Shown one piece after another: positions 1 through 64,000 of a stretch of DNA of 64,000 nucleotides (position 1 is its first letter; the number at the start of each line of letters is the position of its first letter). Made by a program: the position numbers and the translations under genes. Source of the DNA: an uncultured Spirochaetales bacterium (GTDB lineage: Bacteria; Spirochaetota; Spirochaetia; Sphaerochaetales; Sphaerochaetaceae); the NCBI GenBank assembly GCA_949293595.1, contig CASFDW010000003.1:72685-136684 (forward strand), written 5' to 3'. A model generated the notes under the pieces. The model was not told the origin of the DNA. It ran no database searches and worked only from the letters and a program-made list of their open reading frames with translations.

Positions 1-2
1 CA

Positions 3-1511
3 ATGGTTTTAGAATATCTTGGAACCGCCATAATGACGGTCTTCCAGCCTATAAATCTGTTGGCCCTGGTCCTGTCCACGGCGGCCGGACTCGTGATGGG
101 GATGCTTCCCGGGCTTAGTGCGACGATGGCCATCGCGCTGCTGACCGGTCTTTCCTACAATTTCCCGACGCAGACCGCGCTGATCTCCCTTTTGGCCGTA
201 TATGTGGGGGCGATCTCCGGTGGTTGCCAGTCCGCGATATTGCTCAACATACCCGGGACTCCGGCGTCCGCCGCTACGGCTATGGACGGGTTCCCGATCG
301 CAAAGCGCGGCGAAGGCGGATGGGCGATCTTCATGGCGACGACATCCAGTTGCCTCGGAACCCTCATAAGCGTTGTTTTCGTCCTGACGCTGACTCCGCT
401 TCTCACCAGCCTGGCCCTGATGTTCGCCAGCTGGGAGTTCTTCCTGCTGTCGATATTCGGCATCATGATCTGCGGTGCCCTGACCGCGCAGGGAAATGCC
501 CTCAAGGGATGGATCAGCGGCATATTGGGACTCCTTGTCGCCATGATAGGCCTTGATTCCGTGGACACCATCCCTCGTTTCTCATACGGGAATGTCAACC
601 TCATGGCCAACATCCAGCTGATTCCCGTCATGATCGGGCTCTTCGGATTCCCCGAGATCGTGAAGGCGTTCAAGAAGGATGCCAAGGAGGATGTCCTCGG
701 GATGACAAAGCTTGAGCCCAAGAGGGGCATAATGACCGTTCTGAAGCACTTCGGGGCGGTGGTGAGGTCGGCCATCATCGGAGTCGGGGTCGGAATCATC
801 CCCGGTGTAGGAGAGGATGTCGGTGGATGGCTTTCCTACTGGGCCAGCAAATCCAGGAGCAAGCATCCCGAGCGTTTCGGCCAGGGTGAGGAGCTCGGCG
901 TCATATCCGCGGAAACAGGAAACAACTCCTGTATCGGAGGTGCCATCATCCCGGTGCTCAGCCTTGCCGTTCCAGGAAGCGCTCCGGCCGCTGTTCTTCT
1001 GGCCGCATTCCTCATGCACGGATACAGGCCCGGGCCGCTTCTGATGACAGAGTCCCCGTCGTTCATCTATGATGTCGGAATATATCTGATCTTCGCCTCA
1101 ATAGCGATGTGGGCCCTTGCACTTGTGATCTCGAAGGGTACCGTCAAGCTGCTTGGTGTAAAGAAGAAATACCTCATGCCGGTGATCTACATGCTCTGCG
1201 TTGTCGGAAGCTATCTCATAAGCTACAACATGTTCGATGTGAAGGTAATGTTCGTTTTCGGTCTTGTCGGACTTGCGCTCTCCGCCGGAGGTTTCCCTGC
1301 CGCACCGTTCCTTCTTGGTGTTATACTTGGACCGATGGCCGACTCCAACCTCAGAAGGGGACTCCGTCTGTCGGACGGATCGTTCGCACCCATGTTCGGC
1401 CGCCCCATCTGCATCATTTTCCTCGTGGCCATCTTGCTCATGATATTGAGCCAGCTTGGCATCCTCAAGAGGATTTCAGCCTGCATAAAGGGTAGGAAGA
1501 GCAATGCGTAG
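3..1511 (+). CDS. Tripartite tricarboxylate transporter, large permease (TctA family)
   Basis: A 502-residue, very hydrophobic protein. It is the large membrane subunit of a TTT-type secondary transporter, which imports carboxylates with a small TctB subunit and a periplasmic TctC receptor. The family signature GMLPGLSATMAIALL lies near residues 33-47. The second conserved block (PGVGEDVGGWLSYW, then GGAIIPVLSLAVPGSAPAA) follows in mid-protein. Length matches full-length TctA proteins. The start codon is only 2 bases into the window, so no ribosome site can be checked and the true start could lie upstream. TctB and TctC are not downstream and, if present, must lie before the window. The last codons overlap the next gene, so the permease is probably co-expressed with three oxidoreductases. 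The substrate cannot be read from the sequence. Confidence 0.9.
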   Translation: MVLEYLGTAIMTVFQPINLLALVLSTAAGLVMGMLPGLSATMAIALLTGLSYNFPTQTALISLLAVYVGAISGGCQSAILLNIPGTPASAATAMDGFPIAKRGEGGWAIFMATTSSCLGTLISVVFVLTLTPLLTSLALMFASWEFFLLSIFGIMICGALTAQGNALKGWISGILGLLVAMIGLDSVDTIPRFSYGNVNLMANIQLIPVMIGLFGFPEIVKAFKKDAKEDVLGMTKLEPKRGIMTVLKHFGAVVRSAIIGVGVGIIPGVGEDVGGWLSYWASKSRSKHPERFGQGEELGVISAETGNNSCIGGAIIPVLSLAVPGSAPAAVLLAAFLMHGYRPGPLLMTESPSFIYDVGIYLIFASIAMWALALVISKGTVKLLGVKKKYLMPVIYMLCVVGSYLISYNMFDVKVMFVFGLVGLALSAGGFPAAPFLLGVILGPMADSNLRRGLRLSDGSFAPMFGRPICIIFLVAILLMILSQLGILKRISACIKGRKSNA

Positions 1512-2634
1512 GATAGGTGTCGGTTTCGTAGGCTGTGGCTTTGCCGCAGCCATACACGCGGAGGCGTTCGCCCGCGTTCCAGGCTTTGATGTCGACCTTG
1601 TAGGCGTATGCAGCAGGAACGAGTCGAATTCGGCGCCGTTTGCCGATAAATACGGCTTCAGATACCACTGCAGTGATTTCGAAAGGCTGCTGGAGGATGA
1701 TGACATAGATGTGATCGATGTCATAACGTCTCCGGATGCGCATCTCGGATATCTCAAGGCTGCCGTTTCGAGGAACAAGGCGGTGATAGTCGAGAAGCCT
1801 CTTTCCGGATGCTTCTCCCCTGGGTCGGTGGATAAGAGAAGCATGTACGGACAGGTGATGGCACAAATGGAGGAGCTGAAGGAATTTCTGAAAGACTTCC
1901 CGTCCGCAAGAATCTATTATGCCGAGAATTATATCTATGCACCTTCCGTCGTGAGGATGGCCGGACTGCTGGAGGCGTCCGGAGAGAAGCTGATGATGTT
2001 GAAAGGCGATGAATCCCATAGCGGCTCCCATGCCTTGTCCGCCAGGTTCTGGAACAAAACCGGAGGCGGTTCGTTGATACGCCAGGGGTGTCATCCTCTC
2101 TCCGCCTGCCTTTATCTCAAATCCAAGCAGGGGCCTTGCCGCCTTGAGAGCGTTGTTGCGGATTGCTCCTGTCTCGGCAGGACCGTGGCCGACAAGGGGG
2201 TCCTTCAGTCGGATCCGTTCGATGTGGAGGACATGGCTGAGGCTGTGTACACGTTCTCCGATGGCAGCAAGATGATCATCACCGGGTCGGACATCACCGT
2301 CGGAGGGGTACGGAACAGGGTCGAGGCCTATACGCCGTCCTCCTGTTTTTATGCCGACATCGCTCCGAACAATTCGCTTGTCTGCTACAACGGGAGGCCG
2401 GAGCTTGTCGAAGGATTGTACATCACCGAGAAAGTGGAGCATAAGGCCGGCTGGCAGAGTGTCTTTGTCTCCGAGCATGAAATGCGCGGCTATGTCGGTG
2501 AGCTCGAGGATTTCCTTTTGTCGTATACTTCAGGTAAGGAGCCCGAATCCGGACTTGATCTGGCCATGCTGACGGTACAGGCCGTTTATGGTGCGTATGT
2601 GGCGGCGGAGGAAGGTTCCAGGTTTTATTTCTGA
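1504..2634 (+). CDS. Gfo/Idh/MocA-family oxidoreductase (1 of 3)
   Basis: 376 residues with an N-terminal Rossmann fold (GVGFVGCGFAAAIHAEAF) and the family's EKP motif (VIVEKPLSG, about residues 97-105) before the C-terminal alpha/beta substrate domain. Such enzymes oxidise or reduce sugars, inositols or sugar acids with NAD(P). The residues around the catalytic Lys region are present, but the segment after EKP carries an insertion (GCFSPGSVDKRSMYGQ). The start overlaps the tctA end by 8 bases, suggesting translational coupling. With the permease and two relatives downstream it probably serves catabolism of an imported sugar acid or polyol. The substrate is unknown. Confidence 0.88.
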   Translation: MRRIGVGFVGCGFAAAIHAEAFARVPGFDVDLVGVCSRNESNSAPFADKYGFRYHCSDFERLLEDDDIDVIDVITSPDAHLGYLKAAVSRNKAVIVEKPLSGCFSPGSVDKRSMYGQVMAQMEELKEFLKDFPSARIYYAENYIYAPSVVRMAGLLEASGEKLMMLKGDESHSGSHALSARFWNKTGGGSLIRQGCHPLSACLYLKSKQGPCRLESVVADCSCLGRTVADKGVLQSDPFDVEDMAEAVYTFSDGSKMIITGSDITVGGVRNRVEAYTPSSCFYADIAPNNSLVCYNGRPELVEGLYITEKVEHKAGWQSVFVSEHEMRGYVGELEDFLLSYTSGKEPESGLDLAMLTVQAVYGAYVAAEEGSRFYF

Positions 2635-2680
2635 TACCGCCTTTCAAGGCTGGGATGAATCATCCCGATCGAGGTTTTGA

Positions 2681-3763
2681 ATGCAAAAGAGCGATGGAAT
2701 GAATTATGCGCCTGAATTTTCGGGTGAAAGCAAGAAGGTAGTTGGGAAGGATGATTTCCGGTTTTCCGTCATCGGTCTGAAACACGGACATGTGTTTGCG
2801 ATGACCAACGGGCTTCTGGAGGCCGGTGCGACCCTGGTCTCGGTCCATGACGACGATGCCGGACTTGTGGAGATGTTCTGCAGGAGATATCCAGGTGTCG
2901 TTGTGGCGGACGGCGAGGAAGGGATCCTCAATGACGACAGCATCCAGCTGGTCGTCTCCGCGGCCCTTCCATGCATGCGTGCCGCGCTAGGTATCCGTGT
3001 CATGGAGGCGGGAAAGGACTATTTCTGCGACAAGCCTGGTGCGCTGACGCTTTTTGACGTGGAGCGGGTACGTGCCGTGTGTTCTGCCACAAAAAGGAAA
3101 TACATGGTCTACTTCGGCGAAAGGATCCATGTCGAGGGTGCCGTGTTCGCGGAGGAGGAGATAAGAAAGGGCAGGATAGGAAGGGTTCTTCATGTCACGA
3201 TTCTCGCACCGCACAGGCTCAATGCCGGCTCCCGTCCGGACTGGTTCTTCGATCCCGGACGCAACGGATCCGTGTTGTGCGACATAGGGTCCCATCAGAT
3301 AGAGCAGTTTTTGACATATACCGCCAACGAGGATGCGCGCATCACGCACGCCTATGAGGCGAATTATGCCAATCCGGACCATCCGGAATTCTCGGATTAT
3401 GGGGAATGCACGGTTCTCGGCCGGAATGGTGCCACCGGAATAATACGGGTCGACTGGTTCACTCCCGACGGCCTGAGCGCCTGGGGGGATGGGCGCGTGT
3501 TCATAATCGGTACGGAAGGGACGATCGAGATAAGGAAATATGTCGACATCGCACAGAACGACGCTTCCGACTGTGTGTACATCGTCGACGGAGGAGGAGA
3601 GCATGTCTATCACGAACATGGCAGGACGGGGTTCCCGTTTTTCCCCGCCTTCGTGCTGGATTCGTTGAACAGGACGGAGACTGTGATGAGTCAGGAACAT
3701 GTTTTCACCTCCATGCGGCTTGCCGTGGAGGCATCCCTGCTTGCTGCAGGGGAAAGGAGTTAG
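2681..3763 (+). CDS. Gfo/Idh/MocA-family oxidoreductase (2 of 3)
   Basis: 360 residues. The N-terminal part resembles a Rossmann fold, but with RFSVIGLKHGHVFAMTNGLL where the usual glycine-rich GxGxxG loop would be, and the EKP motif is changed to DKP (FCDKPGAL). The C-terminal domain keeps family features, including a CDIGSHQIEQF block where the catalytic histidine region lies. A GAGG Shine-Dalgarno sits about 7 nt before the chosen ATG; an in-frame ATG at 2699 is an alternative start. The weak cofactor loop means dinucleotide specificity, or even activity, is less certain than for its two neighbours. It is third in the tctA operon. Confidence 0.8.
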   Translation: MQKSDGMNYAPEFSGESKKVVGKDDFRFSVIGLKHGHVFAMTNGLLEAGATLVSVHDDDAGLVEMFCRRYPGVVVADGEEGILNDDSIQLVVSAALPCMRAALGIRVMEAGKDYFCDKPGALTLFDVERVRAVCSATKRKYMVYFGERIHVEGAVFAEEEIRKGRIGRVLHVTILAPHRLNAGSRPDWFFDPGRNGSVLCDIGSHQIEQFLTYTANEDARITHAYEANYANPDHPEFSDYGECTVLGRNGATGIIRVDWFTPDGLSAWGDGRVFIIGTEGTIEIRKYVDIAQNDASDCVYIVDGGGEHVYHEHGRTGFPFFPAFVLDSLNRTETVMSQEHVFTSMRLAVEASLLAAGERS

Positions 3764-3766
3764 GTT

Positions 3767-4813
3767 ATGGATAGGATTTATAATTTCGGAATAATCGGCC
3801 TCGGGGCGATTGCAAGGTTCCATGCGCGGGCGATCAATGATATACCGCATGCCCGGTTGTATGCGGGCTATGATCCGGTCGAGGGCCGTGCGGAGGCTTT
3901 CACATCGGAATTCGGGGGAAAGGCTTATTCAAATCTGGATGCCTTCCTTGCGGACAAGGAGATGGATATCGTCACGATCACCACCCCCAGCGGATGTCAC
4001 AGGGATGTTGCGATCGCAGCATTGGACGCAGGCTTCGATGTGGTGGTCGAGAAGCCGCTTGAGATCACGGTAGCACGTTGCAACGATATCATAAAGGCTG
4101 CTGAAAGGAACGGAAGAAAGCTTGGAGCCGTATTCCAGAGCCGTTATTATGACTCAAGCCGGGTGGTGAAGGATGCGATCGAGAGGGGCCGACTCGGAAA
4201 AATCGTGATGGTTGATGCCTATGTCAAATGGTACAGGTCCCAGGAGTATTACGATTCGGGCGCATGGAGGGGTACGAAGGCAATCGACGGCGGAGGTGCG
4301 TTGATGAACCAGTCCATACATGCCGTCGATCTCCTGCAGTGGTTCGGAGGAGATGTGGACGAGGTGTGCGGGGTCTCTGGAACGGTGGCGCACAGGAATA
4401 TCGAGGTCGAGGATGTGCTTGTCTCCACTGTACGTTTCAAGAATGGAGCCCTCGGGGTGATCGAGGCATCGACCTCCGTCTGGCCCGGTTTTTTCAAGCG
4501 TATGGAGATCCTCGGCACCGACGGTTCCATAGTCCTTGAGGAGGAGTCCATAAAAGAATGGAGGTTCAAGGAAGAGACTGAGGAGGACGAGCTCATAAGG
4601 AAACGTTTTGCAACGACCGGCACCGGTGGTGGGGCATCCGATCCGAACAGCATAGGATTCGAGGGCCACAAGAAGGAGTTCGAGGATTTCATCGACGCCA
4701 TTGAACATGATCGCCGTCCGGCCGTGGACGGAATCGAGGGGCGCAAGGCCGTAAGCATCATAGAGGCTGTCTACCAGAGCTGCGAGAAGGGCTGTCCCGT
4801 CAAGGTCTGCTGA
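3767..4813 (+). CDS. Gfo/Idh/MocA-family oxidoreductase (3 of 3)
   Basis: 348 residues with a canonical NAD(P) loop (FGIIGLGAIARFHARAI) and a canonical EKP motif (VVVEKPLEIT, about residue 95). The WRGTKAIDGGGALMNQSIHAVDLLQWFGG segment is the typical substrate/catalytic region, with the family His in the QSIHAVD part. A strong Shine-Dalgarno (GGAAAGGAG) precedes the ATG, and only 3 nt separate it from the previous gene. This is the most canonical of the three dehydrogenases and the last gene of the operon; a terminator follows directly. The substrate is unknown. Confidence 0.9.
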   Translation: MDRIYNFGIIGLGAIARFHARAINDIPHARLYAGYDPVEGRAEAFTSEFGGKAYSNLDAFLADKEMDIVTITTPSGCHRDVAIAALDAGFDVVVEKPLEITVARCNDIIKAAERNGRKLGAVFQSRYYDSSRVVKDAIERGRLGKIVMVDAYVKWYRSQEYYDSGAWRGTKAIDGGGALMNQSIHAVDLLQWFGGDVDEVCGVSGTVAHRNIEVEDVLVSTVRFKNGALGVIEASTSVWPGFFKRMEILGTDGSIVLEEESIKEWRFKEETEEDELIRKRFATTGTGGGASDPNSIGFEGHKKEFEDFIDAIEHDRRPAVDGIEGRKAVSIIEAVYQSCEKGCPVKVC

Positions 4814-4828
4814 CCGTTTTTGCATGGA

Positions 4829-4866
4829 GCCGCCGGAGGACCGGCCTTTTCCGGCGGCTGTTTTTC
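4829..4866 (+). terminator. Rho-independent terminator of the tctA/oxidoreductase operon
   Basis: A 9-bp perfect stem (GCCGCCGGA / TCCGGCGGC) closes a 12-nt loop and is followed by TGTTTTT. It begins 16 nt after the stop codon of the third oxidoreductase. Confidence 0.9.
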
Positions 4867-4918
4867 CTGTCCGTGCCTTCACTTTTTCCATGTGGGGCAT
4901 TATTTTTTTTACGGTAAG

Positions 4919-4947
4919 TTGACATACTCCCTTTCAGGGAATATAGT
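4919..4947 (+). promoter_or_regulatory. Sigma70-type promoter for rho
   Basis: A perfect -35 box TTGACA and a -10 box TATAGT are separated by exactly 17 nt. Predicted transcription starts near 4954, giving an AT-rich leader of about 86 nt before rho. I see no stable hairpin in that leader. Confidence 0.85.
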
Positions 4948-5039
4948 TATGTCGGTAAATCCATTTTTCCTAATATAAAAATCAATAGTTAATTTATATT
5001 TTTTGGAAATTCTTTTAATTATATCTGGAGTTGAATTTA

Positions 5040-6944
5040 ATGGCTGAAGAGACCATGAATGGTGCTGAAGAGCAGCAGGTTGTCCAAGAAACAAAAAAAA
5101 GAAGGGGAAGGCCCAAGAAGACCGGTGCGGCCAAGGCTGCGGAAGCAGAAAAGAAGGAAAAGGGTGCAGAACCGTCCGAGAAGAAGGATGAAAGACTTCC
5201 CGATGCAGGGAAGAAGGTGTTCAAGATCAGACCGAAGGTGAAGATCAGGAAGAAGGAGGAGTCTCCGGAGTCCGGCGGACCGGATCTTTTCGAAGCCTCC
5301 GATGCCGATGGTGCGGACGGCGGTGTCTCGGAGATAAGGCCAGATACGACAAGGGAGAGTCTCGACGCAATTCCCGTGCAGAATGATTCCGACGGTTATG
5401 ATGAGGACTATGCCCAGGTTTCCGGAGCGGAGGAGTCCCGTCAGGATGCGTCAGGAGCGGCACAGGAAACGCAGGACGATGCGCAGGATCAGGGAGCTGC
5501 CGACGACAGGGAGTCCCAGTCCCAGAAAGGCCGATATGAATCCAAATACGACCGTTATGGCAAAAAGAAGAACGGGAAGAAGAATCAGAGGGACGACTAT
5601 CCGATGGAGGTGAATCTGGAGGAGAATCCCGATGCCCCGAAAATGTTCCTTTCCGTGCTTACTACCAAGCATATAGACGAGCTGAGGGATCAGGCCCGTG
5701 CGATGGGCATAGCAGAGGACGTCATTCTTGATTCCAGGAAGACTGAGCTCATCTACAAGATGTGCCGTCTCCACTCCCAGGGAGGCGGAGCCCTTCTGGT
5801 CGAGGGTATCCTCGATATCATCCAGGAAGGGGGCTACGGCTATCTCAGGTATGCCGTGAACAATTATCTTCCGGGAGGTGAGGATGTCTATGTGTCTGCT
5901 CCGGTGATCAAGGCCACGGGGCTCAAGACAGGCGACATGGTGTACGGACAAATCCGTGCCCCGCGCGACGGGGAGAAGGCCGCGGCCATGATCAGGGTGT
6001 TCAAGGTCAACAACGAGGAACCAAGGATGGCCAAGCTGCGTGCCCCGTTCGATACTCTTACTCCGCTATTCCCGGACGAGAGGCTCCATCTGGAGGTGTT
6101 GGAGGAGGGCAGGCCTGGAGATCTTTCGACAAGGGTCGTCGACCTTTTCTGCCCGATAGGAAAGGGACAGAGGTCCCTCATCGTCGCCCCGCCCAGAACA
6201 GGCAAGACCGTGCTCATGCAGAAGATCGCCAACGCGATCACCACAAACCATCCTGAGGTTTATCTCATCGTCCTTCTCGTCGACGAGCGTCCCGAGGAGG
6301 TCACCGACATGAGGAGGAACGTCAACGCGGAGGTCGTCGCCTCGACATTCGACGAGCAGGCGACCCATCATGTGCAGGTTGCGGAGATGGTGATCGAGAA
6401 GGCCAAGAGGATGGTCGAATACAAGAAGGATGTTGTGATTCTCCTTGATTCGATCACCCGTCTGGCAAGGGCGTACAACCAGACGGTGCCCGCCTCTGGA
6501 AAGATTCTTTCCGGTGGTGTGGATTCCAATGCACTGCACAAGCCGAAGCGGTTCTTTGGTGCGGCCAGGAACATAGAGCAGGGAGGATCCCTGACGATCA
6601 TATCCACTGCTTTGATCGATACCGGGTCCAGGATGGACGAGGTGATATTCGAGGAGTTCAAGGGAACCGGCAACAACGAGATCGTGCTTGACCGCAAGAT
6701 GGCGGACAACCGCAAGTTCCCCGCCATCAACATCAAGAAGAGCGGTACGAGAAGGGACGACCTGCTTCTTTCCGAGGATGTGCTGACCAGGGTGTTCCTG
6801 CTCCGTACCGCCTTCGGAAACCTCGACGATATGGACATGTCCGTCTCTCTTATTGACAAAATGAAGAAAAATAATAACAATAAGGAGTTCCTGGACAGCA
6901 TGAACGCCCAGGCCGTGAGCCAGGCGATGCAGAGAGGGATGTGA
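5040..6944 (+). CDS. rho: Transcription termination factor Rho with long charged N-terminal extension
   Basis: 634 residues. The C-terminal ~420 residues are a complete Rho: an RNA-binding domain, Walker A in APPRTGKTV, Walker B in [16 protein letters not shown] and a Q/R-loop region ([26 protein letters not shown]). The first ~190 residues are a low-complexity Lys/Glu/Asp/Gln extension not present in E. coli Rho; related insertions are known in other phyla. It carries an AT-hook-like RGRP core inside KKRRGRPKK at residues ~19-27. The start at 5040 is preferred over the in-frame TTG at 5031 because GGAG lies 9 nt upstream; 5031 would abut it. A strong promoter lies upstream and rpmE follows, a pairing commonly seen in bacteria. 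Confidence 0.97.
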
Positions 6945-7004
6945 CCAGACATACCCCGTCTGTGAAAGCAGGCGGAATTACATAAGAATCCGGAGGAAAG
7001 GAAA

Positions 7005-7211
7005 ATGAAGAAGGATATCCATCCAAAGTATGAATTGCAGGAAGTACGCTGCTCCTGTGGCAACGTAATCAAGACCAAGACCACAAGCAAGAACCTCACG
7101 GTTGAAATCTGCTCGGCTTGCCATCCGTTCTTTACAGGAACGCAGAAGCTTGTCGATACGACCGGACGTGTCGAGCGCTTCAACAAGAGATACAACAGGG
7201 AAACAAAGTAA
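7005..7211 (+). CDS. rpmE: 50S ribosomal protein L31, zinc-binding type
   Basis: 68 residues beginning MKKDIHPKY, the standard L31 start. It keeps the zinc-ribbon cysteines (VRCSCGN and [12 protein letters not shown]), so it is the C+ form that binds Zn2+ in the large ribosomal subunit. GGAGGAAAGG lies just upstream of the ATG. It sits 60 nt after rho with no promoter obvious between them, and a strong terminator follows, so rho-rpmE appears to be one transcript. Length and motifs match the family fully. Confidence 0.97.
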
Positions 7212-7232
7212 TTGTTTTCATACCATCTTCAG

Positions 7233-7258
7233 CCTTCCCTCGACGGGAAGGTTTTTTT
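7233..7258 (+). terminator. Rho-independent terminator after rpmE
   Basis: Stem CCTTCCC / GGGAAGG with a 5-nt loop (TCGAC), followed by seven Ts. It starts 22 nt after the rpmE stop codon. Confidence 0.92.
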
Positions 7259-7341
7259 TACCCTTTTGAAAAAGGTATGGCATGGAAAAATATGTTGCTT
7301 ACAGCCCAAACTGATGCAATCATAAATTAAGGGGATTTTTT

Positions 7342-8514
7342 ATGTACAGGGTGCTGATCCATCATAAGAACGAGTACGGCGAAGAACCTGAGGTCGTGGT
7401 CGATGTTCCGGGTGTGATGACCATACTCGGTGCGTATTCGGACTATTGCTCCGGTTATGCCCTCATGTGTACGAACGACCAGGGACTCAGATTGGCGATC
7501 TCCCGCAGACAGGATGGCACTGTCAAGGTCTACAACCACACGATACAGGACAGGAAGAAATTCCAATTGGTGGGGCTCAAGTGCAAGGCCGACGACAAAT
7601 GGATATCCACGGTTAAGGCCATTTTCCTTGCGTTGCAGCACGACGGCATTGTGCTGCCCGGCATGGACATAAGCATAACCGGCCGTACTGCACATTCCGA
7701 TTACGACACGCTTTCTGCTGCGGTCGCAGCCGGATTCCTGATCGGATTCAACGAGCTTTTCAACCTGCGCCTCGGTCTCAACGACATGCTCCGCATCGCA
7801 CATGCCTCAAACGCCTATTCGAACGGCTCCTGCAAGCTCCGCGATCTTCTGACGCTCTTCATAATCAAGAAGAAGGAGCTGGTCCTCTTCGATCTGGAAA
7901 ACTATTCCTACCGTACCATGGAGAATCCGTTCGACAATGATCAGATAACCTCCTACATCCTCGACTGCGGGATTCCCAAGAACATCCTCTACGAGGAGGA
8001 ACGCAAGGTTTTCCAGAAGACCAGGGAGACCATGGAGGCACTGAGGAAGATTGTTCCGAAAGGCATGAGGCTGCGTGACATATCCATGCGCGAGGTGCGC
8101 TACCGCAAGGGCGGCATAAGCGAGGAGTGCATGCGCTATGTCAATTTCACCATAAGCGAATCCCACAGGGCGCTGAAGGCTTGGGACGCCCTCATGAACA
8201 AGGACAGGACCCATTTCTGCAAGCTGCTGATGGAACAGCAGGATGGAATAAGCGAGGATCTGGAGGTTACATGCCCGGAGGTGGAGTGGCTGATCAAGAG
8301 AAACAGCGAGAACCCGCACATATATGCCTCCTCGCTGATTGCCATGGGCTTGAGCGGACACATACTCGTGGTCGGTGGAAACGACCTTTTGAGCCATTAT
8401 CGGGACAGGATGGAGGAATATGAGCACATATTCGACTTCCATGCATCCCTGAGGCATTTCTCACCGACAGGCGGTGTCAGGATATTGCACGACGATGAAG
8501 ATTCTATTGGTTAA
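7342..8514 (+). CDS. Galactokinase-like GHMP-family protein with degenerate motifs
   Basis: 390 residues, the length of galactokinase. The order of segments follows GalK, but each signature is altered. The N-terminal GRVNLIGEHTDY motif reads PGVMTILGAYSDY. The ATP loop GLSSSA reads SDYDTLSAAVAAG. The GxNCGxMDQ region reads NGSCKLRDLL, keeping only the Asp, and the C-terminal glycine motif is reduced to SPTGG. These losses argue against normal sugar phosphorylation; it could be a pseudokinase, a sugar-binding regulator, or a kinase for another small molecule. Shine-Dalgarno AAGGGG precedes the ATG. Its end overlaps surE by 20 nt, so it heads the surE operon. I saw no convincing promoter in the 83 nt after the rpmE terminator. 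Confidence 0.7.
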   Translation: MYRVLIHHKNEYGEEPEVVVDVPGVMTILGAYSDYCSGYALMCTNDQGLRLAISRRQDGTVKVYNHTIQDRKKFQLVGLKCKADDKWISTVKAIFLALQHDGIVLPGMDISITGRTAHSDYDTLSAAVAAGFLIGFNELFNLRLGLNDMLRIAHASNAYSNGSCKLRDLLTLFIIKKKELVLFDLENYSYRTMENPFDNDQITSYILDCGIPKNILYEEERKVFQKTRETMEALRKIVPKGMRLRDISMREVRYRKGGISEECMRYVNFTISESHRALKAWDALMNKDRTHFCKLLMEQQDGISEDLEVTCPEVEWLIKRNSENPHIYASSLIAMGLSGHILVVGGNDLLSHYRDRMEEYEHIFDFHASLRHFSPTGGVRILHDDEDSIG

Positions 8515-9235
8515 TGACGACGGATACCTTGCCGAGGGTATAAATGCGCTTGAGGAGGTTCTTTCCTCCCGCGGGCACGAGATATGGGTGAGCGCACCAA
8601 CGGTGCAGATGAGCGGTAAGTCCCATGCGATGACGATAGGCGACGACCTTCGGATCACGAGGTTCGGAGAGAACCACTACCATATGACAGGAACCCCGGT
8701 CGACTGCATGCTGTATGCGAAAAGATACGAGCATTCGTTGTTCCCGTCCGATCCGGACCTGGTCGTATCCGGTATCAACCACGGTTACAACCTGGCCTCC
8801 GACATAACATATTCCGGTACATGCGGGGCGGCCCGGGAGGCCGTGTTGTGCTCCTGGAAGGCAATCGCGGTATCGAGCGAGAGGAGAAATTTCCGCGAGT
8901 GTGCCGGTTTTCTGGCGGACAACCTGCCGCTGCTGGTCTCCTGTCTTGACGACCAATGCTTTCTGAACCTGAATTTCCCTCCCGATTTCAACGGACGCAT
9001 GAAGCTGACGATCCCCGGTGATGTGAGGTATCTGGACGAGGTCCGTCTTGTCAGAAGGGATGGAAATGTCGATACGGTGCGCATCGACGCCGTGGCCCGG
9101 CGCGAGCTGCATGTCGACGGATATCTTAACGATATCGAGGCCTGTAACAACGGATATGCCTCGGTGAGTGCCGTGGCTATCAGGAATTTCAGCCATGGAC
9201 CGGCCTTCCTGAGGCTGGAGGGGCTGTTGAAGTGA
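8495..9235 (+). CDS. surE: 5'/3'-nucleotidase SurE
   Basis: 246 residues. SurE removes phosphate from nucleoside 5'- or 3'-monophosphates using a divalent metal. The start is set at MKILLVNDDG, whose Asp-Asp pair is the N-terminal metal-binding motif; an in-frame start 21 nt upstream adds residues that do not look like SurE. Other family motifs are MTGTPVDC, VSGINHGYN (metal Asn) and YSGTCGAAREA. The gene overlaps the galactokinase-like gene upstream by 20 nt and the YkgJ-type gene downstream by 4 nt (GTGA), so all three are probably translationally coupled. Confidence 0.95.
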   Translation: MKILLVNDDGYLAEGINALEEVLSSRGHEIWVSAPTVQMSGKSHAMTIGDDLRITRFGENHYHMTGTPVDCMLYAKRYEHSLFPSDPDLVVSGINHGYNLASDITYSGTCGAAREAVLCSWKAIAVSSERRNFRECAGFLADNLPLLVSCLDDQCFLNLNFPPDFNGRMKLTIPGDVRYLDEVRLVRRDGNVDTVRIDAVARRELHVDGYLNDIEACNNGYASVSAVAIRNFSHGPAFLRLEGLLK

Positions 9236-9549
9236 AATGGGAGGATATCTGCTCGCGTTGCGGCCTATGCTGCCATGAGAAGATTGTCGACGGGGATTTC
9301 CTGATAATCGGCGAGGAGACCTGTTCCTTTTTTGATGCGGACACCAGGCTGTGCAGGGTTTACGGCAACCGGTTCAAGGAATGTCCCAGGTGCATGAAGG
9401 TGAATTTGTTCAGGGCTTGCTTCGCCCGTTATCTTCCGTCCTCATGCGCATATGTGCGCTGGGCAAGGGCCCGTCATCTCAGGCCCGTCAGGGAAAGGAC
9501 CCTCATCCTTTCCTATGGAAAGGACATGGATTCCCATCAGCTTGACTAG
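9232..9549 (+). CDS. YkgJ-type cysteine-rich Zn/Fe-chelating family protein
   Basis: 105 residues with the family's N-terminal cysteine cluster CSRCGLCC and further Cys at CSFF, CRVY, CPRC and CFAR. Family members are annotated as zinc- or iron-chelating proteins of unclear role. The start is GTG, overlapping the surE stop as GTGA, with GGAGGGG about 8 nt upstream. The adjacent nifS and nifU genes make a link to iron-sulfur metabolism attractive, but that is only neighbourhood evidence. Confidence 0.8.
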   Translation: MKWEDICSRCGLCCHEKIVDGDFLIIGEETCSFFDADTRLCRVYGNRFKECPRCMKVNLFRACFARYLPSSCAYVRWARARHLRPVRERTLILSYGKDMDSHQLD

Positions 9550-9591
9550 AGACGGGATAATGGCTAATTTTTATTCGTATAAGGAAACATT

Positions 9592-10767
9592 ATGATGGCG
9601 GACAGATACGTCTATTTGGATAATAACGCCACCACCGCGATGGCGCCTGAAGTCAAAGAGATAATGAGGGAGAACGAGGATCTCTACGGCAACGCTTCAA
9701 GCATGCATGCGATGGGAAGGATGGCCGAAAGCGCGATCCTTTGGGCCAGAGGAAAGGTTGCAGCCCTTCTTGGTGCTGCAAGCGACGAGGTTTTTTTCAC
9801 CAGTGGTGCCACCGAAGGTAACAACACCGTGTTCAATATTTTCCGCGACAGGGCGGATGACGGATGTTCACGCAACCGTATTGTTTTGAGTTCCGTTGAG
9901 CATCCGGCATCCATTGAAACGGCGAAATATCTCAAAAAAAAGGGGTATGGGATTGATTTTTGTCCTGTCGACGGAACAGGCATGGTCGATCTTGCTGCCC
10001 TGGAGGCTCTGATGGGCGGGGATGTCGCCCTTGTTTCGGTGATGACCGCGAACAACGAGTCGGGTGTCGTGCAACCGGTTCGTGAGGTGAGCCGGATCGC
10101 CAGGAAGTATGGAGCCTACGTACATACGGACGCAACCCAGGCCATCGGCAAGATTCCTGTCGGCGTCGATGATCTGGATGTGGATTATCTCACGTTGAGC
10201 GGGCATAAGTTCTATGGTCCGAAGGGTGTGGGCGCCCTTTATATAAGGAAAAATGCCCCACGCAGCCCGTATCTGCATGGAGGACACCAGGAAGGTGGTC
10301 TCAGGGCAGGCACCTACAACAACCAGGCGATAATAGGCCTGGGCAAGGCCGCCGAGCTTGCGCTCGAGGGAATAGCTGAGGAAAGATCCAAGCTGTGGGC
10401 TTTGCGCACGGCTTTGAAGGAAGGGATAGAAAAGAGCATAGACAATGTGGTGTTCAACGGATCTGATGATTTCGAGACCGCGCTTCCAGGAACGCTCGAT
10501 GTGTCCTTCGTATCTGCCGAGGGCGAATCAATCCTCCTTTATCTGGATCTGGAGGGCATCGAGGTCTCGACAGGGAGCGCATGTGCCTCCGGATCGCTGG
10601 AGCCGAGCTATGTGCTCCTCGCTTCCGGCTTGGATGTCGAGCTTGCACATGGGTCGATAAGGTTCTCTTTCGGACGTTACAACAGCATGGAGGATGTGGA
10701 GTATGTGCTGAGGAAGCTGCCTCCCATCATAGAGAAGATCAGAAGCATGAGCACAAGGAAGGTGTGA
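9592..10767 (+). CDS. nifS: Cysteine desulfurase (NifS/IscS class)
   Basis: 391 residues. A PLP enzyme that takes sulfur from cysteine as a persulfide for iron-sulfur cluster assembly. Visible marks: YLDNNATT at the N-terminus, SGHKFYGPKGVG with the PLP-binding Lys, and the catalytic Cys loop STGSACASGSLEPSYVL. The loop layout is that of group I enzymes (NifS/IscS) rather than SufS. AAGGA precedes the tandem ATGATG start; the second ATG (9595) is equally possible. The scaffold gene follows after 1 nt, so sulfur donor and scaffold are co-produced. Confidence 0.94.
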   Translation: MMADRYVYLDNNATTAMAPEVKEIMRENEDLYGNASSMHAMGRMAESAILWARGKVAALLGAASDEVFFTSGATEGNNTVFNIFRDRADDGCSRNRIVLSSVEHPASIETAKYLKKKGYGIDFCPVDGTGMVDLAALEALMGGDVALVSVMTANNESGVVQPVREVSRIARKYGAYVHTDATQAIGKIPVGVDDLDVDYLTLSGHKFYGPKGVGALYIRKNAPRSPYLHGGHQEGGLRAGTYNNQAIIGLGKAAELALEGIAEERSKLWALRTALKEGIEKSIDNVVFNGSDDFETALPGTLDVSFVSAEGESILLYLDLEGIEVSTGSACASGSLEPSYVLLASGLDVELAHGSIRFSFGRYNSMEDVEYVLRKLPPIIEKIRSMSTRKV

Positions 10768-10768
10768 T

Positions 10769-11380
10769 ATGGCAGAAAGTTTCATGAGCCAGTGGGTATA
10801 TACGGACGTGGTCAAGGACCACTTCATGAATCCCCGGAACATCTGGTCCGACAAGGAGGACTTCAAGGCAGATGGCATAGGGGAGGTGGGATCGCTCGCC
10901 TGCGGGGATCAGATGAGGGTCGGCATCAAGGTGTCCGACGGACGGATCTCGGATCTGAGATGGCTTACCTACGGGTGTGCATCCGCGATCGCAAGCACGT
11001 CGATGATGAGCGAGATGGCCATCGGCATGAGCCTGGAGGAGGCCTACCGTCTCAGTCCCAAGCAGATCACAGAGGCCCTTGGAGGCCTTCCGGAGCATAA
11101 GTTCCACTGTTCCGTTCTCGGAGACAAGGCGTTAAGGGCCGCCATCGACGATTATCTGGAGAAGAACGGGATGGACAACCCCTACAAGAGGATGAGCGCG
11201 AAGATCATCTGCGAGTGCAAGGGTGTCACGGACCAGATGATAGAGGAGCTGGTGAAGACGGACAAGGTCCGTACCTTCGAGGATCTCCAGCGTCTCACAG
11301 GTGCGTCCACCGCCTGTGGCAAATGCAGGGAGAGCATCGCCGCGGAACTCTCCGAGATGCTGCACATCTACAACAAGTAG
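10769..11380 (+). CDS. nifU: NifU-like iron-sulfur scaffold (IscU domain + BFD-like [2Fe-2S] domain)
   Basis: 203 residues in two domains. Residues ~10-135 are an IscU-type scaffold with its three cluster Cys in GSLACGD, YGCASA and KFHCSVLG. Residues ~145-195 are a BFD-like [2Fe-2S] domain (ICECKGVTD and STACGKCRE). The C-terminal Nfu domain of classical three-domain NifU is absent. It receives sulfur from NifS, whose gene is 1 nt upstream, and passes clusters to client proteins. The Fe-S-rich hydrogenase encoded near 30 kb would be an obvious client. No SUF genes are seen in this window. Confidence 0.93.
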   Translation: MAESFMSQWVYTDVVKDHFMNPRNIWSDKEDFKADGIGEVGSLACGDQMRVGIKVSDGRISDLRWLTYGCASAIASTSMMSEMAIGMSLEEAYRLSPKQITEALGGLPEHKFHCSVLGDKALRAAIDDYLEKNGMDNPYKRMSAKIICECKGVTDQMIEELVKTDKVRTFEDLQRLTGASTACGKCRESIAAELSEMLHIYNK

Positions 11381-11385
11381 GCGCC

Positions 11386-11703
11386 ATGATATCCGTATAC
11401 AAGGAAGCCGTACGCGATGCCCTTTATCCCAGGAAGAACGGAACGCTCACGCGCCGGAACAGGTATTTCACCACAAGGCCTGTCGAGATGATGGATGCGT
11501 CGCAGATAAGGAAGCTCAGGAAGTACCTGCAGCTTTCACGTGCAGTCTTCGCCGACATGCTTTCCGTGTCGGAGAAGACCGTCGAGGCGTGGGAGAACGG
11601 CATCAACGTCCCGTCCGGCCCGTCGCTGAGGCTTTTGAACATGATACAGAAATACCCCGACCTCCTGATGGAGACCGGGGTGTTTGTGGAAAGCATCAGA
11701 TAG
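11386..11703 (+). CDS. Small helix-turn-helix (XRE/HigA-like) protein in the nifSU operon
   Basis: 105 residues starting MISVYKEAVRDALY. An HTH of the Cro/C1 type spans about residues 43-95: IRKLRKYLQLSRAVFADMLSV followed by SEKTVEAWENGINVPSGPSLRLLNMI. The form resembles HigA-type antitoxins and related orphan regulators, but no small toxin gene lies next to it. The start lies 5 nt after nifU; a longer in-frame reading from 11215 runs inside nifU and is rejected. It overlaps the convergent nucleoside kinase gene by 8 nt. A regulator of the iron-sulfur operon is plausible but untested. Confidence 0.75.
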   Translation: MISVYKEAVRDALYPRKNGTLTRRNRYFTTRPVEMMDASQIRKLRKYLQLSRAVFADMLSVSEKTVEAWENGINVPSGPSLRLLNMIQKYPDLLMETGVFVESIR

Positions 11704-13351
11704 CGCCGTAGATGGAGCCTCCGATGAATTCCCTGAGAAGGGAATCGGATGGAACCAGGCTGGAGTCTATCGGATATACGAAGGAAAGGAAGAACAGGAG
11801 GCGGCGTGCTATCGCATACGCCTCCTTTTCGTTTTTCCCGACGCTCTTCAAAAGAGGCACCGCCTTCGGGGCGAGGACCCCAAGCTCGTAATCCAGAGCG
11901 CTGTTTATCATCACGTCCGCATTGTTCTGATATGGGAATATGTGGTTTTTCTCCCCCCGTTCCACGCTTGGCCATCGGTTGAACGTCTCCACGGCGTCTA
12001 TCCCCCTGGTGCGGTAGTCCCTGACCAGGCGTCTCAGTATCCTGTTGTCCGATGTGCTTATTCTTGAGCAGGAGTCGAGGTTGAGCTGCGTGAGGGCCGA
12101 GATGTACACCCTGTATATCAGTTTCTGGTCGATGCCGGGGACGAGGTCGGGGTTGAGGCCGTGTATTCCCTCTATGACCAGCACCGAATTCTCCTCCATC
12201 CGGAATGCTTCCCGGCTGAACGTTCTTTTCTGTTCCTTGAAGGAGAATGTCGGAAGGTTCACGGGCTTTCCGGCGAGCAGGTCCGCAAGCTGCGACCGGA
12301 AAAGGTCAAGGTTGAGAGCCTCGAGGATCTCGAAATCGAAATCCCCGTTCTCATCCCTTGGAGCTTCGCTCCTTGGCTTGTAGTAGTCATCCAGCGATAT
12401 CTTGATCGGCTTCATGCCCATGACCTTGAGCTCGTCGGAGAGCTTGAGGGAGAAAGTGGTTTTCCCGGATGAGGACGGGCCGGCGATGAATACTACCTTC
12501 ACGTTCCTTCTTCCCGCTATCTCTTCGGATATCCTTGTGATCTTCCTTCGTTGCTGTGCCTCGAGAAGCAGTATCGTCTCCTCTATCCTGTTTTCACTCT
12601 GCCTGTGGTTGAGCTCCCCGAGATTCTCCAGCCCGATAGTGCGCGCGTTCCTCCTGCTTTCCTGGAATACCGAGAAAAGCAGGGGGTTGTCCGTGAATTC
12701 ACGTATCCTGTCGATAGATCTTGTCTGTGGATATCTCAGGAGCAGTCCCCCTTGGTAGCTCCTTAATTCCCATACCGACAACAGATGTGTGTCCGGGAGC
12801 ACAGGTTCCGTGTATAGCTGGTAGTATGTCCCCATGTTAAGGAACCGATACCCGCTCTCGTTCTCCGAGGAAAGCAGTCTTTCGGTCTCGTCGAGCTTGT
12901 GCCTTCGGGCCCATCCGATTGCATCCTCATGCCTGAGAACGACCTCTTCTATCGGGGTTCCGGCACTTATGATGGACGACATCTTCTTTTTCAGCAGCTC
13001 CGGATCGAACCCCTGTCCGTCCCTGTAGTGGAAATAGAATCCGTCCCCAAGGCTATGCCCTATGACAAGGGTGCGTTCCGGGTATGTAAGGAACGAGGTG
13101 TACATGAGCACAAGGGTCAGTGTCTTCCTGTATATCCTCTTGCCCAATGTAGAGAAAAGGCGCACCTCCTCGATTTCCGAGTCTCCTTCGATCCTGGTTC
13201 CGAGCGGACTGAGTATGCCGTTCAAAAGCACGCCGACGACCGGATTGTCGTCGTATCTGCAGTCCCTTCCGAGACCGAGGACGCTTTCAACGCTGTCATG
13301 GAGGGAGCATCTTTTCTCCACTCCGTGTATTCTGACCAGAATTTCGTTCAT
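11696..13351 (-). CDS. Nucleoside (uridine-type) kinase with threonyl-tRNA-synthetase-like N-terminal domains
   Basis: 551 residues. Residues ~1-60 look like a TGS-type ubiquitin-fold domain and ~60-200 like the ThrRS/AlaRS second additional domain (it contains GHSLGDGFYFHY). From ~280 onward is a uridine-kinase P-loop domain: Walker A GPSSSGKTT, then KISLDDYYKPR and EGIHGLNP. Such composite kinases are known from anaerobes, including spirochaetes; they are thought to phosphorylate uridine or related nucleosides for salvage. A -10-like hexamer (TATCAT on the minus strand) ends 7 nt before the ATG and there is no Shine-Dalgarno, suggesting a leaderless mRNA. It is divergent from the oxidoreductase-like gene at 13460. 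Confidence 0.88.
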   Translation of the reverse strand: MNEILVRIHGVEKRCSLHDSVESVLGLGRDCRYDDNPVVGVLLNGILSPLGTRIEGDSEIEEVRLFSTLGKRIYRKTLTLVLMYTSFLTYPERTLVIGHSLGDGFYFHYRDGQGFDPELLKKKMSSIISAGTPIEEVVLRHEDAIGWARRHKLDETERLLSSENESGYRFLNMGTYYQLYTEPVLPDTHLLSVWELRSYQGGLLLRYPQTRSIDRIREFTDNPLLFSVFQESRRNARTIGLENLGELNHRQSENRIEETILLLEAQQRRKITRISEEIAGRRNVKVVFIAGPSSSGKTTFSLKLSDELKVMGMKPIKISLDDYYKPRSEAPRDENGDFDFEILEALNLDLFRSQLADLLAGKPVNLPTFSFKEQKRTFSREAFRMEENSVLVIEGIHGLNPDLVPGIDQKLIYRVYISALTQLNLDSCSRISTSDNRILRRLVRDYRTRGIDAVETFNRWPSVERGEKNHIFPYQNNADVMINSALDYELGVLAPKAVPLLKSVGKNEKEAYAIARRLLFFLSFVYPIDSSLVPSDSLLREFIGGSIYGAI

Positions 13352-13358
13352 GGAATAA

Positions 13359-13364
13359 ATGATA
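13359..13364 (-). promoter_or_regulatory. -10-like element of the nucleoside kinase (leaderless start)
   Basis: The minus strand reads TATCAT followed by 7 nt and then the ATG at 13351. A weak -35 candidate (TTTCAA) lies 17 nt upstream. There is no Shine-Dalgarno between this hexamer and the start, so transcription is predicted to begin at or next to the start codon. Confidence 0.55.
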
Positions 13365-13446
13365 AACCACTTTCCGCCTTATTGAAACAATATGTTAATA
13401 ACAGGGTTTTCATCCATCCCGGATTAATATTTGCCATGATTTGGAT

Positions 13447-13452
13447 TATAAT
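13447..13452 (+). promoter_or_regulatory. -10 element of the AOR-like gene (leaderless start)
   Basis: A perfect consensus TATAAT is followed by 7 nt and then the ATG at 13460. The -35 region is weak (TTAATA at 17-nt spacing). No Shine-Dalgarno is present. Confidence 0.6.
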
Positions 13453-13459
13453 GGCAGAC

Positions 13460-15007
13460 ATGAGCATCCTTTATGTGGACCTTTTCAACAGCAGCATGGA
13501 AAGCGTGGCGGATATGGATGAGACCGGGTTCGATCTGGCCCTTTCCCTTGCCGGAAAGAATCCTGGTTCGATAGTGTTCACGGCGATTCCAGAGGAGGCC
13601 TTCCAGACCAGGGGGGCATCCACCATGACGTTCTGCTTCCATTCCCATCTCACCGGAAGGCTGGAGGCCGGCTTCGCCAGCTCCAAGGTCGGTTTCATCC
13701 TGCGCAATTTCGGATATACTGCAATGGTGGTTGTCGGCAGAGCCCCCCGGCTGTCATACATTTCGTTCCGTGGCGACGGGATTGGCATCGTACAGTGCGA
13801 GAACATGCGTGGCTCAAGTCATGAGGATTTCGCATCCATGGTGAAGAAGCAGGTTGACGACGTTGTCGTCTCCACCGGTGTCGCCGCGGACAACCTGGTC
13901 ATGATCGCAGGACTTTACGAGCGTTCGCGCCAGATATGGCGCGGAGGCTTCGGATATTCGTTCGCGGTACACAATCTCAAGGGGATATGCTTCCAGGGGT
14001 ACATCGGAAAGAGGAACGAGAGCGAGGAGGGCAGGCGGTACATGAGGAAGCTCACATCCTCGCCGTGCTGCAACCAGCTGCGCCGCAGAGGGGCGGTGTC
14101 CTATATCAAGAAAGCATCCGCCGATGGTTACCTTCCCATCGACAATTGGAGCAGACGGAGCGATCCGCGGGCGATATTCCTGGACGGGACATACCTCAAG
14201 GAGAAGTTCGGGCTCTATACCGACACGTGCATGGACTGCTATGTCTCGTGCCTGAGACGGATCAAGGACGGGGGGCTTGCTCCCGATCTCGTTGATTCCA
14301 TGCATCTTGGATCGCTCCTCGGACTGTTTTCATCACTGGATGTGTACGAGATAAAAAAGACGGTTTATGCCCTGGGGCTGGAGGTGGTCGAAACAGGAGC
14401 CATACTCGCAGAAAAGGGGCTGAAAGATCTTTTCGCCATAAAGGCGTATCTTTCCGAGGTGGCCGCAGGAAGGAACTTCGAGGATCTCAGGCTGGGCTTC
14501 CGCATAGGGGGGCTCGCCCCCGTTGTCGATTACAGGGGCTGCAAGGAGGCGGCTTTGTTCGCCATCCTGGGTGAATTGTCTTATCCCATCTATTCCATGT
14601 ATTCTCCCGTAAGGATAGAAAATGACGGGACGGCTGCGGTCCTGGCGGTGTTCGAAAGGGCGTACAATTACGCACTTGCATCCAGAGGTCTTCCGGTGAC
14701 AGGCTTCTATGCCGCCTATGTCGCCACATTGAATCCATTGGTTTTCCGTAGCCCCTCGCTGCTTTTCCATATGCTTTCAAAGGGAAAACGGTTCGGTCTC
14801 GATGCCGTTACGCTTTTGTCGGAAGGGCTTTCGATAATGTCGCGCCTGCCATCGTCCGAGAACCGCATACCGGACCATTTCATCTACGATCTGGACGGTG
14901 GGGACGATGCCGTGAATCCGACAAGGCTGGTGGGCTATTACCGGCATTACCTCTCAAGGCTGGAAAGAAAGCTTCGCAAGCACCCTGGACGAAGGAAAGG
15001 CAAGTAG
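13460..15007 (+). CDS. Aldehyde:ferredoxin oxidoreductase-like protein, short form
   Basis: 515 residues against about 600 for classical AOR. The N-terminal tungstopterin-binding domain is recognisable (HSHLTGRLEAGFASSKVG, then a GYTAMVVVGRA block), with RGGFG and NLKGI as the pterin-region motifs. Three of the [4Fe-4S] ligands are present as TCMDCYVSC (C-x2-C-x3-C). The usual fourth cysteine near the C-terminus is not visible and the C-terminus is short. The start is set at MSILYVDLF, the normal AOR N-terminus; in-frame upstream codons run back through the opposite-strand kinase gene and are not AOR-like. It may oxidise aldehydes with ferredoxin or be a divergent relative. It overlaps the convergent phosphodiesterase gene by 54 nt. 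Confidence 0.75.
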   Translation: MSILYVDLFNSSMESVADMDETGFDLALSLAGKNPGSIVFTAIPEEAFQTRGASTMTFCFHSHLTGRLEAGFASSKVGFILRNFGYTAMVVVGRAPRLSYISFRGDGIGIVQCENMRGSSHEDFASMVKKQVDDVVVSTGVAADNLVMIAGLYERSRQIWRGGFGYSFAVHNLKGICFQGYIGKRNESEEGRRYMRKLTSSPCCNQLRRRGAVSYIKKASADGYLPIDNWSRRSDPRAIFLDGTYLKEKFGLYTDTCMDCYVSCLRRIKDGGLAPDLVDSMHLGSLLGLFSSLDVYEIKKTVYALGLEVVETGAILAEKGLKDLFAIKAYLSEVAAGRNFEDLRLGFRIGGLAPVVDYRGCKEAALFAILGELSYPIYSMYSPVRIENDGTAAVLAVFERAYNYALASRGLPVTGFYAAYVATLNPLVFRSPSLLFHMLSKGKRFGLDAVTLLSEGLSIMSRLPSSENRIPDHFIYDLDGGDDAVNPTRLVGYYRHYLSRLERKLRKHPGRRKGK

Positions 15008-15448
15008 GGTTATCCCGTCGTCGTCCATCATCCCGTAGGTGGCTCCGGCTGCGCTTCTGGGCCTCGATGCCGATCCGGGGTTGAACAGTATTATCCCGGT
15101 TCGGGTTTTCTCCAGCAGTGGTACATGGGTGTGCCCCGATATGAATACATCCCCGGCGGAGAGTTCGAAATCCTGCCATGAGTACCTGTCCCCGTGTGTG
15201 ACGACGACATTCCGGCCGTCAAAGGCGGGACGGGCGGTGGTGCGGGGGACAAGTCTTTCGTATGAATAATATCTGTCGCAGTTTCCCATCACCGTAAGGA
15301 AATCGGTTGCGAGCGCCTCCATGTCGCCGTGGGGGCAGAAATCACCTGCACAGATTATCAGCCGTGCATTCTCCCTTTTCTTGATCTCCTCCAGCCCGAC
15401 AAGCGCGTTTCTGCTTCCATGGATGTCTGAGCATATGATGTATTTCAC
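14954..15448 (-). CDS. YfcE/MJ0936-family metallophosphodiesterase
   Basis: 164 residues with all calcineurin-like metal motifs in order: CSDIHG, GDFCPHGD, GNCD, THGD and SGHTH. Small proteins of this family hydrolyse phosphodiesters with Mn2+; the natural substrate is usually unknown. I chose the GTG start (MKYIICSD) because a GGGGG ribosome site lies about 7 nt upstream. An in-frame GTG 30 nt earlier (15478) would add ten residues not typical of the family. Its 3' end overlaps the convergent AOR-like gene. Confidence 0.88.
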   Translation of the reverse strand: MKYIICSDIHGSRNALVGLEEIKKRENARLIICAGDFCPHGDMEALATDFLTVMGNCDRYYSYERLVPRTTARPAFDGRNVVVTHGDRYSWQDFELSAGDVFISGHTHVPLLEKTRTGIILFNPGSASRPRSAAGATYGMMDDDGITLLAFPSSRVLAKLSFQP

Positions 15449-15589
15449 GGTTTTTTCCCCCTTTTCCGATTCTACCACGATATTTGTGTTTTTTTCCTGT
15501 ATTATGTCCGCAAGACATTCCGGAGATATGTATGAGGATGACTTTTTGATATTGCTGTGTTATCTTTTGGATAGTCGGGAGACGCTTAT

Positions 15590-16504
15590 ATGAGAGAAGA
15601 GGAATTGGTCATGAGGGATGGCCACAGGCTGTTTTATCGTGTTTGGACCTGCCCTCAGCCAAGGGCGACCGTCCATATCAACCATGGCATGGCTGAGCAT
15701 AGTGCCAGATATGATGATTTCGCCTCCGCACTTGTCGCGGAGGGGTTTGCCGTCTATGCCCAGGACCACCGTGGACACGGACGCACCTGCGAGGAGGACG
15801 AGAGGGGATGGTTTTCCGAGAAGGACGGGTGGTCCCTTGTCGCCGACGATGCCTTCGCCCTCGATAAGAAGATCAGTCTGGATCATCCCGGCATACCGCA
15901 TTTCGTATTCGGTCACTCGATGGGGTCGTTTGTCACCAGGGTGTGCATATCCCGGCATACCGGCTATTATGCGGCGGCAGTCATCTGCGGCACGGGTGCC
16001 GGACAGGGGCTCATGGGGCGCATCGGCCAGTTCATAGCCAGAAGGCATATGAAGAAATGGGGTTCGAGAATGAGGGACCAGGATATGGACAAGCTCGCAT
16101 TTTCCTCCTACGACAGACATTTCAAGGGCGAGGGACCGTTCAGCTGGCTTTCCCGTGACGACGGGCAGGTGTCAAGGTACAAGGACGATCCAATGTGCGG
16201 CTTCGTGTGCTCATCCGGATTCTACAACGACCTGATAGAGTTGTCGTTCCAGGCAAATGACAAGGCCGGAATCGGCAGGGTGGATAAGAATCTTCCGATC
16301 CTGATCATAAGCGGTGCCGACGATCCTGTCGGCGGATACTCGAAAGGGGTGTCGAAGGTCTTCAGGCTTTATAGGGATGCAGGAATCAAGGATGTGCGTT
16401 TGAAGCTGTATGATGGTGCGAGACACGAGATTCTTAATGAGACCAACAAGGATGAAGTGTATAGGGACATCATAAGTTTTTATAACGGTGTGTTGGGGAA
16501 ATAG
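15590..16504 (+). CDS. Alpha/beta hydrolase, monoacylglycerol-lipase/lysophospholipase type
   Basis: 304 residues. The nucleophile elbow is FGHSMGSF (Ser), the acid is in ISGADDPVGG and the His in YDGARHEILNE, so the Ser-Asp-His triad is complete. The N-terminal oxyanion region HINHGMAEHSARY and QDHRGHG are typical of the PldB/monoglyceride-lipase family. No signal peptide, so it is cytoplasmic, probably acting on lysophospholipids or monoglycerides. GGGAG lies 9 nt before the ATG. The next gene begins 2 nt after its stop. The 141 bases upstream, back to the phosphodiesterase start, hold no other gene. Confidence 0.88.
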   Translation: MREEELVMRDGHRLFYRVWTCPQPRATVHINHGMAEHSARYDDFASALVAEGFAVYAQDHRGHGRTCEEDERGWFSEKDGWSLVADDAFALDKKISLDHPGIPHFVFGHSMGSFVTRVCISRHTGYYAAAVICGTGAGQGLMGRIGQFIARRHMKKWGSRMRDQDMDKLAFSSYDRHFKGEGPFSWLSRDDGQVSRYKDDPMCGFVCSSGFYNDLIELSFQANDKAGIGRVDKNLPILIISGADDPVGGYSKGVSKVFRLYRDAGIKDVRLKLYDGARHEILNETNKDEVYRDIISFYNGVLGK

Positions 16505-16506
16505 TG

Positions 16507-17781
16507 ATGGACGAAAAGAAGTTGGAGAGGTTTTCCGGTGTTCTTGGCCGTTTCGCCGCATGGTGGAAGGATTATGTCAACGTTCTCGTTCTGTCGTTCA
16601 CCCGGATTGCGAGGGACAATGTCAACATCATGGCTTCCGGAATGGTCTATTCGACCCTCATCGCTCTGGTGCCCGCCATAACGTTCCTTTTCGCTTTCTT
16701 TTCGATGTTCGGCGTATTGCAGCCGTTCATCGACCTCCTCACTCATTTCCTGGTGGAGACGCTCGGCATAGAGGATGGTGCATCGCTTGTGAAGATGCTC
16801 GAGTTCTATACGGTGAATGCGATGAGCCTCGGGGTTGCTGGACTCGTGTCGTTCATAATCACCAGCATACTCCTGATCAACAAGATATACATGGTCATGA
16901 ACCGGATATTCCGCACACAGCCGAGGAGCGGCACTCTCAAGAGGTTTGTGACCTTCCTCACGTTTCTGATTGTTTCGGCGTTCATAATCGTGCTTCTCAT
17001 AGCCGCCAATTCGAAGCTTTCCGCCTGGGCCGAATCGACCCTCGCCGACAATGACAATCTGCTGAAGCAGCATACGGGGTGGGAGAGCTTTTTGGTCATC
17101 CTTTCCGTATGGGCGGTACTATGGGCGATGATCAAGTTCCTTCCAAACGCGAAGATACGGTTCAGAAGCGCAGCGGTTGGTGCCACGACCGGATGTGTCA
17201 GCGTCCTCATAGCCTCCGAAATCTTCCAGTACGTGATCAAGTCCACGGTAAGCTATTCGGTCATCTACGGGTCCCTTGCCTCGATCCTTTTCGTGCTTCT
17301 TTATTTCTACATAGTCTGGTATATCGTGATGGTCTCCTCTGAGATCACCTACGTGCATCAGTTCCGTCCGGACCGCGGACAGCTGAAGGGAAGGCCGGAA
17401 TCACCTCTTTCCCAGATCACCGAGGGGATGAACCTTTTGCTGATCGTCGCCGAGCGCTACCGGTCCGGAAAGGGTGCCACGGGAGAGAAGGAGCTGACAA
17501 GGAAGCTTGCCGTGCCCACGAGCAAGCTCTACGGGTATATCAACTGTCTGGAGGACGGGGGATTCCTTCTCGCGGTCAACGCCCAGAGGTCGGCGTTCGT
17601 CCCGGCCCTTCCGCTTGACAGGATTCTGGTGCGCGATGTCGTGTCCCTGCTGTACGGCAGTCTCAAAAAGGACAAGGATGATGTCGTCACGCTGGGAGAG
17701 GCCGTGGCTGTCGAGCTCGAGGACAAAGGAATCAGGGGATTCGAGAATATCAATATTGAAAACCTTCTGGAGAGATTATGA
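16507..17781 (+). CDS. YihY/BrkB-family inner-membrane protein with C-terminal winged-helix-like domain
   Basis: 424 residues. Residues ~25-295 have the family pattern of six hydrophobic segments, with the conserved ASGMVYSTLIALVPAITFLF near residue 40 and FLPNAKIRF-AAVGATTG in mid-protein. Residues ~310-420 are soluble and read like a winged helix (ELTRKLAVPTSKLYGYINCLEDGGFL), as seen in some relatives. The family was once mislabelled ribonuclease BN; its role is unknown. ATG at 16507 with GGGGA 8 nt upstream is favoured over the GTG just before it. It overlaps the next gene by 4 nt (ATGA). Confidence 0.88.
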   Translation: MDEKKLERFSGVLGRFAAWWKDYVNVLVLSFTRIARDNVNIMASGMVYSTLIALVPAITFLFAFFSMFGVLQPFIDLLTHFLVETLGIEDGASLVKMLEFYTVNAMSLGVAGLVSFIITSILLINKIYMVMNRIFRTQPRSGTLKRFVTFLTFLIVSAFIIVLLIAANSKLSAWAESTLADNDNLLKQHTGWESFLVILSVWAVLWAMIKFLPNAKIRFRSAAVGATTGCVSVLIASEIFQYVIKSTVSYSVIYGSLASILFVLLYFYIVWYIVMVSSEITYVHQFRPDRGQLKGRPESPLSQITEGMNLLLIVAERYRSGKGATGEKELTRKLAVPTSKLYGYINCLEDGGFLLAVNAQRSAFVPALPLDRILVRDVVSLLYGSLKKDKDDVVTLGEAVAVELEDKGIRGFENINIENLLERL

Positions 17782-18248
17782 TAATTGACGTTTCATCGGC
17801 ATTGTTAATGGGAAGAAAGGATTATCCGACGCTTCCGGATCCGGGATCCGGAGTGGTGGAAGATGTTCTTGACGAGGAATACGGGGTTGAGTTCGTGTGT
17901 CTGAAGAATCCGAGGCCGCAGGGCGAGAGCATGGAGTCCATATCCCATTCGGTCGTTGTCCTCCGGGATGGTGGCATTGTTTTCTGCGCCTCCATCGAAT
18001 CACTGGACCTGAGAAGCCTCGCATCGGCCCTCGGGGTAAGTGTCAAGGAGCTGCAGGCCGAGCATTCGACGAAATCGTTCTATGCAAAGCCGCATATAAT
18101 AGCCTACGGCAATGGGGAGAGGGAGGATATAGGGCCTTATCTTGGCAGCCTGAGGGACGGGGATGTGTTCGTTTTTTTGAAGGACATAGCCTATGATTCT
18201 TTCTCGGACGGGGATGAGGACGATTTCTCTTCCTGGATCGTGGAATAA
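17778..18248 (+). CDS. Protein of unknown function coupled to YihY
   Basis: 156 residues, acidic, with no signal peptide, membrane segment or cysteine-rich motif that I recognise. It starts MIIDVSSALLMGRKDY and ends in an acidic tail (DGDEDDFSSWIVE). A central SHSVVVLRDGGIVFCASIES stretch has the alternating pattern of beta strands. The ATGA overlap with the YihY-type gene implies coupled translation. The coding frame and base composition match its neighbours, so it looks like a real gene rather than a chance frame. Confidence 0.65.
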   Translation: MIIDVSSALLMGRKDYPTLPDPGSGVVEDVLDEEYGVEFVCLKNPRPQGESMESISHSVVVLRDGGIVFCASIESLDLRSLASALGVSVKELQAEHSTKSFYAKPHIIAYGNGEREDIGPYLGSLRDGDVFVFLKDIAYDSFSDGDEDDFSSWIVE

Positions 18249-18274
18249 CCTGCATCCTTCATTGTAACCGTGCA

Positions 18275-18304
18275 CCCATCTGCTTGTTGATTCTTGCAGG
18301 TGGG
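18275..18304 (+). promoter_or_regulatory. Hairpin covering the ribosome site of the nuclease gene
   Basis: A 9-bp stem (CCCATCTGC / GCAGGTGGG, one G-T pair) closes a 12-nt loop and is followed by ATTTTT and then the ATG at 18311. The 3' arm contains the Shine-Dalgarno GGTGGG. It could act as a terminator of the upstream operon or as a switch hiding the ribosome site. Confidence 0.5.
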
Positions 18305-18310
18305 ATTTTT

Positions 18311-19216
18311 ATGTGCTTTAAAAAGTTTTTCTTGCTGCTGCTTGCATCCGTTTCCCTTTTCTGTCTCGTCTCGTGCGATTATTTTCCTCTGTTTTCCGAA
18401 GGAGATGGCAATTCCTCCCATGTAGTTGCGGAAGGAACGCCGGAGGAGAACTACGGGCTTGGAAATCCGAGCGGTGCCGGATCGGAGGATTGCAACAACT
18501 ATCTGATGGTCAAGCAGGGATATGCGGTTTCCTACAATGACAGCCTGGGTTTTCCAAATTGGAGTTCCTGGCATCTCGATTTTGATGATCTGGGGTCCTT
18601 GGACAGGGAGGACAGCTTCCGTGCCGATGAGGATCTGCCTGAAGGATTCAACCGCATCACGAAGGACGACTATACGAATTCCGGCTTCGACCGGGGTCAT
18701 CTCTGCCCCAATGCGGACAGGAACGGGAACGAGGAGCTCCAAAGGGAGACCTTCCTGATGACCAACATGGTGCCGCAGGCGCCGAACAACAACCGCAACA
18801 CATGGGCCGCGCTTGAGAACCATGCCAGAAACCTGGTCAAGGAAGGATACGAGCTTTATATTGTCGCCGGTGCATATGACGATCCCGACGGGGATGGAGG
18901 CGAAGGCTCGAAAGGCCTTGTGACATTCTACGACAAGGACGGGGATGGCTTAGGTATAACCATCCCGGAGTACGTATGGAAGGTGATGTTCGCGATCGAG
19001 GATGGAAGCGATGATATCGCGAGGGCCGACCTGTCGAATTCCTTCATGCTTGCGGTATGGATTCCGAACACCCAGGAATGCTCGGACAAATCGTGGTATG
19101 AGTATGCCGTCAGCGTCGACAAGGTGGAGAGGCTGACAGGCTATGATTTCTTCAGCATGCTGGATGATGATCTGGAGGTGGCGCTGGAGAAGACCGTATA
19201 CGAAACCGCCGGATGA
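18311..19216 (+). CDS. Secreted DNA/RNA non-specific endonuclease, lipoprotein
   Basis: 301 residues. The N-terminus is a lipoprotein signal with lipobox LVSC (Cys22), so the enzyme is exported and lipid-anchored. The DRGHLCPNADR motif at residues ~127-137 is the catalytic ββα-metal motif of the NucA/S1-like non-specific nucleases; His130 is the general base, and the NTWAALENHARN stretch supplies the metal Asn region. Such enzymes cut single- and double-stranded DNA and RNA. The start is ATG at 18311 rather than an in-frame TTG at 18284, because only the former gives a clean lipoprotein signal. Its ribosome site lies inside a hairpin. Confidence 0.9.
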   Translation: MCFKKFFLLLLASVSLFCLVSCDYFPLFSEGDGNSSHVVAEGTPEENYGLGNPSGAGSEDCNNYLMVKQGYAVSYNDSLGFPNWSSWHLDFDDLGSLDREDSFRADEDLPEGFNRITKDDYTNSGFDRGHLCPNADRNGNEELQRETFLMTNMVPQAPNNNRNTWAALENHARNLVKEGYELYIVAGAYDDPDGDGGEGSKGLVTFYDKDGDGLGITIPEYVWKVMFAIEDGSDDIARADLSNSFMLAVWIPNTQECSDKSWYEYAVSVDKVERLTGYDFFSMLDDDLEVALEKTVYETAG

Positions 19217-19258
19217 TATCTTTTTCTACCATCCGTGATGGGGTTGTCGCTTTGTACA

Positions 19259-19287
19259 TTGCAACTACGGGACATCGGGCATATACT
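19259..19287 (+). promoter_or_regulatory. Promoter for the GrpB-family gene
   Basis: TTGCAA and TATACT separated by 17 nt. Predicted start near 19294, about 48 nt before the chosen ATG. Its position argues against the longer in-frame start at 19213. Confidence 0.6.
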
Positions 19288-19341
19288 TTGATCGGAGATT
19301 CTGGAATCGCGATGTATCTTGGACTTGAAAGGGGAATGACG

Positions 19342-19833
19342 ATGTTGGTCCCCCATGATGACGGCTGGGAACTCGAGGCAAAAAGGATGATGGGAATCCT
19401 TTGGAAAATCATCCCGGAAGCGGTCGACATACAGCACATAGGAAGCACGGCAATAAGGACAATAGCGGCAAAGCCCATCATAGACATAGCCGTAGCTCTT
19501 GACGACGTGCGTTCGGTGTACGAACACATCGATGTGATGGCCGGATACGGGCTGATTCACAGAGGCAGCGATGTGCCTGGCCAGATCCTTTTCATCATGG
19601 GGGAAGGAAACATGCGCACCCATCATATCCATATTGTGGAGCGGGATGGTGCGGCATGGAAAAACTATGTCATGTTCCGCGACCATCTGAATCTGCATCC
19701 GGATAAGGCCGCTGAATATGAAAAGATCAAAAAGCGGCTTTCCGAAGCCTTTCCTGACAACCGCAGGGCCTATACTGAAGGAAAGGCCGGATTCATCATG
19801 CAGGTTCTTGGCGAGGCCGGAGGGCACTCTTGA
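19342..19833 (+). CDS. GrpB (UPF0157) family protein, nucleotidyltransferase-like fold
   Basis: 163 residues, the usual GrpB length. The core reads VPHDDGWELEAKRMMGIL, then DIQHIGSTAIRTIAAKPIIDIAVAL (the HIGSTA..G..AKPIIDI family signature, with the usual Gly replaced), then THHIHIV and YVMFRDHL. The fold is related to nucleotidyltransferases; the same domain is fused to CoaE in actinobacteria. Its biochemical role is not established. AAAGGGGA lies 7 nt before the ATG at 19342, and upstream codons do not resemble the family. Confidence 0.85.
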   Translation: MLVPHDDGWELEAKRMMGILWKIIPEAVDIQHIGSTAIRTIAAKPIIDIAVALDDVRSVYEHIDVMAGYGLIHRGSDVPGQILFIMGEGNMRTHHIHIVERDGAAWKNYVMFRDHLNLHPDKAAEYEKIKKRLSEAFPDNRRAYTEGKAGFIMQVLGEAGGHS

Positions 19834-19896
19834 TTTTTTTCATGTTGGAACCGGATGCGAAAGAAGGTTTGTTTGCCAGATGGATTTCCTGATTCG

Positions 19897-19930
19897 AAAA
19901 AAAAGGAGCGGCTCCTTGGAATACCGCTCC
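19897..19930 (-). terminator. Rho-independent terminator of tRNA-Ile2
   Basis: On the minus strand GGAGCGG, a 12-nt loop and CCGCTCC are followed by eight Ts. It lies 46 nt beyond the tRNA 3' end. Confidence 0.88.
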
Positions 19931-19975
19931 TTGCTTCAAAAGAAAAGGCTTTGTATCACCTTTTATGTTTGTTGA

Positions 19976-20048
19976 TGGGCCCAGCTGGATTTGAACCGGC
20001 GACCCAAGGATTATGAGTCCTTTGCTCTAACCGCTGAGCTATAGGCCC
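19976..20048 (-). tRNA. tRNA-Ile2 (CAT anticodon, lysidine type)
   Basis: 73 nt. The 7-bp acceptor stem pairs GGGCCTA with TGGGCCC (one T-G). The anticodon loop CTCATAA gives CAT. The body closely follows E. coli ileX in the GGTTAGAGC D-arm, GACTCATAATC anticodon arm and TTGGGTCG variable region, so it should read AUA after TilS modifies C34 to lysidine, rather than being tRNA-Met. CCA is not encoded. Confidence 0.88.
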
Positions 20049-20057
20049 GTGGTTAGT

Positions 20058-20086
20058 AGTCTAGCAAAAATAGACATGCAAGGCAA
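20058..20086 (-). promoter_or_regulatory. Promoter of tRNA-Ile2
   Basis: On the minus strand TTGCCT and TAGACT are separated by 17 nt; the -10 box ends 9 nt before the mature tRNA 5' end. Confidence 0.65.
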
Positions 20087-20153
20087 TAACCTTGGTTTCG
20101 ATTTTTCAGACTAATTGATACGCTTCAAATATGCGCTTTCGACAGGGCGCATG

Positions 20154-20183
20154 TTGGCATCACCGTGGAAATGCTGTTAATAT
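20154..20183 (+). promoter_or_regulatory. Probable promoter of the envelope-protein gene at 20233
   Basis: TTGGCA and TAATAT with an 18-nt spacer, giving a leader of about 43 nt before the gene. Confidence 0.45.
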
Positions 20184-20232
20184 TCTTCATGAGATTGTTT
20201 CGTCAGGTATATATGAAAATAGGGGAAATATG

Positions 20233-21345
20233 ATGAAGAAAGCAATTGCAATCCTGTTGTTGTGCGTTTTGGTTCTCACCTCCGCTCTCGCCGGTCCGAA
20301 TGTCAGATTCGTGTTCGGCGATCTCGGGCAGCATCCCGAGATAGTTTTCGGTTTCGTTCCCAGCTACCTTCTTCTGGGCATCGGTGTCAACGGGCAGCTT
20401 TTCGATGCCAACACCTCCGAGATACAGTTCCTCGTGGGTGGTGGATACAACCAGCGCAGGGTTTTCCAGGATCCTGCGACCGGAATATCGTCGCCGTTGA
20501 CGCAGATAACATACGACGTGATCCAGACGGATTACGTGGTGCGTCTGCGCCAGGGGCTGCTTGACGACCTTCTGATGTTCCAGCTCGGGCTGGATTTGAA
20601 ATACGAGGTCAACAGGGACAGCTTCAAGACTGACAAGAACGATTCACTTGATGAGTATCTGGCTGGCCATTCCGGATACATCTATCCCGATCTGAACGGC
20701 AACCACCAGTTCTTTGGAACCAACATTAATTTCAGGGTGACGTTCGACATGATGGAAGACACGCTTTTTACAAACGATGGCTTCATCGCGTATGCCGAGG
20801 CGGAATACGGACCGTATGCGTTGAACAGGGCTCTCGGAGGATATGCGGACTACTATTCACTCTCGTTGAATGCAATCGGGGCCAGAACGGTTTATACGTT
20901 CTCCACGGGCGATACCGGATGGGTGAGCCTCGTTGTCGCAGACAGGGTCAACGTGAACTGGACCGACGGCAGATATGTGCCCGTTGCCTACCAGGGGCCG
21001 GTTTCGCTCGGACGCAAGGTCAGGGGATACAACACATATTCCTACAACAGCCAGTTCACGGTCGTGAACAATTTCGATTTCAGGATAGCGGGTCCAGGCC
21101 TCGGAATAGGCTCCATACGCCCGAGGATTAATCTTTTCTTCGACATGGGCTATGGTTGCGGGAATTATTTCAATACGGATATCAAGGCGGACAATTTCCT
21201 TGCGAGTGCCGGAGCCCAGTTCACAGTATCCTTCTTCGATTTCATAGATCTGGGATATCAGCTGGCATATCTCTTCACGGGGGACAAATACACCGAGGCA
21301 GGTAAGGATCTGGTTGGTTCGTTCACGTTCTTCCTGGATTTCTGA
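20233..21345 (+). CDS. Predicted outer-membrane beta-barrel protein (unknown family)
   Basis: 370 residues. A signal peptide (MKKAIAILLLCVLVLTSALAG, cut after Ala20 or so) precedes a chain rich in Gly, Tyr, Phe and Asn with alternating polar and hydrophobic residues, ending in Phe (FFLDF), as beta-barrels do. No known porin or receptor motif is visible. AGGGGA sits 6 nt before the second of two ATGs; the first (20230) would be too close. A promoter-like pair lies upstream and a weak hairpin terminator follows, so it is probably a single-gene unit. Confidence 0.75.
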   Translation: MKKAIAILLLCVLVLTSALAGPNVRFVFGDLGQHPEIVFGFVPSYLLLGIGVNGQLFDANTSEIQFLVGGGYNQRRVFQDPATGISSPLTQITYDVIQTDYVVRLRQGLLDDLLMFQLGLDLKYEVNRDSFKTDKNDSLDEYLAGHSGYIYPDLNGNHQFFGTNINFRVTFDMMEDTLFTNDGFIAYAEAEYGPYALNRALGGYADYYSLSLNAIGARTVYTFSTGDTGWVSLVVADRVNVNWTDGRYVPVAYQGPVSLGRKVRGYNTYSYNSQFTVVNNFDFRIAGPGLGIGSIRPRINLFFDMGYGCGNYFNTDIKADNFLASAGAQFTVSFFDFIDLGYQLAYLFTGDKYTEAGKDLVGSFTFFLDF

Positions 21346-21355
21346 TCATTTTCAG

Positions 21356-21376
21356 AGGCCTTCCATGCGAAGGCCT
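21356..21376 (+). terminator. Terminator-like hairpin after the envelope-protein gene
   Basis: A perfect 8-bp stem AGGCCTTC / GAAGGCCT with a 5-nt loop, followed by TCTCATTTAT. The T-tract is poor, so termination may be partial. Confidence 0.6.
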
Positions 21377-21382
21377 TCTCAT

Positions 21383-21868
21383 TTATCTTTCAAACACGTT
21401 CCCATGGTTGATTTTTCTGGCCAAGGCCTCGAATCTCGGCCTGTTGAACCTTTGTATTATGATGCATGGCATGTTTGCGGAAACCGTCCATACGATTATG
21501 GAGAATCTGTACATTCCCGGACTCATGACTATGATGGGGATCGAAAAAAAGGTTATCAGCGCATGGCATAACTCGGCCCTGATGCTTTCAAGCAGGTAGA
21601 TCTCGACGTATTCCACGGTTATGTCCCGTGACAGGTTTTTCTTATCGAAGCTGCTTATCGAAGGGATATGCTCCTTCCATGATTTCACCTTGAACAGTTT
21701 CTGATAGAGCTTTCCCTCATCCTCCCATCTTCTAGTCCTGAAAAACGGATAGAGCTTCCTCAGGGCATTGTAATCCATTGCATTGGCTATGAACGACGAT
21801 AAAAACATGGAGCCCAGGATCAAAAGTATGGAGGGAAATGCCGAAACCGGTTTTCTTTTCGCAAGCAT
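21383..21868 (-). CDS. CrtO-like (glycosyl-diaponeurosporenoate acyltransferase family) membrane protein
   Basis: 161 residues. Hydrophobic at the N-terminus (MLAKRKPVSAFPSILLILGSMFL) and again in the C-terminal third. The middle, FRTRRWEDEGKLYQKLFKVKSWKEHIPS and ESIRAELCHA, matches the pattern of the staphyloxanthin acyltransferase CrtO family: W-E...Y-...-K-W-K..-P, then E..RAE..H, where Glu and His may be functional. No carotenoid genes lie in this window, so the substrate is more likely a cell-envelope lipid or glycolipid. It starts inside the stop codon of the upstream RlpA-like gene (TGATG), implying coupled translation and a shared envelope role. Confidence 0.6.
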   Translation of the reverse strand: MLAKRKPVSAFPSILLILGSMFLSSFIANAMDYNALRKLYPFFRTRRWEDEGKLYQKLFKVKSWKEHIPSISSFDKKNLSRDITVEYVEIYLLESIRAELCHALITFFSIPIIVMSPGMYRFSIIVWTVSANMPCIIIQRFNRPRFEALARKINHGNVFER

Positions 21869-22458
21869 CAGGAATACGGGTTCTCCTCTGACATCAGCAC
21901 CGCTCCCGCATACCCCATTCCCTCCAGTACGGTCCGGATGGCTTCCACCTGGTATTGGGGGATATATCTCACGTACAGCTCCACGCCGTTTTCTGTTGCC
22001 ATTGCGGTTGCCTTGAGGCTGTTTGCAACCAACGCCCCGTAGGCCTCCAAAGCCTCGCTGTTTGTCCCGAAGGTCCCTATCTTGAATTTGCTCCAGCCCG
22101 TGTCTGTTTCCGATTCCTCGCCTTCCAGAACGACAGACACGTCCCTCAGGGCAAAGCCCGTGTCTGCTATGCCAAGCTCCTCCGCCGCCTTAACATTCAA
22201 CAGTATCTGCCTGTCCGGTGGCATTTCGGAAATGTCGTTGACGTATACGAGCACGTCATCGCCAGCCTCCGATTTTATGGACAGGATGCTGCCGACCGGG
22301 TATATGCTGCTGGCGCAGGTGTTTTCCTCGTTTCCGTATGCGGAACCGTCCTTTGCGAGATATCCGTTCCTGTCCGGCGTGTATATCCCTATACCGTCGC
22401 AAAAGAGGTATGAGGCAGTGCAAAACAAAACAATGACGGCAAGCATCGATCTTTTCAT
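21868..22458 (-). CDS. RlpA-like double-psi beta-barrel protein with SPOR-like C-terminus, exported
   Basis: 196 residues. A signal peptide (MKRSMLAVIVLFCTASYLFC) is followed by a region with RlpA layout: DGSAYGNEENTCASSIYPVGSILSI in place of ..YG..F.GR.TA...LPFGT.V.V, then VYVNDISEMPPDRQILLNVKAAEELGI for the VRINDRGPF..R.IDLS.AAA..L block. RlpA's catalytic Asp/His pattern is not clearly retained. The last ~75 residues (WSKFKIGTFGTNSEALEAYGAL) resemble a SPOR peptidoglycan-binding repeat. The start at 22458 fits a leaderless mRNA: TATAGT ends 6 nt upstream. The longer in-frame start at 22473 would lie upstream of the predicted transcription start. Confidence 0.65.
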   Translation of the reverse strand: MKRSMLAVIVLFCTASYLFCDGIGIYTPDRNGYLAKDGSAYGNEENTCASSIYPVGSILSIKSEAGDDVLVYVNDISEMPPDRQILLNVKAAEELGIADTGFALRDVSVVLEGEESETDTGWSKFKIGTFGTNSEALEAYGALVANSLKATAMATENGVELYVRYIPQYQVEAIRTVLEGMGYAGAVLMSEENPYS

Positions 22459-22464
22459 GCGCTT

Positions 22465-22493
22465 ACTATACATCAGCGCCGGTAAATTTGCAA
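22465..22493 (-). promoter_or_regulatory. Promoter of the RlpA-like gene (leaderless)
   Basis: On the minus strand TTGCAA and TATAGT with a 17-nt spacer; the -10 box ends 6 nt before the ATG at 22458. No Shine-Dalgarno fits between. Confidence 0.7.
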
Positions 22494-22502
22494 ATGCAAG
22501 CC

Positions 22503-22531
22503 TTGCAAGAAATACCAGTCTTTGAGATAAT
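22503..22531 (+). promoter_or_regulatory. Promoter of lysS (near-leaderless)
   Basis: TTGCAA and GATAAT with a 17-nt spacer. Predicted start near 22538, so the leader would be about 3 nt and without a Shine-Dalgarno. Confidence 0.65.
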
Positions 22532-22540
22532 GCAGAAGCT

Positions 22541-24130
22541 ATGAGTAACGATGTAAAGAAAGAAGGCGCCCACTGGGCGGATCAGATGGCCGAGAGGATC
22601 ATCCGCGAAAAAGGTGACAAGGACAGTTACACCTGTGCCAGCGGGATAACTCCCTCCGGGACCGTCCATATAGGTAATTTCAGGGAGATCATAACCGTCG
22701 ACCTTGTTGTCAGGGCTTTGAGACAGCGCGGCAAGAAAGTTAGGTTCATCTATTCATGGGATGATTACGACGTGTTCAGAAAGGTACCGAAGAACATGCC
22801 GGATCCCGGACTGCTTGAGAAGTATCTCCGCAAGCCTATCACCCTTGTTCCGGACACCACGCACCAGGCGGAAAACTATGCAAGGGCGAACGAGGTCAGG
22901 GTCGAGAGGATACTGCCTGCCGTCGGTATATATCCGGAGTATCTTTATCAGGCAGAACGCTACAGGTCCAACCGCTATGTCAAAGGCATAAGGACCGCCC
23001 TTGAGCATAGGGATGAGATCAGAAAGATACTTGATGAATACAGGACGGAACCCCTGAAGGAGGATTGGTATCCCGTTTCCGTTTTCTCCTCATTCACGGA
23101 TAAGGACAACACCACCGTGCTCGGCTGGGATGGTGATTATGGCATCACATACCGCGATGATGATCTGGACAAGGTCGAGACAATAGACATACGTACGACT
23201 CCGAACACAAAGCTGCCATGGCGTATCGACTGGCCGATGAGGTGGGCCGAGGAGGGAGTCGACTTCGAGCCGGGCGGAAAGGACCACCTCACGGAGGGAG
23301 GATCCTACGACACATCGAAGAAGGTCGTGGAGATATTCGGAGGAAAAGCACCTGTCTCGATGCGTTATGATTTCATAAAGCTCAAGGGAATGGGTGGCAA
23401 GATTTCATCTTCCGGCGGCGAGGTTGCTGACCTCTATGATGTCCTGGAGATCTACACGCCGGAGATAGTGAGATATCTTTTTGTCGGTACCAGGCCCAAT
23501 TCCGAGTTCGCAATATCCTTCGATCTCGATGTCCTGAAGATCTACGAGGATTATGACAACTGCGAGCGGATCTATTTCGGTCTGATGGATGTCAAGGAGC
23601 AGCGCAGGGAAAAGGAGAAGAGAATCTACGAATTGTCCCAGATCGACTCGGACAACATTCCCGCCGAACCGGGATATCAGGCTCCGTTCAGACATCTGTG
23701 CAACCTCCTGCAGATCTATGAGGGTGACGTGGAGAAGGTTGTTGCAAGCCTGGGGGATGTCACTCCGGGACAGGAAGGGAGATTGCGCACCCGTCTTACC
23801 TGTGCATGGAACTGGATCACCAAATACGCACCCGAGGAGTTCAAATGGTCGTTGGCCAAGACCTCCGATGAGCCGGTGGCTCTCGAGGAGAATGAGAGGA
23901 AGGCACTCTCGGATCTCCGGGGGTATGTTGACGGACATCTCGATTCCTGCTCGGAGAGGGAGTTTTCCGAGTACATATACAAGGCTGCCGCGGACAACGG
24001 TCTGGAGAACGCGGATTTCTTCCGCATCACATACCTTGCGCTTATCGGCAAGGAAAAGGGCCCAAAGCTTGCCGGCTTCATAAAGGTGTGCGGCAGGGAC
24101 AGGATCGTTTCGATCCTTTCGAGATATTGA
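22541..24130 (+). CDS. lysS: Lysyl-tRNA synthetase, class I
   Basis: 529 residues. This is the class I (Rossmann-fold) enzyme, not the common class II LysRS. The HIGH motif appears as HIGN (SGTVHIGNFRE, residue ~40) and the KMSKS motif as KISSS (GMGGKISSSGG, residue ~288). It charges tRNA-Lys. Class I LysRS is typical of archaea and of spirochaetes, which supports the assignment of the organism. The N-terminal residues (MSNDVKKEGAHWADQMAERI) are normal for the family and there is no extra domain. A promoter directly abuts the start and a strong terminator follows, so it appears monocistronic. Confidence 0.96.
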   Translation: MSNDVKKEGAHWADQMAERIIREKGDKDSYTCASGITPSGTVHIGNFREIITVDLVVRALRQRGKKVRFIYSWDDYDVFRKVPKNMPDPGLLEKYLRKPITLVPDTTHQAENYARANEVRVERILPAVGIYPEYLYQAERYRSNRYVKGIRTALEHRDEIRKILDEYRTEPLKEDWYPVSVFSSFTDKDNTTVLGWDGDYGITYRDDDLDKVETIDIRTTPNTKLPWRIDWPMRWAEEGVDFEPGGKDHLTEGGSYDTSKKVVEIFGGKAPVSMRYDFIKLKGMGGKISSSGGEVADLYDVLEIYTPEIVRYLFVGTRPNSEFAISFDLDVLKIYEDYDNCERIYFGLMDVKEQRREKEKRIYELSQIDSDNIPAEPGYQAPFRHLCNLLQIYEGDVEKVVASLGDVTPGQEGRLRTRLTCAWNWITKYAPEEFKWSLAKTSDEPVALEENERKALSDLRGYVDGHLDSCSEREFSEYIYKAAADNGLENADFFRITYLALIGKEKGPKLAGFIKVCGRDRIVSILSRY

Positions 24131-24136
24131 TTCTTT

Positions 24137-24163
24137 CCGGCCCCGATGGGGCTGGTTTTTTTT
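24137..24163 (+). terminator. Rho-independent terminator after lysS
   Basis: Stem CCGGCCCC / GGGGCTGG (one G-T pair) with a 3-nt loop and eight Ts, starting 7 nt after the lysS stop. The ribosome site of the next gene follows at once. Confidence 0.92.
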
Positions 24164-24174
24164 CGGAGGTTGAC

Positions 24175-24723
24175 ATGAAGGTGGTGTTGTTCAATGGTTC
24201 CCCACATGAGAAGGGCTGTACCAACAGGGCGCTGGAGGAGATGGTTTCCGTATTTGACAAGCTCGGAGTGGAGAGCGAGATCTTCCACTGCTCGTTCGAC
24301 AGGGACGATATCGCAAAGGCCGTGGCTCTGGCCGAGGAGGCTGACGGAATAGTTCTATCATCCCCGGTGTATTACGCTTCGGCAACAGGACTTGCATCAT
24401 GCTTCTTTGACGAGCTTTTTTCCAAGGCATCTGTGCGTATGAAGGTCGGAGCCGCGGTGACTTCCTGCCGCAGGGGCGGGGCGTCGGCAACGTTCGACCA
24501 GCTGAACAAGTATTTCACGATATCGGAGATGATCACCGTCGGATCCGACTATTGGAACCAGGTCCACGGGAACACGCCCGAGGAGGTCGCCAAGGATGAG
24601 GAGGGATTGCAGACCATGAGGATTCTTGCAAGGAACATGGTATATGTGATTGCGAGCATTAAAAAGGCGGGGCTGCCGCTTCCTGAGACGGAAAAGAGGA
24701 TAAAAACGAATTTCATAAGGTAG
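24175..24723 (+). CDS. Flavodoxin-like NAD(P)H:FMN oxidoreductase / iron-sulfur-flavoprotein-type protein
   Basis: 182 residues with a flavodoxin fold. FNGSPHEKGCTNRALEEM is the FMN phosphate loop (NGSP...TN), and ADGIVLSSPVYYASATGLASCFFDELF is the second FMN contact typical of NADPH-dependent FMN reductases. AAVTSCRRGGASATFDQLNKYF completes the family pattern. It probably transfers electrons from NAD(P)H to flavin or another acceptor; no Fe-S cysteine cluster is visible in the N-terminal half. GGAGG precedes the ATG. No independent promoter is obvious, so expression may come from read-through of the lysS terminator. Confidence 0.85.
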   Translation: MKVVLFNGSPHEKGCTNRALEEMVSVFDKLGVESEIFHCSFDRDDIAKAVALAEEADGIVLSSPVYYASATGLASCFFDELFSKASVRMKVGAAVTSCRRGGASATFDQLNKYFTISEMITVGSDYWNQVHGNTPEEVAKDEEGLQTMRILARNMVYVIASIKKAGLPLPETEKRIKTNFIR

Positions 24724-24762
24724 GTTAACTTTACTTGTTTCATTACAATATCTGAAATTAAA

Positions 24763-24791
24763 ACGGCCGGATACATCTTCGTTCCGGCCGT
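24763..24791. terminator. Bidirectional terminator between the flavoprotein gene and era
   Basis: A 9-bp perfect inverted repeat ACGGCCGGA / TCCGGCCGT with an 11-nt loop lies between two convergent genes. T-rich bases follow on both strands (ATGTTTTCT and TTTTAATTTC), so it can serve both. Confidence 0.7.
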
Positions 24792-24823
24792 ATGTTTTCT
24801 CCAGCAGTTTTAGTTAGTCGTCC

Positions 24824-25717
24824 TTATTTGTTCATGTCCTTGAATATCCTGTCAAGCACGACCTGGTTGTTCCTCCATTTCGCCTGGCTTTTCACACGGA
24901 GGTCAAGTTCGAGACGGCTTTGTGGAAAAATCTTTTTGATATCCTTGAAGGATTCCTTCCTTATCTGTTTTATGTTCTCTCCTCCCTTTCCCACGACTAT
25001 GCCTTTCTGTCCCTCCCTCTCCACGTTGATGAAGGCCCGGACCCATACCTTCCGCTCTGTTTCGTCATACTCGAGATCGGAGACCTCGACATAGACAACA
25101 TGCGGTAGCTCGTCGCTCAGCAGGTTGATGGTCTTTTCCCGTATGATTTCGGATATCCTGAACTCCAGCGGCTGGTCCGTGTATGCATCCTCGGGGTACA
25201 TCGGCTCGCCCTCTGGGGCCAGTCTGAAGATCTCGATGAGCACCTCGTCTATCCCGTCGTCGTCCTTCGCCGAGGCTGTAAGGATCGGGGATTCAGGAAA
25301 GTTCTCCTTCAGAAAGAATTCTGCATCCTCGATTTCTTCCTTTGTCAGAATGTCCTTCTTGTTTATCATGCACACGGTGGGCACCCCGGCCTTCCTGACC
25401 AGATCCTTTATCGATTCCTCCTCCTCTTTTGCACTCCTTTTCCCATCGATGATGTAGAGTATGATGTCGGATTCGGTGAGTGCGGAGAGCGTGGCCTCCT
25501 GCATCCTCCTGTTCACTTCCTTACCGCTTAGGTGCCAGCCCGGGGTATCGGTGAATATTATCTGTCCCCTTTGGTCCGTGTATATGCCGCGGATCTTGTT
25601 CCTCGTGGTCTGAGGCGTGCTGCTTGTTATGGATACCTTCATCTCGCATATTGTGTTGACCAGCGTGCTTTTCCCGGCGCTGGGCCTTCCTATTACCGAT
25701 ACTGTTGCGCATTTCAT
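24824..25717 (-). CDS. era: GTPase Era
   Basis: 297 residues. All GTPase motifs are present: G1 GRPSAGKST, a G2 threonine in TPQTTRN, G3 DTPGW, G4 NKKD and G5 TASAKDD. A C-terminal KH RNA-binding domain carries GKGGENIKQIR. Era binds the 3' end of 16S rRNA and assists 30S assembly. The start at MKCATVSVIG is favoured over the ATG three codons earlier, because that ATG lies inside the predicted -10 box (TACAAT) while 25717 lies 7 nt beyond it. There is no Shine-Dalgarno. Divergent from clpP. Confidence 0.96.
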   Translation of the reverse strand: MKCATVSVIGRPSAGKSTLVNTICEMKVSITSSTPQTTRNKIRGIYTDQRGQIIFTDTPGWHLSGKEVNRRMQEATLSALTESDIILYIIDGKRSAKEEEESIKDLVRKAGVPTVCMINKKDILTKEEIEDAEFFLKENFPESPILTASAKDDDGIDEVLIEIFRLAPEGEPMYPEDAYTDQPLEFRISEIIREKTINLLSDELPHVVYVEVSDLEYDETERKVWVRAFINVEREGQKGIVVGKGGENIKQIRKESFKDIKKIFPQSRLELDLRVKSQAKWRNNQVVLDRIFKDMNK

Positions 25718-25724
25718 ATGCCAC

Positions 25725-25753
25725 ATTGTAATGTAAACTCACGATATGTTAAA
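25725..25753 (-). promoter_or_regulatory. Promoter of era (leaderless)
   Basis: On the minus strand TTTAAC and TACAAT are separated by 17 nt; the -10 box ends 7 nt before the ATG at 25717. Confidence 0.55.
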
Positions 25754-25813
25754 TGCCCGTCGGGCAAATGTGTCCGCGCCTTCGGCGGAGCTTTTCTATT
25801 TTTCAGTTTTGTG

Positions 25814-25819
25814 TTAGCT
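25814..25819 (+). promoter_or_regulatory. -10-like element of clpP (leaderless start)
   Basis: TTAGCT ends 7 nt before the clpP ATG, with no Shine-Dalgarno between. No good -35 is visible. GC-rich inverted repeats (TGCCC-GTC-GGGCA near 25754 and CGCCTTCGGCG near 25777) lie just upstream. Confidence 0.4.
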
Positions 25820-25826
25820 TTTGGTC

Positions 25827-26396
25827 ATGGAAAACAACGAGAAAAACAATGATGTCGGACTGAACGACAAGCTTTTGAAGACAAGGAGCATCTTGATTTC
25901 GGGAGAGATCGACAAGGATCAGGCGGATCAGTTCACAAGGAACATACTGGTGTTGGACAGCCAGTCCAACGATCCCATATACGTGTATATAAACAGTCCC
26001 GGAGGAGATGTTTATTCCGGCTTTGCAATCCACGACATGATCCGGTTTGTCGATTCACCTGTTTATGTGATAGGACAAGGGCTGGTGGCCTCCGCCGCCG
26101 CGCTCATCTTCCTTGCCGCAGACAAGGAGAGGCGTGTCGGACTCCCGAATTCCACATATCTCATCCATCAGCCGCTCTCGCAGATGAAGGGTGTTGCATC
26201 GGACATGCAGATCCAGGCCGAAAAGATGGACGAGCTCAGGAAAAAGCTCGACAAGCTCATCGCCGATGCGACCGGAATGGATGTCGGAAAGGTTTCCAGG
26301 GACACCGAGCGCGATTGCTGGCTTACGGCCGAGGAGGCACTTTCCTACAACATCCTTTCCAGAATTGTTTCATCAAAAAAGGATATCGTCCGCTGA
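25827..26396 (+). CDS. ClpP-family serine protease (variant)
   Basis: 189 residues with the ClpP fold and triad: Ser89 in GQGLVASAAAL, His114 in YLIHQPLSQ, and the Asp in SRDTERDCWLTAEEAL. YINSPGGDVYSGFAI is the oxyanion/substrate loop. The Ser block is unusual: canonical ClpP reads AASMG, here ASAAA, which suggests a second-type ClpP paralogue with altered partners or specificity. No clpX or tig is adjacent, so this is probably not the main housekeeping clpP locus. The ATG at 25827 is favoured over an in-frame TTG at 25821. A lipoprotein gene follows with its own Shine-Dalgarno. Confidence 0.88.
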   Translation: MENNEKNNDVGLNDKLLKTRSILISGEIDKDQADQFTRNILVLDSQSNDPIYVYINSPGGDVYSGFAIHDMIRFVDSPVYVIGQGLVASAAALIFLAADKERRVGLPNSTYLIHQPLSQMKGVASDMQIQAEKMDELRKKLDKLIADATGMDVGKVSRDTERDCWLTAEEALSYNILSRIVSSKKDIVR

Positions 26397-26433
26397 AACT
26401 GGACACATGGTTTCTTTCTTGCATTAAAGGGAT

Positions 26434-27375
26434 ATGAGATTGATTCTTGTCATCCCTTTTATTTTTCTGCTCTCATCCTGCTCCATGGAGCATGGTGGGA
26501 AAGGATTCTCCATTCTGACGTACAACCTGTATCTCATGTTCGACGATGTGGATGACGGGGATGAGTACCATCCGTTCACGTCATCCAACGGATATGGGCC
26601 GGAAGCCTATAAAAAGAGGATCGGCGGATATGCCTCGCTGCTAGTCTCGGACGGGTACCTGTCTGATGTTTTTGTCTTTCAGGAAGTGGAGTCCGAGAAA
26701 GTCCTGGAGGACCTGATCAAAGCAGGATTGGCGAAGTATGGCTTTAAATACTATGGTATTATTAATAATGATAATCCGATATCGGTAGGATTTATTAGTA
26801 GAATAATGCCAAACAGGATATTTCTGCACGAGAGCGACGGACCCCGGCCGATTCTTGAGCTGGAGTTCATTATCTCCGGTGAAATGGTATCTGTGTTCGT
26901 GCTCCATGCGAAGAGCAGGCTGGACGACGGGGCAGGGCAGAGGCGGAGCCAGTTCGAGCACCTTGATTTCCTTCTCCGGAGTTCCTCTCCGTCGCTTTCG
27001 CTTGCCTGCGGCGATTTCAACGAGGATCCTCGGTACGGCTTTGCGATGGCGGATCCCGCATACGTGCCGGACCCGGCCCTCTGCGTGACAGGCGATCCGG
27101 AGCTTGCGTCGTCGTTTGTGTATTATTCGGCCGCATTGGATCCCGACATGCCTGCCATGGACACATACCATTTCGAGGGGAGATGGTATTCGTACGACCA
27201 CGTGCTGGTCAACGGGGCGGCGTTCGACGGCTCGGGGCTGGAGCTGCTCGATGTCCGTGTCCTTTGTCCGGGCGTGGTTGTGGATCCATCCGGCATTCCC
27301 CTGAGATACGAGCCCGGCAGCAACCATGGGTTTTCGGACCATCTGGCAGTCCGGGCCGTCTTCGGCTATCATTGA
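26434..27375 (+). CDS. Endonuclease/exonuclease/phosphatase (EEP) family lipoprotein
   Basis: 313 residues. A short lipoprotein signal with lipobox LSSC (Cys16) is followed by the EEP (DNase I-like) motifs in order: TYNLYLM, FQEVES (metal Glu), HAKSR, GDFNED and FSDHLAV (catalytic His). It should be an exported, membrane-anchored phosphoesterase acting on nucleic acids, phosphoinositides or sphingolipids; the family does not tell which. AAAGGGA precedes the ATG. About 80 nt in the middle (26745-26825) are much richer in A+T than the rest of the gene and encode YYGIINNDNPISVGFISRI. Confidence 0.85.
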   Translation: MRLILVIPFIFLLSSCSMEHGGKGFSILTYNLYLMFDDVDDGDEYHPFTSSNGYGPEAYKKRIGGYASLLVSDGYLSDVFVFQEVESEKVLEDLIKAGLAKYGFKYYGIINNDNPISVGFISRIMPNRIFLHESDGPRPILELEFIISGEMVSVFVLHAKSRLDDGAGQRRSQFEHLDFLLRSSSPSLSLACGDFNEDPRYGFAMADPAYVPDPALCVTGDPELASSFVYYSAALDPDMPAMDTYHFEGRWYSYDHVLVNGAAFDGSGLELLDVRVLCPGVVVDPSGIPLRYEPGSNHGFSDHLAVRAVFGYH

Positions 27376-27378
27376 GGT

Positions 27379-28119
27379 ATGGAAGAGAATTTGAGGGAGA
27401 CCCTTTTGGGCGGTCAGTGTTTTTCTTGGACGGAGGAGGAGCCGGGACTGTTTTCCGCGGTCCTCAATGGAAAGGTATACAGGATCAGGAGCCTGGAGGA
27501 TGCACGGGGCGACGGGTATCTCCGTTCGTACTTCGATCTGGACTACGATTACGAAAAGGCCATGAGGGAGATCGCGTCAAAGGATGGGATACTCGGACAG
27601 GCTGTGGAGAGGGTCGGAATGCTCAGGATATTGAAACAGGATCATTTCATAGCCACAATCTCGTTCATTCTTAGTCAGAACAATAACATAAAAAGGATAA
27701 AGGGACTTTATGACCGACTATCGAGAACATATGGTCATGAAGTGGAGCCGGGGTATTTTTCATTTCCCACGCGGGAGGATCTCCTGCATGTCGGACCTGA
27801 CGATTACCGTGCCCTCGGCTGCGGCTTCAGGGCTCCGTTCCTTGTCGATGCGGTCGAGAAGGCTGGGATGCTGGATTCCGTGGAGAAGATGGATTTCGAC
27901 TCCGCCATGGAGGCCCTGCAGACCATCAAGGGGGTAGGTCCGAAAGTTGCTTCGTGCATCCTCATCTTCTCATATCAGAAAAGGGAGGGATTCCCGATGG
28001 ACGTATGGATGAAGAAGGTGATGGCAGAATACTATCCCGGCAAGGACAGCTCGTATTTCGCGCCTTATCAGGCGTTGAGCCAGCAGTATCTTTTCTCCTG
28101 GATCAGGGGTATGGACTAA
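27379..28119 (+). CDS. ogg: 8-oxoguanine DNA glycosylase (OGG1-like HhH-GPD)
   Basis: 246 residues. The N-terminal GGQCFSW block and ILSQNNNIKRI are OGG1-type substrate motifs, and the helix-hairpin-helix reads IKGVGPKVASCILIF with the catalytic Lys, followed by the conserved Asp in FPMDVWMKKV. It removes 8-oxoguanine from DNA and nicks the strand. The gene starts 3 nt after the EEP gene's stop codon with GAGG as ribosome site, so the two are co-transcribed. OGG1-like enzymes occur in a scattered set of anaerobic bacteria in place of MutM. Confidence 0.92.
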   Translation: MEENLRETLLGGQCFSWTEEEPGLFSAVLNGKVYRIRSLEDARGDGYLRSYFDLDYDYEKAMREIASKDGILGQAVERVGMLRILKQDHFIATISFILSQNNNIKRIKGLYDRLSRTYGHEVEPGYFSFPTREDLLHVGPDDYRALGCGFRAPFLVDAVEKAGMLDSVEKMDFDSAMEALQTIKGVGPKVASCILIFSYQKREGFPMDVWMKKVMAEYYPGKDSSYFAPYQALSQQYLFSWIRGMD

Positions 28120-28147
28120 AAAAAACGTCCGGCGCTTTGTCGGACGT
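28118..28147 (-). terminator. Rho-independent terminator of tRNA-Ala
   Basis: On the minus strand a 7-bp perfect stem ACGTCCG / CGGACGT with a 9-nt loop is followed by seven Ts, which overlap the ogg stop codon on the other strand. Confidence 0.88.
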
Positions 28148-28150
28148 GCA

Positions 28151-28223
28151 TGGAGAAGAAGGGACTCGAACCCTCTACCTACAGATTGCGAACCTGTCGC
28201 TCTACCAGGTGAGCTACTTCCCC
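28151..28223 (-). tRNA. tRNA-Ala (CGC anticodon)
   Basis: 73 nt. Acceptor stem GGGGAAG pairs with CTTCTCC and contains the G3-U70 wobble that identifies tRNA-Ala. The anticodon loop TTCGCAA gives CGC, reading GCG. The D, anticodon and T stems all pair. The 3' end is ...CTCCA followed by TGC, so CCA is not encoded and must be added afterwards. Confidence 0.93.
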
Positions 28224-28235
28224 GTATCAACAAGT

Positions 28236-28264
28236 AAAATACATGTTAGGTGCGGACTTGTCAA
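28236..28264 (-). promoter_or_regulatory. Promoter of tRNA-Ala
   Basis: On the minus strand a perfect TTGACA and TATTTT with a 17-nt spacer, ending about 12 nt before the tRNA. Confidence 0.75.
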
Positions 28265-28277
28265 GCGTTGTCCGCAC

Positions 28278-28916
28278 TCATTGGGCTTCCTTTGGATATT
28301 GTATCTCGTAGAATATCTGCTCCAGCTCAAGCGCGATGTTTATGTTATGGACTATCGGTTTCAGCTTTCCCTCGACGATCTGCGGCTTCAGTGTGACAGG
28401 GGAGAAGTTCAGTACTCCCTGGATGTTCGCCTCGACGAGCCTCTGGTAGCAGTCGGCGGCCGATGATTCCGGCACGGTTATTATTGCGACGTTCACGCCC
28501 ATCGCCTCCACGACCTCCTCCAGTCTTGAGAGCGGGTATACGGGTATCGGATGGGATGCGTCGGAGTAGACAAGCGGATCCGAGTCGAAGCCTGCGACAA
28601 TCCTGATGCCGTCCGGTTCGAATCCGGAATAGTGCATGAGTGCCTTTCCTATCCTTCCGCAGCCTATCACGATGACGTTCTGGGGGTCGCCCTTGCCCAG
28701 GATCGAGCCGAGTCTTGCAATCAGCTCGACGATTTCATAACCGCCTCTTTTCTGCCCGTGGATCTCGAGTATTGAAAAATCTTTTCTTACTATTGCCGCG
28801 CTGACACCGGCCGCATCTGCCAGGTTATGTGCGAACACTTTTTCCAATCCGATGGACCTCAGACGATTAAGTGCCCTGTAGTAGCGTGTAATTCTGACAA
28901 GCATGTCGCTATTCAT
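28278..28916 (-). CDS. rex: Redox-sensing transcriptional repressor Rex
   Basis: 212 residues. An N-terminal winged helix (LADAAGVSAAIVRKDFSILEI then KRGGYEI, the Rex DNA-reading helix) precedes a Rossmann domain with VIGCGRIGKALMHY for NAD(H). The C-terminal helix IALELEQIFYEI is the domain-swapped dimer arm. Rex leaves DNA when NADH/NAD+ is high and so links redox state to fermentation genes. It is divergent from the hydrogenase operon, its most likely target along with itself. AGGAG precedes the ATG, so unlike several neighbours it has a normal leader. Confidence 0.94.
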   Translation of the reverse strand: MNSDMLVRITRYYRALNRLRSIGLEKVFAHNLADAAGVSAAIVRKDFSILEIHGQKRGGYEIVELIARLGSILGKGDPQNVIVIGCGRIGKALMHYSGFEPDGIRIVAGFDSDPLVYSDASHPIPVYPLSRLEEVVEAMGVNVAIITVPESSAADCYQRLVEANIQGVLNFSPVTLKPQIVEGKLKPIVHNINIALELEQIFYEIQYPKEAQ

Positions 28917-28944
28917 GATCGGATCTCCTGTTTATGTGAATAAA

Positions 28945-28971
28945 AGTATATTATATTGGATTTGATGTCAA
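28945..28971 (-). promoter_or_regulatory. Probable promoter of rex
   Basis: On the minus strand TTGACA is followed by TATACT at 15 nt or TACTTT at 17 nt. Predicted start lies about 20-25 nt before the rex ribosome site. Confidence 0.5.
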
Positions 28972-29027
28972 TTATTTATTTTTACTTCAATTATATGTAC
29001 TGAAAATAAAAAAATTGTGACATTGAA

Positions 29028-29056
29028 TTGCTATCCGATACTTTTTTAGCTATTAT
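29028..29056 (+). promoter_or_regulatory. Promoter of the hydrogenase operon, with a possible Rex half-site
   Basis: TTGCTA and TATTAT with a 17-nt spacer; predicted start near 29063. Just upstream, TTGTGA (29015-29020) matches one half of a Rex operator, but the second half (TCACAA) is absent, so Rex binding here is only suggested by position. Confidence 0.55.
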
Positions 29057-29081
29057 GAATTTGGAATTAAGGAGAAGATGT

Positions 29082-29546
29082 ATGTCTCAGAATATTTTTT
29101 CTGCAGAATTGAATCAATTTATTGATGAATGGAAGGATAAACCGGGAAATCTCATCATGGTCCTGCACAAGGTCCAGGAGGAGTTCGGGTATATTTCCAG
29201 GGAAGCTGCGGACGAGGTCTCCAAGAAGCTCGGGGTTCCTTTGGCCACCATATGGGGTGTCGTCACATTCTATCACTTTTTCAAACTCAATAAGCCTGGA
29301 AAATATAATATACAGGTTTGTCTTGGGACGGCTTGTTATCTCAAGGGTGGTGATATCATAATCGACGAGCTCGGCAAACAGCTTGGTCTCACCGTCGGAG
29401 GGTTGACGGAGGACGGAAAGTTCTCCCTTGAGGCCGTACGCTGCGTCGGATGCTGCGGACTGGCTCCGGTGATGACGATTGCCGGCGAGGTTTTCGGCAA
29501 GATCACCAAGAACCAGATTGCAGGGGTGCTGGACAAGTTCGCCTGA
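29082..29546 (+). CDS. hydC: Hydrogenase subunit HydC (NuoE/24-kDa [2Fe-2S] family)
   Basis: 154 residues, thioredoxin-like [2Fe-2S] subunit. The four cluster cysteines are visible in VCLGTACYLKGG and RCVGCCGLAP. The N-terminal half (VLHKVQEEFGYIS then LGVPLATIWGVVTFYHFF) is the standard NuoE helical part. It forms the electron-transfer core with HydB and HydA of the electron-bifurcating-type hydrogenase. AGGAGA lies upstream of the ATG; in-frame codons back to 29028 lack family similarity. First gene of a five-gene operon. Confidence 0.94.
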   Translation: MSQNIFSAELNQFIDEWKDKPGNLIMVLHKVQEEFGYISREAADEVSKKLGVPLATIWGVVTFYHFFKLNKPGKYNIQVCLGTACYLKGGDIIIDELGKQLGLTVGGLTEDGKFSLEAVRCVGCCGLAPVMTIAGEVFGKITKNQIAGVLDKFA

Positions 29547-30070
29547 TGGAGAACGCCGACTTGCTGGTGGAGGCCGTGAGGAACAGTCTGGAGGCCGGGG
29601 CAGGTGATATCCTCCTCAGGATCGACAGGTGTTGCGGCATGGCCGATGTCGTTGTTTCCGATGACTCACCTGCGGACATCGTCGACGATGCCTTTTCTCC
29701 CGGGGTCTCATCAAAAGGTCCGGGACGCGGCAGGGGGCTCTTCCTGGTGCGTGAGGCATCGGAAGGCAGATGTGGTCTGGAAAAAAAAGACGGGAGGAGC
29801 GTCCTGCATTTTTCAGTTGTGCTGGACGGATCACTGAAAAACCTGTCTTCTACGGTTCCGGTCCTGTTCAATGCCTTCCCTCATCTGGTCGTGGAGGTAT
29901 TGGAGGATGGCATCCCGCTCTATTCGTTGGACGGAAGGTCCTTGGAGGAAGACGGGATTTCAGCGGAAACGGCAATCGGCATGAACAGGCTCGAAGGCTT
30001 GACGGAAGAAAAGGAAAAGAGGAGCAGACAATATGGCAAAGCTGACTTTAGAAGCGCTTCATCAGATTAG
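29546..30070 (+). CDS. HATPase-fold ATP-binding protein of the hydrogenase operon
   Basis: 174 residues. A GHKL-type ATP-binding fold: N-box LVEAVRNSLEAGA, G1-like VVVSDDSPAD and G2-like GPGRGRGLFLVREAS. There is no histidine-kinase dimerisation helix or sensor domain. A kinase-like gene in this exact place (between hydC and hydD) is known from clostridial HydABCD operons, where its function is unsettled. It starts inside the hydC stop codon (TGATG) and its last 38 nt overlap the next gene. It may act in assembly or regulation of the complex. Confidence 0.8.
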   Translation: MENADLLVEAVRNSLEAGAGDILLRIDRCCGMADVVVSDDSPADIVDDAFSPGVSSKGPGRGRGLFLVREASEGRCGLEKKDGRSVLHFSVVLDGSLKNLSSTVPVLFNAFPHLVVEVLEDGIPLYSLDGRSLEEDGISAETAIGMNRLEGLTEEKEKRSRQYGKADFRSASSD

Positions 30071-30407
30071 GGAAAGAGAAGCGGAAAACATGAAAAAGCG
30101 TGACATCCACAACAGAAGGAAGCACGTTATTGTTGCAATGGGTACCGCGGGCCTGGAAAAAGGCGCCAAGGTTGTTTTGAATGAATTTGCGGATCTTTGT
30201 GAAAAGAAGGGGCTGGACGACGTGATCATAACCCAGACCGGTGCCATCGGTGCAGGCCATGAGCCGGTTGTCCAGATCCATACTCCGGAACTCGGTCTTG
30301 TAAGCTATGGAAATATCGGCAAGGGCGATGTTGCGGAGATTGTCGAAAAGACACTTATGGCCGGCACGGTCATCAAGAACAAGGTCATAGAGATCAAGGA
30401 AGAGTAG
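30033..30407 (+). CDS. HydD/HndB-like thioredoxin-fold protein lacking cluster cysteines
   Basis: 124 residues. The chain follows the thioredoxin-like [2Fe-2S] ferredoxin of HndB/HydD: HVIVAMGTAGLEKGAK, TQTGAIGAGHEPVVQI and LVSYGNIGKGDVAEIV. In HndB-type relatives with clusters these blocks read GTCG and TGC.G.C; here each Cys is Ala or Gly. Only one Cys (DLCEKKG) remains, so the protein cannot hold the usual [2Fe-2S] cluster and is probably structural or an assembly factor. It overlaps the HATPase gene by 38 nt and precedes hydB by 9 nt. Confidence 0.8.
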   Translation: MAKLTLEALHQIREREAENMKKRDIHNRRKHVIVAMGTAGLEKGAKVVLNEFADLCEKKGLDDVIITQTGAIGAGHEPVVQIHTPELGLVSYGNIGKGDVAEIVEKTLMAGTVIKNKVIEIKEE

Positions 30408-30416
30408 GAGGGAGTC

Positions 30417-32204
30417 ATGGCATTTAAGAACTATATCCTGGTCTGCGGAGGAACCGGTTGTGAATCTTCCCGCTCCGACCTGATTTACAGGAACCTGATC
30501 GAGGAAGCCCGCAATCAGGGTGTCGCCGACCAGGTCCAGGTCATCAAGACCGGATGTTTCGGTTTCTGCGAGCAGGGACCCATCGTCAAGGTCCTTCCCG
30601 AGGACAGCTTTTACGTCCAGGTCAAACCTGAGGATGCGAAGGAGATCATCAGCGAGCATGTCGTGAAGGGAAGGGAGGTCACAAGACTCCAGTACGGCCA
30701 TACCGTGCGGAAGGCCTATGAGGAGGTTCAGGACATCCAGTTCTATAACAAGCAGATGAGGATCGTCCTGCGCAACTGTGGATCGATCGACCCGGAGAAC
30801 ATCGACGAATATATCGCACGCGATGGTTATAAGGCTCTTGAGAAGGTCCTGTTCGAGATGACACCGGACGACATCATAGAGGAACTCAAGGTCGCCGGGC
30901 TCCGCGGAAGGGGCGGTGCCGGATTCCCCACTTGGATGAAGTGGAATTTCACCAAACAGGCCGAAGGTGATGTGAAGTATGTGGTATGCAATGCCGACGA
31001 GGGGGATCCGGGGGCATACATGGACAGGTCCACCCTGGAGGGCGATCCGCATTCCGTCCTCGAGGCGATGACGATCTGTGGAAAGTGCATCGGCGCCCAT
31101 CAGGGCTACATCTATATCAGGGCCGAGTATCCTCTGGCTATCCACCGTCTTGAAGTGGCGATGAAGCAGGCAAGGGAATACGGCCTTCTTGGAAAGGATA
31201 TCCTCGGCAGCGGTTTCGACTACGACATCGAGATCAGGCTTGGTGCCGGTGCCTTCGTCTGCGGCGAGGAGACGGCATTGCTGCAGTCGATCGAGGGACA
31301 CAGGGGCATGCCTCAACCCAGACCGCCATTCCCAGCGAACAAGGGTCTCTGGGGCAAGCCGACCGTGATCAACAATGTCGAGACTTGGGCGAACATACCG
31401 GTCATCATCACCAAGGGTGGTGAATGGTTCAGCAGCATCGGTACTGCGGACAGCCATGGAACAAAGGTTTTCGCACTCACGGGAAAGATCTGCAACTCAG
31501 GTCTTGTCGAGGTTCCTATGGGAACCACGCTCAGGGAGATCGTTTTCGATATCGGTGGAGGCATCAACCACGGTAAGAAGTTCAAGGCCGTCCAGACAGG
31601 AGGTCCTTCCGGTGGTGTCATAACCGAGGCCAACCTCGATACACCGATCGATTTCGGTGGCTTGATGAAGATTGGTTCGATGATGGGTTCTGGTGGTATG
31701 ATCGTCATGGACGAGGATGACTGCATCGTCGATGTCGCGAAATTCTACCTGAATTTCACGGTCGATGAATCTTGTGGGAAATGTGCTCCCTGCAGGATCG
31801 GTGGAAAAACGCTCTGCAACCTTCTTGAGAAGATCACCGAAGGCAAGGCCAGCGATGCCGATGTCGCCCAGATGCGCCAGATCGCGCTTGCCATGCAGAA
31901 GGGAAGTCTTTGTGCCCTTGGCCAGACGGCTCCCAACCCTGTTCTTTCGACGCTCAGGTATTTCCCTGAGGAGTATGAGGCGCACATCCATGACAAGAAG
32001 TGTCCTTCCGGGAAGTGTAAGAAGCTTATAACTTACTCAATCGATCCTTCGAAATGCATAGGATGCACGGCATGTGCCAGAAAGTGCCCTGTCGGTGCGA
32101 TATCGGGAGCGCTCAAACAGGCTCATTCGATCAACACCCAGGTCTGTATCAAGTGCGGCGTCTGCAAGGACACATGTAAGTTCTCTGCGATCAGCGTACG
32201 TTAA
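30417..32204 (+). CDS. hydB: Bifurcating-type [FeFe] hydrogenase, NADH-binding subunit HydB (NuoF-like)
   Basis: 595 residues in the standard HydB order. Residues ~1-90: thioredoxin-like [2Fe-2S] domain (CGGTGCESS, TGCFGFCEQG). Then the NuoF core with the NAD/FMN loops GLRGRGGAGFPTWMKW and CNADEGDPGAYMDR, and the SLBB part. Next comes the iron-sulfur motif ESCGKCAPCRIGG. Finally two C-terminal [4Fe-4S] ferredoxin clusters (CIGCTACARKCP, CIKCGVCKDTC). It carries FMN and exchanges electrons between NAD(H), ferredoxin and the HydA subunit. GGAGGG precedes the ATG; hydA follows after 14 nt. Confidence 0.96.
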   Translation: MAFKNYILVCGGTGCESSRSDLIYRNLIEEARNQGVADQVQVIKTGCFGFCEQGPIVKVLPEDSFYVQVKPEDAKEIISEHVVKGREVTRLQYGHTVRKAYEEVQDIQFYNKQMRIVLRNCGSIDPENIDEYIARDGYKALEKVLFEMTPDDIIEELKVAGLRGRGGAGFPTWMKWNFTKQAEGDVKYVVCNADEGDPGAYMDRSTLEGDPHSVLEAMTICGKCIGAHQGYIYIRAEYPLAIHRLEVAMKQAREYGLLGKDILGSGFDYDIEIRLGAGAFVCGEETALLQSIEGHRGMPQPRPPFPANKGLWGKPTVINNVETWANIPVIITKGGEWFSSIGTADSHGTKVFALTGKICNSGLVEVPMGTTLREIVFDIGGGINHGKKFKAVQTGGPSGGVITEANLDTPIDFGGLMKIGSMMGSGGMIVMDEDDCIVDVAKFYLNFTVDESCGKCAPCRIGGKTLCNLLEKITEGKASDADVAQMRQIALAMQKGSLCALGQTAPNPVLSTLRYFPEEYEAHIHDKKCPSGKCKKLITYSIDPSKCIGCTACARKCPVGAISGALKQAHSINTQVCIKCGVCKDTCKFSAISVR

Positions 32205-32218
32205 TTAGGAGGAGAGAG

Positions 32219-33958
32219 ATGATGATTCATTTGACCATAAACGGTATTCCAGTCGAGGTTGAGGCAGGTACGAGCGTACTTGAAGCGGCGCGCAAGGCCG
32301 GAATCAGGATTCCGACCCTCTGCTATCATCCGGATCTCAAGCCGTTCGGTTCCTGCGGACTCTGTATCTGCAAGCAGGAAGGGTCGGCTAAGATATTGAG
32401 GGCCTGTGCCACCCCTTGTGCCGAAGGGATGAAGATCATAACACATGATGATGAGCTTTACGAGGTCAGGAAGACGATCATCGAATTGACGATGAGCACG
32501 CATCCGACATCATGTCTCACCTGTGTGAGGAACAACAAGTGCGAGCTTCAGAAGCTTGCAATCGAGTACGGTATCCGCGAGCAGCCGTTCCAGCCGAGGC
32601 TTGCCGAGCGGAAGATGGATACTTCCACCGGCATCATAGTCCTCGATCCGTACAAGTGCATCAAGTGCGGCCGCTGTGTGCAGGTATGCCAGCAGCTGCA
32701 GGGTGTATATGCCCTTGAGTTCATAGGAAGAGGAGACAGGACGACGATGAGTCCTGCGGCAAGTCTTCCGCTGAACGAGAGTCCCTGCATCAAGTGCGGA
32801 CAGTGCATCACCCATTGCCCCGTCGGTGCGATTTACGAGCAGGATGATGTTTCATTAATGATGAAGGCCATCCATGATCCCGAGAAGGTCGTCGCCGTAC
32901 AGATCGCTCCTGCCGTCAGGGTTGCGATAGGCGAGGAGTTCGGTCTTGAACCGGGCGAGGTTTCCACAGGAAAGCTTTATACGGCCCTCAGAAGGCTTGG
33001 CGTCGATTATGTGTTCGATACCAATTTCGGTGCCGATCTCACCATCATGGAGGAGGGCAGCGAACTTGTCGACAGGATCAGGAACAACGGAGTCCTTCCG
33101 CAGTTCACATCATGCTGCCCCGGTTGGATTAACTACATCGAGGAGTATTATCCCGACCTGCTCGACAATCTCTCAAGTGCGAAGAGCCCGATGATGATGC
33201 AGGGGGCCATCACCAAGACGTACTGGGCCGGGAAGATGGGTATTGATCCTGAAAAGGTCTATTCCGTCGCGATCATGCCCTGTACGGCAAAGAAGGACGA
33301 GATCAGGCGCCCGATGTCCGTTTCCACCGGACGTGATGTCGATGTTGTGCTCACGACCAGGGAACTCGGAAGGATCATAAGCCAGTATGGAATCGATTTC
33401 AGGAACCTGGAGGAGACCGAGGTTGATTCACCGATCGGCGAGTATACAGGAGCTGCAACCATTTTCGGTGTCACCGGAGGTGTTATGGAGGCTGCCGTAA
33501 GGACCGCATACAAGCTTGTGACAGGAAAAGAGCTTGACAATGTCAATGTCGATTCCGTCAGGGGGCTTGAAAATGTCAAGAAGGGTACTGTTGATTTTGC
33601 CGGAACCCCTGTGCGTGTCGCGGTCGTCCACGGAATGGCCAACGCCAAGGAGATCCTTGACGAGGTCAGGGCCGCAAAGCAGAAGGGCTTGCGTGCTCCA
33701 TACGAATTCATCGAGGTCATGGCCTGCCGTGGAGGATGCATAGCCGGAGGAGGCCAGCCCATCGGTACCGATGACGACGTCAGGAAGAAGAGGACGGGAG
33801 GCCTTTACAGCGACGACGAGAAATGCACGTTGCGCCGCTCTCATGAAAACCCGTCCATCATAAAACTGTATGAGGGATATCTGGAGAAACCGCTCAGCCA
33901 TAAGGCCCATGAGCTGCTTCACACAAGTTATTCCCAGAAGCCTGTTTACAAGGCTTGA
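32219..33958 (+). CDS. hydA: Bifurcating-type [FeFe] hydrogenase catalytic subunit HydA
   Basis: 579 residues. N-terminal plant-type [2Fe-2S] domain (CGLCICKQEG region), a His-Cys3 [4Fe-4S] segment (HPTSCLTCVRNNKCEL), and two [4Fe-4S] clusters (CIKCGRCVQVCQ, CIKCGQCITHCP). The H-cluster domain has L1 TSCCPGW (~298), L2 IMPCTAKKDE (~350) and L3 EVMACRGGCIAGGGQP (~500). All H-cluster cysteines are present, so it should reversibly reduce protons to H2. With HydB and HydC it makes the confurcating/bifurcating complex that couples NADH and reduced ferredoxin to H2. AGGAGG lies 7 nt before the first ATG. HydEFG maturases are not in this window. Confidence 0.97.
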   Translation: MMIHLTINGIPVEVEAGTSVLEAARKAGIRIPTLCYHPDLKPFGSCGLCICKQEGSAKILRACATPCAEGMKIITHDDELYEVRKTIIELTMSTHPTSCLTCVRNNKCELQKLAIEYGIREQPFQPRLAERKMDTSTGIIVLDPYKCIKCGRCVQVCQQLQGVYALEFIGRGDRTTMSPAASLPLNESPCIKCGQCITHCPVGAIYEQDDVSLMMKAIHDPEKVVAVQIAPAVRVAIGEEFGLEPGEVSTGKLYTALRRLGVDYVFDTNFGADLTIMEEGSELVDRIRNNGVLPQFTSCCPGWINYIEEYYPDLLDNLSSAKSPMMMQGAITKTYWAGKMGIDPEKVYSVAIMPCTAKKDEIRRPMSVSTGRDVDVVLTTRELGRIISQYGIDFRNLEETEVDSPIGEYTGAATIFGVTGGVMEAAVRTAYKLVTGKELDNVNVDSVRGLENVKKGTVDFAGTPVRVAVVHGMANAKEILDEVRAAKQKGLRAPYEFIEVMACRGGCIAGGGQPIGTDDDVRKKRTGGLYSDDEKCTLRRSHENPSIIKLYEGYLEKPLSHKAHELLHTSYSQKPVYKA

Positions 33959-33964
33959 CTGACC

Positions 33965-33991
33965 GGCCCTGCGATGCAGGGCCTTTTTTTT
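33965..33991 (+). terminator. Rho-independent terminator of the hydrogenase operon
   Basis: A perfect 8-bp stem GGCCCTGC / GCAGGGCC with a 3-nt loop, followed by eight Ts, 7 nt after the hydA stop codon. Confidence 0.95.
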
Positions 33992-36051
33992 CATCGTATG
34001 TTTATCCTGAAAACATCGAACGATTGGATTCCATTCTTGCCGTACAGTATCAGGATCGTGCCGTTCGGAGACAGTTCCATCGCATCGTATTCCTCCGTCG
34101 TATCCGTTGCTCCAACCTGTTCTATCCTGCCGGATATCTGATCTAGCTGGTAGGTCAGTAGCCTGCTTGCACCACTGTCGAGAAGATAGATGTGTCCTGT
34201 CTCGTGGTTGAATGCCATGTCCTGGAAATCGGCACCTGTGACAACAGTGTGCGACAGTTCCTCGTCCGCACCTATGTCGTATACCGAGATGTAGTCCTTG
34301 CCGGTTATTACGGCCATATCTCCCGCTGCCGCGTCTATCACCCTGAGTCCGGACAGCTTCGTCCTCTCGAGGCTGGTCTTCCTCATGTCCGTCTTCCATA
34401 CCACTCCGAACTGGTCTGTGACCTCGTCCGCGACCACGACGTCACCATGGCTGGAGCCCATTATGTAGTGCCTTCTGTCGGTGCTCATGTCTATGGCTAC
34501 CACGTCGGTGAACACGAGTCCGTCAAGGAGCGAGGCCCTGAGGGTGTAGTCACAGCCGTCATATGTGAAATCCTTGAAAGGTTCCAGCCTTCTCATTTCC
34601 CTGTTCAGAAGATATGCGTTTCCATCCTCGTCGGATGCGAGCATCATGTATCTGTCCTGCACAGGATCGTAGAATGCGGGCCCCATGATCTTGGAGAATG
34701 TCTGATAGTCGTTCAGCGAACACCGGTATATTCCCGATTCTTCGATATAATCTATTGTCCCGGTGCTTGAATTGTAATTGAAATGCACCGTGTTCGCTCC
34801 GTTGTTGGTTCCCAGCAACAGTGCATGGTTGTTGTTCCCGTCCTTTACGCCCGAGACCGCCGAAGCCGGCATGTTCTGGAGTGGCGGGTATTCCGACGAT
34901 GTCCAGCTGTCGAGTACATCAATGTCGTTTCTCACGAGGCTTGCGAGCTGCATGCTTCTGTTCTGGCCGCTGAATACCACCAGCTTCCCATCCGGCAATA
35001 TGTGCATCAGCGTGCTCGCGCCCACGTTCAATCCGGAGGAGGTCCTGTCGAACATGATGCGGTTTCCCGGAATTCCCGGAGCCGTGCTTATGACGGCATC
35101 GAACGAGACGAACGTGGAGCCATAGCTTCCGATCTTGTCCGTGTATGCGACCGCATCGAGCCTATGGTGGCCGGGCGTGAATTCGATCTCCGCCTGCATG
35201 CCTGTGGCGGTCAGTATCCCGTCCACATACCAGGACACGGTACAGTCCATGCCGGTGTTGCGGGATGGGGTTAGGGCGACAGACACTGTTTCCCCCGCAT
35301 TGACCTCTTCACCGATGCCTTCTATTGTACATTGCACGGGTATGCCGGATTGGTCCAGGAGCTGGAGGGATCCCGGGGTTATCGGAAACCTGTCCAGGGA
35401 AAAGCTTATCTCCGCGCTGCTTGTCTCGTCTGCGACGATTCGCACGGCCTCCGTGAATCCTGCCACCAGCACGCCTGAATCATAAAGCTGGGCTTGGAGT
35501 ATGTACGATCCAGACTCCAGATTCTGTTTAATGAACGAGGCCTCCCCGGATGAGATTGTCGCCGGAATTGTCTCTCCCTGGTCCCCATGCTGGGGCGTCA
35601 GTATGAATTTCACTTCCGGATCCTTCGTCGTATCTGCATCCCAGACCGCACTGACGCTCAGGTTGCCTTGCCCGACCAGCTCGTCCAGCTTTATAACCGC
35701 ACTCGTGCTGTTTGCGGTGAGGGTGAATTCTGTCATGCCCTGCACGATCCCGTCGTCATTCTCATTTAATCCTGTAGCCGCAAGGCTCCAGACACCGACG
35801 GCGAGACCTTCCAACGTGGCACTGGTTTTTGTCGTGGTTATGTTGAAAGTGGCGCCACCGGGTCCGCTTCCGGAAATTCGGTATTTCACAACGTCCAGCG
35901 GATAGTTCTCCGGACTGATCAGCCTCGTGTTCCCGTTTGTGCTGTCTAGTATTATCCTGAGCGTTCCGGTGCCTCCGTCCTGCCGGCATGATGTCAGCAC
36001 CACCACTGCCAGCAGCAATGGAAGAAGAACTGCCGATATGCCTTTTCTCAT
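33991..36051 (-). CDS. Large lipoprotein with Ig-like N-terminal half and propeller-like C-terminal half
   Basis: 686 residues. A lipoprotein signal with lipobox LTSC (Cys22) anchors it to a membrane. Residues ~30-320 consist of beta-rich repeats like carboxypeptidase-regulatory/Ig modules (VGVWSLAATG, LESGSYILQAQLYDSG, TPGHHRLDAVAYTD). From ~330 on, repeated strands (LMHILPDGKLVVFSGQN, YMMLASDEDGNAYLLN, DMAVITGKDYISVYDI, NGTILILYGKNGIQSFDV) suggest a beta-propeller. No catalytic motif is seen; ligand binding at the cell surface is a guess. GGAGGG precedes the ATG. Convergent with hydA. Confidence 0.75.
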   Translation of the reverse strand: MRKGISAVLLPLLLAVVVLTSCRQDGGTGTLRIILDSTNGNTRLISPENYPLDVVKYRISGSGPGGATFNITTTKTSATLEGLAVGVWSLAATGLNENDDGIVQGMTEFTLTANSTSAVIKLDELVGQGNLSVSAVWDADTTKDPEVKFILTPQHGDQGETIPATISSGEASFIKQNLESGSYILQAQLYDSGVLVAGFTEAVRIVADETSSAEISFSLDRFPITPGSLQLLDQSGIPVQCTIEGIGEEVNAGETVSVALTPSRNTGMDCTVSWYVDGILTATGMQAEIEFTPGHHRLDAVAYTDKIGSYGSTFVSFDAVISTAPGIPGNRIMFDRTSSGLNVGASTLMHILPDGKLVVFSGQNRSMQLASLVRNDIDVLDSWTSSEYPPLQNMPASAVSGVKDGNNNHALLLGTNNGANTVHFNYNSSTGTIDYIEESGIYRCSLNDYQTFSKIMGPAFYDPVQDRYMMLASDEDGNAYLLNREMRRLEPFKDFTYDGCDYTLRASLLDGLVFTDVVAIDMSTDRRHYIMGSSHGDVVVADEVTDQFGVVWKTDMRKTSLERTKLSGLRVIDAAAGDMAVITGKDYISVYDIGADEELSHTVVTGADFQDMAFNHETGHIYLLDSGASRLLTYQLDQISGRIEQVGATDTTEEYDAMELSPNGTILILYGKNGIQSFDVFRINIR

Positions 36052-36132
36052 TTTTTTCCCTCCTTATGGGTTCGTTTTGTACCTATAAGTCGTCCAGCAT
36101 GTGCAAGTGGTCACTTTTTTTTGAAAATCCTG

Positions 36133-36138
36133 TATAAT
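36133..36138 (+). promoter_or_regulatory. -10 element of the PTS IIA gene (leaderless start)
   Basis: A perfect TATAAT ends 8 nt before the ATG at 36147. No clear -35 and no Shine-Dalgarno. Confidence 0.55.
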
Positions 36139-36146
36139 GGTCCGAG

Positions 36147-36560
36147 ATGAAAACCGAATCTTTTATTTTTGAACTGGATTGCACAAGCAAGGAAGAGGCG
36201 ATCAGGAAAATGATCGATGCGCTTGAGGTAGGTGATCCTGCCGCTGTTTTCAAGGCGGTCATGGATCGTGAGGCACTGGCTAACACCTGCATCGACCACG
36301 GTATCGCAATCCCCCATGGAAAGACCGATGCCGTAGGGGAGCTGTCCTATGTATGCGCACGTGCGCCCCGTTCCATCGATTGGGGCGGGGGTAGGAAGGC
36401 AGGCATTGTCGTCCTGACACTTTCACCGACATCGTCCTGCGGTCCGCATGTGCTTTTTCTCGCCCATGTCGCCAAGCTTCTGGAGAATCCGGAGGTGCGC
36501 GGGCGGATAATGGATGCCTCGTCCGTAGAGGAGATGAGGGAGGCTTTCGAGCTGATATGA
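36147..36560 (+). CDS. PTS IIA domain protein, fructose/mannitol/nitrogen (PtsN) type
   Basis: 137 residues, a single EIIA type-2 domain. The phosphorylatable His is in CIDHGIAIPHGKTDAV (IPH, about residue 57), and VLTLSPTSSCGPHVLFLAHVAKLL is the family's second conserved block. No IIB, IIC or HPr gene is adjacent, so it resembles the regulatory PtsN class rather than part of a sugar transporter. A leaderless start is predicted. Its last 4 nt overlap the next gene (ATGA). Confidence 0.88.
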   Translation: MKTESFIFELDCTSKEEAIRKMIDALEVGDPAAVFKAVMDREALANTCIDHGIAIPHGKTDAVGELSYVCARAPRSIDWGGGRKAGIVVLTLSPTSSCGPHVLFLAHVAKLLENPEVRGRIMDASSVEEMREAFELI

Positions 36561-37057
36561 TCCATAAGGTTTCGATTGCAGGAATACTTGCCGTGATCGC
36601 ATACATCGTTTACACGTCGCTTTACAAGGGCTACATCCTCTGGCCTCTTCTTGTACTGATGGCTTTTCTCGCTGCGGTTTACTATGTCACGACCAGCCTC
36701 GTGACCTACGGCATGGTCAAGAAGATGATTTCCGACGATGATCCTGATTTCATCATCCGCTCAGGCTACATCGAGAAAAACGGAAAGGATCTCACCTCCG
36801 GAGTGCTCGTTGTCTCCCGCGGAAGGATATGCATGTTTGCGCGCAAAGGGGATCTGGGAGGATGCCGTCCGGTCTTCGAAGCCGCTGTGGACGAAGTGGA
36901 AAGCTATTCCATAGGAAAAGTCGACGATTACCATATGGGACTTTCCATTGATCTGAAGAAGAAGGCCGGACCGTACCGATTCACGGGCAGGAAGTTCGCC
37001 GGACGCGAGGCTGAATTCCGCAATGCCCTGGGCTGGGGCGAGGAACCCGATACCTGA
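36557..37057 (+). CDS. Membrane protein with two N-terminal helices and a PH-like soluble domain
   Basis: 166 residues. Two hydrophobic segments at about residues 6-24 and 28-52 are followed by a soluble domain of ~100 residues with the strand pattern of bacterial PH-like domains (GVLVVSRGRICMFARKG, HMGLSIDLKKKAGPYRFTGRKFAGREAEFRNAL). No known catalytic motif. Translationally coupled to the PTS IIA gene, so a link to PTS-dependent regulation or envelope sensing is possible. A terminator follows. Confidence 0.6.
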   Translation: MIHKVSIAGILAVIAYIVYTSLYKGYILWPLLVLMAFLAAVYYVTTSLVTYGMVKKMISDDDPDFIIRSGYIEKNGKDLTSGVLVVSRGRICMFARKGDLGGCRPVFEAAVDEVESYSIGKVDDYHMGLSIDLKKKAGPYRFTGRKFAGREAEFRNALGWGEEPDT

Positions 37058-37080
37058 AAAACCGATGCACAACACGGAAG

Positions 37081-37111
37081 CCTGTTTTCTTATGGAGACA
37101 GGTTTTTTTTT
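37081..37111 (+). terminator. Rho-independent terminator after the PTS IIA operon
   Basis: Stem CCTGT / ACAGG with a 12-nt loop and nine Ts. Confidence 0.78.
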
Positions 37112-37152
37112 GTTGGCCGGAAACGCCCCTGTTTTTTCTGCTATGACGAAAA

Positions 37153-37158
37153 TATCCT
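37153..37158 (+). promoter_or_regulatory. -10-like element of the gene at 37165 (leaderless start)
   Basis: TATCCT ends 6 nt before the ATG. The -35 region is weak and there is no Shine-Dalgarno. Confidence 0.4.
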
Positions 37159-37164
37159 TTAGCC

Positions 37165-37680
37165 ATGGCAAAGAAGATGATGATCGCTTTGCTGCTTCTT
37201 TTCCTCATTCCATTTTCTGCTTTCTCCGGCGACAGGTTCCACATCGGTGTCGATGCCGCCATGGTTGATGGCTTTTTCTCTCCCGGGCAACGTGTTGGTG
37301 CTGAATTCTCCGTTGCCGTCTCGGATGTAAGGATATCTGTTCCTGTCACATATGCCTTCGATCTTGATGAGGATGTCGCATTCATAGATGTCGGAGTAAG
37401 GTTGGACTGCTATCCTTTTGCGAACCTTGGACTGTTCTTCGGTGCCGATCTTGTGCGCTATGGAAGGTTCATCGGAAGGGGTTCTCCGGAAAAGAAGGAC
37501 GTCCTTCTGTCCGCCCTGGTGATAGGATACACGTTCAGGTTTCCTTTCTCATATCTGGAGCCGCGGATCGTGCTCATGGATCCTGGAAGGTTCGTGGAGG
37601 AGGTGACGGACAGGCTCAAGGACCATTTTCTGATGTATAACGGTTTTTATTTCGCTTTGATTGTCGGGGTCTCGTTCTGA
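37165..37680 (+). CDS. Small exported, probably outer-membrane, protein
   Basis: 171 residues. Signal peptide MAKKMMIALLLLFLIPFSAFSG is followed by alternating strands (RFHIGVDAAMVDGFF, VRISVPVTYAFDL, FIDVGVRLDCYPF, LGLFFGADLVRYGRF) and a C-terminal Phe (LIVGVSF), all as in small beta-barrels. No named family is recognised. The ATG at 37165 matches a leaderless start; the ATG at 37177 is an alternative. A lipoprotein gene follows after 22 nt. Confidence 0.65.
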   Translation: MAKKMMIALLLLFLIPFSAFSGDRFHIGVDAAMVDGFFSPGQRVGAEFSVAVSDVRISVPVTYAFDLDEDVAFIDVGVRLDCYPFANLGLFFGADLVRYGRFIGRGSPEKKDVLLSALVIGYTFRFPFSYLEPRIVLMDPGRFVEEVTDRLKDHFLMYNGFYFALIVGVSF

Positions 37681-37702
37681 GATAACCCTCAAGGAGGTTT
37701 TC

Positions 37703-38554
37703 ATGCGGATGTTCGGTGTTTGTTTGAACAAGGGTGTTGCCGTGCTGTTGATCGTTCTGACGCTCTGGTCCTGCACGATGGATATTTCCGGTCCGTCCTC
37801 AATGGGCGACAGGATCCTTCTGGAGAGGTCCGCAAGGGTGATCGGGCTTTATCTGGATGACATAAGGTCGGTTCTGACCGAGGAGGAGCTGCCGGGCTTC
37901 GAGGAGGCTGTTGCACGGGGATTCTCATCTTCGGATGTTGCTGCCAGGACGCTTGACGAGGAGAACGGACGTGGTTATCTGGAGTTCATTCTTTATGCTG
38001 ATGATTATGACAATGTCGACGAGGTGCTTTCAGCAGGGGAGGCATTGATAGACGATCCTGCACTGCTCGATCAGGTGAGGGCCGACGTGATGGAGCTTGA
38101 ACAGAGGATGGAGGAGGAGGCGGAATCGGCATCCAGGGCATTGACCGGAAAGGAGAAGAAGGAGTTCTACGCCCATCTGAGGAAGCTTGTGGTTAAAGCA
38201 GCCGTTCTGCTTACTGCCGCCATCGTGTATGCCTGTGTACCGAAACTCATGTTCTGGGGCAAGATAAGCGCTGCTGCGGCCATCGCCGTTGCCGCCGGCG
38301 TGCTGGCCACGACGATAATGAGCATAATCGAGTTCTACCATACGGAGGAGGGAGGTGCGAAGGTTAGTTTCGATGAATGGCTGGCGGATGTTGTCAAGGA
38401 ACCTGCCGCGGCATGGGCGGTCGCAAGCGGGATGATAAGCACCAACATTGCGCTGGGGTATTCCCCGATCGTGACTGCCCTGATAATAGGAGTGTTCGCC
38501 ATCTATAACATCGTTGACGATGTGAAGGCCATGCAGAAGTATGGAAAAAAATGA
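37703..38554 (+). CDS. Lipoprotein of unknown function with C-terminal hydrophobic helices
   Basis: 283 residues. Lipoprotein signal with Cys24 (LTLWSC). The next ~130 residues are acidic and helical (MELEQRMEEEAESASRAL). After ~160 there are three hydrophobic stretches (AAVLLTAAIVYACV, AAAAIAVAAGVLATTIM, IVTALIIGVFAIYNIV), so the protein may sit in the inner membrane despite its lipobox. No family recognised. AAGGAGG lies 6 nt before the ATG at 37703; an in-frame GTG-type start at 37661 lies inside the previous gene and is rejected. A terminator follows. Confidence 0.65.
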   Translation: MRMFGVCLNKGVAVLLIVLTLWSCTMDISGPSSMGDRILLERSARVIGLYLDDIRSVLTEEELPGFEEAVARGFSSSDVAARTLDEENGRGYLEFILYADDYDNVDEVLSAGEALIDDPALLDQVRADVMELEQRMEEEAESASRALTGKEKKEFYAHLRKLVVKAAVLLTAAIVYACVPKLMFWGKISAAAAIAVAAGVLATTIMSIIEFYHTEEGGAKVSFDEWLADVVKEPAAAWAVASGMISTNIALGYSPIVTALIIGVFAIYNIVDDVKAMQKYGKK

Positions 38555-38560
38555 TTAATT

Positions 38561-38591
38561 GCTGTGGAGGATATTTCTCCACGGCTTTTTT
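38561..38591 (+). terminator. Rho-independent terminator; left edge of the AT-rich island
   Basis: Stem GCTGTGGAG / CTCCACGGC with one G-T pair and a 7-nt loop, followed by six Ts. Base composition changes sharply just after it. Confidence 0.88.
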
Positions 38592-38687
38592 AAGGAAAAA
38601 AAGATATATGTAAGACTTATTTTATTTGATGTGTTGTAAATTCCTTTTTTTTTATCTCGTATAGAAAAAAGTGATTTTTAAAAAAAG

Positions 38688-38716
38688 TTGACAGAATAAA
38701 AAAAAGGAAATACGAT
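38688..38716 (+). promoter_or_regulatory. Promoter of the GntR-family regulator
   Basis: A perfect TTGACA and TACGAT with a 17-nt spacer. Predicted start near 38723, only a few bases before the palindromic operator. Confidence 0.75.
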
Positions 38717-38731
38717 TAAAGAAAATAAGGA

Positions 38732-38748
38732 TTGTATACAATATACAA
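38732..38748 (+). promoter_or_regulatory. Operator 1: perfect palindrome in the regulator leader
   Basis: TTGTATA-CAA-TATACAA, a perfect 7-3-7 inverted repeat, identical to the one before dctP. Its position just after the promoter fits autorepression. The TTGTATACAA part resembles FadR-subfamily sites (T.GT...AC.A). Confidence 0.8.
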
Positions 38749-38762
38749 AAAAAGGAAGCTAC

Positions 38763-39440
38763 ATGGGCAAAACATTGGGGGTCATCAATCAGAAACTGGT
38801 TACAACTGCTACAGTTGATCAAATTCGCAGTGCAATTGAGTCTGGAGAGTTGGTACCTGGACAGAGAGTCAGTGAGCAAGATTTGACTTCGCAGTTTCAA
38901 GTAAGTCGAACTCCTGTACGTGAAGCTTTCAGAATATTAGAAGCAGAAGGATATTTGGTTCATTCGCCACGGTGTGGGGTAGTTGTTAAGGAATTAAATT
39001 ATCAGGAAATAATTGATGTTTTTGAGGTCCGGTCATGGCTTGAACAATTGATGGTAAGGAAAATCACCAATGAAATTGATTCAGCAAAAATGAGGGCATT
39101 AGAAAGTCTATATGTGGAAATGAAAAGTAGTATAGATGATATTGAAGAACAAACATTCCAAAATCTTGATAATAAGTTCCATGAAATACTTGTATCATTC
39201 TGCACTAATTTAAAATTGGTTGAGTTGATTAGAAGCCTGAAAAATAGTACTAAGCTTGTCAGGAAGAAAGCAGGTTTTTCAAAAGAGAGAGCGCAAGAAT
39301 CATTTAACGAGTGTATGTCGATTATAGAAGCAATAAAGTTGAATAATGGTGATTTATGTGCAGAAAGGATGAGAGAGCATTTTGAGAAAAGTCTGAAATT
39401 CTTTGTAAGCCGGATAGATAATTTAAGTAGTCGCAGATAG
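38763..39440 (+). CDS. GntR-family regulator, FadR/FCD subfamily
   Basis: 225 residues. An N-terminal winged helix (IRSAIESGELVPGQRVSEQDLT, then FQVSRTPVREAFRILEAEGYLV) is the GntR signature. The C-terminal all-helical FCD domain contains NLDNKFHEIL and MREHFEKSL, supplying Asp and His residues that in this family bind a metal and a small carboxylic acid. It should repress the TRAP operon and itself through the two identical palindromes and release DNA when its ligand, probably the transported compound or a breakdown product, is present. AAGGAAG lies before the ATG. Codon use is AT-rich like the rest of the island. Confidence 0.92.
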   Translation: MGKTLGVINQKLVTTATVDQIRSAIESGELVPGQRVSEQDLTSQFQVSRTPVREAFRILEAEGYLVHSPRCGVVVKELNYQEIIDVFEVRSWLEQLMVRKITNEIDSAKMRALESLYVEMKSSIDDIEEQTFQNLDNKFHEILVSFCTNLKLVELIRSLKNSTKLVRKKAGFSKERAQESFNECMSIIEAIKLNNGDLCAERMREHFEKSLKFFVSRIDNLSSRR

Positions 39441-39484
39441 TGTTTTTTTAGGGGAGAAATGTAAGGAGAAAAAAACGACATATA

Positions 39485-39501
39485 TTGTATACAATATACA
39501 A
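39485..39501 (+). promoter_or_regulatory. Operator 2: perfect palindrome upstream of dctP
   Basis: The same TTGTATA-CAA-TATACAA sequence as at 38732-38748, placed 34 nt before the dctP start. A promoter probably overlaps it, but I cannot identify -35 and -10 boxes with confidence. Confidence 0.8.
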
Positions 39502-39535
39502 TATTCGAGAATAAAAACAAAAAAGGAGAGTTTTT

Positions 39536-40555
39536 ATGAGGAAAACATTGGTTATTATGTTTTTGGTTATCTTTGGGTGTGCTGTTGTTTTTGCAAACGG
39601 TTCGTCAGAAGTCGCGACTGATTCATCCGGGTATCAGGTTGGCAAGTATAAACTTAATGTTGATCATGGGCATACAGAGTCTAGTGTGACACATGAAGCA
39701 TGTTTGAGATGGGCGGATGCTGTTCGTGAACGTACTCATGGAGAGGTTGAAATAACTGTTTACCATAGTTTCCAACTGGGTACGGCAGATGATTTGCTCG
39801 TGCAGATCATGCAGGGCGGAAACACGGGGTATCTTGCTGACCCTGGTAGGTTGGGGAATTACGTCAAAGACATTGGTGTGTTGAATGCTCCTTATGTAAT
39901 CGATAGTTATGATGAGATTCTTCAGTTTGAAGAAACAGATCTTTGTGCAGAATGGGAAAAGGAACTGATTGAATCGAATGATATGCATGTGCTTTCGTGG
40001 AATTATGGACAGGGCTTCAGAAGTTGTTTTGTAAATAAGAAATGCACTACTCCCAAGGAGTTCAGAGGTGTTAATTTCAGATCTCCTGAATCACCTGTTT
40101 GGTATGCGGTTTGTGAAGCTTTGGGAACGACTCCTGTAGCCATGGCATATGGTGAAACATACTCTGGCATTCAGACAAAACTTGTGGACGGATGTGAGCA
40201 GAACATCGGTTCTGTATATGATAATGCACTTTATGAAGTTGCTCCGTATTTTATTGAAACACGCCATGTTTATCTTTCAAATGCGATGGTTGTGAGTGAA
40301 ACATGGTTCCAGACACTTCCTGATGAATATAAGGAGATTGTGACGGAAGAGTGCTATAACGCTGGAATTTATTTTACAGAAAAACTGGCGGAGAGCGAAG
40401 CTGATCAGATTGCCGACATGGTTAGCAAGGGAACAACTTGGATAAAGTTTGAAGATCTTGATATCGATGCTTTCAAGGCAAATTCCGAACCTTTCTTCAC
40501 AAAGATGGATATGGTTGAAGCAAGAGAAAAGCTTTTGGATGCTCTTGGAAAGTAG
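39536..40555 (+). CDS. dctP: TRAP transporter substrate-binding protein (DctP family)
   Basis: 339 residues with a signal peptide (MRKTLVIMFLVIFGCAVVFA); the Cys15 context is not a standard lipobox. The mature part follows DctP: an N-terminal lobe (YKLNVDHGHTESSVTHEACLRWADAV), FQLGTADDLLVQIMQGG, and the substrate-arginine region FRGVNFRSPESPVW, where TRAP receptors bind a carboxylate. It captures an organic acid in the periplasm for DctQM. GGAGAG precedes the ATG. A stable hairpin follows the stop codon, which may raise the amount of this subunit relative to the membrane parts. Confidence 0.93.
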   Translation: MRKTLVIMFLVIFGCAVVFANGSSEVATDSSGYQVGKYKLNVDHGHTESSVTHEACLRWADAVRERTHGEVEITVYHSFQLGTADDLLVQIMQGGNTGYLADPGRLGNYVKDIGVLNAPYVIDSYDEILQFEETDLCAEWEKELIESNDMHVLSWNYGQGFRSCFVNKKCTTPKEFRGVNFRSPESPVWYAVCEALGTTPVAMAYGETYSGIQTKLVDGCEQNIGSVYDNALYEVAPYFIETRHVYLSNAMVVSETWFQTLPDEYKEIVTEECYNAGIYFTEKLAESEADQIADMVSKGTTWIKFEDLDIDAFKANSEPFFTKMDMVEAREKLLDALGK

Positions 40556-40569
40556 TAATTGATTTTTAA

Positions 40570-40591
40570 GGCAGGTACTTTGGTGCCTGCC
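40570..40591 (+). promoter_or_regulatory. Intercistronic hairpin between dctP and dctQ
   Basis: A 9-bp stem GGCAGGTAC / GTGCCTGCC with a 4-nt loop and no T-tract. It is placed as in many transporter operons, where it protects the receptor mRNA or causes partial termination. The rest of the 154-nt gap has a second small hairpin (GGATG-TTTTTT-CATCC, 40625-40640) and no gene. Confidence 0.65.
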
Positions 40592-40709
40592 AGAATTATT
40601 CGGATAACGAAAAGTAATGTGTTGGGATGTTTTTTCATCCTAACGGTTTTTATGACCTACGGTTAAAAAGTTTTTTTATTCGGAACCGCGAGAGAATGGA
40701 GTTTCATTT

Positions 40710-41180
40710 ATGAAAAAAGTTTTTAATTTCATTGATAAATTTGAGAAAGTATTTATCTCCATTTGCCTTGCAGCTTGTGTTGTAACATTGTTTGTGAATG
40801 CCTTGCTGAGGCACTTGGGATACCCTTTAAGATTTGCAAATGATCTGGCTCTTGCCTTCTTCTCCTATACAACCTTTTTAGGGGTGGATTTGGCATATAG
40901 AAACAACAAACTTGCTACAGTTGAGTTATTTTCACATTTACTTTCCCCAAGAGGGAAAAAAATACATCAAATTGCTGTTTTGGTTTTGAACCTTGGTCTC
41001 TTCATATTAATGGCTTACCTTGGTATCCAGCTTCTGCAGCGTTCCTGGAAAAGGCCGATTCCTTCATTGCCCAATATCAGTTATGGATGGGTGATGATGT
41101 CTGTGCCTATTGGTGCTTTTCTGATGATTCTGACTTCATTGGAAAAAATATATTCGGTTTTGACAAGGAAGGAGGATTAA
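40710..41180 (+). CDS. dctQ: TRAP transporter small permease (DctQ family)
   Basis: 156 residues with four hydrophobic segments (about 14-33, 48-64, 88-108 and 128-148), the DctQ layout. NALLRHLGYPLRFANDLALAFFSYTTFLGVDLAYR is the typical N..LR......W..E.A.....W..FLG...A.R family block, with some substitutions. It partners DctM in the sodium-driven uptake complex. GGAG lies before the ATG. DctM begins 4 nt after its stop codon. Confidence 0.9.
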   Translation: MKKVFNFIDKFEKVFISICLAACVVTLFVNALLRHLGYPLRFANDLALAFFSYTTFLGVDLAYRNNKLATVELFSHLLSPRGKKIHQIAVLVLNLGLFILMAYLGIQLLQRSWKRPIPSLPNISYGWVMMSVPIGAFLMILTSLEKIYSVLTRKED

Positions 41181-41184
41181 AAGC

Positions 41185-42465
41185 ATGCTTTGGGTGTTCA
41201 TCGTTTTTCTTGTTTTACTGTTTTTGGGAGTGCCAGTTGCAATTTCATGCGGTATTGCAGGTGTCGTTTATTTCATCATCAACGACAGCATGATTTTCAA
41301 TCAGGTGATTTCGTTAACATTTTCTGCAACACAAAGTGTTTCTCTTTTGGCGATACCGATGTTCATTCTGGCTGGAAACCTTATGAATGCTTGTGGAATA
41401 ACACATCGGTTGCTAGGTTTTTGCGGCATGCTGACCAGAAGGATGCATGGCGGCATGGCCCAGACGAGCGTCTTGCTTTCTACTTTCATGGGCGGAGTTT
41501 CCGGATCTTCTGTCGCCGATTGTGCAATGGAAAGCCGTATTCTCGGGCCGAACATGATCAAAAACGGATATTCAAGGGGATATACAGGTGTAGTAATAGG
41601 GTATACGTCGTTGATTACATCGACGATACCTCCTGGAAATAATTTAATATTATATGGAACCTCTGGTGAAGTATCGATAGGAAGATTGTTTACTGCTGGC
41701 TTGTCAGCTGGTCTTCTGATGATGGTTGTTCTGATGGTTATTGTTGCCATCACTTCACATAGGAGAAACTATAAACCAACAAGTATCAGCCGTGTGACCT
41801 TTCATGAATTAGGTAATGGAATCATGGAGAACATTTGGGCACTGATTTTCCCAATCATATTGCTTGTGGGCATACGACTTGGTTGGTTTGCCGCATCAGA
41901 AGTAGGAGCTTTTGCTTGTGTGTATGCATTACTGTGTGGAGTGTTTGCTTACCGGGAACTTGACTGGAAAACATTCTGTGAAGTCCTTTGGAATTCTGTT
42001 ATTGACATTTCTGCTATTGTTTTCCTTATTGCTCTTACCGGTCCGTTTGGCTATGGGGTGGCAATAGATCATTTACCTCAGATCCTTACTTCATGGATGC
42101 TCAATATTACGACAAATCCGTTTATCATCCTCATGATAATAATAGTTGTACTTCTTATCATGGGATGTTTCATGGAGGGAGGCGCTGTAATACTTATTTT
42201 AACGCCGATTTTACTTCCAATTGTAGAAAGTGTGGGTGTTGATCCCGTGTTTTTCGGAATTGTAATAGCAACCACTTGTGTCATCGGTATACTTACTCCT
42301 CCGGTGGGTTTGGGAATGTATATTGTTACGAATATTTTGGAAATCCCGCTTAAGGAGTGGGTTAGAGAAAGTGCTCCTTTCTTTGTAGCGATATGCCTTT
42401 ACATGATATTGATTGTCGCTTTCCCGAATTTGGTAATGTGGTTGCCAACTCTTGTTTACGCATAA
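41185..42465 (+). CDS. dctM: TRAP transporter large permease (DctM family)
   Basis: 426 residues, about twelve hydrophobic segments. Family marks include LFLGVPVAISCGIAGVVY at the N-terminus, LLAIPMFILAGNLMNACGI, GGVSGSSVADCAMES, STIPPGNNLILYG and the C-terminal TPPVGLGMYIVTNI. This is the ion-coupled transport subunit. AAGGAGG precedes the ATG. With dctP and dctQ it makes a complete TRAP system for a carboxylate or sulfonate; the substrate is not deducible from the permease. Confidence 0.95.
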   Translation: MLWVFIVFLVLLFLGVPVAISCGIAGVVYFIINDSMIFNQVISLTFSATQSVSLLAIPMFILAGNLMNACGITHRLLGFCGMLTRRMHGGMAQTSVLLSTFMGGVSGSSVADCAMESRILGPNMIKNGYSRGYTGVVIGYTSLITSTIPPGNNLILYGTSGEVSIGRLFTAGLSAGLLMMVVLMVIVAITSHRRNYKPTSISRVTFHELGNGIMENIWALIFPIILLVGIRLGWFAASEVGAFACVYALLCGVFAYRELDWKTFCEVLWNSVIDISAIVFLIALTGPFGYGVAIDHLPQILTSWMLNITTNPFIILMIIIVVLLIMGCFMEGGAVILILTPILLPIVESVGVDPVFFGIVIATTCVIGILTPPVGLGMYIVTNILEIPLKEWVRESAPFFVAICLYMILIVAFPNLVMWLPTLVYA

Positions 42466-42483
42466 GAATAAGGAGAATGTGAT

Positions 42484-43392
42484 ATGTTGAGTCAGTACAA
42501 TATAGATACCAGGATAATTCTTCATATCGGAGATCCGATGGATCAGGGATGTTCGCATATGGTACATAATTATTTGTATGAATATGCGAATTTGAATGCA
42601 ATCACCATTCCTGTCAAAGTAGGGATGGCTGAACTGGAAGGGGCGATAGCAGGAGCCAGGGCTTTCGGCTTGGATTTTACTCTTACCATGCCATTGAAAA
42701 GTGCAATAATCGATTATCTTGATGAAGTTGATGATTTGAGCAGGGACTTTCGCTGTGTGAATAATGTGAAATTCGTTGATGGCAAACTCATTGGTACAGG
42801 GTTGGACGGCGTTGGAATGGGGGCTGCCATCAGGCACAGGCTGGGTCAAAGGATGGATGGCCGGCATGCGTTGATTCTTGGTGCGGGTGCTGTTGCAGGA
42901 CCCATTGCCGCCGCAATCGTCGAGCGGGGTGTGACGAAGGTTGTTATTGCTAATCGCACGGTTGAAAAAGCAGAATATATCGCCAATGTGTTGAGAAAGT
43001 ATTTTCCTGCGCTGGAAGTTGAGTTCGGTCCTCTCTCAGATGAGTTTCTGAAAGAAAAAGCCTACGATTCCAATCTCGTTGTCCAGTGCACATCCATGGG
43101 TGGAGGTACATGGAAGGCTTTTGAACCACTTGGGTTCATGCAGAATCTTCCGAAAGATTGTTTCGTCGCTGATGTCCTGTACCCTGTCACAACCGTATTG
43201 TCGGAAGCTGAACGGCTTGGTCTGGAAACATTGAATGGGCAGGAGATGATACTTCATCAGCAGCTCGCCACAATGGAATTCAGGTTTGGGGTTAAGTTGC
43301 CGGAAGACGAGGCTTTGCTTGTCGCCGAGGAAGCTTTGGATATGTCTGTGGCAAAACGTGCTTTTCGCAATAGATACAAGAAAGATAAGTAG
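42484..43392 (+). CDS. Shikimate/quinate dehydrogenase-like NAD(P) oxidoreductase
   Basis: 302 residues with the AroE fold. Catalytic Lys72 is in LTMPLKSAI (family VT.P.K) and Asp108 in GTGLDGVGM (family NTDG.G, Asn and Thr lost). The nucleotide loop is LGAGAVAGPIAAAI, followed by VIANRT. The substrate-binding SxS motif of true shikimate dehydrogenases is replaced (GDPMDQGCSHMVHN), so the substrate is probably not shikimate. AAGGAG lies before the ATG. No other aromatic-pathway gene is near; it belongs to the TRAP operon and probably oxidises or reduces the imported compound. Confidence 0.85.
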   Translation: MLSQYNIDTRIILHIGDPMDQGCSHMVHNYLYEYANLNAITIPVKVGMAELEGAIAGARAFGLDFTLTMPLKSAIIDYLDEVDDLSRDFRCVNNVKFVDGKLIGTGLDGVGMGAAIRHRLGQRMDGRHALILGAGAVAGPIAAAIVERGVTKVVIANRTVEKAEYIANVLRKYFPALEVEFGPLSDEFLKEKAYDSNLVVQCTSMGGGTWKAFEPLGFMQNLPKDCFVADVLYPVTTVLSEAERLGLETLNGQEMILHQQLATMEFRFGVKLPEDEALLVAEEALDMSVAKRAFRNRYKKDK

Positions 43393-43398
43393 GGAAAT

Positions 43399-44265
43399 AT
43401 GAAGGAAAATAGTCTGAGAAGGTCGTTGCTTTTTGTACCTGCGGATTCTGAACGGTTCATCGCAAAGGCGGAGTCAACATGTGATTTGGATGGAGTTATC
43501 CTTGATTTGGAGGATGGGGTGAACATTCTTAAGAAGGATGTTGCCAGGAATGGTGTTCCCGAAGCTGTGTCAAGATTGAAAAAAAGCGGTAAGGAAGTTT
43601 TCGTCCGGATAAACGATTTGGCGTCTTTACGGGGGGTGAATGATTTATTGTATGTTGCCGGTTCCGGACTGGACGGTGTGCTGATTCCCAAAGCAGATAA
43701 GGACGTCGTTATTCTCTGCAATCTGCTTTTGAATGCATATGAGATTGAGAATGATGTTGCAAAGGGTACGATCCGCATCCTGGTGATGATTGAAACGGCA
43801 GTTGCATTGGAAGAAATCGATTTGATTCTGAAATCCTCGGAAAGGATTGATGGTGTTGTGTTTGGAGCTGAGGACTATACCAATGATATCAGCGTATCAA
43901 AAGAGGATGCAGCTGTATTGCTTGATTATGCCAGGGCAAAAATTGTTAATTCTGCGAAAGCCAATGATGTGCAGGCAATAGATTCCCCTTGCACAGACTA
44001 TAAGAACGCAGAAGTTTATACGAAAGAGATTGTTGCGGCAAAACGACTTGGCTTCAGCGGGAAAACAACAATACATCCATCCATTGTCGAAACAATCAAT
44101 AAAGAGTTCTCACTTAGTGAGGAGAAACGATCCTATCTTGAAAGGATGATTTCGGCATTTGATCAGGCAAGTAAGGATGGGATTGGTGCCATTTCATTTG
44201 AAGGAAGTATGGTTGATAAACCCATTGTTGATCGAGCACGTAAGCTTATTCGTTGTTATAAATGA
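43399..44265 (+). CDS. CitE-like HpcH/HpaI-family lyase
   Basis: 288 residues, a TIM-barrel lyase of the citrate-lyase-beta/malyl-CoA-lyase group. RRSLLFVPADSERF, LDGVILDLEDGV (metal-binding Asp/Glu region), VFVRIND, VMIETAVALEEID and KTTIHPSIVETIN mark it. Relatives cleave or form beta-hydroxyacyl-CoA thioesters, releasing acetyl-CoA and an oxo acid or aldehyde. No citrate lyase alpha or gamma subunits are nearby, so it acts alone. A short GGGA ribosome site follows the previous gene after 6 nt. In this operon it could split a CoA ester derived from the imported acid. Confidence 0.87.
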   Translation: MKENSLRRSLLFVPADSERFIAKAESTCDLDGVILDLEDGVNILKKDVARNGVPEAVSRLKKSGKEVFVRINDLASLRGVNDLLYVAGSGLDGVLIPKADKDVVILCNLLLNAYEIENDVAKGTIRILVMIETAVALEEIDLILKSSERIDGVVFGAEDYTNDISVSKEDAAVLLDYARAKIVNSAKANDVQAIDSPCTDYKNAEVYTKEIVAAKRLGFSGKTTIHPSIVETINKEFSLSEEKRSYLERMISAFDQASKDGIGAISFEGSMVDKPIVDRARKLIRCYK

Positions 44266-44293
44266 AATTATTTAAATAAGGAGAGTAATATCT

Positions 44294-45715
44294 ATGAAGG
44301 AAGAGCTTGATTTTACCTTACCTGAAAGCAAGGAAATTGCTGAACTGATAGTCAGGGCTAGAAAGGCACAAGAAAAAATTGCGAATATTACCCAGGATGA
44401 GGCACGGTATATTGCAAAAGCCATTGGATGGTATGCGGATTATCGCGCCGAAGAATGGGCAAAAGTGAATTTTGAAGAAACCCAGATGGGCGATGTTCAA
44501 AGCAAGGTTGCCAGGACAAGGACACGTGCCCGTGGGGTGATACGCGATTTGAATAATACGAAAACCGTTGGCGTGATTGAGGAAGATGTGGAAAAAAATC
44601 TCATTAAAATTGCCAAGCCTGTTGGAGTAATCGGTGCGTTGGTTCCAGTGACGGTTCCAGCAGGTGTCGTATTCATAAAGGCTATGAATGGACTGATGGG
44701 CCGCAATGCATTGATTTATGCACCACATCCGAGAGCGAAGAAGACCACGATGATGGTTGTAAATGAATTGAGAGCGTTGCTTGGCCGGCTGGGATATCCG
44801 GAGGATTTGCTTCTTTGCATTGATAATGTCAACAAGGAGAAGACCAGTCAGCTGATGAAACAGTGTGATCTTATCATAGCAACCGGTGGTTCCGGGATGG
44901 TGAAGGCTGCATATTCCTCCGGTACTCCGGCTTATGGAGTGGGGGCAGGGAATGTTGTTTGTGTCATAGATGAGACTGCAGACCTCAAGGATGCTGCCTT
45001 TAAGATAATGGACAGCCAAATGAATGATTTGGCCAGTGGCTGCTCCACGGAAAATTCCGTAGTTATCCAAAGTGGTGTGTATGATCAGGCGATTGATGAA
45101 ATGAAAAAGCAATTTGCCCATTTATGCACAAAAGAAGAGAAGAAGAAACTGCAGGACACATTGTGGCATGATGGGAAACTGAATAGTGCTGTCATATGCA
45201 AACCAGCTACCGTGATTGCCAAAGCAGCAGGATTCGAAGTTGCTCCGGACACCCGCTGGATTTTGGTGGAGGAAACTGGATATGGCAAGGATTTCCCATT
45301 CTCCGGAGAAAAGCTTTCGGTTGTTGTTACTGTCTACAAGTATGATAGTTTCGATGAGGCGATCAAGCTGGTGAACGGAATACAGAGTTATTCGGGAGCC
45401 GGGCATTCATGTGGAATTCACAGCTCAAATGAAGAGCATATCATGAAGTTTGCAAATGAAACGAAGACCGCAAGAGTCGCAGTTTGCATGTCTCAGAATA
45501 AATCCAATGCTGGAAACTGGAATAATGGTATGCCTTTTACGATCACGTTGGGTTGTGGTACGTGGGGAGGAAACATCACCTGCGAGAACATCACAGCAAA
45601 GCACTATATCAACACCACGTGGGTTGCCAGGGAAATAAAAGGATATACAGTTCCGACCGATAGCGAACTTTTCGGTTCAGAAATAATGAATGATTCTCGC
45701 ATCAGAGCGAAATAG
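44294..45715 (+). CDS. Acylating (CoA-dependent) aldehyde dehydrogenase
   Basis: 473 residues of the AdhE/EutE-type aldehyde dehydrogenase group. Catalytic Cys250 is in LASGCSTENSVV, and the C-terminal GCGTWGGNITCENITAKHYINTTW block is the AdhE/sulfoacetaldehyde-dehydrogenase style signature. It should convert an aldehyde plus CoA and NAD(P)+ into an acyl-CoA. There is no alcohol-dehydrogenase domain. AAGGAGAG precedes the ATG. In the operon it is well placed to use an aldehyde released by one of the two aldolase-type enzymes. Acetaldehyde, succinic semialdehyde, methylmalonate semialdehyde or sulfoacetaldehyde are all possible substrates. Confidence 0.88.
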   Translation: MKEELDFTLPESKEIAELIVRARKAQEKIANITQDEARYIAKAIGWYADYRAEEWAKVNFEETQMGDVQSKVARTRTRARGVIRDLNNTKTVGVIEEDVEKNLIKIAKPVGVIGALVPVTVPAGVVFIKAMNGLMGRNALIYAPHPRAKKTTMMVVNELRALLGRLGYPEDLLLCIDNVNKEKTSQLMKQCDLIIATGGSGMVKAAYSSGTPAYGVGAGNVVCVIDETADLKDAAFKIMDSQMNDLASGCSTENSVVIQSGVYDQAIDEMKKQFAHLCTKEEKKKLQDTLWHDGKLNSAVICKPATVIAKAAGFEVAPDTRWILVEETGYGKDFPFSGEKLSVVVTVYKYDSFDEAIKLVNGIQSYSGAGHSCGIHSSNEEHIMKFANETKTARVAVCMSQNKSNAGNWNNGMPFTITLGCGTWGGNITCENITAKHYINTTWVAREIKGYTVPTDSELFGSEIMNDSRIRAK

Positions 45716-45729
45716 TGAAGGAAGAAAAT

Positions 45730-47109
45730 ATGAAACAGTGGGATATTAATTGGAATATGTATCGCTCGAAGATTGTGTTTGCAGATAATGCCGCCTCATT
45801 TTTATCTGAGATAGAAGAATTAGTTGCCAATGCGGAACATATGCAGTCGGGTGGAGAAGGGAAGTATGCATTGGAATTGTTATCCGAACTGCTGATCGAT
45901 TTGAATTCCATGCTTACGAGATGGACATTGGACAAGAATGTCGGATTAGAAACAAAAAGAGAAGGTGATTGCAAAATCAGGTCTGCCATCCTCAGTATGG
46001 GCGGGGAGGGATATTTGGCTTATGCTGACAAGGAGATCGATTCAATCAAGAAGTCTCAGTTCGGTCGGATTGCCGATGCGACAGATAAGGGAAGGATGTA
46101 TACGTATTGGGGAAATGATTTGTGTACCGGTGTCGATTTTTCATTGAGAAGAGGAGCTTCGTTCACCACTAGTAATCCTTCAAAGATTAATCTTTTCAGA
46201 AAGGCTGAACCAGAGCAGTATGGGATATATCTTAAAGAGGTTTTGGAGGAGCACAAAGATATCAGCAAAGAACAGCTCTTGTCATATTTGACAGTCAAGG
46301 TTGTTTCTCAAGTGGCTCGTAAGTTGATTCCAATCAATAAAGCAACAAATGGAAAATTCGGGGTTTCGTTCACGCAGGTTGATCCATCAACTTGGAATAA
46401 TGCAAAGGCAATGGTTGATGAAGTGAGGCTATGGTATTCAGAATTCCAAAAAGAAATGTGTTGTGAGAGGCCAAATGTTGTCTTTAAGGTTCCTGCAACA
46501 CCTGCAGCAAAGGAAGCCGCCAAGGAATTGTTGAAAGATGACTACATACGGCTTACATTCACATCCAATTTTGCCGTTGGACAACATAAGCAGTTCCTTG
46601 AATTGATTAATAAACGCCAGCCAAATTGTTTCTTGGTTCTTGTTGATTGTCATTTGCGTAAGTTCGCAAAGCCGGAGTTTGAATCTTTAGGGATAACCGA
46701 TACCGACTATTATTGTGAGAAACTGGTGAGTGCTGTATATCAGAAGTGTTATCAGCAGTTGTTGGATTGTGGTTCTGATGCAATGGTTAATGGTGCAGGA
46801 TTGAGGGAAGAGGTAGGCATACAGTTATGCCTCACAGACAAAAATGATCATCCAACCACGTTTACTGTCACTCCTTCTTTGGTTGCAGATTATGATAGCA
46901 AAGAGCGCTGTCAGGAAATTATATGGGATAAAACCATATCAGAGGCTGATTTTGATGTCTTAAATAAGTCGAGCGTATTCCGTAGGGCATATTATGCTGA
47001 TGAGTTTCCATGGGATGACATACAGAGCTTTGAACCTTATGCATTTATGATGGAAGGGTTTATGACAGCCAGACAGGAATGTCTTGATACTATTTCTGAT
47101 TATCAGTGA
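45730..47109 (+). CDS. Long transaldolase-like (class I aldolase) protein
   Basis: 459 residues, much longer than ordinary transaldolase (~220-320). After ~140 residues with no recognised motif it shows TTSNPSKIN (~146-154, like TTNPS in transaldolases), then FTQVDPSTWNN, and NVVFKVPATPAAKEAAKEL with the presumed Schiff-base Lys at ~253, followed by LTFTSNFAVGQ. The later VNGAGLREEVGIQL and FTVTPSLVADY have no counterpart I know. It is probably a Schiff-base aldolase or transaldolase for a specialised substrate. ATG at 45730 with AAGGAAG upstream is favoured over a GTG at 45715 that overlaps the previous stop. Confidence 0.75.
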   Translation: MKQWDINWNMYRSKIVFADNAASFLSEIEELVANAEHMQSGGEGKYALELLSELLIDLNSMLTRWTLDKNVGLETKREGDCKIRSAILSMGGEGYLAYADKEIDSIKKSQFGRIADATDKGRMYTYWGNDLCTGVDFSLRRGASFTTSNPSKINLFRKAEPEQYGIYLKEVLEEHKDISKEQLLSYLTVKVVSQVARKLIPINKATNGKFGVSFTQVDPSTWNNAKAMVDEVRLWYSEFQKEMCCERPNVVFKVPATPAAKEAAKELLKDDYIRLTFTSNFAVGQHKQFLELINKRQPNCFLVLVDCHLRKFAKPEFESLGITDTDYYCEKLVSAVYQKCYQQLLDCGSDAMVNGAGLREEVGIQLCLTDKNDHPTTFTVTPSLVADYDSKERCQEIIWDKTISEADFDVLNKSSVFRRAYYADEFPWDDIQSFEPYAFMMEGFMTARQECLDTISDYQ

Positions 47110-47117
47110 GGAACAGT

Positions 47118-47663
47118 ATGAACCAAAAAGAATATATGGATTCGATTCTTCCTGGGTGCCGCATAGGGCAGATTGGTTTTTTTACGAAAGACATTTTTTC
47201 TGCAATGCGGGAATGGGATGTCAGAATGGGGGTGAAGAATTGGATTCTTTACGAACATACTGATGAACGATTGCAGAATGTTGTTGTCAAGGAAGGGGTA
47301 TGTGATAAAAATTTTAGGTTTTATTGCGCATGTGGCAATCTGAATGATGGAATTCAGTTGGAACTCATCCAGCCAATATTTGGATTACCATTTTACGAGA
47401 ATTACCTAAAAACGCACGGAGAAGGTGCCCATCATATCAAGGAGATTGTTCCTGCAAGTCGTTATGAGGAGGTATTGAAATATTATGAGGACAATGGAAT
47501 GCATGTGATTTTTGGTGCAGAGTATTTTGGATCCAAATTCTATTTCATTGATTCCATTTCCAAGCTTGGAGTTTTGTTGGAGATTGGAAATGGGTGTTCT
47601 CCAAATGGTGCACCTGAAGATTGGAAAGCACCTTATCCAGAATGTTTGAGGAGGTTTAAATAG
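47118..47663 (+). CDS. VOC-superfamily (glyoxalase/epimerase-like) protein
   Basis: 181 residues. Two beta-alpha-beta-beta-beta modules of the vicinal-oxygen-chelate fold: RIGQIGFFTKDIFSAMREW and, after LELIQPIFG, GAHHIKEIVPASRYEEVLKYYEDNGM, ending in LGVLLEIG. Candidate metal ligands are His (GAHHI) and Glu residues in the ELIQP and LLEIG strands. Methylmalonyl-CoA epimerase, glyoxalase I and hydroxyphenylpyruvate-type enzymes share this fold. As last gene of the operon it could epimerise an acyl-CoA or isomerise an intermediate. GTGAGGA lies 5 nt before ATG 47118; a longer in-frame start at 47106 overlaps the previous stop. Confidence 0.8.
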   Translation: MNQKEYMDSILPGCRIGQIGFFTKDIFSAMREWDVRMGVKNWILYEHTDERLQNVVVKEGVCDKNFRFYCACGNLNDGIQLELIQPIFGLPFYENYLKTHGEGAHHIKEIVPASRYEEVLKYYEDNGMHVIFGAEYFGSKFYFIDSISKLGVLLEIGNGCSPNGAPEDWKAPYPECLRRFK

Positions 47664-47672
47664 TTTTTAATT

Positions 47673-47704
47673 GGGACTATTGTGATAATGTTCGCAATAG
47701 TCCC
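47673..47704 (+). terminator. Terminator hairpin at the end of the TRAP operon
   Basis: A 10-bp perfect stem GGGACTATTG / CAATAGTCCC with a 12-nt loop. The following TGATTGATAATATC has few Ts, so it may be a weak terminator or an mRNA-stabilising end. It marks the right edge of the AT-rich island. Confidence 0.75.
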
Positions 47705-47786
47705 TGATTGATAATATCATTTAAAGTTTGTATTAAATTGAATAATTGACATGGTTTGCTCCTTCCATAGAACGCAAACTACCAAC

Positions 47787-47815
47787 TTTAAATTTCTCAC
47801 CTTATGTGAGATAAT
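47787..47815 (+). promoter_or_regulatory. Promoter of pepT (leaderless)
   Basis: TTTAAA and GATAAT with a 17-nt spacer; the -10 box ends 7 nt before the ATG at 47823, with no Shine-Dalgarno. Confidence 0.55.
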
Positions 47816-47822
47816 TTCAGAC

Positions 47823-49052
47823 ATGATTGATTTCAAAGAGAATTTAAAGGAGCGTTTCTTGCGCTATGTGGCGGTCGATTCCATGAGCGACCCATCCTTC
47901 TGCGGGAAGAAAAGGCCTACCACCGACTGTCAGAAGGTGATTTTGGAGCAGCTTGCAAAGGAGCTCGAGGCTCTGGGGCTGGAGGTGTATCTCGGACCGG
48001 AATGGGTCGTGATGGCTACTTTGAAAGCCACGGCCCCCGATATCCCCACCATCGGTTTCATGGCGCATGTGGATACTGCCGACGACGTAATGGGAAACGG
48101 CGTCAAGGCCCAGGTGTTCGAGGATTATGACGGAAGTGACATCATTCTTCCCAGCGGCCTTGTGATTCCTGCATCCGATAATCCTGAGATGGCCAGATAC
48201 AAGGGAGGCTGCATCATTACAAGCGATGGAACGACATTGCTTGGAAGCGATGACAAGGCCGGTGTGGCCGTGATAATGGAAATTGCTGCCTATCTTTCAT
48301 CCCATCCTGGAATCAAGCATGGCGATATCGAGATTTTCTTTACTCCGGACGAGGAAACGGGAAGCGGGATGGATGAGTTTCCGTACGACAGGATAAGAAG
48401 CACCTGTTGCTATACTGTCGATGGTGCCTCGGAAGGGGAGATAGAGACCGAGTGTTTCAATGCCGCAACCGTCAAGGTGACGGTGAAGGGCAATTCAATA
48501 CATCTCGGTTCCGCACGTGGCAGGCTTGTGAATGCCGTCACCATCTTGAGCCAGATAGTCTCGACGCTCCCTCAGGCCGAGAGCCCTGAGGCGACCGACG
48601 GACGTTACGGCTACATATGCCCGCTTGAGATGTCGGGAACCGCGGTTGAGGCCTGTCTCGACATCTTCATACGTGATTTCGACCTCGATTCGTTCTATAA
48701 GAGGATCGAGGATGTGAAGGCCCTGGCTTCCGCTGTGTCATCGATCTATCGTGGAAAGGTCGACGTCGACGTACATGTCAGCTATCATAACATGGCGGAG
48801 ATCAACAAGAGGAATCCGAAGGCCACATCCATGATATACGATGCAGCCCTTGAGCTGGGTATCGAACTTCATGAGGAGCTGATCCGGGGCGGTACGGACG
48901 GTGCTCGCCTGGCAGCCAGGAAGGGAATAAGTTGTCCCAACATATACACCGGCGGACACAACCTTCATTCGTTGTCCGAGTGGGTCGCGCTCGACGGTAT
49001 GAACAGTGCCGCCAACCTTGTTTTGGGCATCATAAGGAATTGGGGAGCCTGA
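47823..49052 (+). CDS. pepT: Peptidase T (tripeptidase)
   Basis: 409 residues, M20 family with two zinc ions. Metal and catalytic residues are in FMAHVDTADD (His, Asp), LLGSDDKAG (bridging Asp), TPDEETGSG (catalytic Glu and ligand), TVDGA and GGHNLHSLSEW (last His). RGGTDGARL is the substrate block. It releases the N-terminal residue from tripeptides in the cytoplasm. ATG 47823 fits the promoter and the normal PepT start; in-frame codons back to 47751 are AT-rich and unlike PepT. It is the first GC-rich gene after the island and overlaps the next gene (TGATG). Confidence 0.95.
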   Translation: MIDFKENLKERFLRYVAVDSMSDPSFCGKKRPTTDCQKVILEQLAKELEALGLEVYLGPEWVVMATLKATAPDIPTIGFMAHVDTADDVMGNGVKAQVFEDYDGSDIILPSGLVIPASDNPEMARYKGGCIITSDGTTLLGSDDKAGVAVIMEIAAYLSSHPGIKHGDIEIFFTPDEETGSGMDEFPYDRIRSTCCYTVDGASEGEIETECFNAATVKVTVKGNSIHLGSARGRLVNAVTILSQIVSTLPQAESPEATDGRYGYICPLEMSGTAVEACLDIFIRDFDLDSFYKRIEDVKALASAVSSIYRGKVDVDVHVSYHNMAEINKRNPKATSMIYDAALELGIELHEELIRGGTDGARLAARKGISCPNIYTGGHNLHSLSEWVALDGMNSAANLVLGIIRNWGA

Positions 49053-49963
49053 TGAGGAGAGCCTTTGCCGCAGTCATCCTTATGCTTGTCTTTTCCGCAG
49101 GCCTGTTTCCTGCGGTTGGATATGAGGTTCCGGTCGGATTTGAACAGCGGATCCTTTTGGACCGCATGTTCGACCACGCCATAGCAGGCAGGAAGGATTG
49201 CGATATAAGGGTGACCGGGTTTTCCGAATCGGACGGGACCCTGGTCCTGTCCTTTCTGCTGGATGGCGGGGAGTACTCCATTTCTGCACCCGATTGGGAT
49301 GCTCTTGGGCGTTTTTTGGACAATGCCCTTTTTTTGGAAGAACGGCTCTATCTTTCCGACAATTGCATAAGCTATGTCGACGGGAACATAATTGCGGCAT
49401 CAGGCGACATGACGTATGGCGGATTGTATTATGCCATTGATGCGGACGGAAGGAAAAAGGCGCTGCTTGGTTTTGACAGGGTCAACGGGAACGGCGTGGC
49501 GCTTTTCCGGCCGGTATGGATTTCGGAGCTTGTTCCAGGCTACAGCCTTGTAAAAGGTCCTTCCTGGGCGCTTGATGTTTCCGGCACCTCCACCCTCCGG
49601 GATGACGGATTCAGCGTCTCCCTTAGCCTGAAGCAGATTTCATGGATGAGGAATTTCCGTCCTGCGGTTTCGTTCGGTTTGTTCAATACAGGTCGCGGTA
49701 TGTGTTGGATGTTCGGATTGGGTGCTGAGACAAGAGCTTCCCTGTCCGGGCTTTTCGATACTGGTTTCTCAATGATCGAGGATGGGGCCGTATATGCGGG
49801 TGCATCCCTTCTTCTTGGATTTGGAAACGGCTTTGAATGGGGCGCGGACTATTGTTTTGGTTATGAGCAGGTGTTGTGGGGACGTATGTACTACCGTATC
49901 GGCTATCAGGGGTCATCCCTGCTTGCTCCGTCCCTGGGTGTTTCGCTGGGGGTGATGTTTTGA
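49052..49963 (+). CDS. Exported, probable outer-membrane beta-barrel protein
   Basis: 303 residues. Signal peptide MRRAFAAVILMLVFSAGLFPAVG. The body has alternating strands, Gly/Tyr/Phe richness (FEWGADYCFGYEQVLWGRMYYRIGYQG) and a C-terminal Phe (SLGVMF), as expected for a beta-barrel. No family recognised. The ATG lies inside the pepT stop (TGATG) with GGGGAG upstream, so it is translated from the pepT message. The next gene again starts inside its end, forming a three-gene unit. Confidence 0.68.
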   Translation: MRRAFAAVILMLVFSAGLFPAVGYEVPVGFEQRILLDRMFDHAIAGRKDCDIRVTGFSESDGTLVLSFLLDGGEYSISAPDWDALGRFLDNALFLEERLYLSDNCISYVDGNIIAASGDMTYGGLYYAIDADGRKKALLGFDRVNGNGVALFRPVWISELVPGYSLVKGPSWALDVSGTSTLRDDGFSVSLSLKQISWMRNFRPAVSFGLFNTGRGMCWMFGLGAETRASLSGLFDTGFSMIEDGAVYAGASLLLGFGNGFEWGADYCFGYEQVLWGRMYYRIGYQGSSLLAPSLGVSLGVMF

Positions 49964-51360
49964 AAAAACCTGTCAGGCTTGTCCTTTTTGTTCTTCTTCT
50001 TTTGTCGTTATGCTCATGTTCGAGTCTGCAGAACATGGTGAGCACCAGTGCCGACGGTACTCCGAGCTGGATATCCAACCCTCCTTCGAGAAGGGGTAGG
50101 ATAAGCTTTGTTGCGGAGGGCGTGGCCTCGACCGAGGAAGAGGCAAGACTCGTAAGCATAAAGAATGTGCTGCTGCGCATGAGCGCGGACCTGGGATGGG
50201 ATGCGTATACTGCATACTACAGGCAGCTCGGTTCTGCCGGCTATGTGGAACAGATCGACGCAAGAATCGATAATTCCTGGGTCAGACGGTACACCAACGG
50301 CACGCTGTCCTATTTCATCCTTGTCTCCGTAGACGAGGAGCTTTATACGGCTTCCCGCACGGAGGAATACACGAGGATATTGGAAAGAGAGGACGAGATA
50401 AGGGGGTTTCTTGATGATGCCGTCGATTATTACAAGCAGAACATGGATGTGAAGGCCCTCGATGCCTCGATAGATGCCCTGCTTACCTCCGTGTCGGGAC
50501 GAGTCAACAAGCAGGAATATCTTCCCGAGAACGTTCTGAAGGAGGTGTTCTACTATCTGGAGCCTTTGTCGATAAAGGCATCAGGAAGCCGCAATTCGGC
50601 AGATGCCTCCATACGGGTTGTCAGGGAGCGCGGTTTCCTTTCCCCTTCGGTGGAGGAGGCGGGACTGCTTATCAGATACGACATGAGGAACACGAACGGC
50701 GATTACCTCACCGACCAGATCGAAGCCGTCACGGATTCCAGGGGCAGGTATGATTTCCATGTCACAAACCCATATATCGTCAGAAAAGGATCGGTAAGAA
50801 TCTCCCTTGGGCTTGATTATGCGAAGTTGTCACGGATCGAGGCTTTGTCCCCGGTAGGATTCCTGGATGGTTTTTACGAGATGCTTTCCTCCAAGGCCGT
50901 TTCCTATTCATACGATATCGGGAACAGCCGTACGGAGCGTTCCTTGGATGTCGTTGTCGTTTCGTACGGATACAACGGTGAAATTCTCGAAGACAGTTCC
51001 GCATTGGATGCCGTCGCTTCATATCTGGACGAGTTCGACATACGGATAACGCCCATTCCCGGTGATGGACAGAGCGATCAGGAGGTGTTCGACAACTACA
51101 ACCGGACCACCTCCGGAGACAGGAAGAATGTTGCGGTCATCCGTCTGGCCGTTGTCGAGGTAAGGGAGTCCGACAGTTTCCTGATGGCAAGGGCGGAAGG
51201 AAGCCTTTCTATACACGATGTCAATACGGGCGAGCAGGTTTTCTATGATGACACGACCCTCTCCATAGGTTATGGCGCGACAATCGAGGAGGCTTCCTCC
51301 GATGCGCTGGCGCTGGGAGGAAGGACGATTGCCTCCATCCTCATGATCGAGCTGATGTGA
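49960..51360 (+). CDS. LPP20-like lipoprotein
   Basis: 466 residues, starting with a TTG codon that overlaps the previous stop; GGGGG lies 7-8 nt upstream. The lipoprotein signal ends in LCSC (Cys20). Residues ~30-140 look like the LPP20 domain (TPSWISNPPSRRGRISFVAEGVASTEEEARLVSIKNV, then SYFILVSVDEELY), a family of surface lipoproteins of unknown role. The rest is beta-rich: a segment like a carboxypeptidase-regulatory module near residue 220 and a C-terminal region (VAVIRLAVVEV, GEQVFYDDTTLSIG) like peptidoglycan- or assembly-associated lipoproteins. Convergent overlap of 20 nt with nfo. Confidence 0.72.
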   Translation: MKKPVRLVLFVLLLLSLCSCSSLQNMVSTSADGTPSWISNPPSRRGRISFVAEGVASTEEEARLVSIKNVLLRMSADLGWDAYTAYYRQLGSAGYVEQIDARIDNSWVRRYTNGTLSYFILVSVDEELYTASRTEEYTRILEREDEIRGFLDDAVDYYKQNMDVKALDASIDALLTSVSGRVNKQEYLPENVLKEVFYYLEPLSIKASGSRNSADASIRVVRERGFLSPSVEEAGLLIRYDMRNTNGDYLTDQIEAVTDSRGRYDFHVTNPYIVRKGSVRISLGLDYAKLSRIEALSPVGFLDGFYEMLSSKAVSYSYDIGNSRTERSLDVVVVSYGYNGEILEDSSALDAVASYLDEFDIRITPIPGDGQSDQEVFDNYNRTTSGDRKNVAVIRLAVVEVRESDSFLMARAEGSLSIHDVNTGEQVFYDDTTLSIGYGATIEEASSDALALGGRTIASILMIELM

Positions 51361-52171
51361 GGAGCCTTATCTCCTGCGGCCAAAGCGTCTCATCCGGAGT
51401 CTCGAGTATGAGCGGCTTGTCCTGGGCGAAGGGGGAGGCCGCGATTTCCAGGAAAGCCTCCGCTCCTATTTGTCCCCTGCCGATGCTTTCATGCCTGTCC
51501 TTCCTGCTTGCAAGCGCAGCCTTGCTGTCGTTCAGGTGCATGCCTAGTATCTTCTCCCCTCCGAACAGGGCTGCGGCCCTTTCCAAAGTGGCGGAGGCCT
51601 TGTTCCTCACATCGTAACCGTATCCGTACAGGTGGGCGGTATCGAGTGTGACGCCGATCCGGTCACGATTCCTTGCTGCCACGATTATTTCAAGCAGCTC
51701 CTCCAGGGCTCCTCCCAGGTTTGTCCCGCTTGCGGAGGTGTTCTCGATCGAGATCGTGAAATTGTTGTCTTCAAGCACCTCGTCGAAGAAGGAGGCGGCC
51801 CTGAGTATGCCGTCCTTCCGGTCTCCCTCGATGTATGCTCCCGGATGGATGTTGATCTTATCCAGTCCGAGAAGGTTGCATCGGGTTATTTCCTCTGACA
51901 GCAGGCGGAGTGATTTGCGCCTTAGCTCCGGATCTGGAGAGGCGGGGTTTATCAGATAGCCCGCGTGGGCCAGGACCCGGGCTCCGTCGTATCCATGTTT
52001 TTCCAGGTTGCTTTTGAAGAACCCGGCGGATTGAGGGGAAAGCGGTTTCGCCTCCCAGATCTTTTGGTTCTTTGTGAAGATCGCAAAGGCTCCGGCCCCG
52101 TTTTCCGCCGCTCTTTCCGGTGCAAGGCCTATGTCCTTGCTTATTGATACATGTGGTCCGATATACAGCAT
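51341..52171 (-). CDS. nfo: Endonuclease IV (AP endonuclease)
   Basis: 276 residues. TIM-barrel, three-zinc enzyme that cuts DNA 5' of abasic sites. Zinc motifs are visible in GPHVSISKDI, HAGYLINPASP, NIHPGAYIEG (His), SIENTSASGTNLG (Glu), TLDTAHLYGYG (Asp, His), GMHLNDSK (His) and DRHESIGRGQIG (Asp, His). Length fits the family. A -10-like TAATAT ends 7 nt before the ATG and there is no strong Shine-Dalgarno, so a leaderless start is likely. Divergent from the M16C protease gene. It would act after the Ogg and other glycosylases encoded in this window. Confidence 0.95.
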   Translation of the reverse strand: MLYIGPHVSISKDIGLAPERAAENGAGAFAIFTKNQKIWEAKPLSPQSAGFFKSNLEKHGYDGARVLAHAGYLINPASPDPELRRKSLRLLSEEITRCNLLGLDKINIHPGAYIEGDRKDGILRAASFFDEVLEDNNFTISIENTSASGTNLGGALEELLEIIVAARNRDRIGVTLDTAHLYGYGYDVRNKASATLERAAALFGGEKILGMHLNDSKAALASRKDRHESIGRGQIGAEAFLEIAASPFAQDKPLILETPDETLWPQEIRLLTSARS

Positions 52172-52178
52172 TTTCCGG

Positions 52179-52184
52179 ATATTA
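52179..52184 (-). promoter_or_regulatory. -10-like element of nfo (leaderless start)
   Basis: The minus strand reads TAATAT, then 7 nt, then the ATG at 52171 (GATAAT overlaps it at 9 nt). No clear -35. Confidence 0.45.
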
Positions 52185-52235
52185 TCATTTTTTCGGTTCC
52201 TTAAGAACTCCTTGGTGCCCAGCCTTGCCTTTTCA

Positions 52236-52244
52236 TGTTATATT
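52236..52244 (+). promoter_or_regulatory. Extended -10 promoter of the M16C gene (leaderless)
   Basis: TG-T-TATATT, an extended -10 element, ends 7 nt before the ATG at 52252. No Shine-Dalgarno and no matching -35, as allowed for extended -10 promoters. Confidence 0.6.
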
Positions 52245-52251
52245 TTCTCCC

Positions 52252-55101
52252 ATGAATAAGACGGTTGGCGGTTTTGAATTGCTTGAAGAGAGGCATGTGC
52301 CCTCATATGACGGGGATGCGGGGGTCTACCTGCATAAGGCCAGCGGCTTAAGGGTCGTTGTCCTGAAAAACAAGGACAGGGAACAGTTTTTCTCCTATGT
52401 TGTCTATACCACTCCGGAGGACAGTACCGGGGTATTCCATATCATAGAGCATACGGTTCTGTCCGGGAGCGCCAAGTATCCCGTCAAGGAGGCGTTCAAC
52501 GAGGCTATGAAAAGGGGATGTCCCACGTTCATGAATGCCATGACCGGTGCGGACAGGACCTATTACCTCGCCTCCAGCGCCGTGCGCAAGGATTTCGACA
52601 ATATCTTCGACATATACACCGATGCGGTGTTCTCCCCGCTTTTGAGGAAGGAGACGTTCATGCAGGAGGGGATCAGGATAGCAAGGGCTCCGGAGCCTCA
52701 TTTCGAGGGTGTGGTGTTTTCCGAGATGCAGGGGGCTTTGAGCCAGCATGAGCAGGTGGTGTCCTCCCTGTCCTCAAGATCACTTTTCCCTGAAACCCCA
52801 TACCAATGGGAGAGCGGCGGTGATCCAAGAAGCATATGCAGGCTTGAATACACGGATTATCTGGATACCTACGAAAAATACTATACGCCGTCCAACATGA
52901 CATTGTTTTTGTATGGGGATGTGGATGTGGAAGGCAAGCTGGCGTTCCTGGAGGATGGATACCTTTCCAAACGGTCATACGAACCTCCTGTACCTGTCTT
53001 CCGGATGCCCGGGAGATGGAATGCCCCACGCAGGGTGGACGGGAAGAGTCTTTCTTCCGAATCAGGGACCTCTGGTGGCACCGTTATGCTTTCCTGGCGT
53101 CTTGGTGCGGCCACGGACAGGAGGCAGTGCATAATTCTTTCAATTCTTGTCGATCTCCTTCTGGGCAATCCAGGATGTCCGTTGTACAAGGCGATAGTGG
53201 AATCGGATCTGGGAGAGGACCTCTCCAGCGAATCCGGCATGCTCCCCGATTATGCGGACAATGTCTTTGCTGTCGGGATGACGGGGGCGAGGGTGGAGGA
53301 TGCGGAGAAGATATCCGCCTTCCTGATGGCTGAGCTCGAAAGGATCTGCGACGCTGGCTTTTCTGAAAAAGAGGTCGAAGCCGCCCTGCGCAGGTACGAG
53401 TTCTCGCTGAGGGAGATTCCCGGAGGGCTTCCGCAGGGGATGCGCGCACTCTTCCGTCTCGATAAGAGCATGGTCTACAGGACGGACATGCTTGCCTGCC
53501 TTTTCCCGGAAGAGGATATGAAGGCCGTCAGGAAGGAGGTGGAGGAGACACCTGGCTTCTTTGAAAGCTGCATGAGGGAGTGGTTCATCGGGAACCCGCA
53601 CAGGCTGCTTTCTACAATCATGCCTGATCCCTCGCTCTCCGAGGAATTCGACAATGACATGAGCCGTGCCCTGGAGGAAAGGCTCGGAACGGCCGATCCC
53701 GGGGATGAGGAGCTTTTTGAAAGGTTTTCGCTCTCCGAGGAGGATGGCGTGGTGTTCGATTCCTTTCCCTGCCTGAGGAGCGGGGACATCCAGGACGAGC
53801 CTTTCCGGAAGAATCCCGGAAAGCTTTCGGAGGGTATCGTACGGATCCCGCTTTTCACGGGAGGGGTGGTGTATTTCGATGTCGTGATCGACGTCAGCGA
53901 TTTTTCATACCGGGAGCTTGACGAGCTGAACATCCTTGCACGTCTGATGACCATGTGTTCGGTCGGGGACATGGACATGTCCTCGTTCCAGACCGAGATG
54001 CGGTTCTCCACCGGCGGCTTCGCCTATTACCTCGAGAGCGGTGCGTCGTTGGACGGGCGCGAGAACGTGTTCATGATGCTCAGGCTCAAGATGCTTGAGA
54101 ATACGGTGGATGAGGCCCGCAGGCTTCTGGTGGAGCTTCTGAAGGAGGGATGCCTGGATGAGAAGGAGATCGAGGCGGCCATTACAGACATGATCACCGA
54201 TTACAAGTCGGGATTGATCCAGAACGGGCATACATTCGCTCTTTCTGCATCGCAGGCACCGTTTTCCCCGTCCCTATACATTTCCGAACGTATCGGAGGC
54301 GTGAGCTTCTGGTTTGAGCTGGAAAGATTGCAGAAGGATATCCCGGCTCTTGCCTCTCGTCTGGCAGGGACCAGAAGGAAGATGCTTGACAGAAAGAGGA
54401 TGATCGTACAGCTCGGATGCGGAAAGGAAAGCATGAGGACATGCGAAGCTGCCGCCTCCTCGTTCCTTGCCTCCTTCGACGAGGGGCCGGGATGCGGTAT
54501 CGTGCACCATGAGGTACCCGATGTCCCCCTCCGGCAGGCGTTTCTCCTTTCCTCTCCTGTCTCGTATGTCGCACTTTCCACGTATTGCGGTTCCTCCCTG
54601 CTTTCAGAGCAGGCCTCGAGGCGGCTTTTCCTTTCCATACTATCCCCGTCCTCGATATGGAACAGCATAAGGGCGAAGGGTGGGGCGTACGGCGCCGGAT
54701 CCCTTCTGGATCCGATCGAGCGTACGATCATCTTCTATTCCTACAGGGATCCAAGGCTGGATGCCACGGTCGCCGACTTCATGGATTGTGTCAGGAATGA
54801 GGAAATCGATGGGAATAAGCTGGAGAATGCCCTCATGCAGATCAGAAGTCAGGATCTGAAACCGCTTTGTCCCGCACAGAAGGTGCTGGTTTATCTGCGG
54901 CGTAGGCTTTTCGGTATCACGGATGAATATAGAAAGGAAAACAGGAAGGCGATGCTTTCAGTGACAACTGGTGATCTTGAAGCAGCCAGGAGGGACATCC
55001 TGGAACTCCTTGGAAGGTTGGATTCGGTCGCGGTTGTCTGCTCACAGGAGGCCGTCGGCTCCTCAGCTCTGGATTTCACGGTCAGGAAACTGCCTTTCTG
55101 A
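52252..55101 (+). CDS. M16C-family metalloprotease (presequence-protease/falcilysin type)
   Basis: 949 residues, the full length of the PreP/falcilysin group. The inverted zinc motif HxxEH appears as FHIIEHTVLSGS at about residue 65; FNEAMKRGCPTFMNAMTGADRTYY is the typical follow-on block. The second half repeats the fold without the zinc site, and IRAKGGAYGAGS near residue 810 is the conserved R..GGAYG substrate-clamp motif. It degrades unfolded peptides in a closed chamber. No signal peptide is visible, so it is probably cytoplasmic. The ATG at 52252 fits an extended -10 promoter 7 nt upstream; longer in-frame readings run into the nfo gene. Confidence 0.93.
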   Translation: MNKTVGGFELLEERHVPSYDGDAGVYLHKASGLRVVVLKNKDREQFFSYVVYTTPEDSTGVFHIIEHTVLSGSAKYPVKEAFNEAMKRGCPTFMNAMTGADRTYYLASSAVRKDFDNIFDIYTDAVFSPLLRKETFMQEGIRIARAPEPHFEGVVFSEMQGALSQHEQVVSSLSSRSLFPETPYQWESGGDPRSICRLEYTDYLDTYEKYYTPSNMTLFLYGDVDVEGKLAFLEDGYLSKRSYEPPVPVFRMPGRWNAPRRVDGKSLSSESGTSGGTVMLSWRLGAATDRRQCIILSILVDLLLGNPGCPLYKAIVESDLGEDLSSESGMLPDYADNVFAVGMTGARVEDAEKISAFLMAELERICDAGFSEKEVEAALRRYEFSLREIPGGLPQGMRALFRLDKSMVYRTDMLACLFPEEDMKAVRKEVEETPGFFESCMREWFIGNPHRLLSTIMPDPSLSEEFDNDMSRALEERLGTADPGDEELFERFSLSEEDGVVFDSFPCLRSGDIQDEPFRKNPGKLSEGIVRIPLFTGGVVYFDVVIDVSDFSYRELDELNILARLMTMCSVGDMDMSSFQTEMRFSTGGFAYYLESGASLDGRENVFMMLRLKMLENTVDEARRLLVELLKEGCLDEKEIEAAITDMITDYKSGLIQNGHTFALSASQAPFSPSLYISERIGGVSFWFELERLQKDIPALASRLAGTRRKMLDRKRMIVQLGCGKESMRTCEAAASSFLASFDEGPGCGIVHHEVPDVPLRQAFLLSSPVSYVALSTYCGSSLLSEQASRRLFLSILSPSSIWNSIRAKGGAYGAGSLLDPIERTIIFYSYRDPRLDATVADFMDCVRNEEIDGNKLENALMQIRSQDLKPLCPAQKVLVYLRRRLFGITDEYRKENRKAMLSVTTGDLEAARRDILELLGRLDSVAVVCSQEAVGSSALDFTVRKLPF

Positions 55102-55153
55102 TGTGCCAGTTGGTATCGGCCACTTATGAAATACACTTTGTTTCCATCCTGTT

Positions 55154-55182
55154 TTGACATCGGTTCGTTATTATCGGATTAA
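55154..55182 (+). promoter_or_regulatory. Probable promoter of the PepSY gene
   Basis: A perfect TTGACA with GATTAA at 17-nt spacing, about 12 nt before the ribosome site of the gene at 55201. Confidence 0.5.
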
Positions 55183-55200
55183 TGATATTGGAGGAAAAAT

Positions 55201-55944
55201 ATGAATAGAAAACTGTTTTTGATAGGCATAATCCCGCTTTTTGCTTCCGGTCTTTCTTTTGCATCCCTGATCGAGGCATCGGATGCCGGGAGGATTGCTT
55301 TCGGACATGCCGGTACGGATGCTTCGGATGTCCGTGGCCTGGAGACCAGGCTTGGAAGGAAAGCGGGATATCCCGTGTACGAGGTTGAATTCCGTACATC
55401 CGAAGGAAAATACGAATATGAGGTACTCGCCCAGGACGGTCGGATCGTCTCTTTTGAATTTGACATGGATGATGATGCCCTGATGTCGCTGTACGGGCAG
55501 TCCGTTTCCGGTTTGGACAAGACCTCCGCACTGCTCATTGCCGTCGAAAGTGCCGGCCTTGGCATGGATGACGTGGTCTCAAGGAAGGTGGAGTACGAGA
55601 AGGACAGGAACGGAGGGCATTACGATGTCGAATTCTCCGATGGCACATACAAATGGGATTTTGAGATCGGGGCCGATGGAAAGATCCTGGAAGGCGGATA
55701 CGAGCTCAAGTCGAAAGGGCTTCCGTCAATGAGCTCGCGCACGATCAGCCGTACCGATGTGGAAAGGATTGTCACGGATCTGCTCGGCGGTCCTGTTTCT
55801 GATCTTTCGTTCCATAGCGACTATGATGACGGACACCGCGTGTTCAAGGTGCATGCAAACAAGGATGGCCTTGCCTATGAGGCGGTCCTGGATGCGTCAT
55901 ATGGAACGGTGTACTCGCTCGACTGGGAAGCTGTGGCAATGTGA
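55201..55944 (+). CDS. Exported PepSY-domain protein
   Basis: 247 residues. Signal peptide MNRKLFLIGIIPLFASGLSFAS, then three PepSY-like units, each a helix followed by strands: ASDAGRIAFGHAG...YPVYEVEFRTSEGKYEYEVLAQDGRIVSFE; TSALLIAVESAGL...HYDVEFSDGTYKWDFEIGADGKILE; TDVERIVTDLLGG...HRVFKVHANKDGLAYEAVLD. PepSY units often restrain proteases or bind small ligands at the cell surface. GGAGG precedes the ATG; promoter and terminator make it a single-gene unit. It follows the M16C protease gene, but with its own promoter, so a functional link is only speculative. Confidence 0.85.
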   Translation: MNRKLFLIGIIPLFASGLSFASLIEASDAGRIAFGHAGTDASDVRGLETRLGRKAGYPVYEVEFRTSEGKYEYEVLAQDGRIVSFEFDMDDDALMSLYGQSVSGLDKTSALLIAVESAGLGMDDVVSRKVEYEKDRNGGHYDVEFSDGTYKWDFEIGADGKILEGGYELKSKGLPSMSSRTISRTDVERIVTDLLGGPVSDLSFHSDYDDGHRVFKVHANKDGLAYEAVLDASYGTVYSLDWEAVAM

Positions 55945-55952
55945 ACGTATGG

Positions 55953-55982
55953 GACGGGAGGAGCTCCTCCCGTCTTTTTTTT
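55953..55982 (+). terminator. Rho-independent terminator after the PepSY gene
   Basis: A near-perfect palindrome GACGGGAGGAG / CTCCTCCCGTC followed by eight Ts. The T-tract abuts the -35 box of the glpK promoter. Confidence 0.93.
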
Positions 55983-56009
55983 GCGTTTATCCGCCTCTTG
56001 GATTATACT
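55981..56009 (+). promoter_or_regulatory. Promoter of glpK
   Basis: TTGCGT and TATACT with a 17-nt spacer, predicted start near 56016, just before the AAAGGTGG ribosome site. Confidence 0.65.
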
Positions 56010-56027
56010 GGTCAAAAGGTGGTTTCA

Positions 56028-57539
56028 ATGACAAAATACATCGGCGCGATAGACCAGGGTACCACGAGTACAAGATTCATTCTTTTCAATACCGAGGGCA
56101 TGATAGTCTCGGTCGGTCAGAAGGAGCACAGACAGATATATCCGCGTCCCGGATGGGTCGAGCACGATCCTGAGGAAATCTGGCGCAACACATGTTTTGT
56201 CATCTGCGAATGTATCTCGAGGAGCGGCATCGATCCGGAGGACATCATTGCTGTCGGCATCACCAACCAGAGGGAGACGATCATTCCGTTCTCGAGGAAG
56301 ACCGGAAGGATCCTCCATAATGCGGTGGTCTGGCAGGATCTTAGGGGATCGGATTTCATCGATTCATTGAAATCGAAGGTTGACGAGGAGGAGATACGCC
56401 GTACCACGGGACTTCTCTATTCCCCGTACTTCTCCGCGAGCAAGATCAGGTGGCTTCTGGACAACGTTCCCAAGGTCAGGGCCCTTGGCGGCAATCCCGA
56501 TTTATGCTTCGGCACGATCGATACCTATCTGACCTACAAACTGACAGGAAGGTGCGTCACCGATGTGACGAACGCCTCCCGGTATATGCTCATGAACATA
56601 TCCACCCTCGAATGGGACGAGCGCATGCTTGAGCTTTTTTCCGTGTCCAGGGACAATCTTCCGGAGATAGTCTCGTCGACCGGACTTGTTTATGGATACA
56701 CCTCGGAGGATGGTCCTTTCGGAGCCCGCATACCTGTGTGCGGAATACTTGGCGATCAGCAGGCCGCGCTGTTCGGACAGGCCTGCTTCAAGGCAGGGGA
56801 GAGCAAATGCACCTACGGTACCGGATGCTTCATGCTTGCCAACACCGGGGAGAACCTCTGTTTTTCCAAGCACGGTCTTCTGAGCACCGTCGCATACAGG
56901 AGGGAGGGCTCGGCTCCCGTATATGCCCTCGAGGGATCGGTTGCGGTTGCCGGCTCGCTTTGCCAGTGGACGAGGGACAACCTCAAGATGGTGGAGGATG
57001 TGAAGGAATTGGACGAACTTGCTTCCAGCGTGCCCGACTCGGGCGGTGTTTACATCGTTCCGGCGTTCGCAGGTTTGTTCGCCCCTTACTGGAGGAGCGA
57101 TGCGAGGGGTGTCATAGCAGGATTGACCGGATTCGCAACAAGAGCACACATTTGCAGGGCCGTGCTCGAGGCCACAGCCTTCCAGGCATATGACATCTTC
57201 TCTGCCATGGAGATGGATTCCGAGATAAGGATATCCTCCCTCAAGGTTGACGGCGGCATGACGAACTCATGGCCTCTGATGGCTTTCCAGAGCGACATAC
57301 TCCAGGTGCCGGTCATCAGGCCGCAGATCGTAGAGACCACCGCCCTCGGTGCCGCCTATGCGGCAGGAATCACCGCAGGAGTGTGGAAGGACAAGGACGA
57401 TCTTGTCAAGTATTGGAGGGAACAGACAAGATGGACCCCGACCATGGATGACAAGGAGAGGCAAAAAAAGGTAGGATTCTGGAAGAAGGCCGTCTCAAGG
57501 ACTCTTGGATGGGTGCCTTCCAAGGAGGAACAGGAATAA
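56028..57539 (+). CDS. glpK: Glycerol kinase
   Basis: 503 residues, FGGY family. IGAIDQGTTSTRFILF is the N-terminal phosphate loop; RPGWVEHDPEEIW, GITNQRETIIPF, VWQDLRGSDFID and DQQAALFGQ follow family order, with the catalytic Asp in GILGDQQAAL. The C-terminal KVDGGMTNSWPLMAFQSDIL is the second FGGY signature. It makes sn-glycerol 3-phosphate for lipids or glycolysis. AAAGGTGG lies before the ATG; upstream in-frame codons cross the terminator and promoter and are rejected. cdaA starts 1 nt after its stop, so glycerol kinase and c-di-AMP synthase may share a message. Confidence 0.95.
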   Translation: MTKYIGAIDQGTTSTRFILFNTEGMIVSVGQKEHRQIYPRPGWVEHDPEEIWRNTCFVICECISRSGIDPEDIIAVGITNQRETIIPFSRKTGRILHNAVVWQDLRGSDFIDSLKSKVDEEEIRRTTGLLYSPYFSASKIRWLLDNVPKVRALGGNPDLCFGTIDTYLTYKLTGRCVTDVTNASRYMLMNISTLEWDERMLELFSVSRDNLPEIVSSTGLVYGYTSEDGPFGARIPVCGILGDQQAALFGQACFKAGESKCTYGTGCFMLANTGENLCFSKHGLLSTVAYRREGSAPVYALEGSVAVAGSLCQWTRDNLKMVEDVKELDELASSVPDSGGVYIVPAFAGLFAPYWRSDARGVIAGLTGFATRAHICRAVLEATAFQAYDIFSAMEMDSEIRISSLKVDGGMTNSWPLMAFQSDILQVPVIRPQIVETTALGAAYAAGITAGVWKDKDDLVKYWREQTRWTPTMDDKERQKKVGFWKKAVSRTLGWVPSKEEQE

Positions 57540-58361
57540 ATGCTGGAAGTGCTGACCACCCTTACGGTTGTCGATTACCTACGCCTGTTGGCCGAGGTTT
57601 TCATCCTCACGTTCATATTCTACAGGATATACATCGCGCTGGCCGAGAGCAAGGCCAAGCAGATGGTGTTCATACTCTTTTATATCCTGCTGAGCTATGC
57701 GGTCTTCAAGATGCTTGGCTTCGATGTCCTCACTTATCTCATCGAGAAATGCTTCCTTCCTTTCCTGTTGCTTCTCTTCGTATTCTACCATCCCGAGCTC
57801 AGGAGGGCGTTTTCCTCCTCGTTCATCAGGAACGGCAGGTTCTTCAGAATAGGTTCGCAGACCACAGGAGAACAGATAGACAGCATCCTGAACGCCTGCA
57901 ACATCCTCGTCGAGAAGAAGAGGGGGGCCCTCATCGTATTCCCCAGACATATCGATCTGAAGAGTGTGCTTGATTCAGGAACGAAGCTGAACGCGGACCT
58001 TTCCTCGACCCTCATCCTCACGATCTTCGACCATGACACACCGTTGCACGACGGCGCGTGCGTGATCCAGGGCGGAAGGATAACCTATGCCGCCTGCTAC
58101 CTTCCATTGAGCGAGCAGACCGGTATCAAGGCGAGCTTCGGGACCAGACACAGGGCGGCCCTCGGACTTGCCGAGGAATCCGATGCGATCGTGCTCGTGG
58201 TCTCCGAGGAGACAGGTGCGATCAGCCTCGCATACAATGCTAACATCTATTACAATCTTTCCAATGAAACGATAAAGAAGGTCCTTTTGGCGCTGTTCAC
58301 ATATCGTGACGTGCTGCCTCAGGAAGTGAAGGAGCAGAATGCAAATGAAGCAGAATCATAA
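57540..58361 (+). CDS. cdaA: Diadenylate cyclase CdaA (c-di-AMP synthase)
   Basis: 273 residues. Three N-terminal transmembrane helices (about 15-33, 40-58, 62-80) are followed by a DAC domain with the catalytic DGA motif (TPLHDGACVIQGG) and RHR motif (FGTRHRAALGLAEESDA). It joins two ATP into c-di-AMP, a messenger for cell-wall and potassium control. The overlap with the YbbR gene and the gene order cdaA-ybbR match the conserved pair in many bacteria. It is in the same direction and immediately after glpK. Confidence 0.95.
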   Translation: MLEVLTTLTVVDYLRLLAEVFILTFIFYRIYIALAESKAKQMVFILFYILLSYAVFKMLGFDVLTYLIEKCFLPFLLLLFVFYHPELRRAFSSSFIRNGRFFRIGSQTTGEQIDSILNACNILVEKKRGALIVFPRHIDLKSVLDSGTKLNADLSSTLILTIFDHDTPLHDGACVIQGGRITYAACYLPLSEQTGIKASFGTRHRAALGLAEESDAIVLVVSEETGAISLAYNANIYYNLSNETIKKVLLALFTYRDVLPQEVKEQNANEAES

Positions 58362-58740
58362 GTTCCTGTCCAATTGGGGGGTAAAGGTTTTTTCTTTCAT
58401 GATAGCGCTGCTTGTCGTGCTTGTCGTACAGTTCTACAACGTCGCAAGCAGGGTCGTCACCATTCCGTTGAACGTCCTTCTGCCTGCGGGATATGATGCC
58501 GAAAGCCTTGTGCCGGAAACCGTGGACATAGTGATTTCCGGCGATGAGAGCATAATTTATCTTGTTGAGCCTGCACAGATTCTGGCCTATGCCGATTTTT
58601 CCAAGGTGTCGTCCGTGGGGATATCCAGGGCTCCCGTCGTGCTTGAATACAAGGAGGACATCTATAAGAAGAACAGTATTTCCGTGAAGGCGCAGCCCTC
58701 GAGCGTGAGGATCCTGTTCTCCCAAGAGGGTGTGCAGTGA
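58339..58740 (+). CDS. Short YbbR-like (CdaR) protein
   Basis: 133 residues: one N-terminal membrane anchor (WGVKVFSFMIALLVVLVVQFY) and a single extracytoplasmic YbbR unit (RVVTIPLNVLLPAGYDAESLVPETVDIVISGD...VVLEYKEDIYKKNSISVKAQPSSVRILF). Firmicute CdaR has about four YbbR units, so this is a minimal form. CdaR binds and modulates CdaA; the 23-nt overlap with cdaA supports that partnership. GGAG lies shortly before the ATG. Confidence 0.82.
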   Translation: MQMKQNHKFLSNWGVKVFSFMIALLVVLVVQFYNVASRVVTIPLNVLLPAGYDAESLVPETVDIVISGDESIIYLVEPAQILAYADFSKVSSVGISRAPVVLEYKEDIYKKNSISVKAQPSSVRILFSQEGVQ

Positions 58741-59087
58741 TGATAGCCGGAATCGGTGTGGACATAGTCGAGAACCGGCGCTTCAGCAACAAGCCGCGCG
58801 GGTTTCTCGAAAGGATTTTCACGGACAACGAACTGCTTGAGGGTATGGACCGCCGTGGTGAGGTTGAGTTCCTTGCTTCCCGTTTTGCCGCCAAGGAGGC
58901 CTTTGTGAAGGCTCTAGGCACCGGTTTTGGAAAAATCCAGCCCAAGGATATCGAGATAAGGGAAGACTCCCTGGGCCGTCCTTCTATAGCCCTTCTCAAG
59001 GAAATTCCTGTGATGCCCTTGGTCCATCTGTCCATCTCGCACGAAAAGGAATACTCCGTCGCAATGGTGGTGCTGGAAGATGCCTAG
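58740..59087 (+). CDS. acpS: Holo-[acyl-carrier-protein] synthase
   Basis: 115 residues, typical AcpS length. GIGVDIVENRRF holds the first Mg2+-binding Asp and FAAKEAFVKALGTGF the Glu/Lys motif (xxAAKEAxxKALGTG); LSISHEKEYSVAMVVLE ends the domain. It transfers phosphopantetheine from CoA to apo-ACP for fatty-acid synthesis. The ATG lies at the stop of the YbbR gene (TGATG) with AGAGGG upstream; a GTG 3 nt earlier is less likely. It overlaps truA by 8 nt. Confidence 0.95.
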   Translation: MIAGIGVDIVENRRFSNKPRGFLERIFTDNELLEGMDRRGEVEFLASRFAAKEAFVKALGTGFGKIQPKDIEIREDSLGRPSIALLKEIPVMPLVHLSISHEKEYSVAMVVLEDA

Positions 59088-59937
59088 AGCCGATTGGAAC
59101 AGGCCCGTGAGCTTTTTCCCCCCGGGCGAGGGTGAGAGAAGGATAAAGCTCGTGCTCAGCTATGACGGATCGTTCTACCATGGTTGGCAGAGCCAGGACG
59201 ACGGTGTCTCGATACAGCAGAGGCTTGAGACGGAATTGGAGGCGGTCGTCCGCCACAAGGTCCGCATATTCGGGTCGGGAAGGACCGATGCAGGGGTGCA
59301 CGCGCTGATGCAGACGGCGCATTTCGACACCTCCAGCCGGATCGATCCCGAGAAATTCCGGGTGATACTCAACACAAGGCTCGAGAAGCACATACGCATC
59401 CTTTCTTCATCCGTGGCCGGACCGGATTTCCATGCCCGTTTCTCCACGCAGTCGAGGGAATACTGGTATCTTTTGAAGGACGAGCTTCATTTCCTTCCGT
59501 TCGATGCGGGACATGTCGCACAGGTCAGGGTGCTTCCAGCCTTGCCGCTCCTTGATTCGTATGCCGCATGCATTGCGGGAACCCATGATTTCACAACCTT
59601 CTGTTCGGCCAGGGACAAGAGCCTGTCGCGGTTCCGTGACATCTATCTTTCCCAGTGGGACATGATAGCCGATGTCTATGGCAACCCCATGCTCCGCTAC
59701 CGTGTCGCCGGAAATGCTTTTTTGTACCATCAGGTCAGGAGCATGGTCGGAACGATGCTTGAGTTTGCATCCAGGGACGTTCCCGCTTCCTCATTCAGAG
59801 AGGCACTTGACGGAAGGGACAGGAGCCTTGCAGGCAAGACGGCTCCGCCCGACGGGCTCTATCTTGCGGACATAAGCTATGATAAGATGAAATACGAATG
59901 GTTTGAGAGGCAATGGACAAGAGAAGGCAGGACATAG
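59080..59937 (+). CDS. truA: tRNA pseudouridine38-40 synthase TruA
   Basis: 285 residues. The family core begins at RIKLVLSYDGSFYHGWQSQ, the catalytic Asp is in FGSGRTDAGVHAL, and later motifs FHARFSTQSREYWY, HDFTTFC and FLYHQVRSMVGTML follow. It makes pseudouridine at positions 38-40 of tRNA anticodon arms. About 20 residues precede the usual start (MPRADWNRPVSFFPPGEGE), so translation could begin a little later, but the overlap with acpS supports the given ATG. Its 3' end overlaps the UDG-like gene by 25 nt. Confidence 0.95.
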   Translation: MPRADWNRPVSFFPPGEGERRIKLVLSYDGSFYHGWQSQDDGVSIQQRLETELEAVVRHKVRIFGSGRTDAGVHALMQTAHFDTSSRIDPEKFRVILNTRLEKHIRILSSSVAGPDFHARFSTQSREYWYLLKDELHFLPFDAGHVAQVRVLPALPLLDSYAACIAGTHDFTTFCSARDKSLSRFRDIYLSQWDMIADVYGNPMLRYRVAGNAFLYHQVRSMVGTMLEFASRDVPASSFREALDGRDRSLAGKTAPPDGLYLADISYDKMKYEWFERQWTREGRT

Positions 59938-60566
59938 AATATTTCTTGGGCGTGCTCGATGAGGCGGAGGCCGCCTTGACCGGGGATGTCCTTTTGGAGA
60001 GGAAGGGTAGGACGGATTATTGCGTTTTGGAGAAGGACTGCTCTGACGGCGGTCCTGCTTCCACCGGTGGACAATGCCGCAAATGCCCGCTGTGGAAGAA
60101 CAGGACCGGCAACGGGTTTTATTTCAATCCCGGTTCGGCGGACATCCTTTTCATTCTTGCCAAGCCCGAGAATCCACTTGCTCCGTTGGATGATGATGCG
60201 ATGGGGATGTATGAACGTCAGATGTCCGCATTGGGCATAGAAAGGTCCAGAAGGGCGTTGCTGACCATCCTCAAATGTCCTTCCGAGACGTTCATCCCCG
60301 GGTATGCCGACTCCTGCAAGGATTATCTGAAAGCGGAAATATCATCCTATAACCCGCGTGTGCTGGTCCTGCTCGGCACGGATTGCGCCAGATACATGCT
60401 CAGGAAGAAGGATGATTTCGATTCGTTGAGGGCCAGCTCCCGTTCCTTTTCAATAAACGGTATCAGGACGTTTGCCACTTATTCCCAGAGGGAATGCATC
60501 TCCAACAGGATGCTGAGAAAGCCCGTATGGGACGACCTCCAGGTCATAGGTTCGGCATTGAAGTGA
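59913..60566 (+). CDS. Uracil-DNA-glycosylase-superfamily protein, [4Fe-4S] type with altered active site
   Basis: 217 residues. Four cysteines are spaced like the family 4 UDG cluster: GQCRKCPLWKNRT and LKCPSETFIPGYADSCKDYL, and YNPRVLVLLGTDCARYML matches the strand that follows. The catalytic motif GEAPG..ED of family 4 is replaced by LAKPENPLAPL, and the C-terminal HPS motif is missing (ATYSQRECIS). It therefore probably binds DNA and an Fe-S cluster but may not remove uracil in the usual way. It overlaps truA upstream and priA downstream (GTGA), so it belongs to a housekeeping operon. Confidence 0.7.
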   Translation: MDKRRQDIEYFLGVLDEAEAALTGDVLLERKGRTDYCVLEKDCSDGGPASTGGQCRKCPLWKNRTGNGFYFNPGSADILFILAKPENPLAPLDDDAMGMYERQMSALGIERSRRALLTILKCPSETFIPGYADSCKDYLKAEISSYNPRVLVLLGTDCARYMLRKKDDFDSLRASSRSFSINGIRTFATYSQRECISNRMLRKPVWDDLQVIGSALK

Positions 60567-62539
60567 GATATGCCCTTGTTTCCTTGAACGTTCCGATCCG
60601 GACGAGCTCGTTCACCTACAGTTACGATGAGACGGCTTTCCCCGACATCATATACAGGCGTGTCTGCGTACCATTCGGAGCACGCAGGATGACGGGGTTC
60701 GTGCTGGAGACCTCGGATGTCCGGCCTGAAGGTGATTTCGAGATAAAGGGGATAATCCGGGTCATAGACAAGGAGATGGTGATAACCAGCGACCTTGTCG
60801 AGCTAGGCAGGGGGATGTCCCATCTTTACAAGGCATCGCTCGGCCAATGCCTTTCGCTGATGGTCCCCAATGCCAGAAGGGAGGTGGAGAACAGCCCCTT
60901 CTACGAGCAGACTCCTTTCTCACCCATAGAGAGGCTCACCCCGGAGCAGGATGGGGTCATAAGTCGTTTCTGGGCCGCATACGGGGAAGGCCGGAGGCTT
61001 TTCTACCTGTATGGTGTCACCGGTAGCGGAAAGAGCGAGGTTTATCTGAGGATCGCACAGGAGGTCATCAGACGGGGTGGACAGGTGCTTTATCTGGTGC
61101 CTGAGATAACACTGACTGAGCAGATGTCCGCCGATGTGTATCTGAGATTTTCCAAAAGAGTGTCGATACTGCACTCCGCATTGACCGCATCCCAGCGTCT
61201 CAAGGCTGCGGCGATGATCAGGAAGGGGGAGGTGGATCTGGTGATCGGGGCACGCAGCGCATGTTTCGCCCCGTTCAGGAACCTGGGACTCATAATACTT
61301 GACGAGGAGCATGAGAATTCCTACAAATCCGGCTCCACCCCCCGTTATCATGCGCGCCAGGTGGCGCAGATGAGGAGCAGGATATCTTCCTGTCCCCTGA
61401 TAATGGGTTCCGCGACACCCTCCTTCGAGGCGTTCGAGATGATGAGGGAGGGCCGGATAGAGACGCTGAGGATGAACAGCAGGATAGGCCGTGGTGCCTT
61501 CCCGTCAGTAAGGATCGTCAGCCTTCTCGGGCAGAAGGGTAACATCTCCCCCATACTGGCGAAGGAGATGTCCTCGGAGCTTGATAAAGGCAACGGAGTC
61601 ATCCTGTTTCTCAACCGGAGGGGCTATGCCCACGGCATAGTCTGCAACAGCTGCGGTGAGGCTGTGAAATGTCCCAATTGCTCGATTTCTCTTACATACC
61701 ATAAGTCCAAGCGCCGTCTGGTATGCCATACATGCGGGTATTCCGAGAGTCTTGTGGAGTCATGCCCGTCCTGCCACAGCCATGATCTGGTCGTCAGCGG
61801 AGGCGGAACCGAGATGATAGAGGAGGAGCTCAGGATGCTTTTCCCGTTCAAAAGGATAGTCCGTCTCGACAGTGACAGCGCCGACGGGAACAAGAAATTC
61901 GTGGCCGAGACCCTGGCATCGTTCAAAAACGGAGAGACCGACATACTTCTTGGCACGCAGATGATTGCAAAAGGACTTAATTTCCCAAAGGCCACGCTGG
62001 TTGGGGTGGTGAATGCCGACGCCACGATATTCCTTCCCGATTTCCGTGCCGACGAGCGGACATTCCAGCTGCTCGAGCAGGTAGCGGGCAGGGTCGGCAG
62101 GTATCGTGCCGACGGTAAGGTCATAATCCAGACCAGCCAGGTTTCCAATCCTGCCATCCGGGCTGTGGAGAACAGGCTGGGGGATGAGTTCTATTATTCG
62201 GAGCTTGCCGAACGGAGGAAGGTCGGATTTCCTCCGTACTGCAGGCTGGTGAACCTCACGATCCGAAGCAAAAACGGGGAAAAGGCCTGCCTTGCGACTG
62301 ACGACCTCCATCGTTGCGCCTTGTCGGTTTTCAACGGATTGGATGGAATCGAGGTGTTTCCACCGTCGTCATGCCTCATAGAAAGGAAGAACACCTATTA
62401 CCGCTACCATGTGCTCGTACGCAGCAGCGAGAGGGCTTTCCCCGTGCTCCTGAACCGGCTGGATGTCCTGCTGGCCTCGTACAAGGTGCCGTCCTCGACG
62501 TACCTGGAGATAGACACGGATCCCGTGGATATGATGTGA
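60563..62539 (+). CDS. priA: Primosomal replication-restart helicase PriA
   Basis: 658 residues. A shortened N-terminal DNA-binding part (RYALVSLNVPIRTSSFTYSYDE) is followed by the helicase core: Walker A GVTGSGKSEVY, Walker B LIILDEEHENSY and ATPSFEA. The zinc-binding region CNSCGEAVKCPNC...CHTCGY...CPSCHSH and the GTQMIAKGLNFP motif V region come next. It reloads the replisome at stalled forks. The GTG start overlaps the previous stop as GTGA and gives the normal PriA N-terminus; in-frame codons upstream lie within the UDG-like gene. The ribosome site is weak, consistent with coupling. Confidence 0.95.
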   Translation: MRYALVSLNVPIRTSSFTYSYDETAFPDIIYRRVCVPFGARRMTGFVLETSDVRPEGDFEIKGIIRVIDKEMVITSDLVELGRGMSHLYKASLGQCLSLMVPNARREVENSPFYEQTPFSPIERLTPEQDGVISRFWAAYGEGRRLFYLYGVTGSGKSEVYLRIAQEVIRRGGQVLYLVPEITLTEQMSADVYLRFSKRVSILHSALTASQRLKAAAMIRKGEVDLVIGARSACFAPFRNLGLIILDEEHENSYKSGSTPRYHARQVAQMRSRISSCPLIMGSATPSFEAFEMMREGRIETLRMNSRIGRGAFPSVRIVSLLGQKGNISPILAKEMSSELDKGNGVILFLNRRGYAHGIVCNSCGEAVKCPNCSISLTYHKSKRRLVCHTCGYSESLVESCPSCHSHDLVVSGGGTEMIEEELRMLFPFKRIVRLDSDSADGNKKFVAETLASFKNGETDILLGTQMIAKGLNFPKATLVGVVNADATIFLPDFRADERTFQLLEQVAGRVGRYRADGKVIIQTSQVSNPAIRAVENRLGDEFYYSELAERRKVGFPPYCRLVNLTIRSKNGEKACLATDDLHRCALSVFNGLDGIEVFPPSSCLIERKNTYYRYHVLVRSSERAFPVLLNRLDVLLASYKVPSSTYLEIDTDPVDMM

Positions 62540-62544
62540 CTGGT

Positions 62545-62573
62545 TTGAGAACGGCTTCCAATTATGCTATATT
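62545..62573 (+). promoter_or_regulatory. Promoter of def (leaderless, extended -10)
   Basis: TTGAGA, a 17-nt spacer and TATATT, with the extended TG (TG-C-TATATT). The -10 box ends 6 nt before the ATG at 62580. No Shine-Dalgarno. This is the clearest leaderless case in the window. Confidence 0.75.
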
Positions 62574-62579
62574 TTAGAC

Positions 62580-63089
62580 ATGTTGGATATTTTTACTTTA
62601 GGTGAGGAGGTCCTCAGGACCGAAAATAAGAAAGTAACCGTTTTCGACGACGCATTGAGAATGCTTGTCGATGCGATGTTCGATACTCTTGTGGAGGCCG
62701 ACGGGGTGGGCCTTGCCGCTCCACAGGTCGGCGTGAGCGAAAGGTTTTTCATCGTCGACCTGCACAGAGGGGATGACAGCAGGTATGTCTTCATCAACCC
62801 GGAGATAATCGAAACCAGCATGGAGGAATGTCCCTATGAGGAGGGATGCCTGTCGATTCCCGGACTGTATCATGACGTTGTGCGCCCCAGGAGGGTGAAG
62901 GTGCAGGCGCAGGATCTTGCAGGAAAGTACTTCACATTGGAGGCCGATGGGCTGTTGGCAAGGGTTATACAGCATGAGAACGACCATCTCAACGGTGTGC
63001 TTTTCATAGACCATCTCGCTCCTGAGGACCGCCAGAGGATCGAGAGGCAGTTCGCAAAGAGACAGAGGAAGGGCAGGAGATCGAAATGA
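62580..63089 (+). CDS. def: Peptide deformylase
   Basis: 169 residues with all three motifs: GVGLAAPQVGV, EGCLSIPG (metal Cys) and QHENDHLNG (HExxH, metal His residues and catalytic Glu). It removes the formyl group from new proteins. The C-terminus is basic (KRQRKGRRSK). A strong promoter abuts the start codon, so translation probably begins at the 5' end of the message, which is noteworthy for an enzyme of translation. Overlaps fmt by 4 nt (ATGA). Confidence 0.96.
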   Translation: MLDIFTLGEEVLRTENKKVTVFDDALRMLVDAMFDTLVEADGVGLAAPQVGVSERFFIVDLHRGDDSRYVFINPEIIETSMEECPYEEGCLSIPGLYHDVVRPRRVKVQAQDLAGKYFTLEADGLLARVIQHENDHLNGVLFIDHLAPEDRQRIERQFAKRQRKGRRSK

Positions 63090-64000
63090 GGATTCTTTTC
63101 GCAGCCACAGGGGAGATAGCGGTCCCGACATTGGAGGCGCTCCATGGACAGGGACTGGTCGCCGCAGTGCTCTGCGCCCCCGACGAGCCGGGGAAAAGGG
63201 GCAGGACACCCGTGCCTCCTCCCGCCAAGGTGAAGGCGCTGGAGCTCGGGTTGCCGGTACTGCAGCCGGACCATCTCGGCTCAGCCGCGAGGGCTCTTGT
63301 TGCGGAGCAGGACGTCGACACCTTGGTCTCATTCTGCTACGGTAAGATCTTCGGGCCGAAATTCCTTGCTCTTTTTGAGAACAGGTTCAACATCCATCCT
63401 TCGTTGCTTCCGAAGTACAGGGGATGCGCTCCGATCTACGAGACCATACGCAACATGGACCGTGTCGGAGGCATAAGCATCCAGAACATCGGGCTGGAGG
63501 TGGATTCAGGGGACATTGTCAATTCCTTTGGTTTCCCGTTGGATGGCACGGAGGACAGCGGAACCCTTTCGGACAAGGTCTCAGTCATGGCCTCAGGGCT
63601 TGCCCTGTCAACATTCCTGGATCTTGGCAGTCACCCTGCGAGGGCCCAGATGGGTACGCCAAGCTTCTCCCCGATCATAAGGAAGGAGGACGGCTTGCTG
63701 GATTTCCATAATCCGGCCCGTATCCTGCATGCACAGATACGTGCCTGCAATCCGTGGCCGAAGGCGCATACGAGGTTCCAGGGCAGGACGCTTTTCATCA
63801 CAGGGGTCCATGGTTCGGTGTTCGATTCCTTTGAACCATGCCCGGAGGATCCGGGAACTGTCGTCGCGTTCGACAAGGAGAAAGGATTCAGGATTGCAAC
63901 ATCCGACGGATATCTTTATGTGACCAGGCTGCAGGCCGAGGCGAAGAAGGAGATGGACGCCAGGTCGTTCCTGAACGGAAACAGGTCCATCCTCTCCGCC
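63086..64000 (+). CDS. fmt: Methionyl-tRNA formyltransferase (3' end beyond window)
   Basis: 305 codons are open up to the window edge; only a few residues should be missing. The N-terminal hydrolase-fold domain reads MRILFAATGEIAVPTLEAL, then FNIHPSLLPKYRGCAPI with the catalytic Asn and His and the SLLPxxRG formyl-folate motif, and LEVDSGDIV with the catalytic Asp. The C-terminal OB-like domain follows (NPWPKAHTRFQGRTLFI). It formylates initiator Met-tRNA. The ATGA overlap with def is the common def-fmt arrangement. The 3' end could not be seen, so no stop codon is given. Confidence 0.94.
   Translation, partial: MRILFAATGEIAVPTLEALHGQGLVAAVLCAPDEPGKRGRTPVPPPAKVKALELGLPVLQPDHLGSAARALVAEQDVDTLVSFCYGKIFGPKFLALFENRFNIHPSLLPKYRGCAPIYETIRNMDRVGGISIQNIGLEVDSGDIVNSFGFPLDGTEDSGTLSDKVSVMASGLALSTFLDLGSHPARAQMGTPSFSPIIRKEDGLLDFHNPARILHAQIRACNPWPKAHTRFQGRTLFITGVHGSVFDSFEPCPEDPGTVVAFDKEKGFRIATSDGYLYVTRLQAEAKKEMDARSFLNGNRSILSA

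Follow-up and report, generated by a model that had tools for sequence, protein, structure and literature searches.

Introduction

The plant acid quinate is released from chlorogenic acid, and catabolic quinate dehydrogenases are NAD-dependent as a rule. The fermentative breakdown of hydroaromatic acids was reportedly described physiologically by Brune and Schink in the 1990s; we know of no pathway for it, and the open-access papers searched yielded no text on its enzymes. Operons that join TRAP transporter genes with an iron alcohol dehydrogenase, a CoA-acylating aldehyde dehydrogenase (ALDH) and an HMG-CoA lyase occur in Ponticoccus, Shinella, Salipiger and Szabonella, where they presumably serve mevalonate catabolism. 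TRAP systems also import isethionate and similar sulfonates. The locus analysed here combines TRAP genes and an acylating ALDH with a CitE-like lyase, and its host, a gut-type spirochaete, carries these genes in an acquired, self-contained 9-kb operon that appears to serve acid splitting. An earlier note on this DNA could not match the gene set to a known pathway; the open-access papers searched, a limited test, contained no operon with the same set.

Results and Discussion

The operon lies on an inserted island

The window (the whole 64,000-nucleotide stretch of DNA that was analysed) contains a low-GC island of 9,224 bp (9.2 kb) with exact borders at 38553 and 47776, which is missing at the matching site in two sister species (G024 and G003). 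Blastn of the window placed positions 38552 and 47777 next to each other in the sister loci L174 (at 2933/2932) and L175. GC3 ranges from 0.31 to 0.47 across all nine island genes, compared with 0.60–0.68 in the flanking genes. The borders of 38592 and 47704 given by the earlier note fall within about 75 bp of those of the island.

The nine co-directional genes (plus strand, 38763–47663) encode a GntR/FCD regulator, DctPQM, an AroE-like protein, a CitE-like protein, an acylating ALDH, a transaldolase-like (TAL-like) protein and a VOC protein. All exceeded the gathering scores of their Pfam families: GntR and FCD, DctP, DctQ, DctM, Shikimate_dh_N/Shikimate_DH, HpcH_HpaI, Aldedh, TAL_FSA and Glyoxalase_4, respectively. 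From dctQ through the VOC gene the intergenic gaps measure 4–28 bp. The gap between dctP and dctQ is 154 bp long and contains a terminator-like hairpin, possibly a partial terminator; nine such hairpins were found, against 7.3 expected in shuffled sequences. The hairpin that closes the operon is absent from the terminator scan because it has no T-run, and no RNA element exceeded the Rfam thresholds. Two matching operators precede the regulator gene and dctP, and the chance expectation for the ATTGTATACAATATAC motif is 0.01 per window. These results confirm the earlier note's description of a single strand with short gaps, a shared regulator and shared operators. We regard the island as a horizontally acquired, self-regulated catabolic operon; this forms part of an overall explanation that we hold with slightly better than even confidence.

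Table 1. Features of the island in window coordinates
Feature	Position	Strand	Basis
Whole inserted island	38553..47776	.	blastn junction and GC drop
Operator 1, ATTGTATACAATATAC, before regulator gene	38731..38746	+	pattern search, 0 mismatches
GntR/FCD-family transcriptional regulator	38763..39440	+	PF00392, PF07729
Operator 2, palindromic copy of the ATTGTATACAATATAC motif, before dctP	39480..39499	.	pattern search
DctP, TRAP solute-binding protein	39536..40555	+	PF03480, 210 bits
Terminator-like hairpin, dctP/dctQ gap	40620..40645	+	pattern only
DctQ, TRAP small permease	40710..41180	+	PF04290
DctM, TRAP large permease	41185..42465	+	PF06808, TIGR00786 above cut-off
AroE-like NAD(P)-dependent dehydrogenase	42484..43392	+	PF08501/PF01488 above gathering
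CitE-like acyl-CoA C-C lyase	43399..44265	+	PF03328, 142 bits
CoA-acylating aldehyde dehydrogenase, Cys in SGCSTEN	44294..45715	+	best NCBIfam model SauS, below cut-off; clade with CitE-linked ALDHs
Long transaldolase-like protein, ~105-residue N-terminal extension	45730..47109	+	PF00923
VOC-superfamily protein, epimerase-like	47118..47663	+	PF13669
Operon-closing hairpin, GGGACTATTG.../CAATAGTCCC	47673..47704	+	13-nt arms, 92% complementary

The ALDH and the CitE-like lyase form a recurrent module

The score of the CitE-like protein against PF03328 lies far above the threshold of 25 bits, and its metal and catalytic acidic residues are retained: the ETA, GAED and MVD motifs, to which we assign these roles, align with CLYBL and with the CitE proteins of the related operons described below. 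Its best PDB match is human CLYBL (5vxc). The protein scores below the cut-off for the citrate lyase beta subunit (TIGR01588, 172.7 bits against 443), and the operon has neither CitD nor CitF. At an E value of 1e-45, no relatives were found in 198 genomes.

The core of the ALDH neighbourhood is conserved. All seven detected ALDHs related at 61% identity or more (that of the window and those of six other genomes in three phyla; one of these ALDHs was met twice, its genome being present in two copies) have a CitE gene directly upstream, at a distance of 8–58 bp, and adjoining TRAP genes; the roughly 80 ALDHs of lower identity (at most 56%) all lack a CitE gene in this position. In the tree, the CitE-linked ALDHs form a single clade (100/100), which is sister to ALDHs linked to HMG-CoA lyase (94/92) and apart from those linked to SauPQ. 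The window locus, with its ALDH in the clade, CitE immediately upstream and TRAP genes adjacent, is thus a member of the CitE/ALDH/TRAP module as defined in this analysis. The perfect co-occurrence in one clade supports the conclusion that the ALDH and the CitE-like lyase act as one unit, with reactions predicted from their families. Other copies carry different front ends, namely a Zn-dependent alcohol dehydrogenase (L034, L036, L037) or a split transketolase (L038, L126), so the pair can be seen as a mobile unit for acid splitting to which interchangeable front ends are joined. Current models name it poorly, the nearest being SauS, citrate lyase beta and shikimate dehydrogenase.

The SauS match raises the alternative that the TRAP system imports a sulfonate and that the ALDH is SauS, the acylating sulfoacetaldehyde dehydrogenase. 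SauS (NF047625) is the best NCBIfam model for the ALDH (492.2 bits), 8t9t is among the structure matches of DctP (the nearest solved structure being 2hpg, E 2e-58), and TRAP import of sulfonates is established. Against this, the score misses the 600-bit cut-off of a model that is itself not specific, since an ALDH from an inositol cluster passes it with 604.6 bits; the ALDH groups in the tree with enzymes linked to C-C lyases and not with those linked to SauPQ; no relative of Xsc or SauPQ is encoded nearby, and the operon contains no sulfite-handling family. On the strength of the two scores and the tree we rejected this reading, which we consider highly improbable.

Front-end enzymes

The AroE-like protein scores below every AroE equivalog cut-off (TIGR00507, 127.9 bits against 200.2 required). 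In the alignment, the catalytic Lys/Asp dyad is retained, as are three residues of the substrate site (Thr, Tyr and Gln). The SxS motif has become GxS, with loss of one carboxylate serine; GLD replaces NTD, and the cofactor motif NRT suggests the use of NADP. Of the plant quinate-dehydrogenase substitutions Thr381Gly and Ser338Gly (PMC7752791), neither is present: the Thr and the second Ser are kept, and it is the first Ser that is replaced by Gly. The genome encodes a separate AroD-AroE fusion away from the island. The best relatives in the phylum (L020–L024), some beside aromatic-pathway genes, look like ordinary biosynthetic AroE, and the matches on Priestia plasmids adjoin aroQ; both were set aside.

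The TAL-like protein retains the Schiff-base Lys253, Asn149, Gln216 and the Asp of a WGND motif in the alignment. Residues 105–459 of its low-confidence model (mean pLDDT 64) align with transaldolases at a VIA Z of 28.3 across 310 residues and an rmsd of 3.0, and the barrel with its Schiff-base lysine places the protein in the TAL/FSA fold (PF00923). It does not look like a classical transaldolase of the TalB type: DCHLRK stands where VGR, with the phosphate-binding TalB Arg181, was expected, a loss that is only moderately sure because the alignment is at ~20% identity. No close relatives were found in the genome contigs, viral contigs and plasmids searched, and none in 135 genomes of the family f24; the 393 genomes of the phylum contained only two relatives of ~570 residues and ~30% identity, in unrelated operons. 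An ordinary-length transaldolase lies near the same ALDH family at about eight loci, including myo-inositol clusters, a pairing that favours the reaction order proposed below.

The VOC protein has an invariant Gln18, Glu82, His106 and Glu155 as a candidate metal-ligand set. The best fold matches of its model include methylmalonyl-CoA epimerases and 3gm5 (Z 15.1, rmsd 2.8); the resemblance is one of fold only, the TIGR03081 score being 15 bits (E 0.027) against a cut-off of 115.

The full nine-gene set was found in no other genome searched. Only TRAP, CitE and ALDH recur, and the earlier view of the five enzymes as a conserved set does not stand: AroE, TAL and VOC were found beside the core in the window only. 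Beyond the window, these three were not found together in the sequences searched, so the front end is without comparative support.

Proposed pathway and substrate

For this previously unassigned gene set we propose, with slightly better than even confidence, a coherent reaction order. The TRAP system would import a polyhydroxy acid. The AroE-like enzyme, judging from its family and the Lys/Asp dyad, would oxidise a secondary alcohol to a ketone, and the VOC protein, in the least certain step, might epimerise or isomerise the hydroxyketone if needed. The TAL-like protein would then form a Schiff base on Lys253 and catalyse the retro-aldol cleavage of an alpha/beta-dihydroxyketone, freeing the aldehyde OHC-CH2-C(OH)(R)-COOH. 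The ALDH would convert the latter to its CoA thioester, which the CitE-like lyase would split into acetyl-CoA and R-CO-COOH. The operon encodes no CoA ligase or transferase among its Pfam families, so that only the ALDH can supply the thioester. The window ALDH is 61–68% identical to the other module ALDHs and its CitE 35–40% to their partners; a constant aldehyde end combined with a variable R would predict such a difference. It counts against the scheme that the operon encodes no next step for R-CO-COOH and that the genome's single FAH-type hydrolase is not linked to it.

Much of this was anticipated by the earlier note. Import of an organic acid, its oxidation by the AroE-like enzyme and conversion of an aldehyde to acyl-CoA by the ALDH are borne out as family-based predictions, and epimerisation by the VOC protein is supported by its modelled fold. 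The aldol-type split to an aldehyde also stands; the responsible lyase had been left open. Conservation ties CitE firmly to the ALDH, so the TAL-like protein should make the aldehyde, with CitE acting last on the CoA thioester.

The same enzymes might run in reverse, as an assembly or electron-sink route: CitE would link a 2-oxo acid with acetyl-CoA, reduction of the product by the ALDH would give an aldehyde, and the TAL-like protein would condense this aldehyde. All are reversible in principle, and the NRT motif fits NADPH-dependent reduction (PMC7752791). The presence of an importer, and of operators with a GntR/FCD regulator, indicates catabolism instead, and building from acetyl-CoA would cost a fermenter energy; we consider the reverse direction improbable.

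Within the catabolic order, quinate, through 3-dehydroquinate, is the likeliest substrate, a choice we make tentatively. The C3-C4 bond of 3-dehydroquinate is S,R (D-threo), like the fructose bond cut by transaldolases. The AroE-like enzyme would produce 3-dehydroquinate, followed by TAL-type ring opening, CoA-acylation of the aldehyde and a citramalyl-type cleavage to acetyl-CoA and 5-hydroxy-2,4-dioxopentanoate. That the operon breaks down quinate, and shikimate by way of dehydroquinate dehydratase, with neither oxygen nor an aromatic stage is possible and rather doubtful; the GxS and GLD changes, the unmatched quinate-dehydrogenase substitutions and the NRT motif speak against it. If true, the fermentation of hydroaromatic acids would have named genes, quinate use by gut or sediment anaerobes without aromatisation would be explained, and an old physiological puzzle would become directly testable.

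A linear deoxy sugar acid of the 3-deoxy-heptonate or saccharinate type is likewise possible and doubtful. Here the AroE-like and VOC proteins would set up a ketose, which the TAL-like protein would cleave to dihydroxyacetone and malate semialdehyde, and the ALDH and CitE would lead through malyl-CoA to acetyl-CoA and glyoxylate. Relatives of the long TAL are located in apparent sugar and sugar-acid operons and those of VOC in apparent sugar operons, a context that may favour such a substrate. The AroE-fold sugar enzyme 5-ketofructose reductase is among the PDB matches of the AroE-like protein, whose SxS change weakens the case for a shikimate-type substrate, and the glycerate kinase and 2-hydroxyacid dehydrogenase adjoining the Evansella module copy fit a small 2-oxo acid product. 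The window operon itself lacks both of these enzymes and has a CitE unlike its counterparts in the module, and AroE relatives act mostly on shikimate or quinate. Glucoisosaccharinate was rejected on paper, as its retro-aldol would need no ALDH.

Comparison with known systems

The operon of the window has its CitE, ALDH and TRAP core in common with those of Evansella, Rhodoplanes, Rhodospirillales and Bacilli MAGs and two congeners, which differ in having a Zn-dependent alcohol dehydrogenase or split transketolase as front end and, in Evansella, the glycerate kinase. SauS belongs to the same ALDH branch, and SauPQ-linked ALDHs are 40–43% identical to the window enzyme, which falls under the SauS cut-off and outside their clade. 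AroE, YdiB and plant quinate dehydrogenase share the fold, the Lys/Asp dyad and the substrate-site Thr, Tyr and Gln of the AroE-like protein, at about 21–30% identity and without its GxS and GLD changes. The myo-inositol clusters of Petroclostridium and Acidaminobacter place a transaldolase close to an acylating ALDH from the family of the window enzyme, where retro-aldol cleavage of 2-deoxy-5-keto-gluconate would yield malonate semialdehyde for the ALDH; they differ by a normal-length transaldolase, Iol enzymes and the absence of CitE and TRAP. The HMG-CoA lyase operons, whose sister-clade ALDHs are 46–48% identical, share the logic of the window operon, from an alcohol acid through an aldehyde and a 3-hydroxyacyl-CoA to acetyl-CoA and a keto product, but use a DRE-TIM HMG-CoA lyase in place of CitE and the iron alcohol dehydrogenase in place of AroE, TAL and VOC.

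An operon on a probably acquired island

All nine genes of the operon match the families that the earlier note had named for them. One copy of the operator motif ATTGTATACAATATAC lies 5' of the regulator gene and a palindromic copy 5' of dctP; no further copies with up to two mismatches were found in the 64-kb window (chance expectation 0.01). A hairpin lies 3' of the last gene, VOC. Judged by eye, the best starts of the transaldolase-like (TAL) and VOC genes are probably ATG 45730 and ATG 47118, respectively.

Positions and contents of the window features and compared loci
Feature	Position	Strand	Content
Window	C3:72685-136684		source genome of 2.08 Mb in 14 contigs
Operon	window 38763-47663	+	9 genes
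702-aa open frame	window 12899-15007	+	aldehyde:ferredoxin oxidoreductase domains only partial (PF02730 starting at residue 225; first third only of PF01314)
L034, Rhodospirillales			CitE directly upstream of ALDH, TRAP adjoining
L035, Bacilli MAG			CitE directly upstream of ALDH; TRAP downstream; contig end
L036, Rhodoplanes			CitE directly upstream of ALDH, TRAP adjoining
L037, Evansella halocellulosilytica	3666-12454		glycerate kinase, TRAP (adjoining), Zn-ADH, CitE (directly upstream of ALDH), ALDH, 2-hydroxyacid dehydrogenase
L038, uncultured Spirochaetaceae MAG, congener; same locus in G001	3336-11422		LacI, split transketolase, TRAP (adjoining), CitE (directly upstream of ALDH), ALDH
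L126, congener G014	1895-10104		LacI, split transketolase, TRAP, CitE, ALDH
L042, ALDH in myo-inositol cluster	9992-11368		604.6 bits on SauS model (cut-off 600)
L017, spirochaete operon	9067-10785	-	~570-aa transaldolase-like protein
L018, spirochaete operon	9019-10722	+	~570-aa transaldolase-like protein

GC content is 37–45% across the operon versus 51–57% outside, and GC3 is 0.31–0.47 in all nine genes versus 0.60–0.68 outside. In the sister species G024 and G003 the genes flanking the operon adjoin each other (in G024, window 38552 and 47777 correspond to 2933 and 2932 of locus L174); the island therefore measures 9,224 bp and holds the operon and no other content. Because of its base composition, gain of the island is more likely than loss. 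No donor was found, nor any close relative of the TAL among 47 congeners searched.

A conserved CitE, ALDH and TRAP core

Scanning the alignment of the acylating aldehyde dehydrogenase (ALDH) against 84,980 species genomes returned 80 loci, the best five at 63–68% identity and the next dropping to 56%. In all five, CitE directly precedes ALDH and TRAP genes adjoin; L126 is a sixth CitE-linked locus. Among ~95 loci compared, CitE adjoins every ALDH of at least 61% identity, and none was found within 9 kb of ALDHs of at most 56% identity, as far as the sequence around each locus extended. The sample was picked by similarity to the query and is therefore hardly informative on ALDHs that the pattern does not match. 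In a maximum likelihood tree the seven CitE-linked ALDHs form one clade (100/100), sister (94/92) to HMG-CoA lyase-linked ALDHs, with SauPQ-linked ALDHs placed apart. By tree and gene neighbours together, this ALDH branch pairs with acyl-CoA carbon-carbon lyases. The window CitE shares 35–40% identity with the other module CitEs (40–63% among themselves), and the window ALDH 61–68% with its counterparts (62–84% among themselves).

Interchangeable front ends

The earlier note had proposed a search for the five-enzyme set in other genomes: the CitE, ALDH and TRAP core recurs, whereas AroE-like, TAL and VOC were found together only in the window genome, so that this front end lacks the core's comparative support. 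Elsewhere, the front end is a zinc alcohol dehydrogenase preceding CitE (L034, L036), the same enzyme with glycerate kinase (TIGR00045) and 2-hydroxyacid dehydrogenase (L037), or a split transketolase (L038, L126). In principle, every one of these front ends, the window's included, could turn an imported hydroxy acid or ketose acid into an aldehyde. The additional genes in Evansella would be consistent with a CitE that releases hydroxypyruvate or glyoxylate; we infer only that a xyloisosaccharinate-type substrate degraded via hydroxypyruvate would fit this operon. The L126/L038 locus would be a second acid-catabolic operon in congeners of the window organism.

TAL and acylating ALDH are also paired outside the window, and the pairing is hence not unique to it. 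L040 and L042 carry a TAL of ordinary length inside a myo-inositol cluster (in L040, IolD, IolE and IolG score above NCBIfam cut-offs and IolB below its own). TAL adjoins ALDH in L061, L117, L119, L122, L123 and L120/L143, and a carboxyltransferase follows the pair in L061 and L143. The simplest reading is that a retro-aldol reaction splits 2-deoxy-5-keto-gluconate into malonate semialdehyde and dihydroxyacetone, after which malonyl-CoA is formed and decarboxylated. This reading supports TAL as aldehyde-maker for an acylating ALDH. An inositol branch via malonate semialdehyde and malonyl-CoA in anaerobes is possible at L040, L042, L061, L117, L119, L122, L123 and L143. The L042 ALDH exceeds the SauS cut-off and would thus be named sulfoacetaldehyde dehydrogenase by NCBIfam, probably a misnaming. 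The L017 and L018 operons hold SDRs and a Zn-ADH, with TRAP genes in one of the two (neighbours named by eye).

Proteins of the operon

Residues 105–459 of the TAL model superpose on transaldolases over 310 residues with Z 28.3 and rmsd 3.0, and a low-confidence helical extension precedes them. In the alignment, Lys253, Asn149, an FSA-like Gln216 and the Asp of WGND are kept. TalB's phosphate motif VGR is missing, and TAL may accordingly act on an unphosphorylated substrate. The best solved relative of the CitE-like protein is human CLYBL (5vxc). VOC is closest in fold to 3gm5 and methylmalonyl-CoA epimerases, with Gln18, Glu82, His106 and Glu155 invariant across nine relatives, which lie near apparent sugar kinases and isomerases (judged by eye). 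In L133 and L136 (genus g107), the VOC relative, possibly a sugar epimerase, lies in apparent ROK kinase, SIS-type isomerase and sugar ABC transporter operons (named by eye).

A separate AroD-AroE fusion elsewhere in the genome makes the operon AroE-like protein a paralogue. Its catalytic Lys/Asp pair is kept, as are the substrate-site Thr, Tyr and Gln, but SxS is changed to GxS, NT to NN and NTD to GLD. The plant enzymes gain quinate dehydrogenase activity through Thr381Gly alone, and Ser338Gly enhances that activity (PMC7752791); neither substitution is present here. The NRT motif, associated with NADP preference (PMC7752791), predicts that the protein uses NADP.

Proposed mechanism and substrate

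No CoA ligase or transferase is among the operon's genes, and ALDH must therefore supply the CitE thioester. CitE-type lyases split 3-hydroxyacyl-CoAs whose hydroxyl-bearing carbon also carries a carboxylate, which predicts OHC-CH2-C(OH)(R)-COOH as the aldehyde. The substrate we infer throughout. Quinate, a classical AroE-fold substrate, contains the CH(OH)-CH2-C(OH)(COOH) element exactly. Derived by hand from IUPAC names, 3-dehydroquinate, (1R,3R,4S)-1,3,4-trihydroxy-5-oxo, has an S alpha carbon and an R beta carbon with the priority order of fructose C3 (S) and C4 (R); the bond that would be cleaved is thus D-threo, as cut by transaldolase and FSA. Retro-aldol cleavage by TAL would give the ring-opened OHC-CH2-C(OH)(COOH)-CH2-CO-CH2OH, which ALDH and then CitE would convert to acetyl-CoA and 5-hydroxy-2,4-dioxopentanoate. 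FAH-type enzymes can hydrolyse the latter to pyruvate and glycolate; the genome encodes one FAH protein, unlinked to the operon. The role of VOC is the weakest step of the scheme.

Taken together, the enzyme families and the logic of an ALDH plus a lyase are of already known kinds; what is new, as far as searched, is how the genes are combined and that the front end is of transaldolase type.
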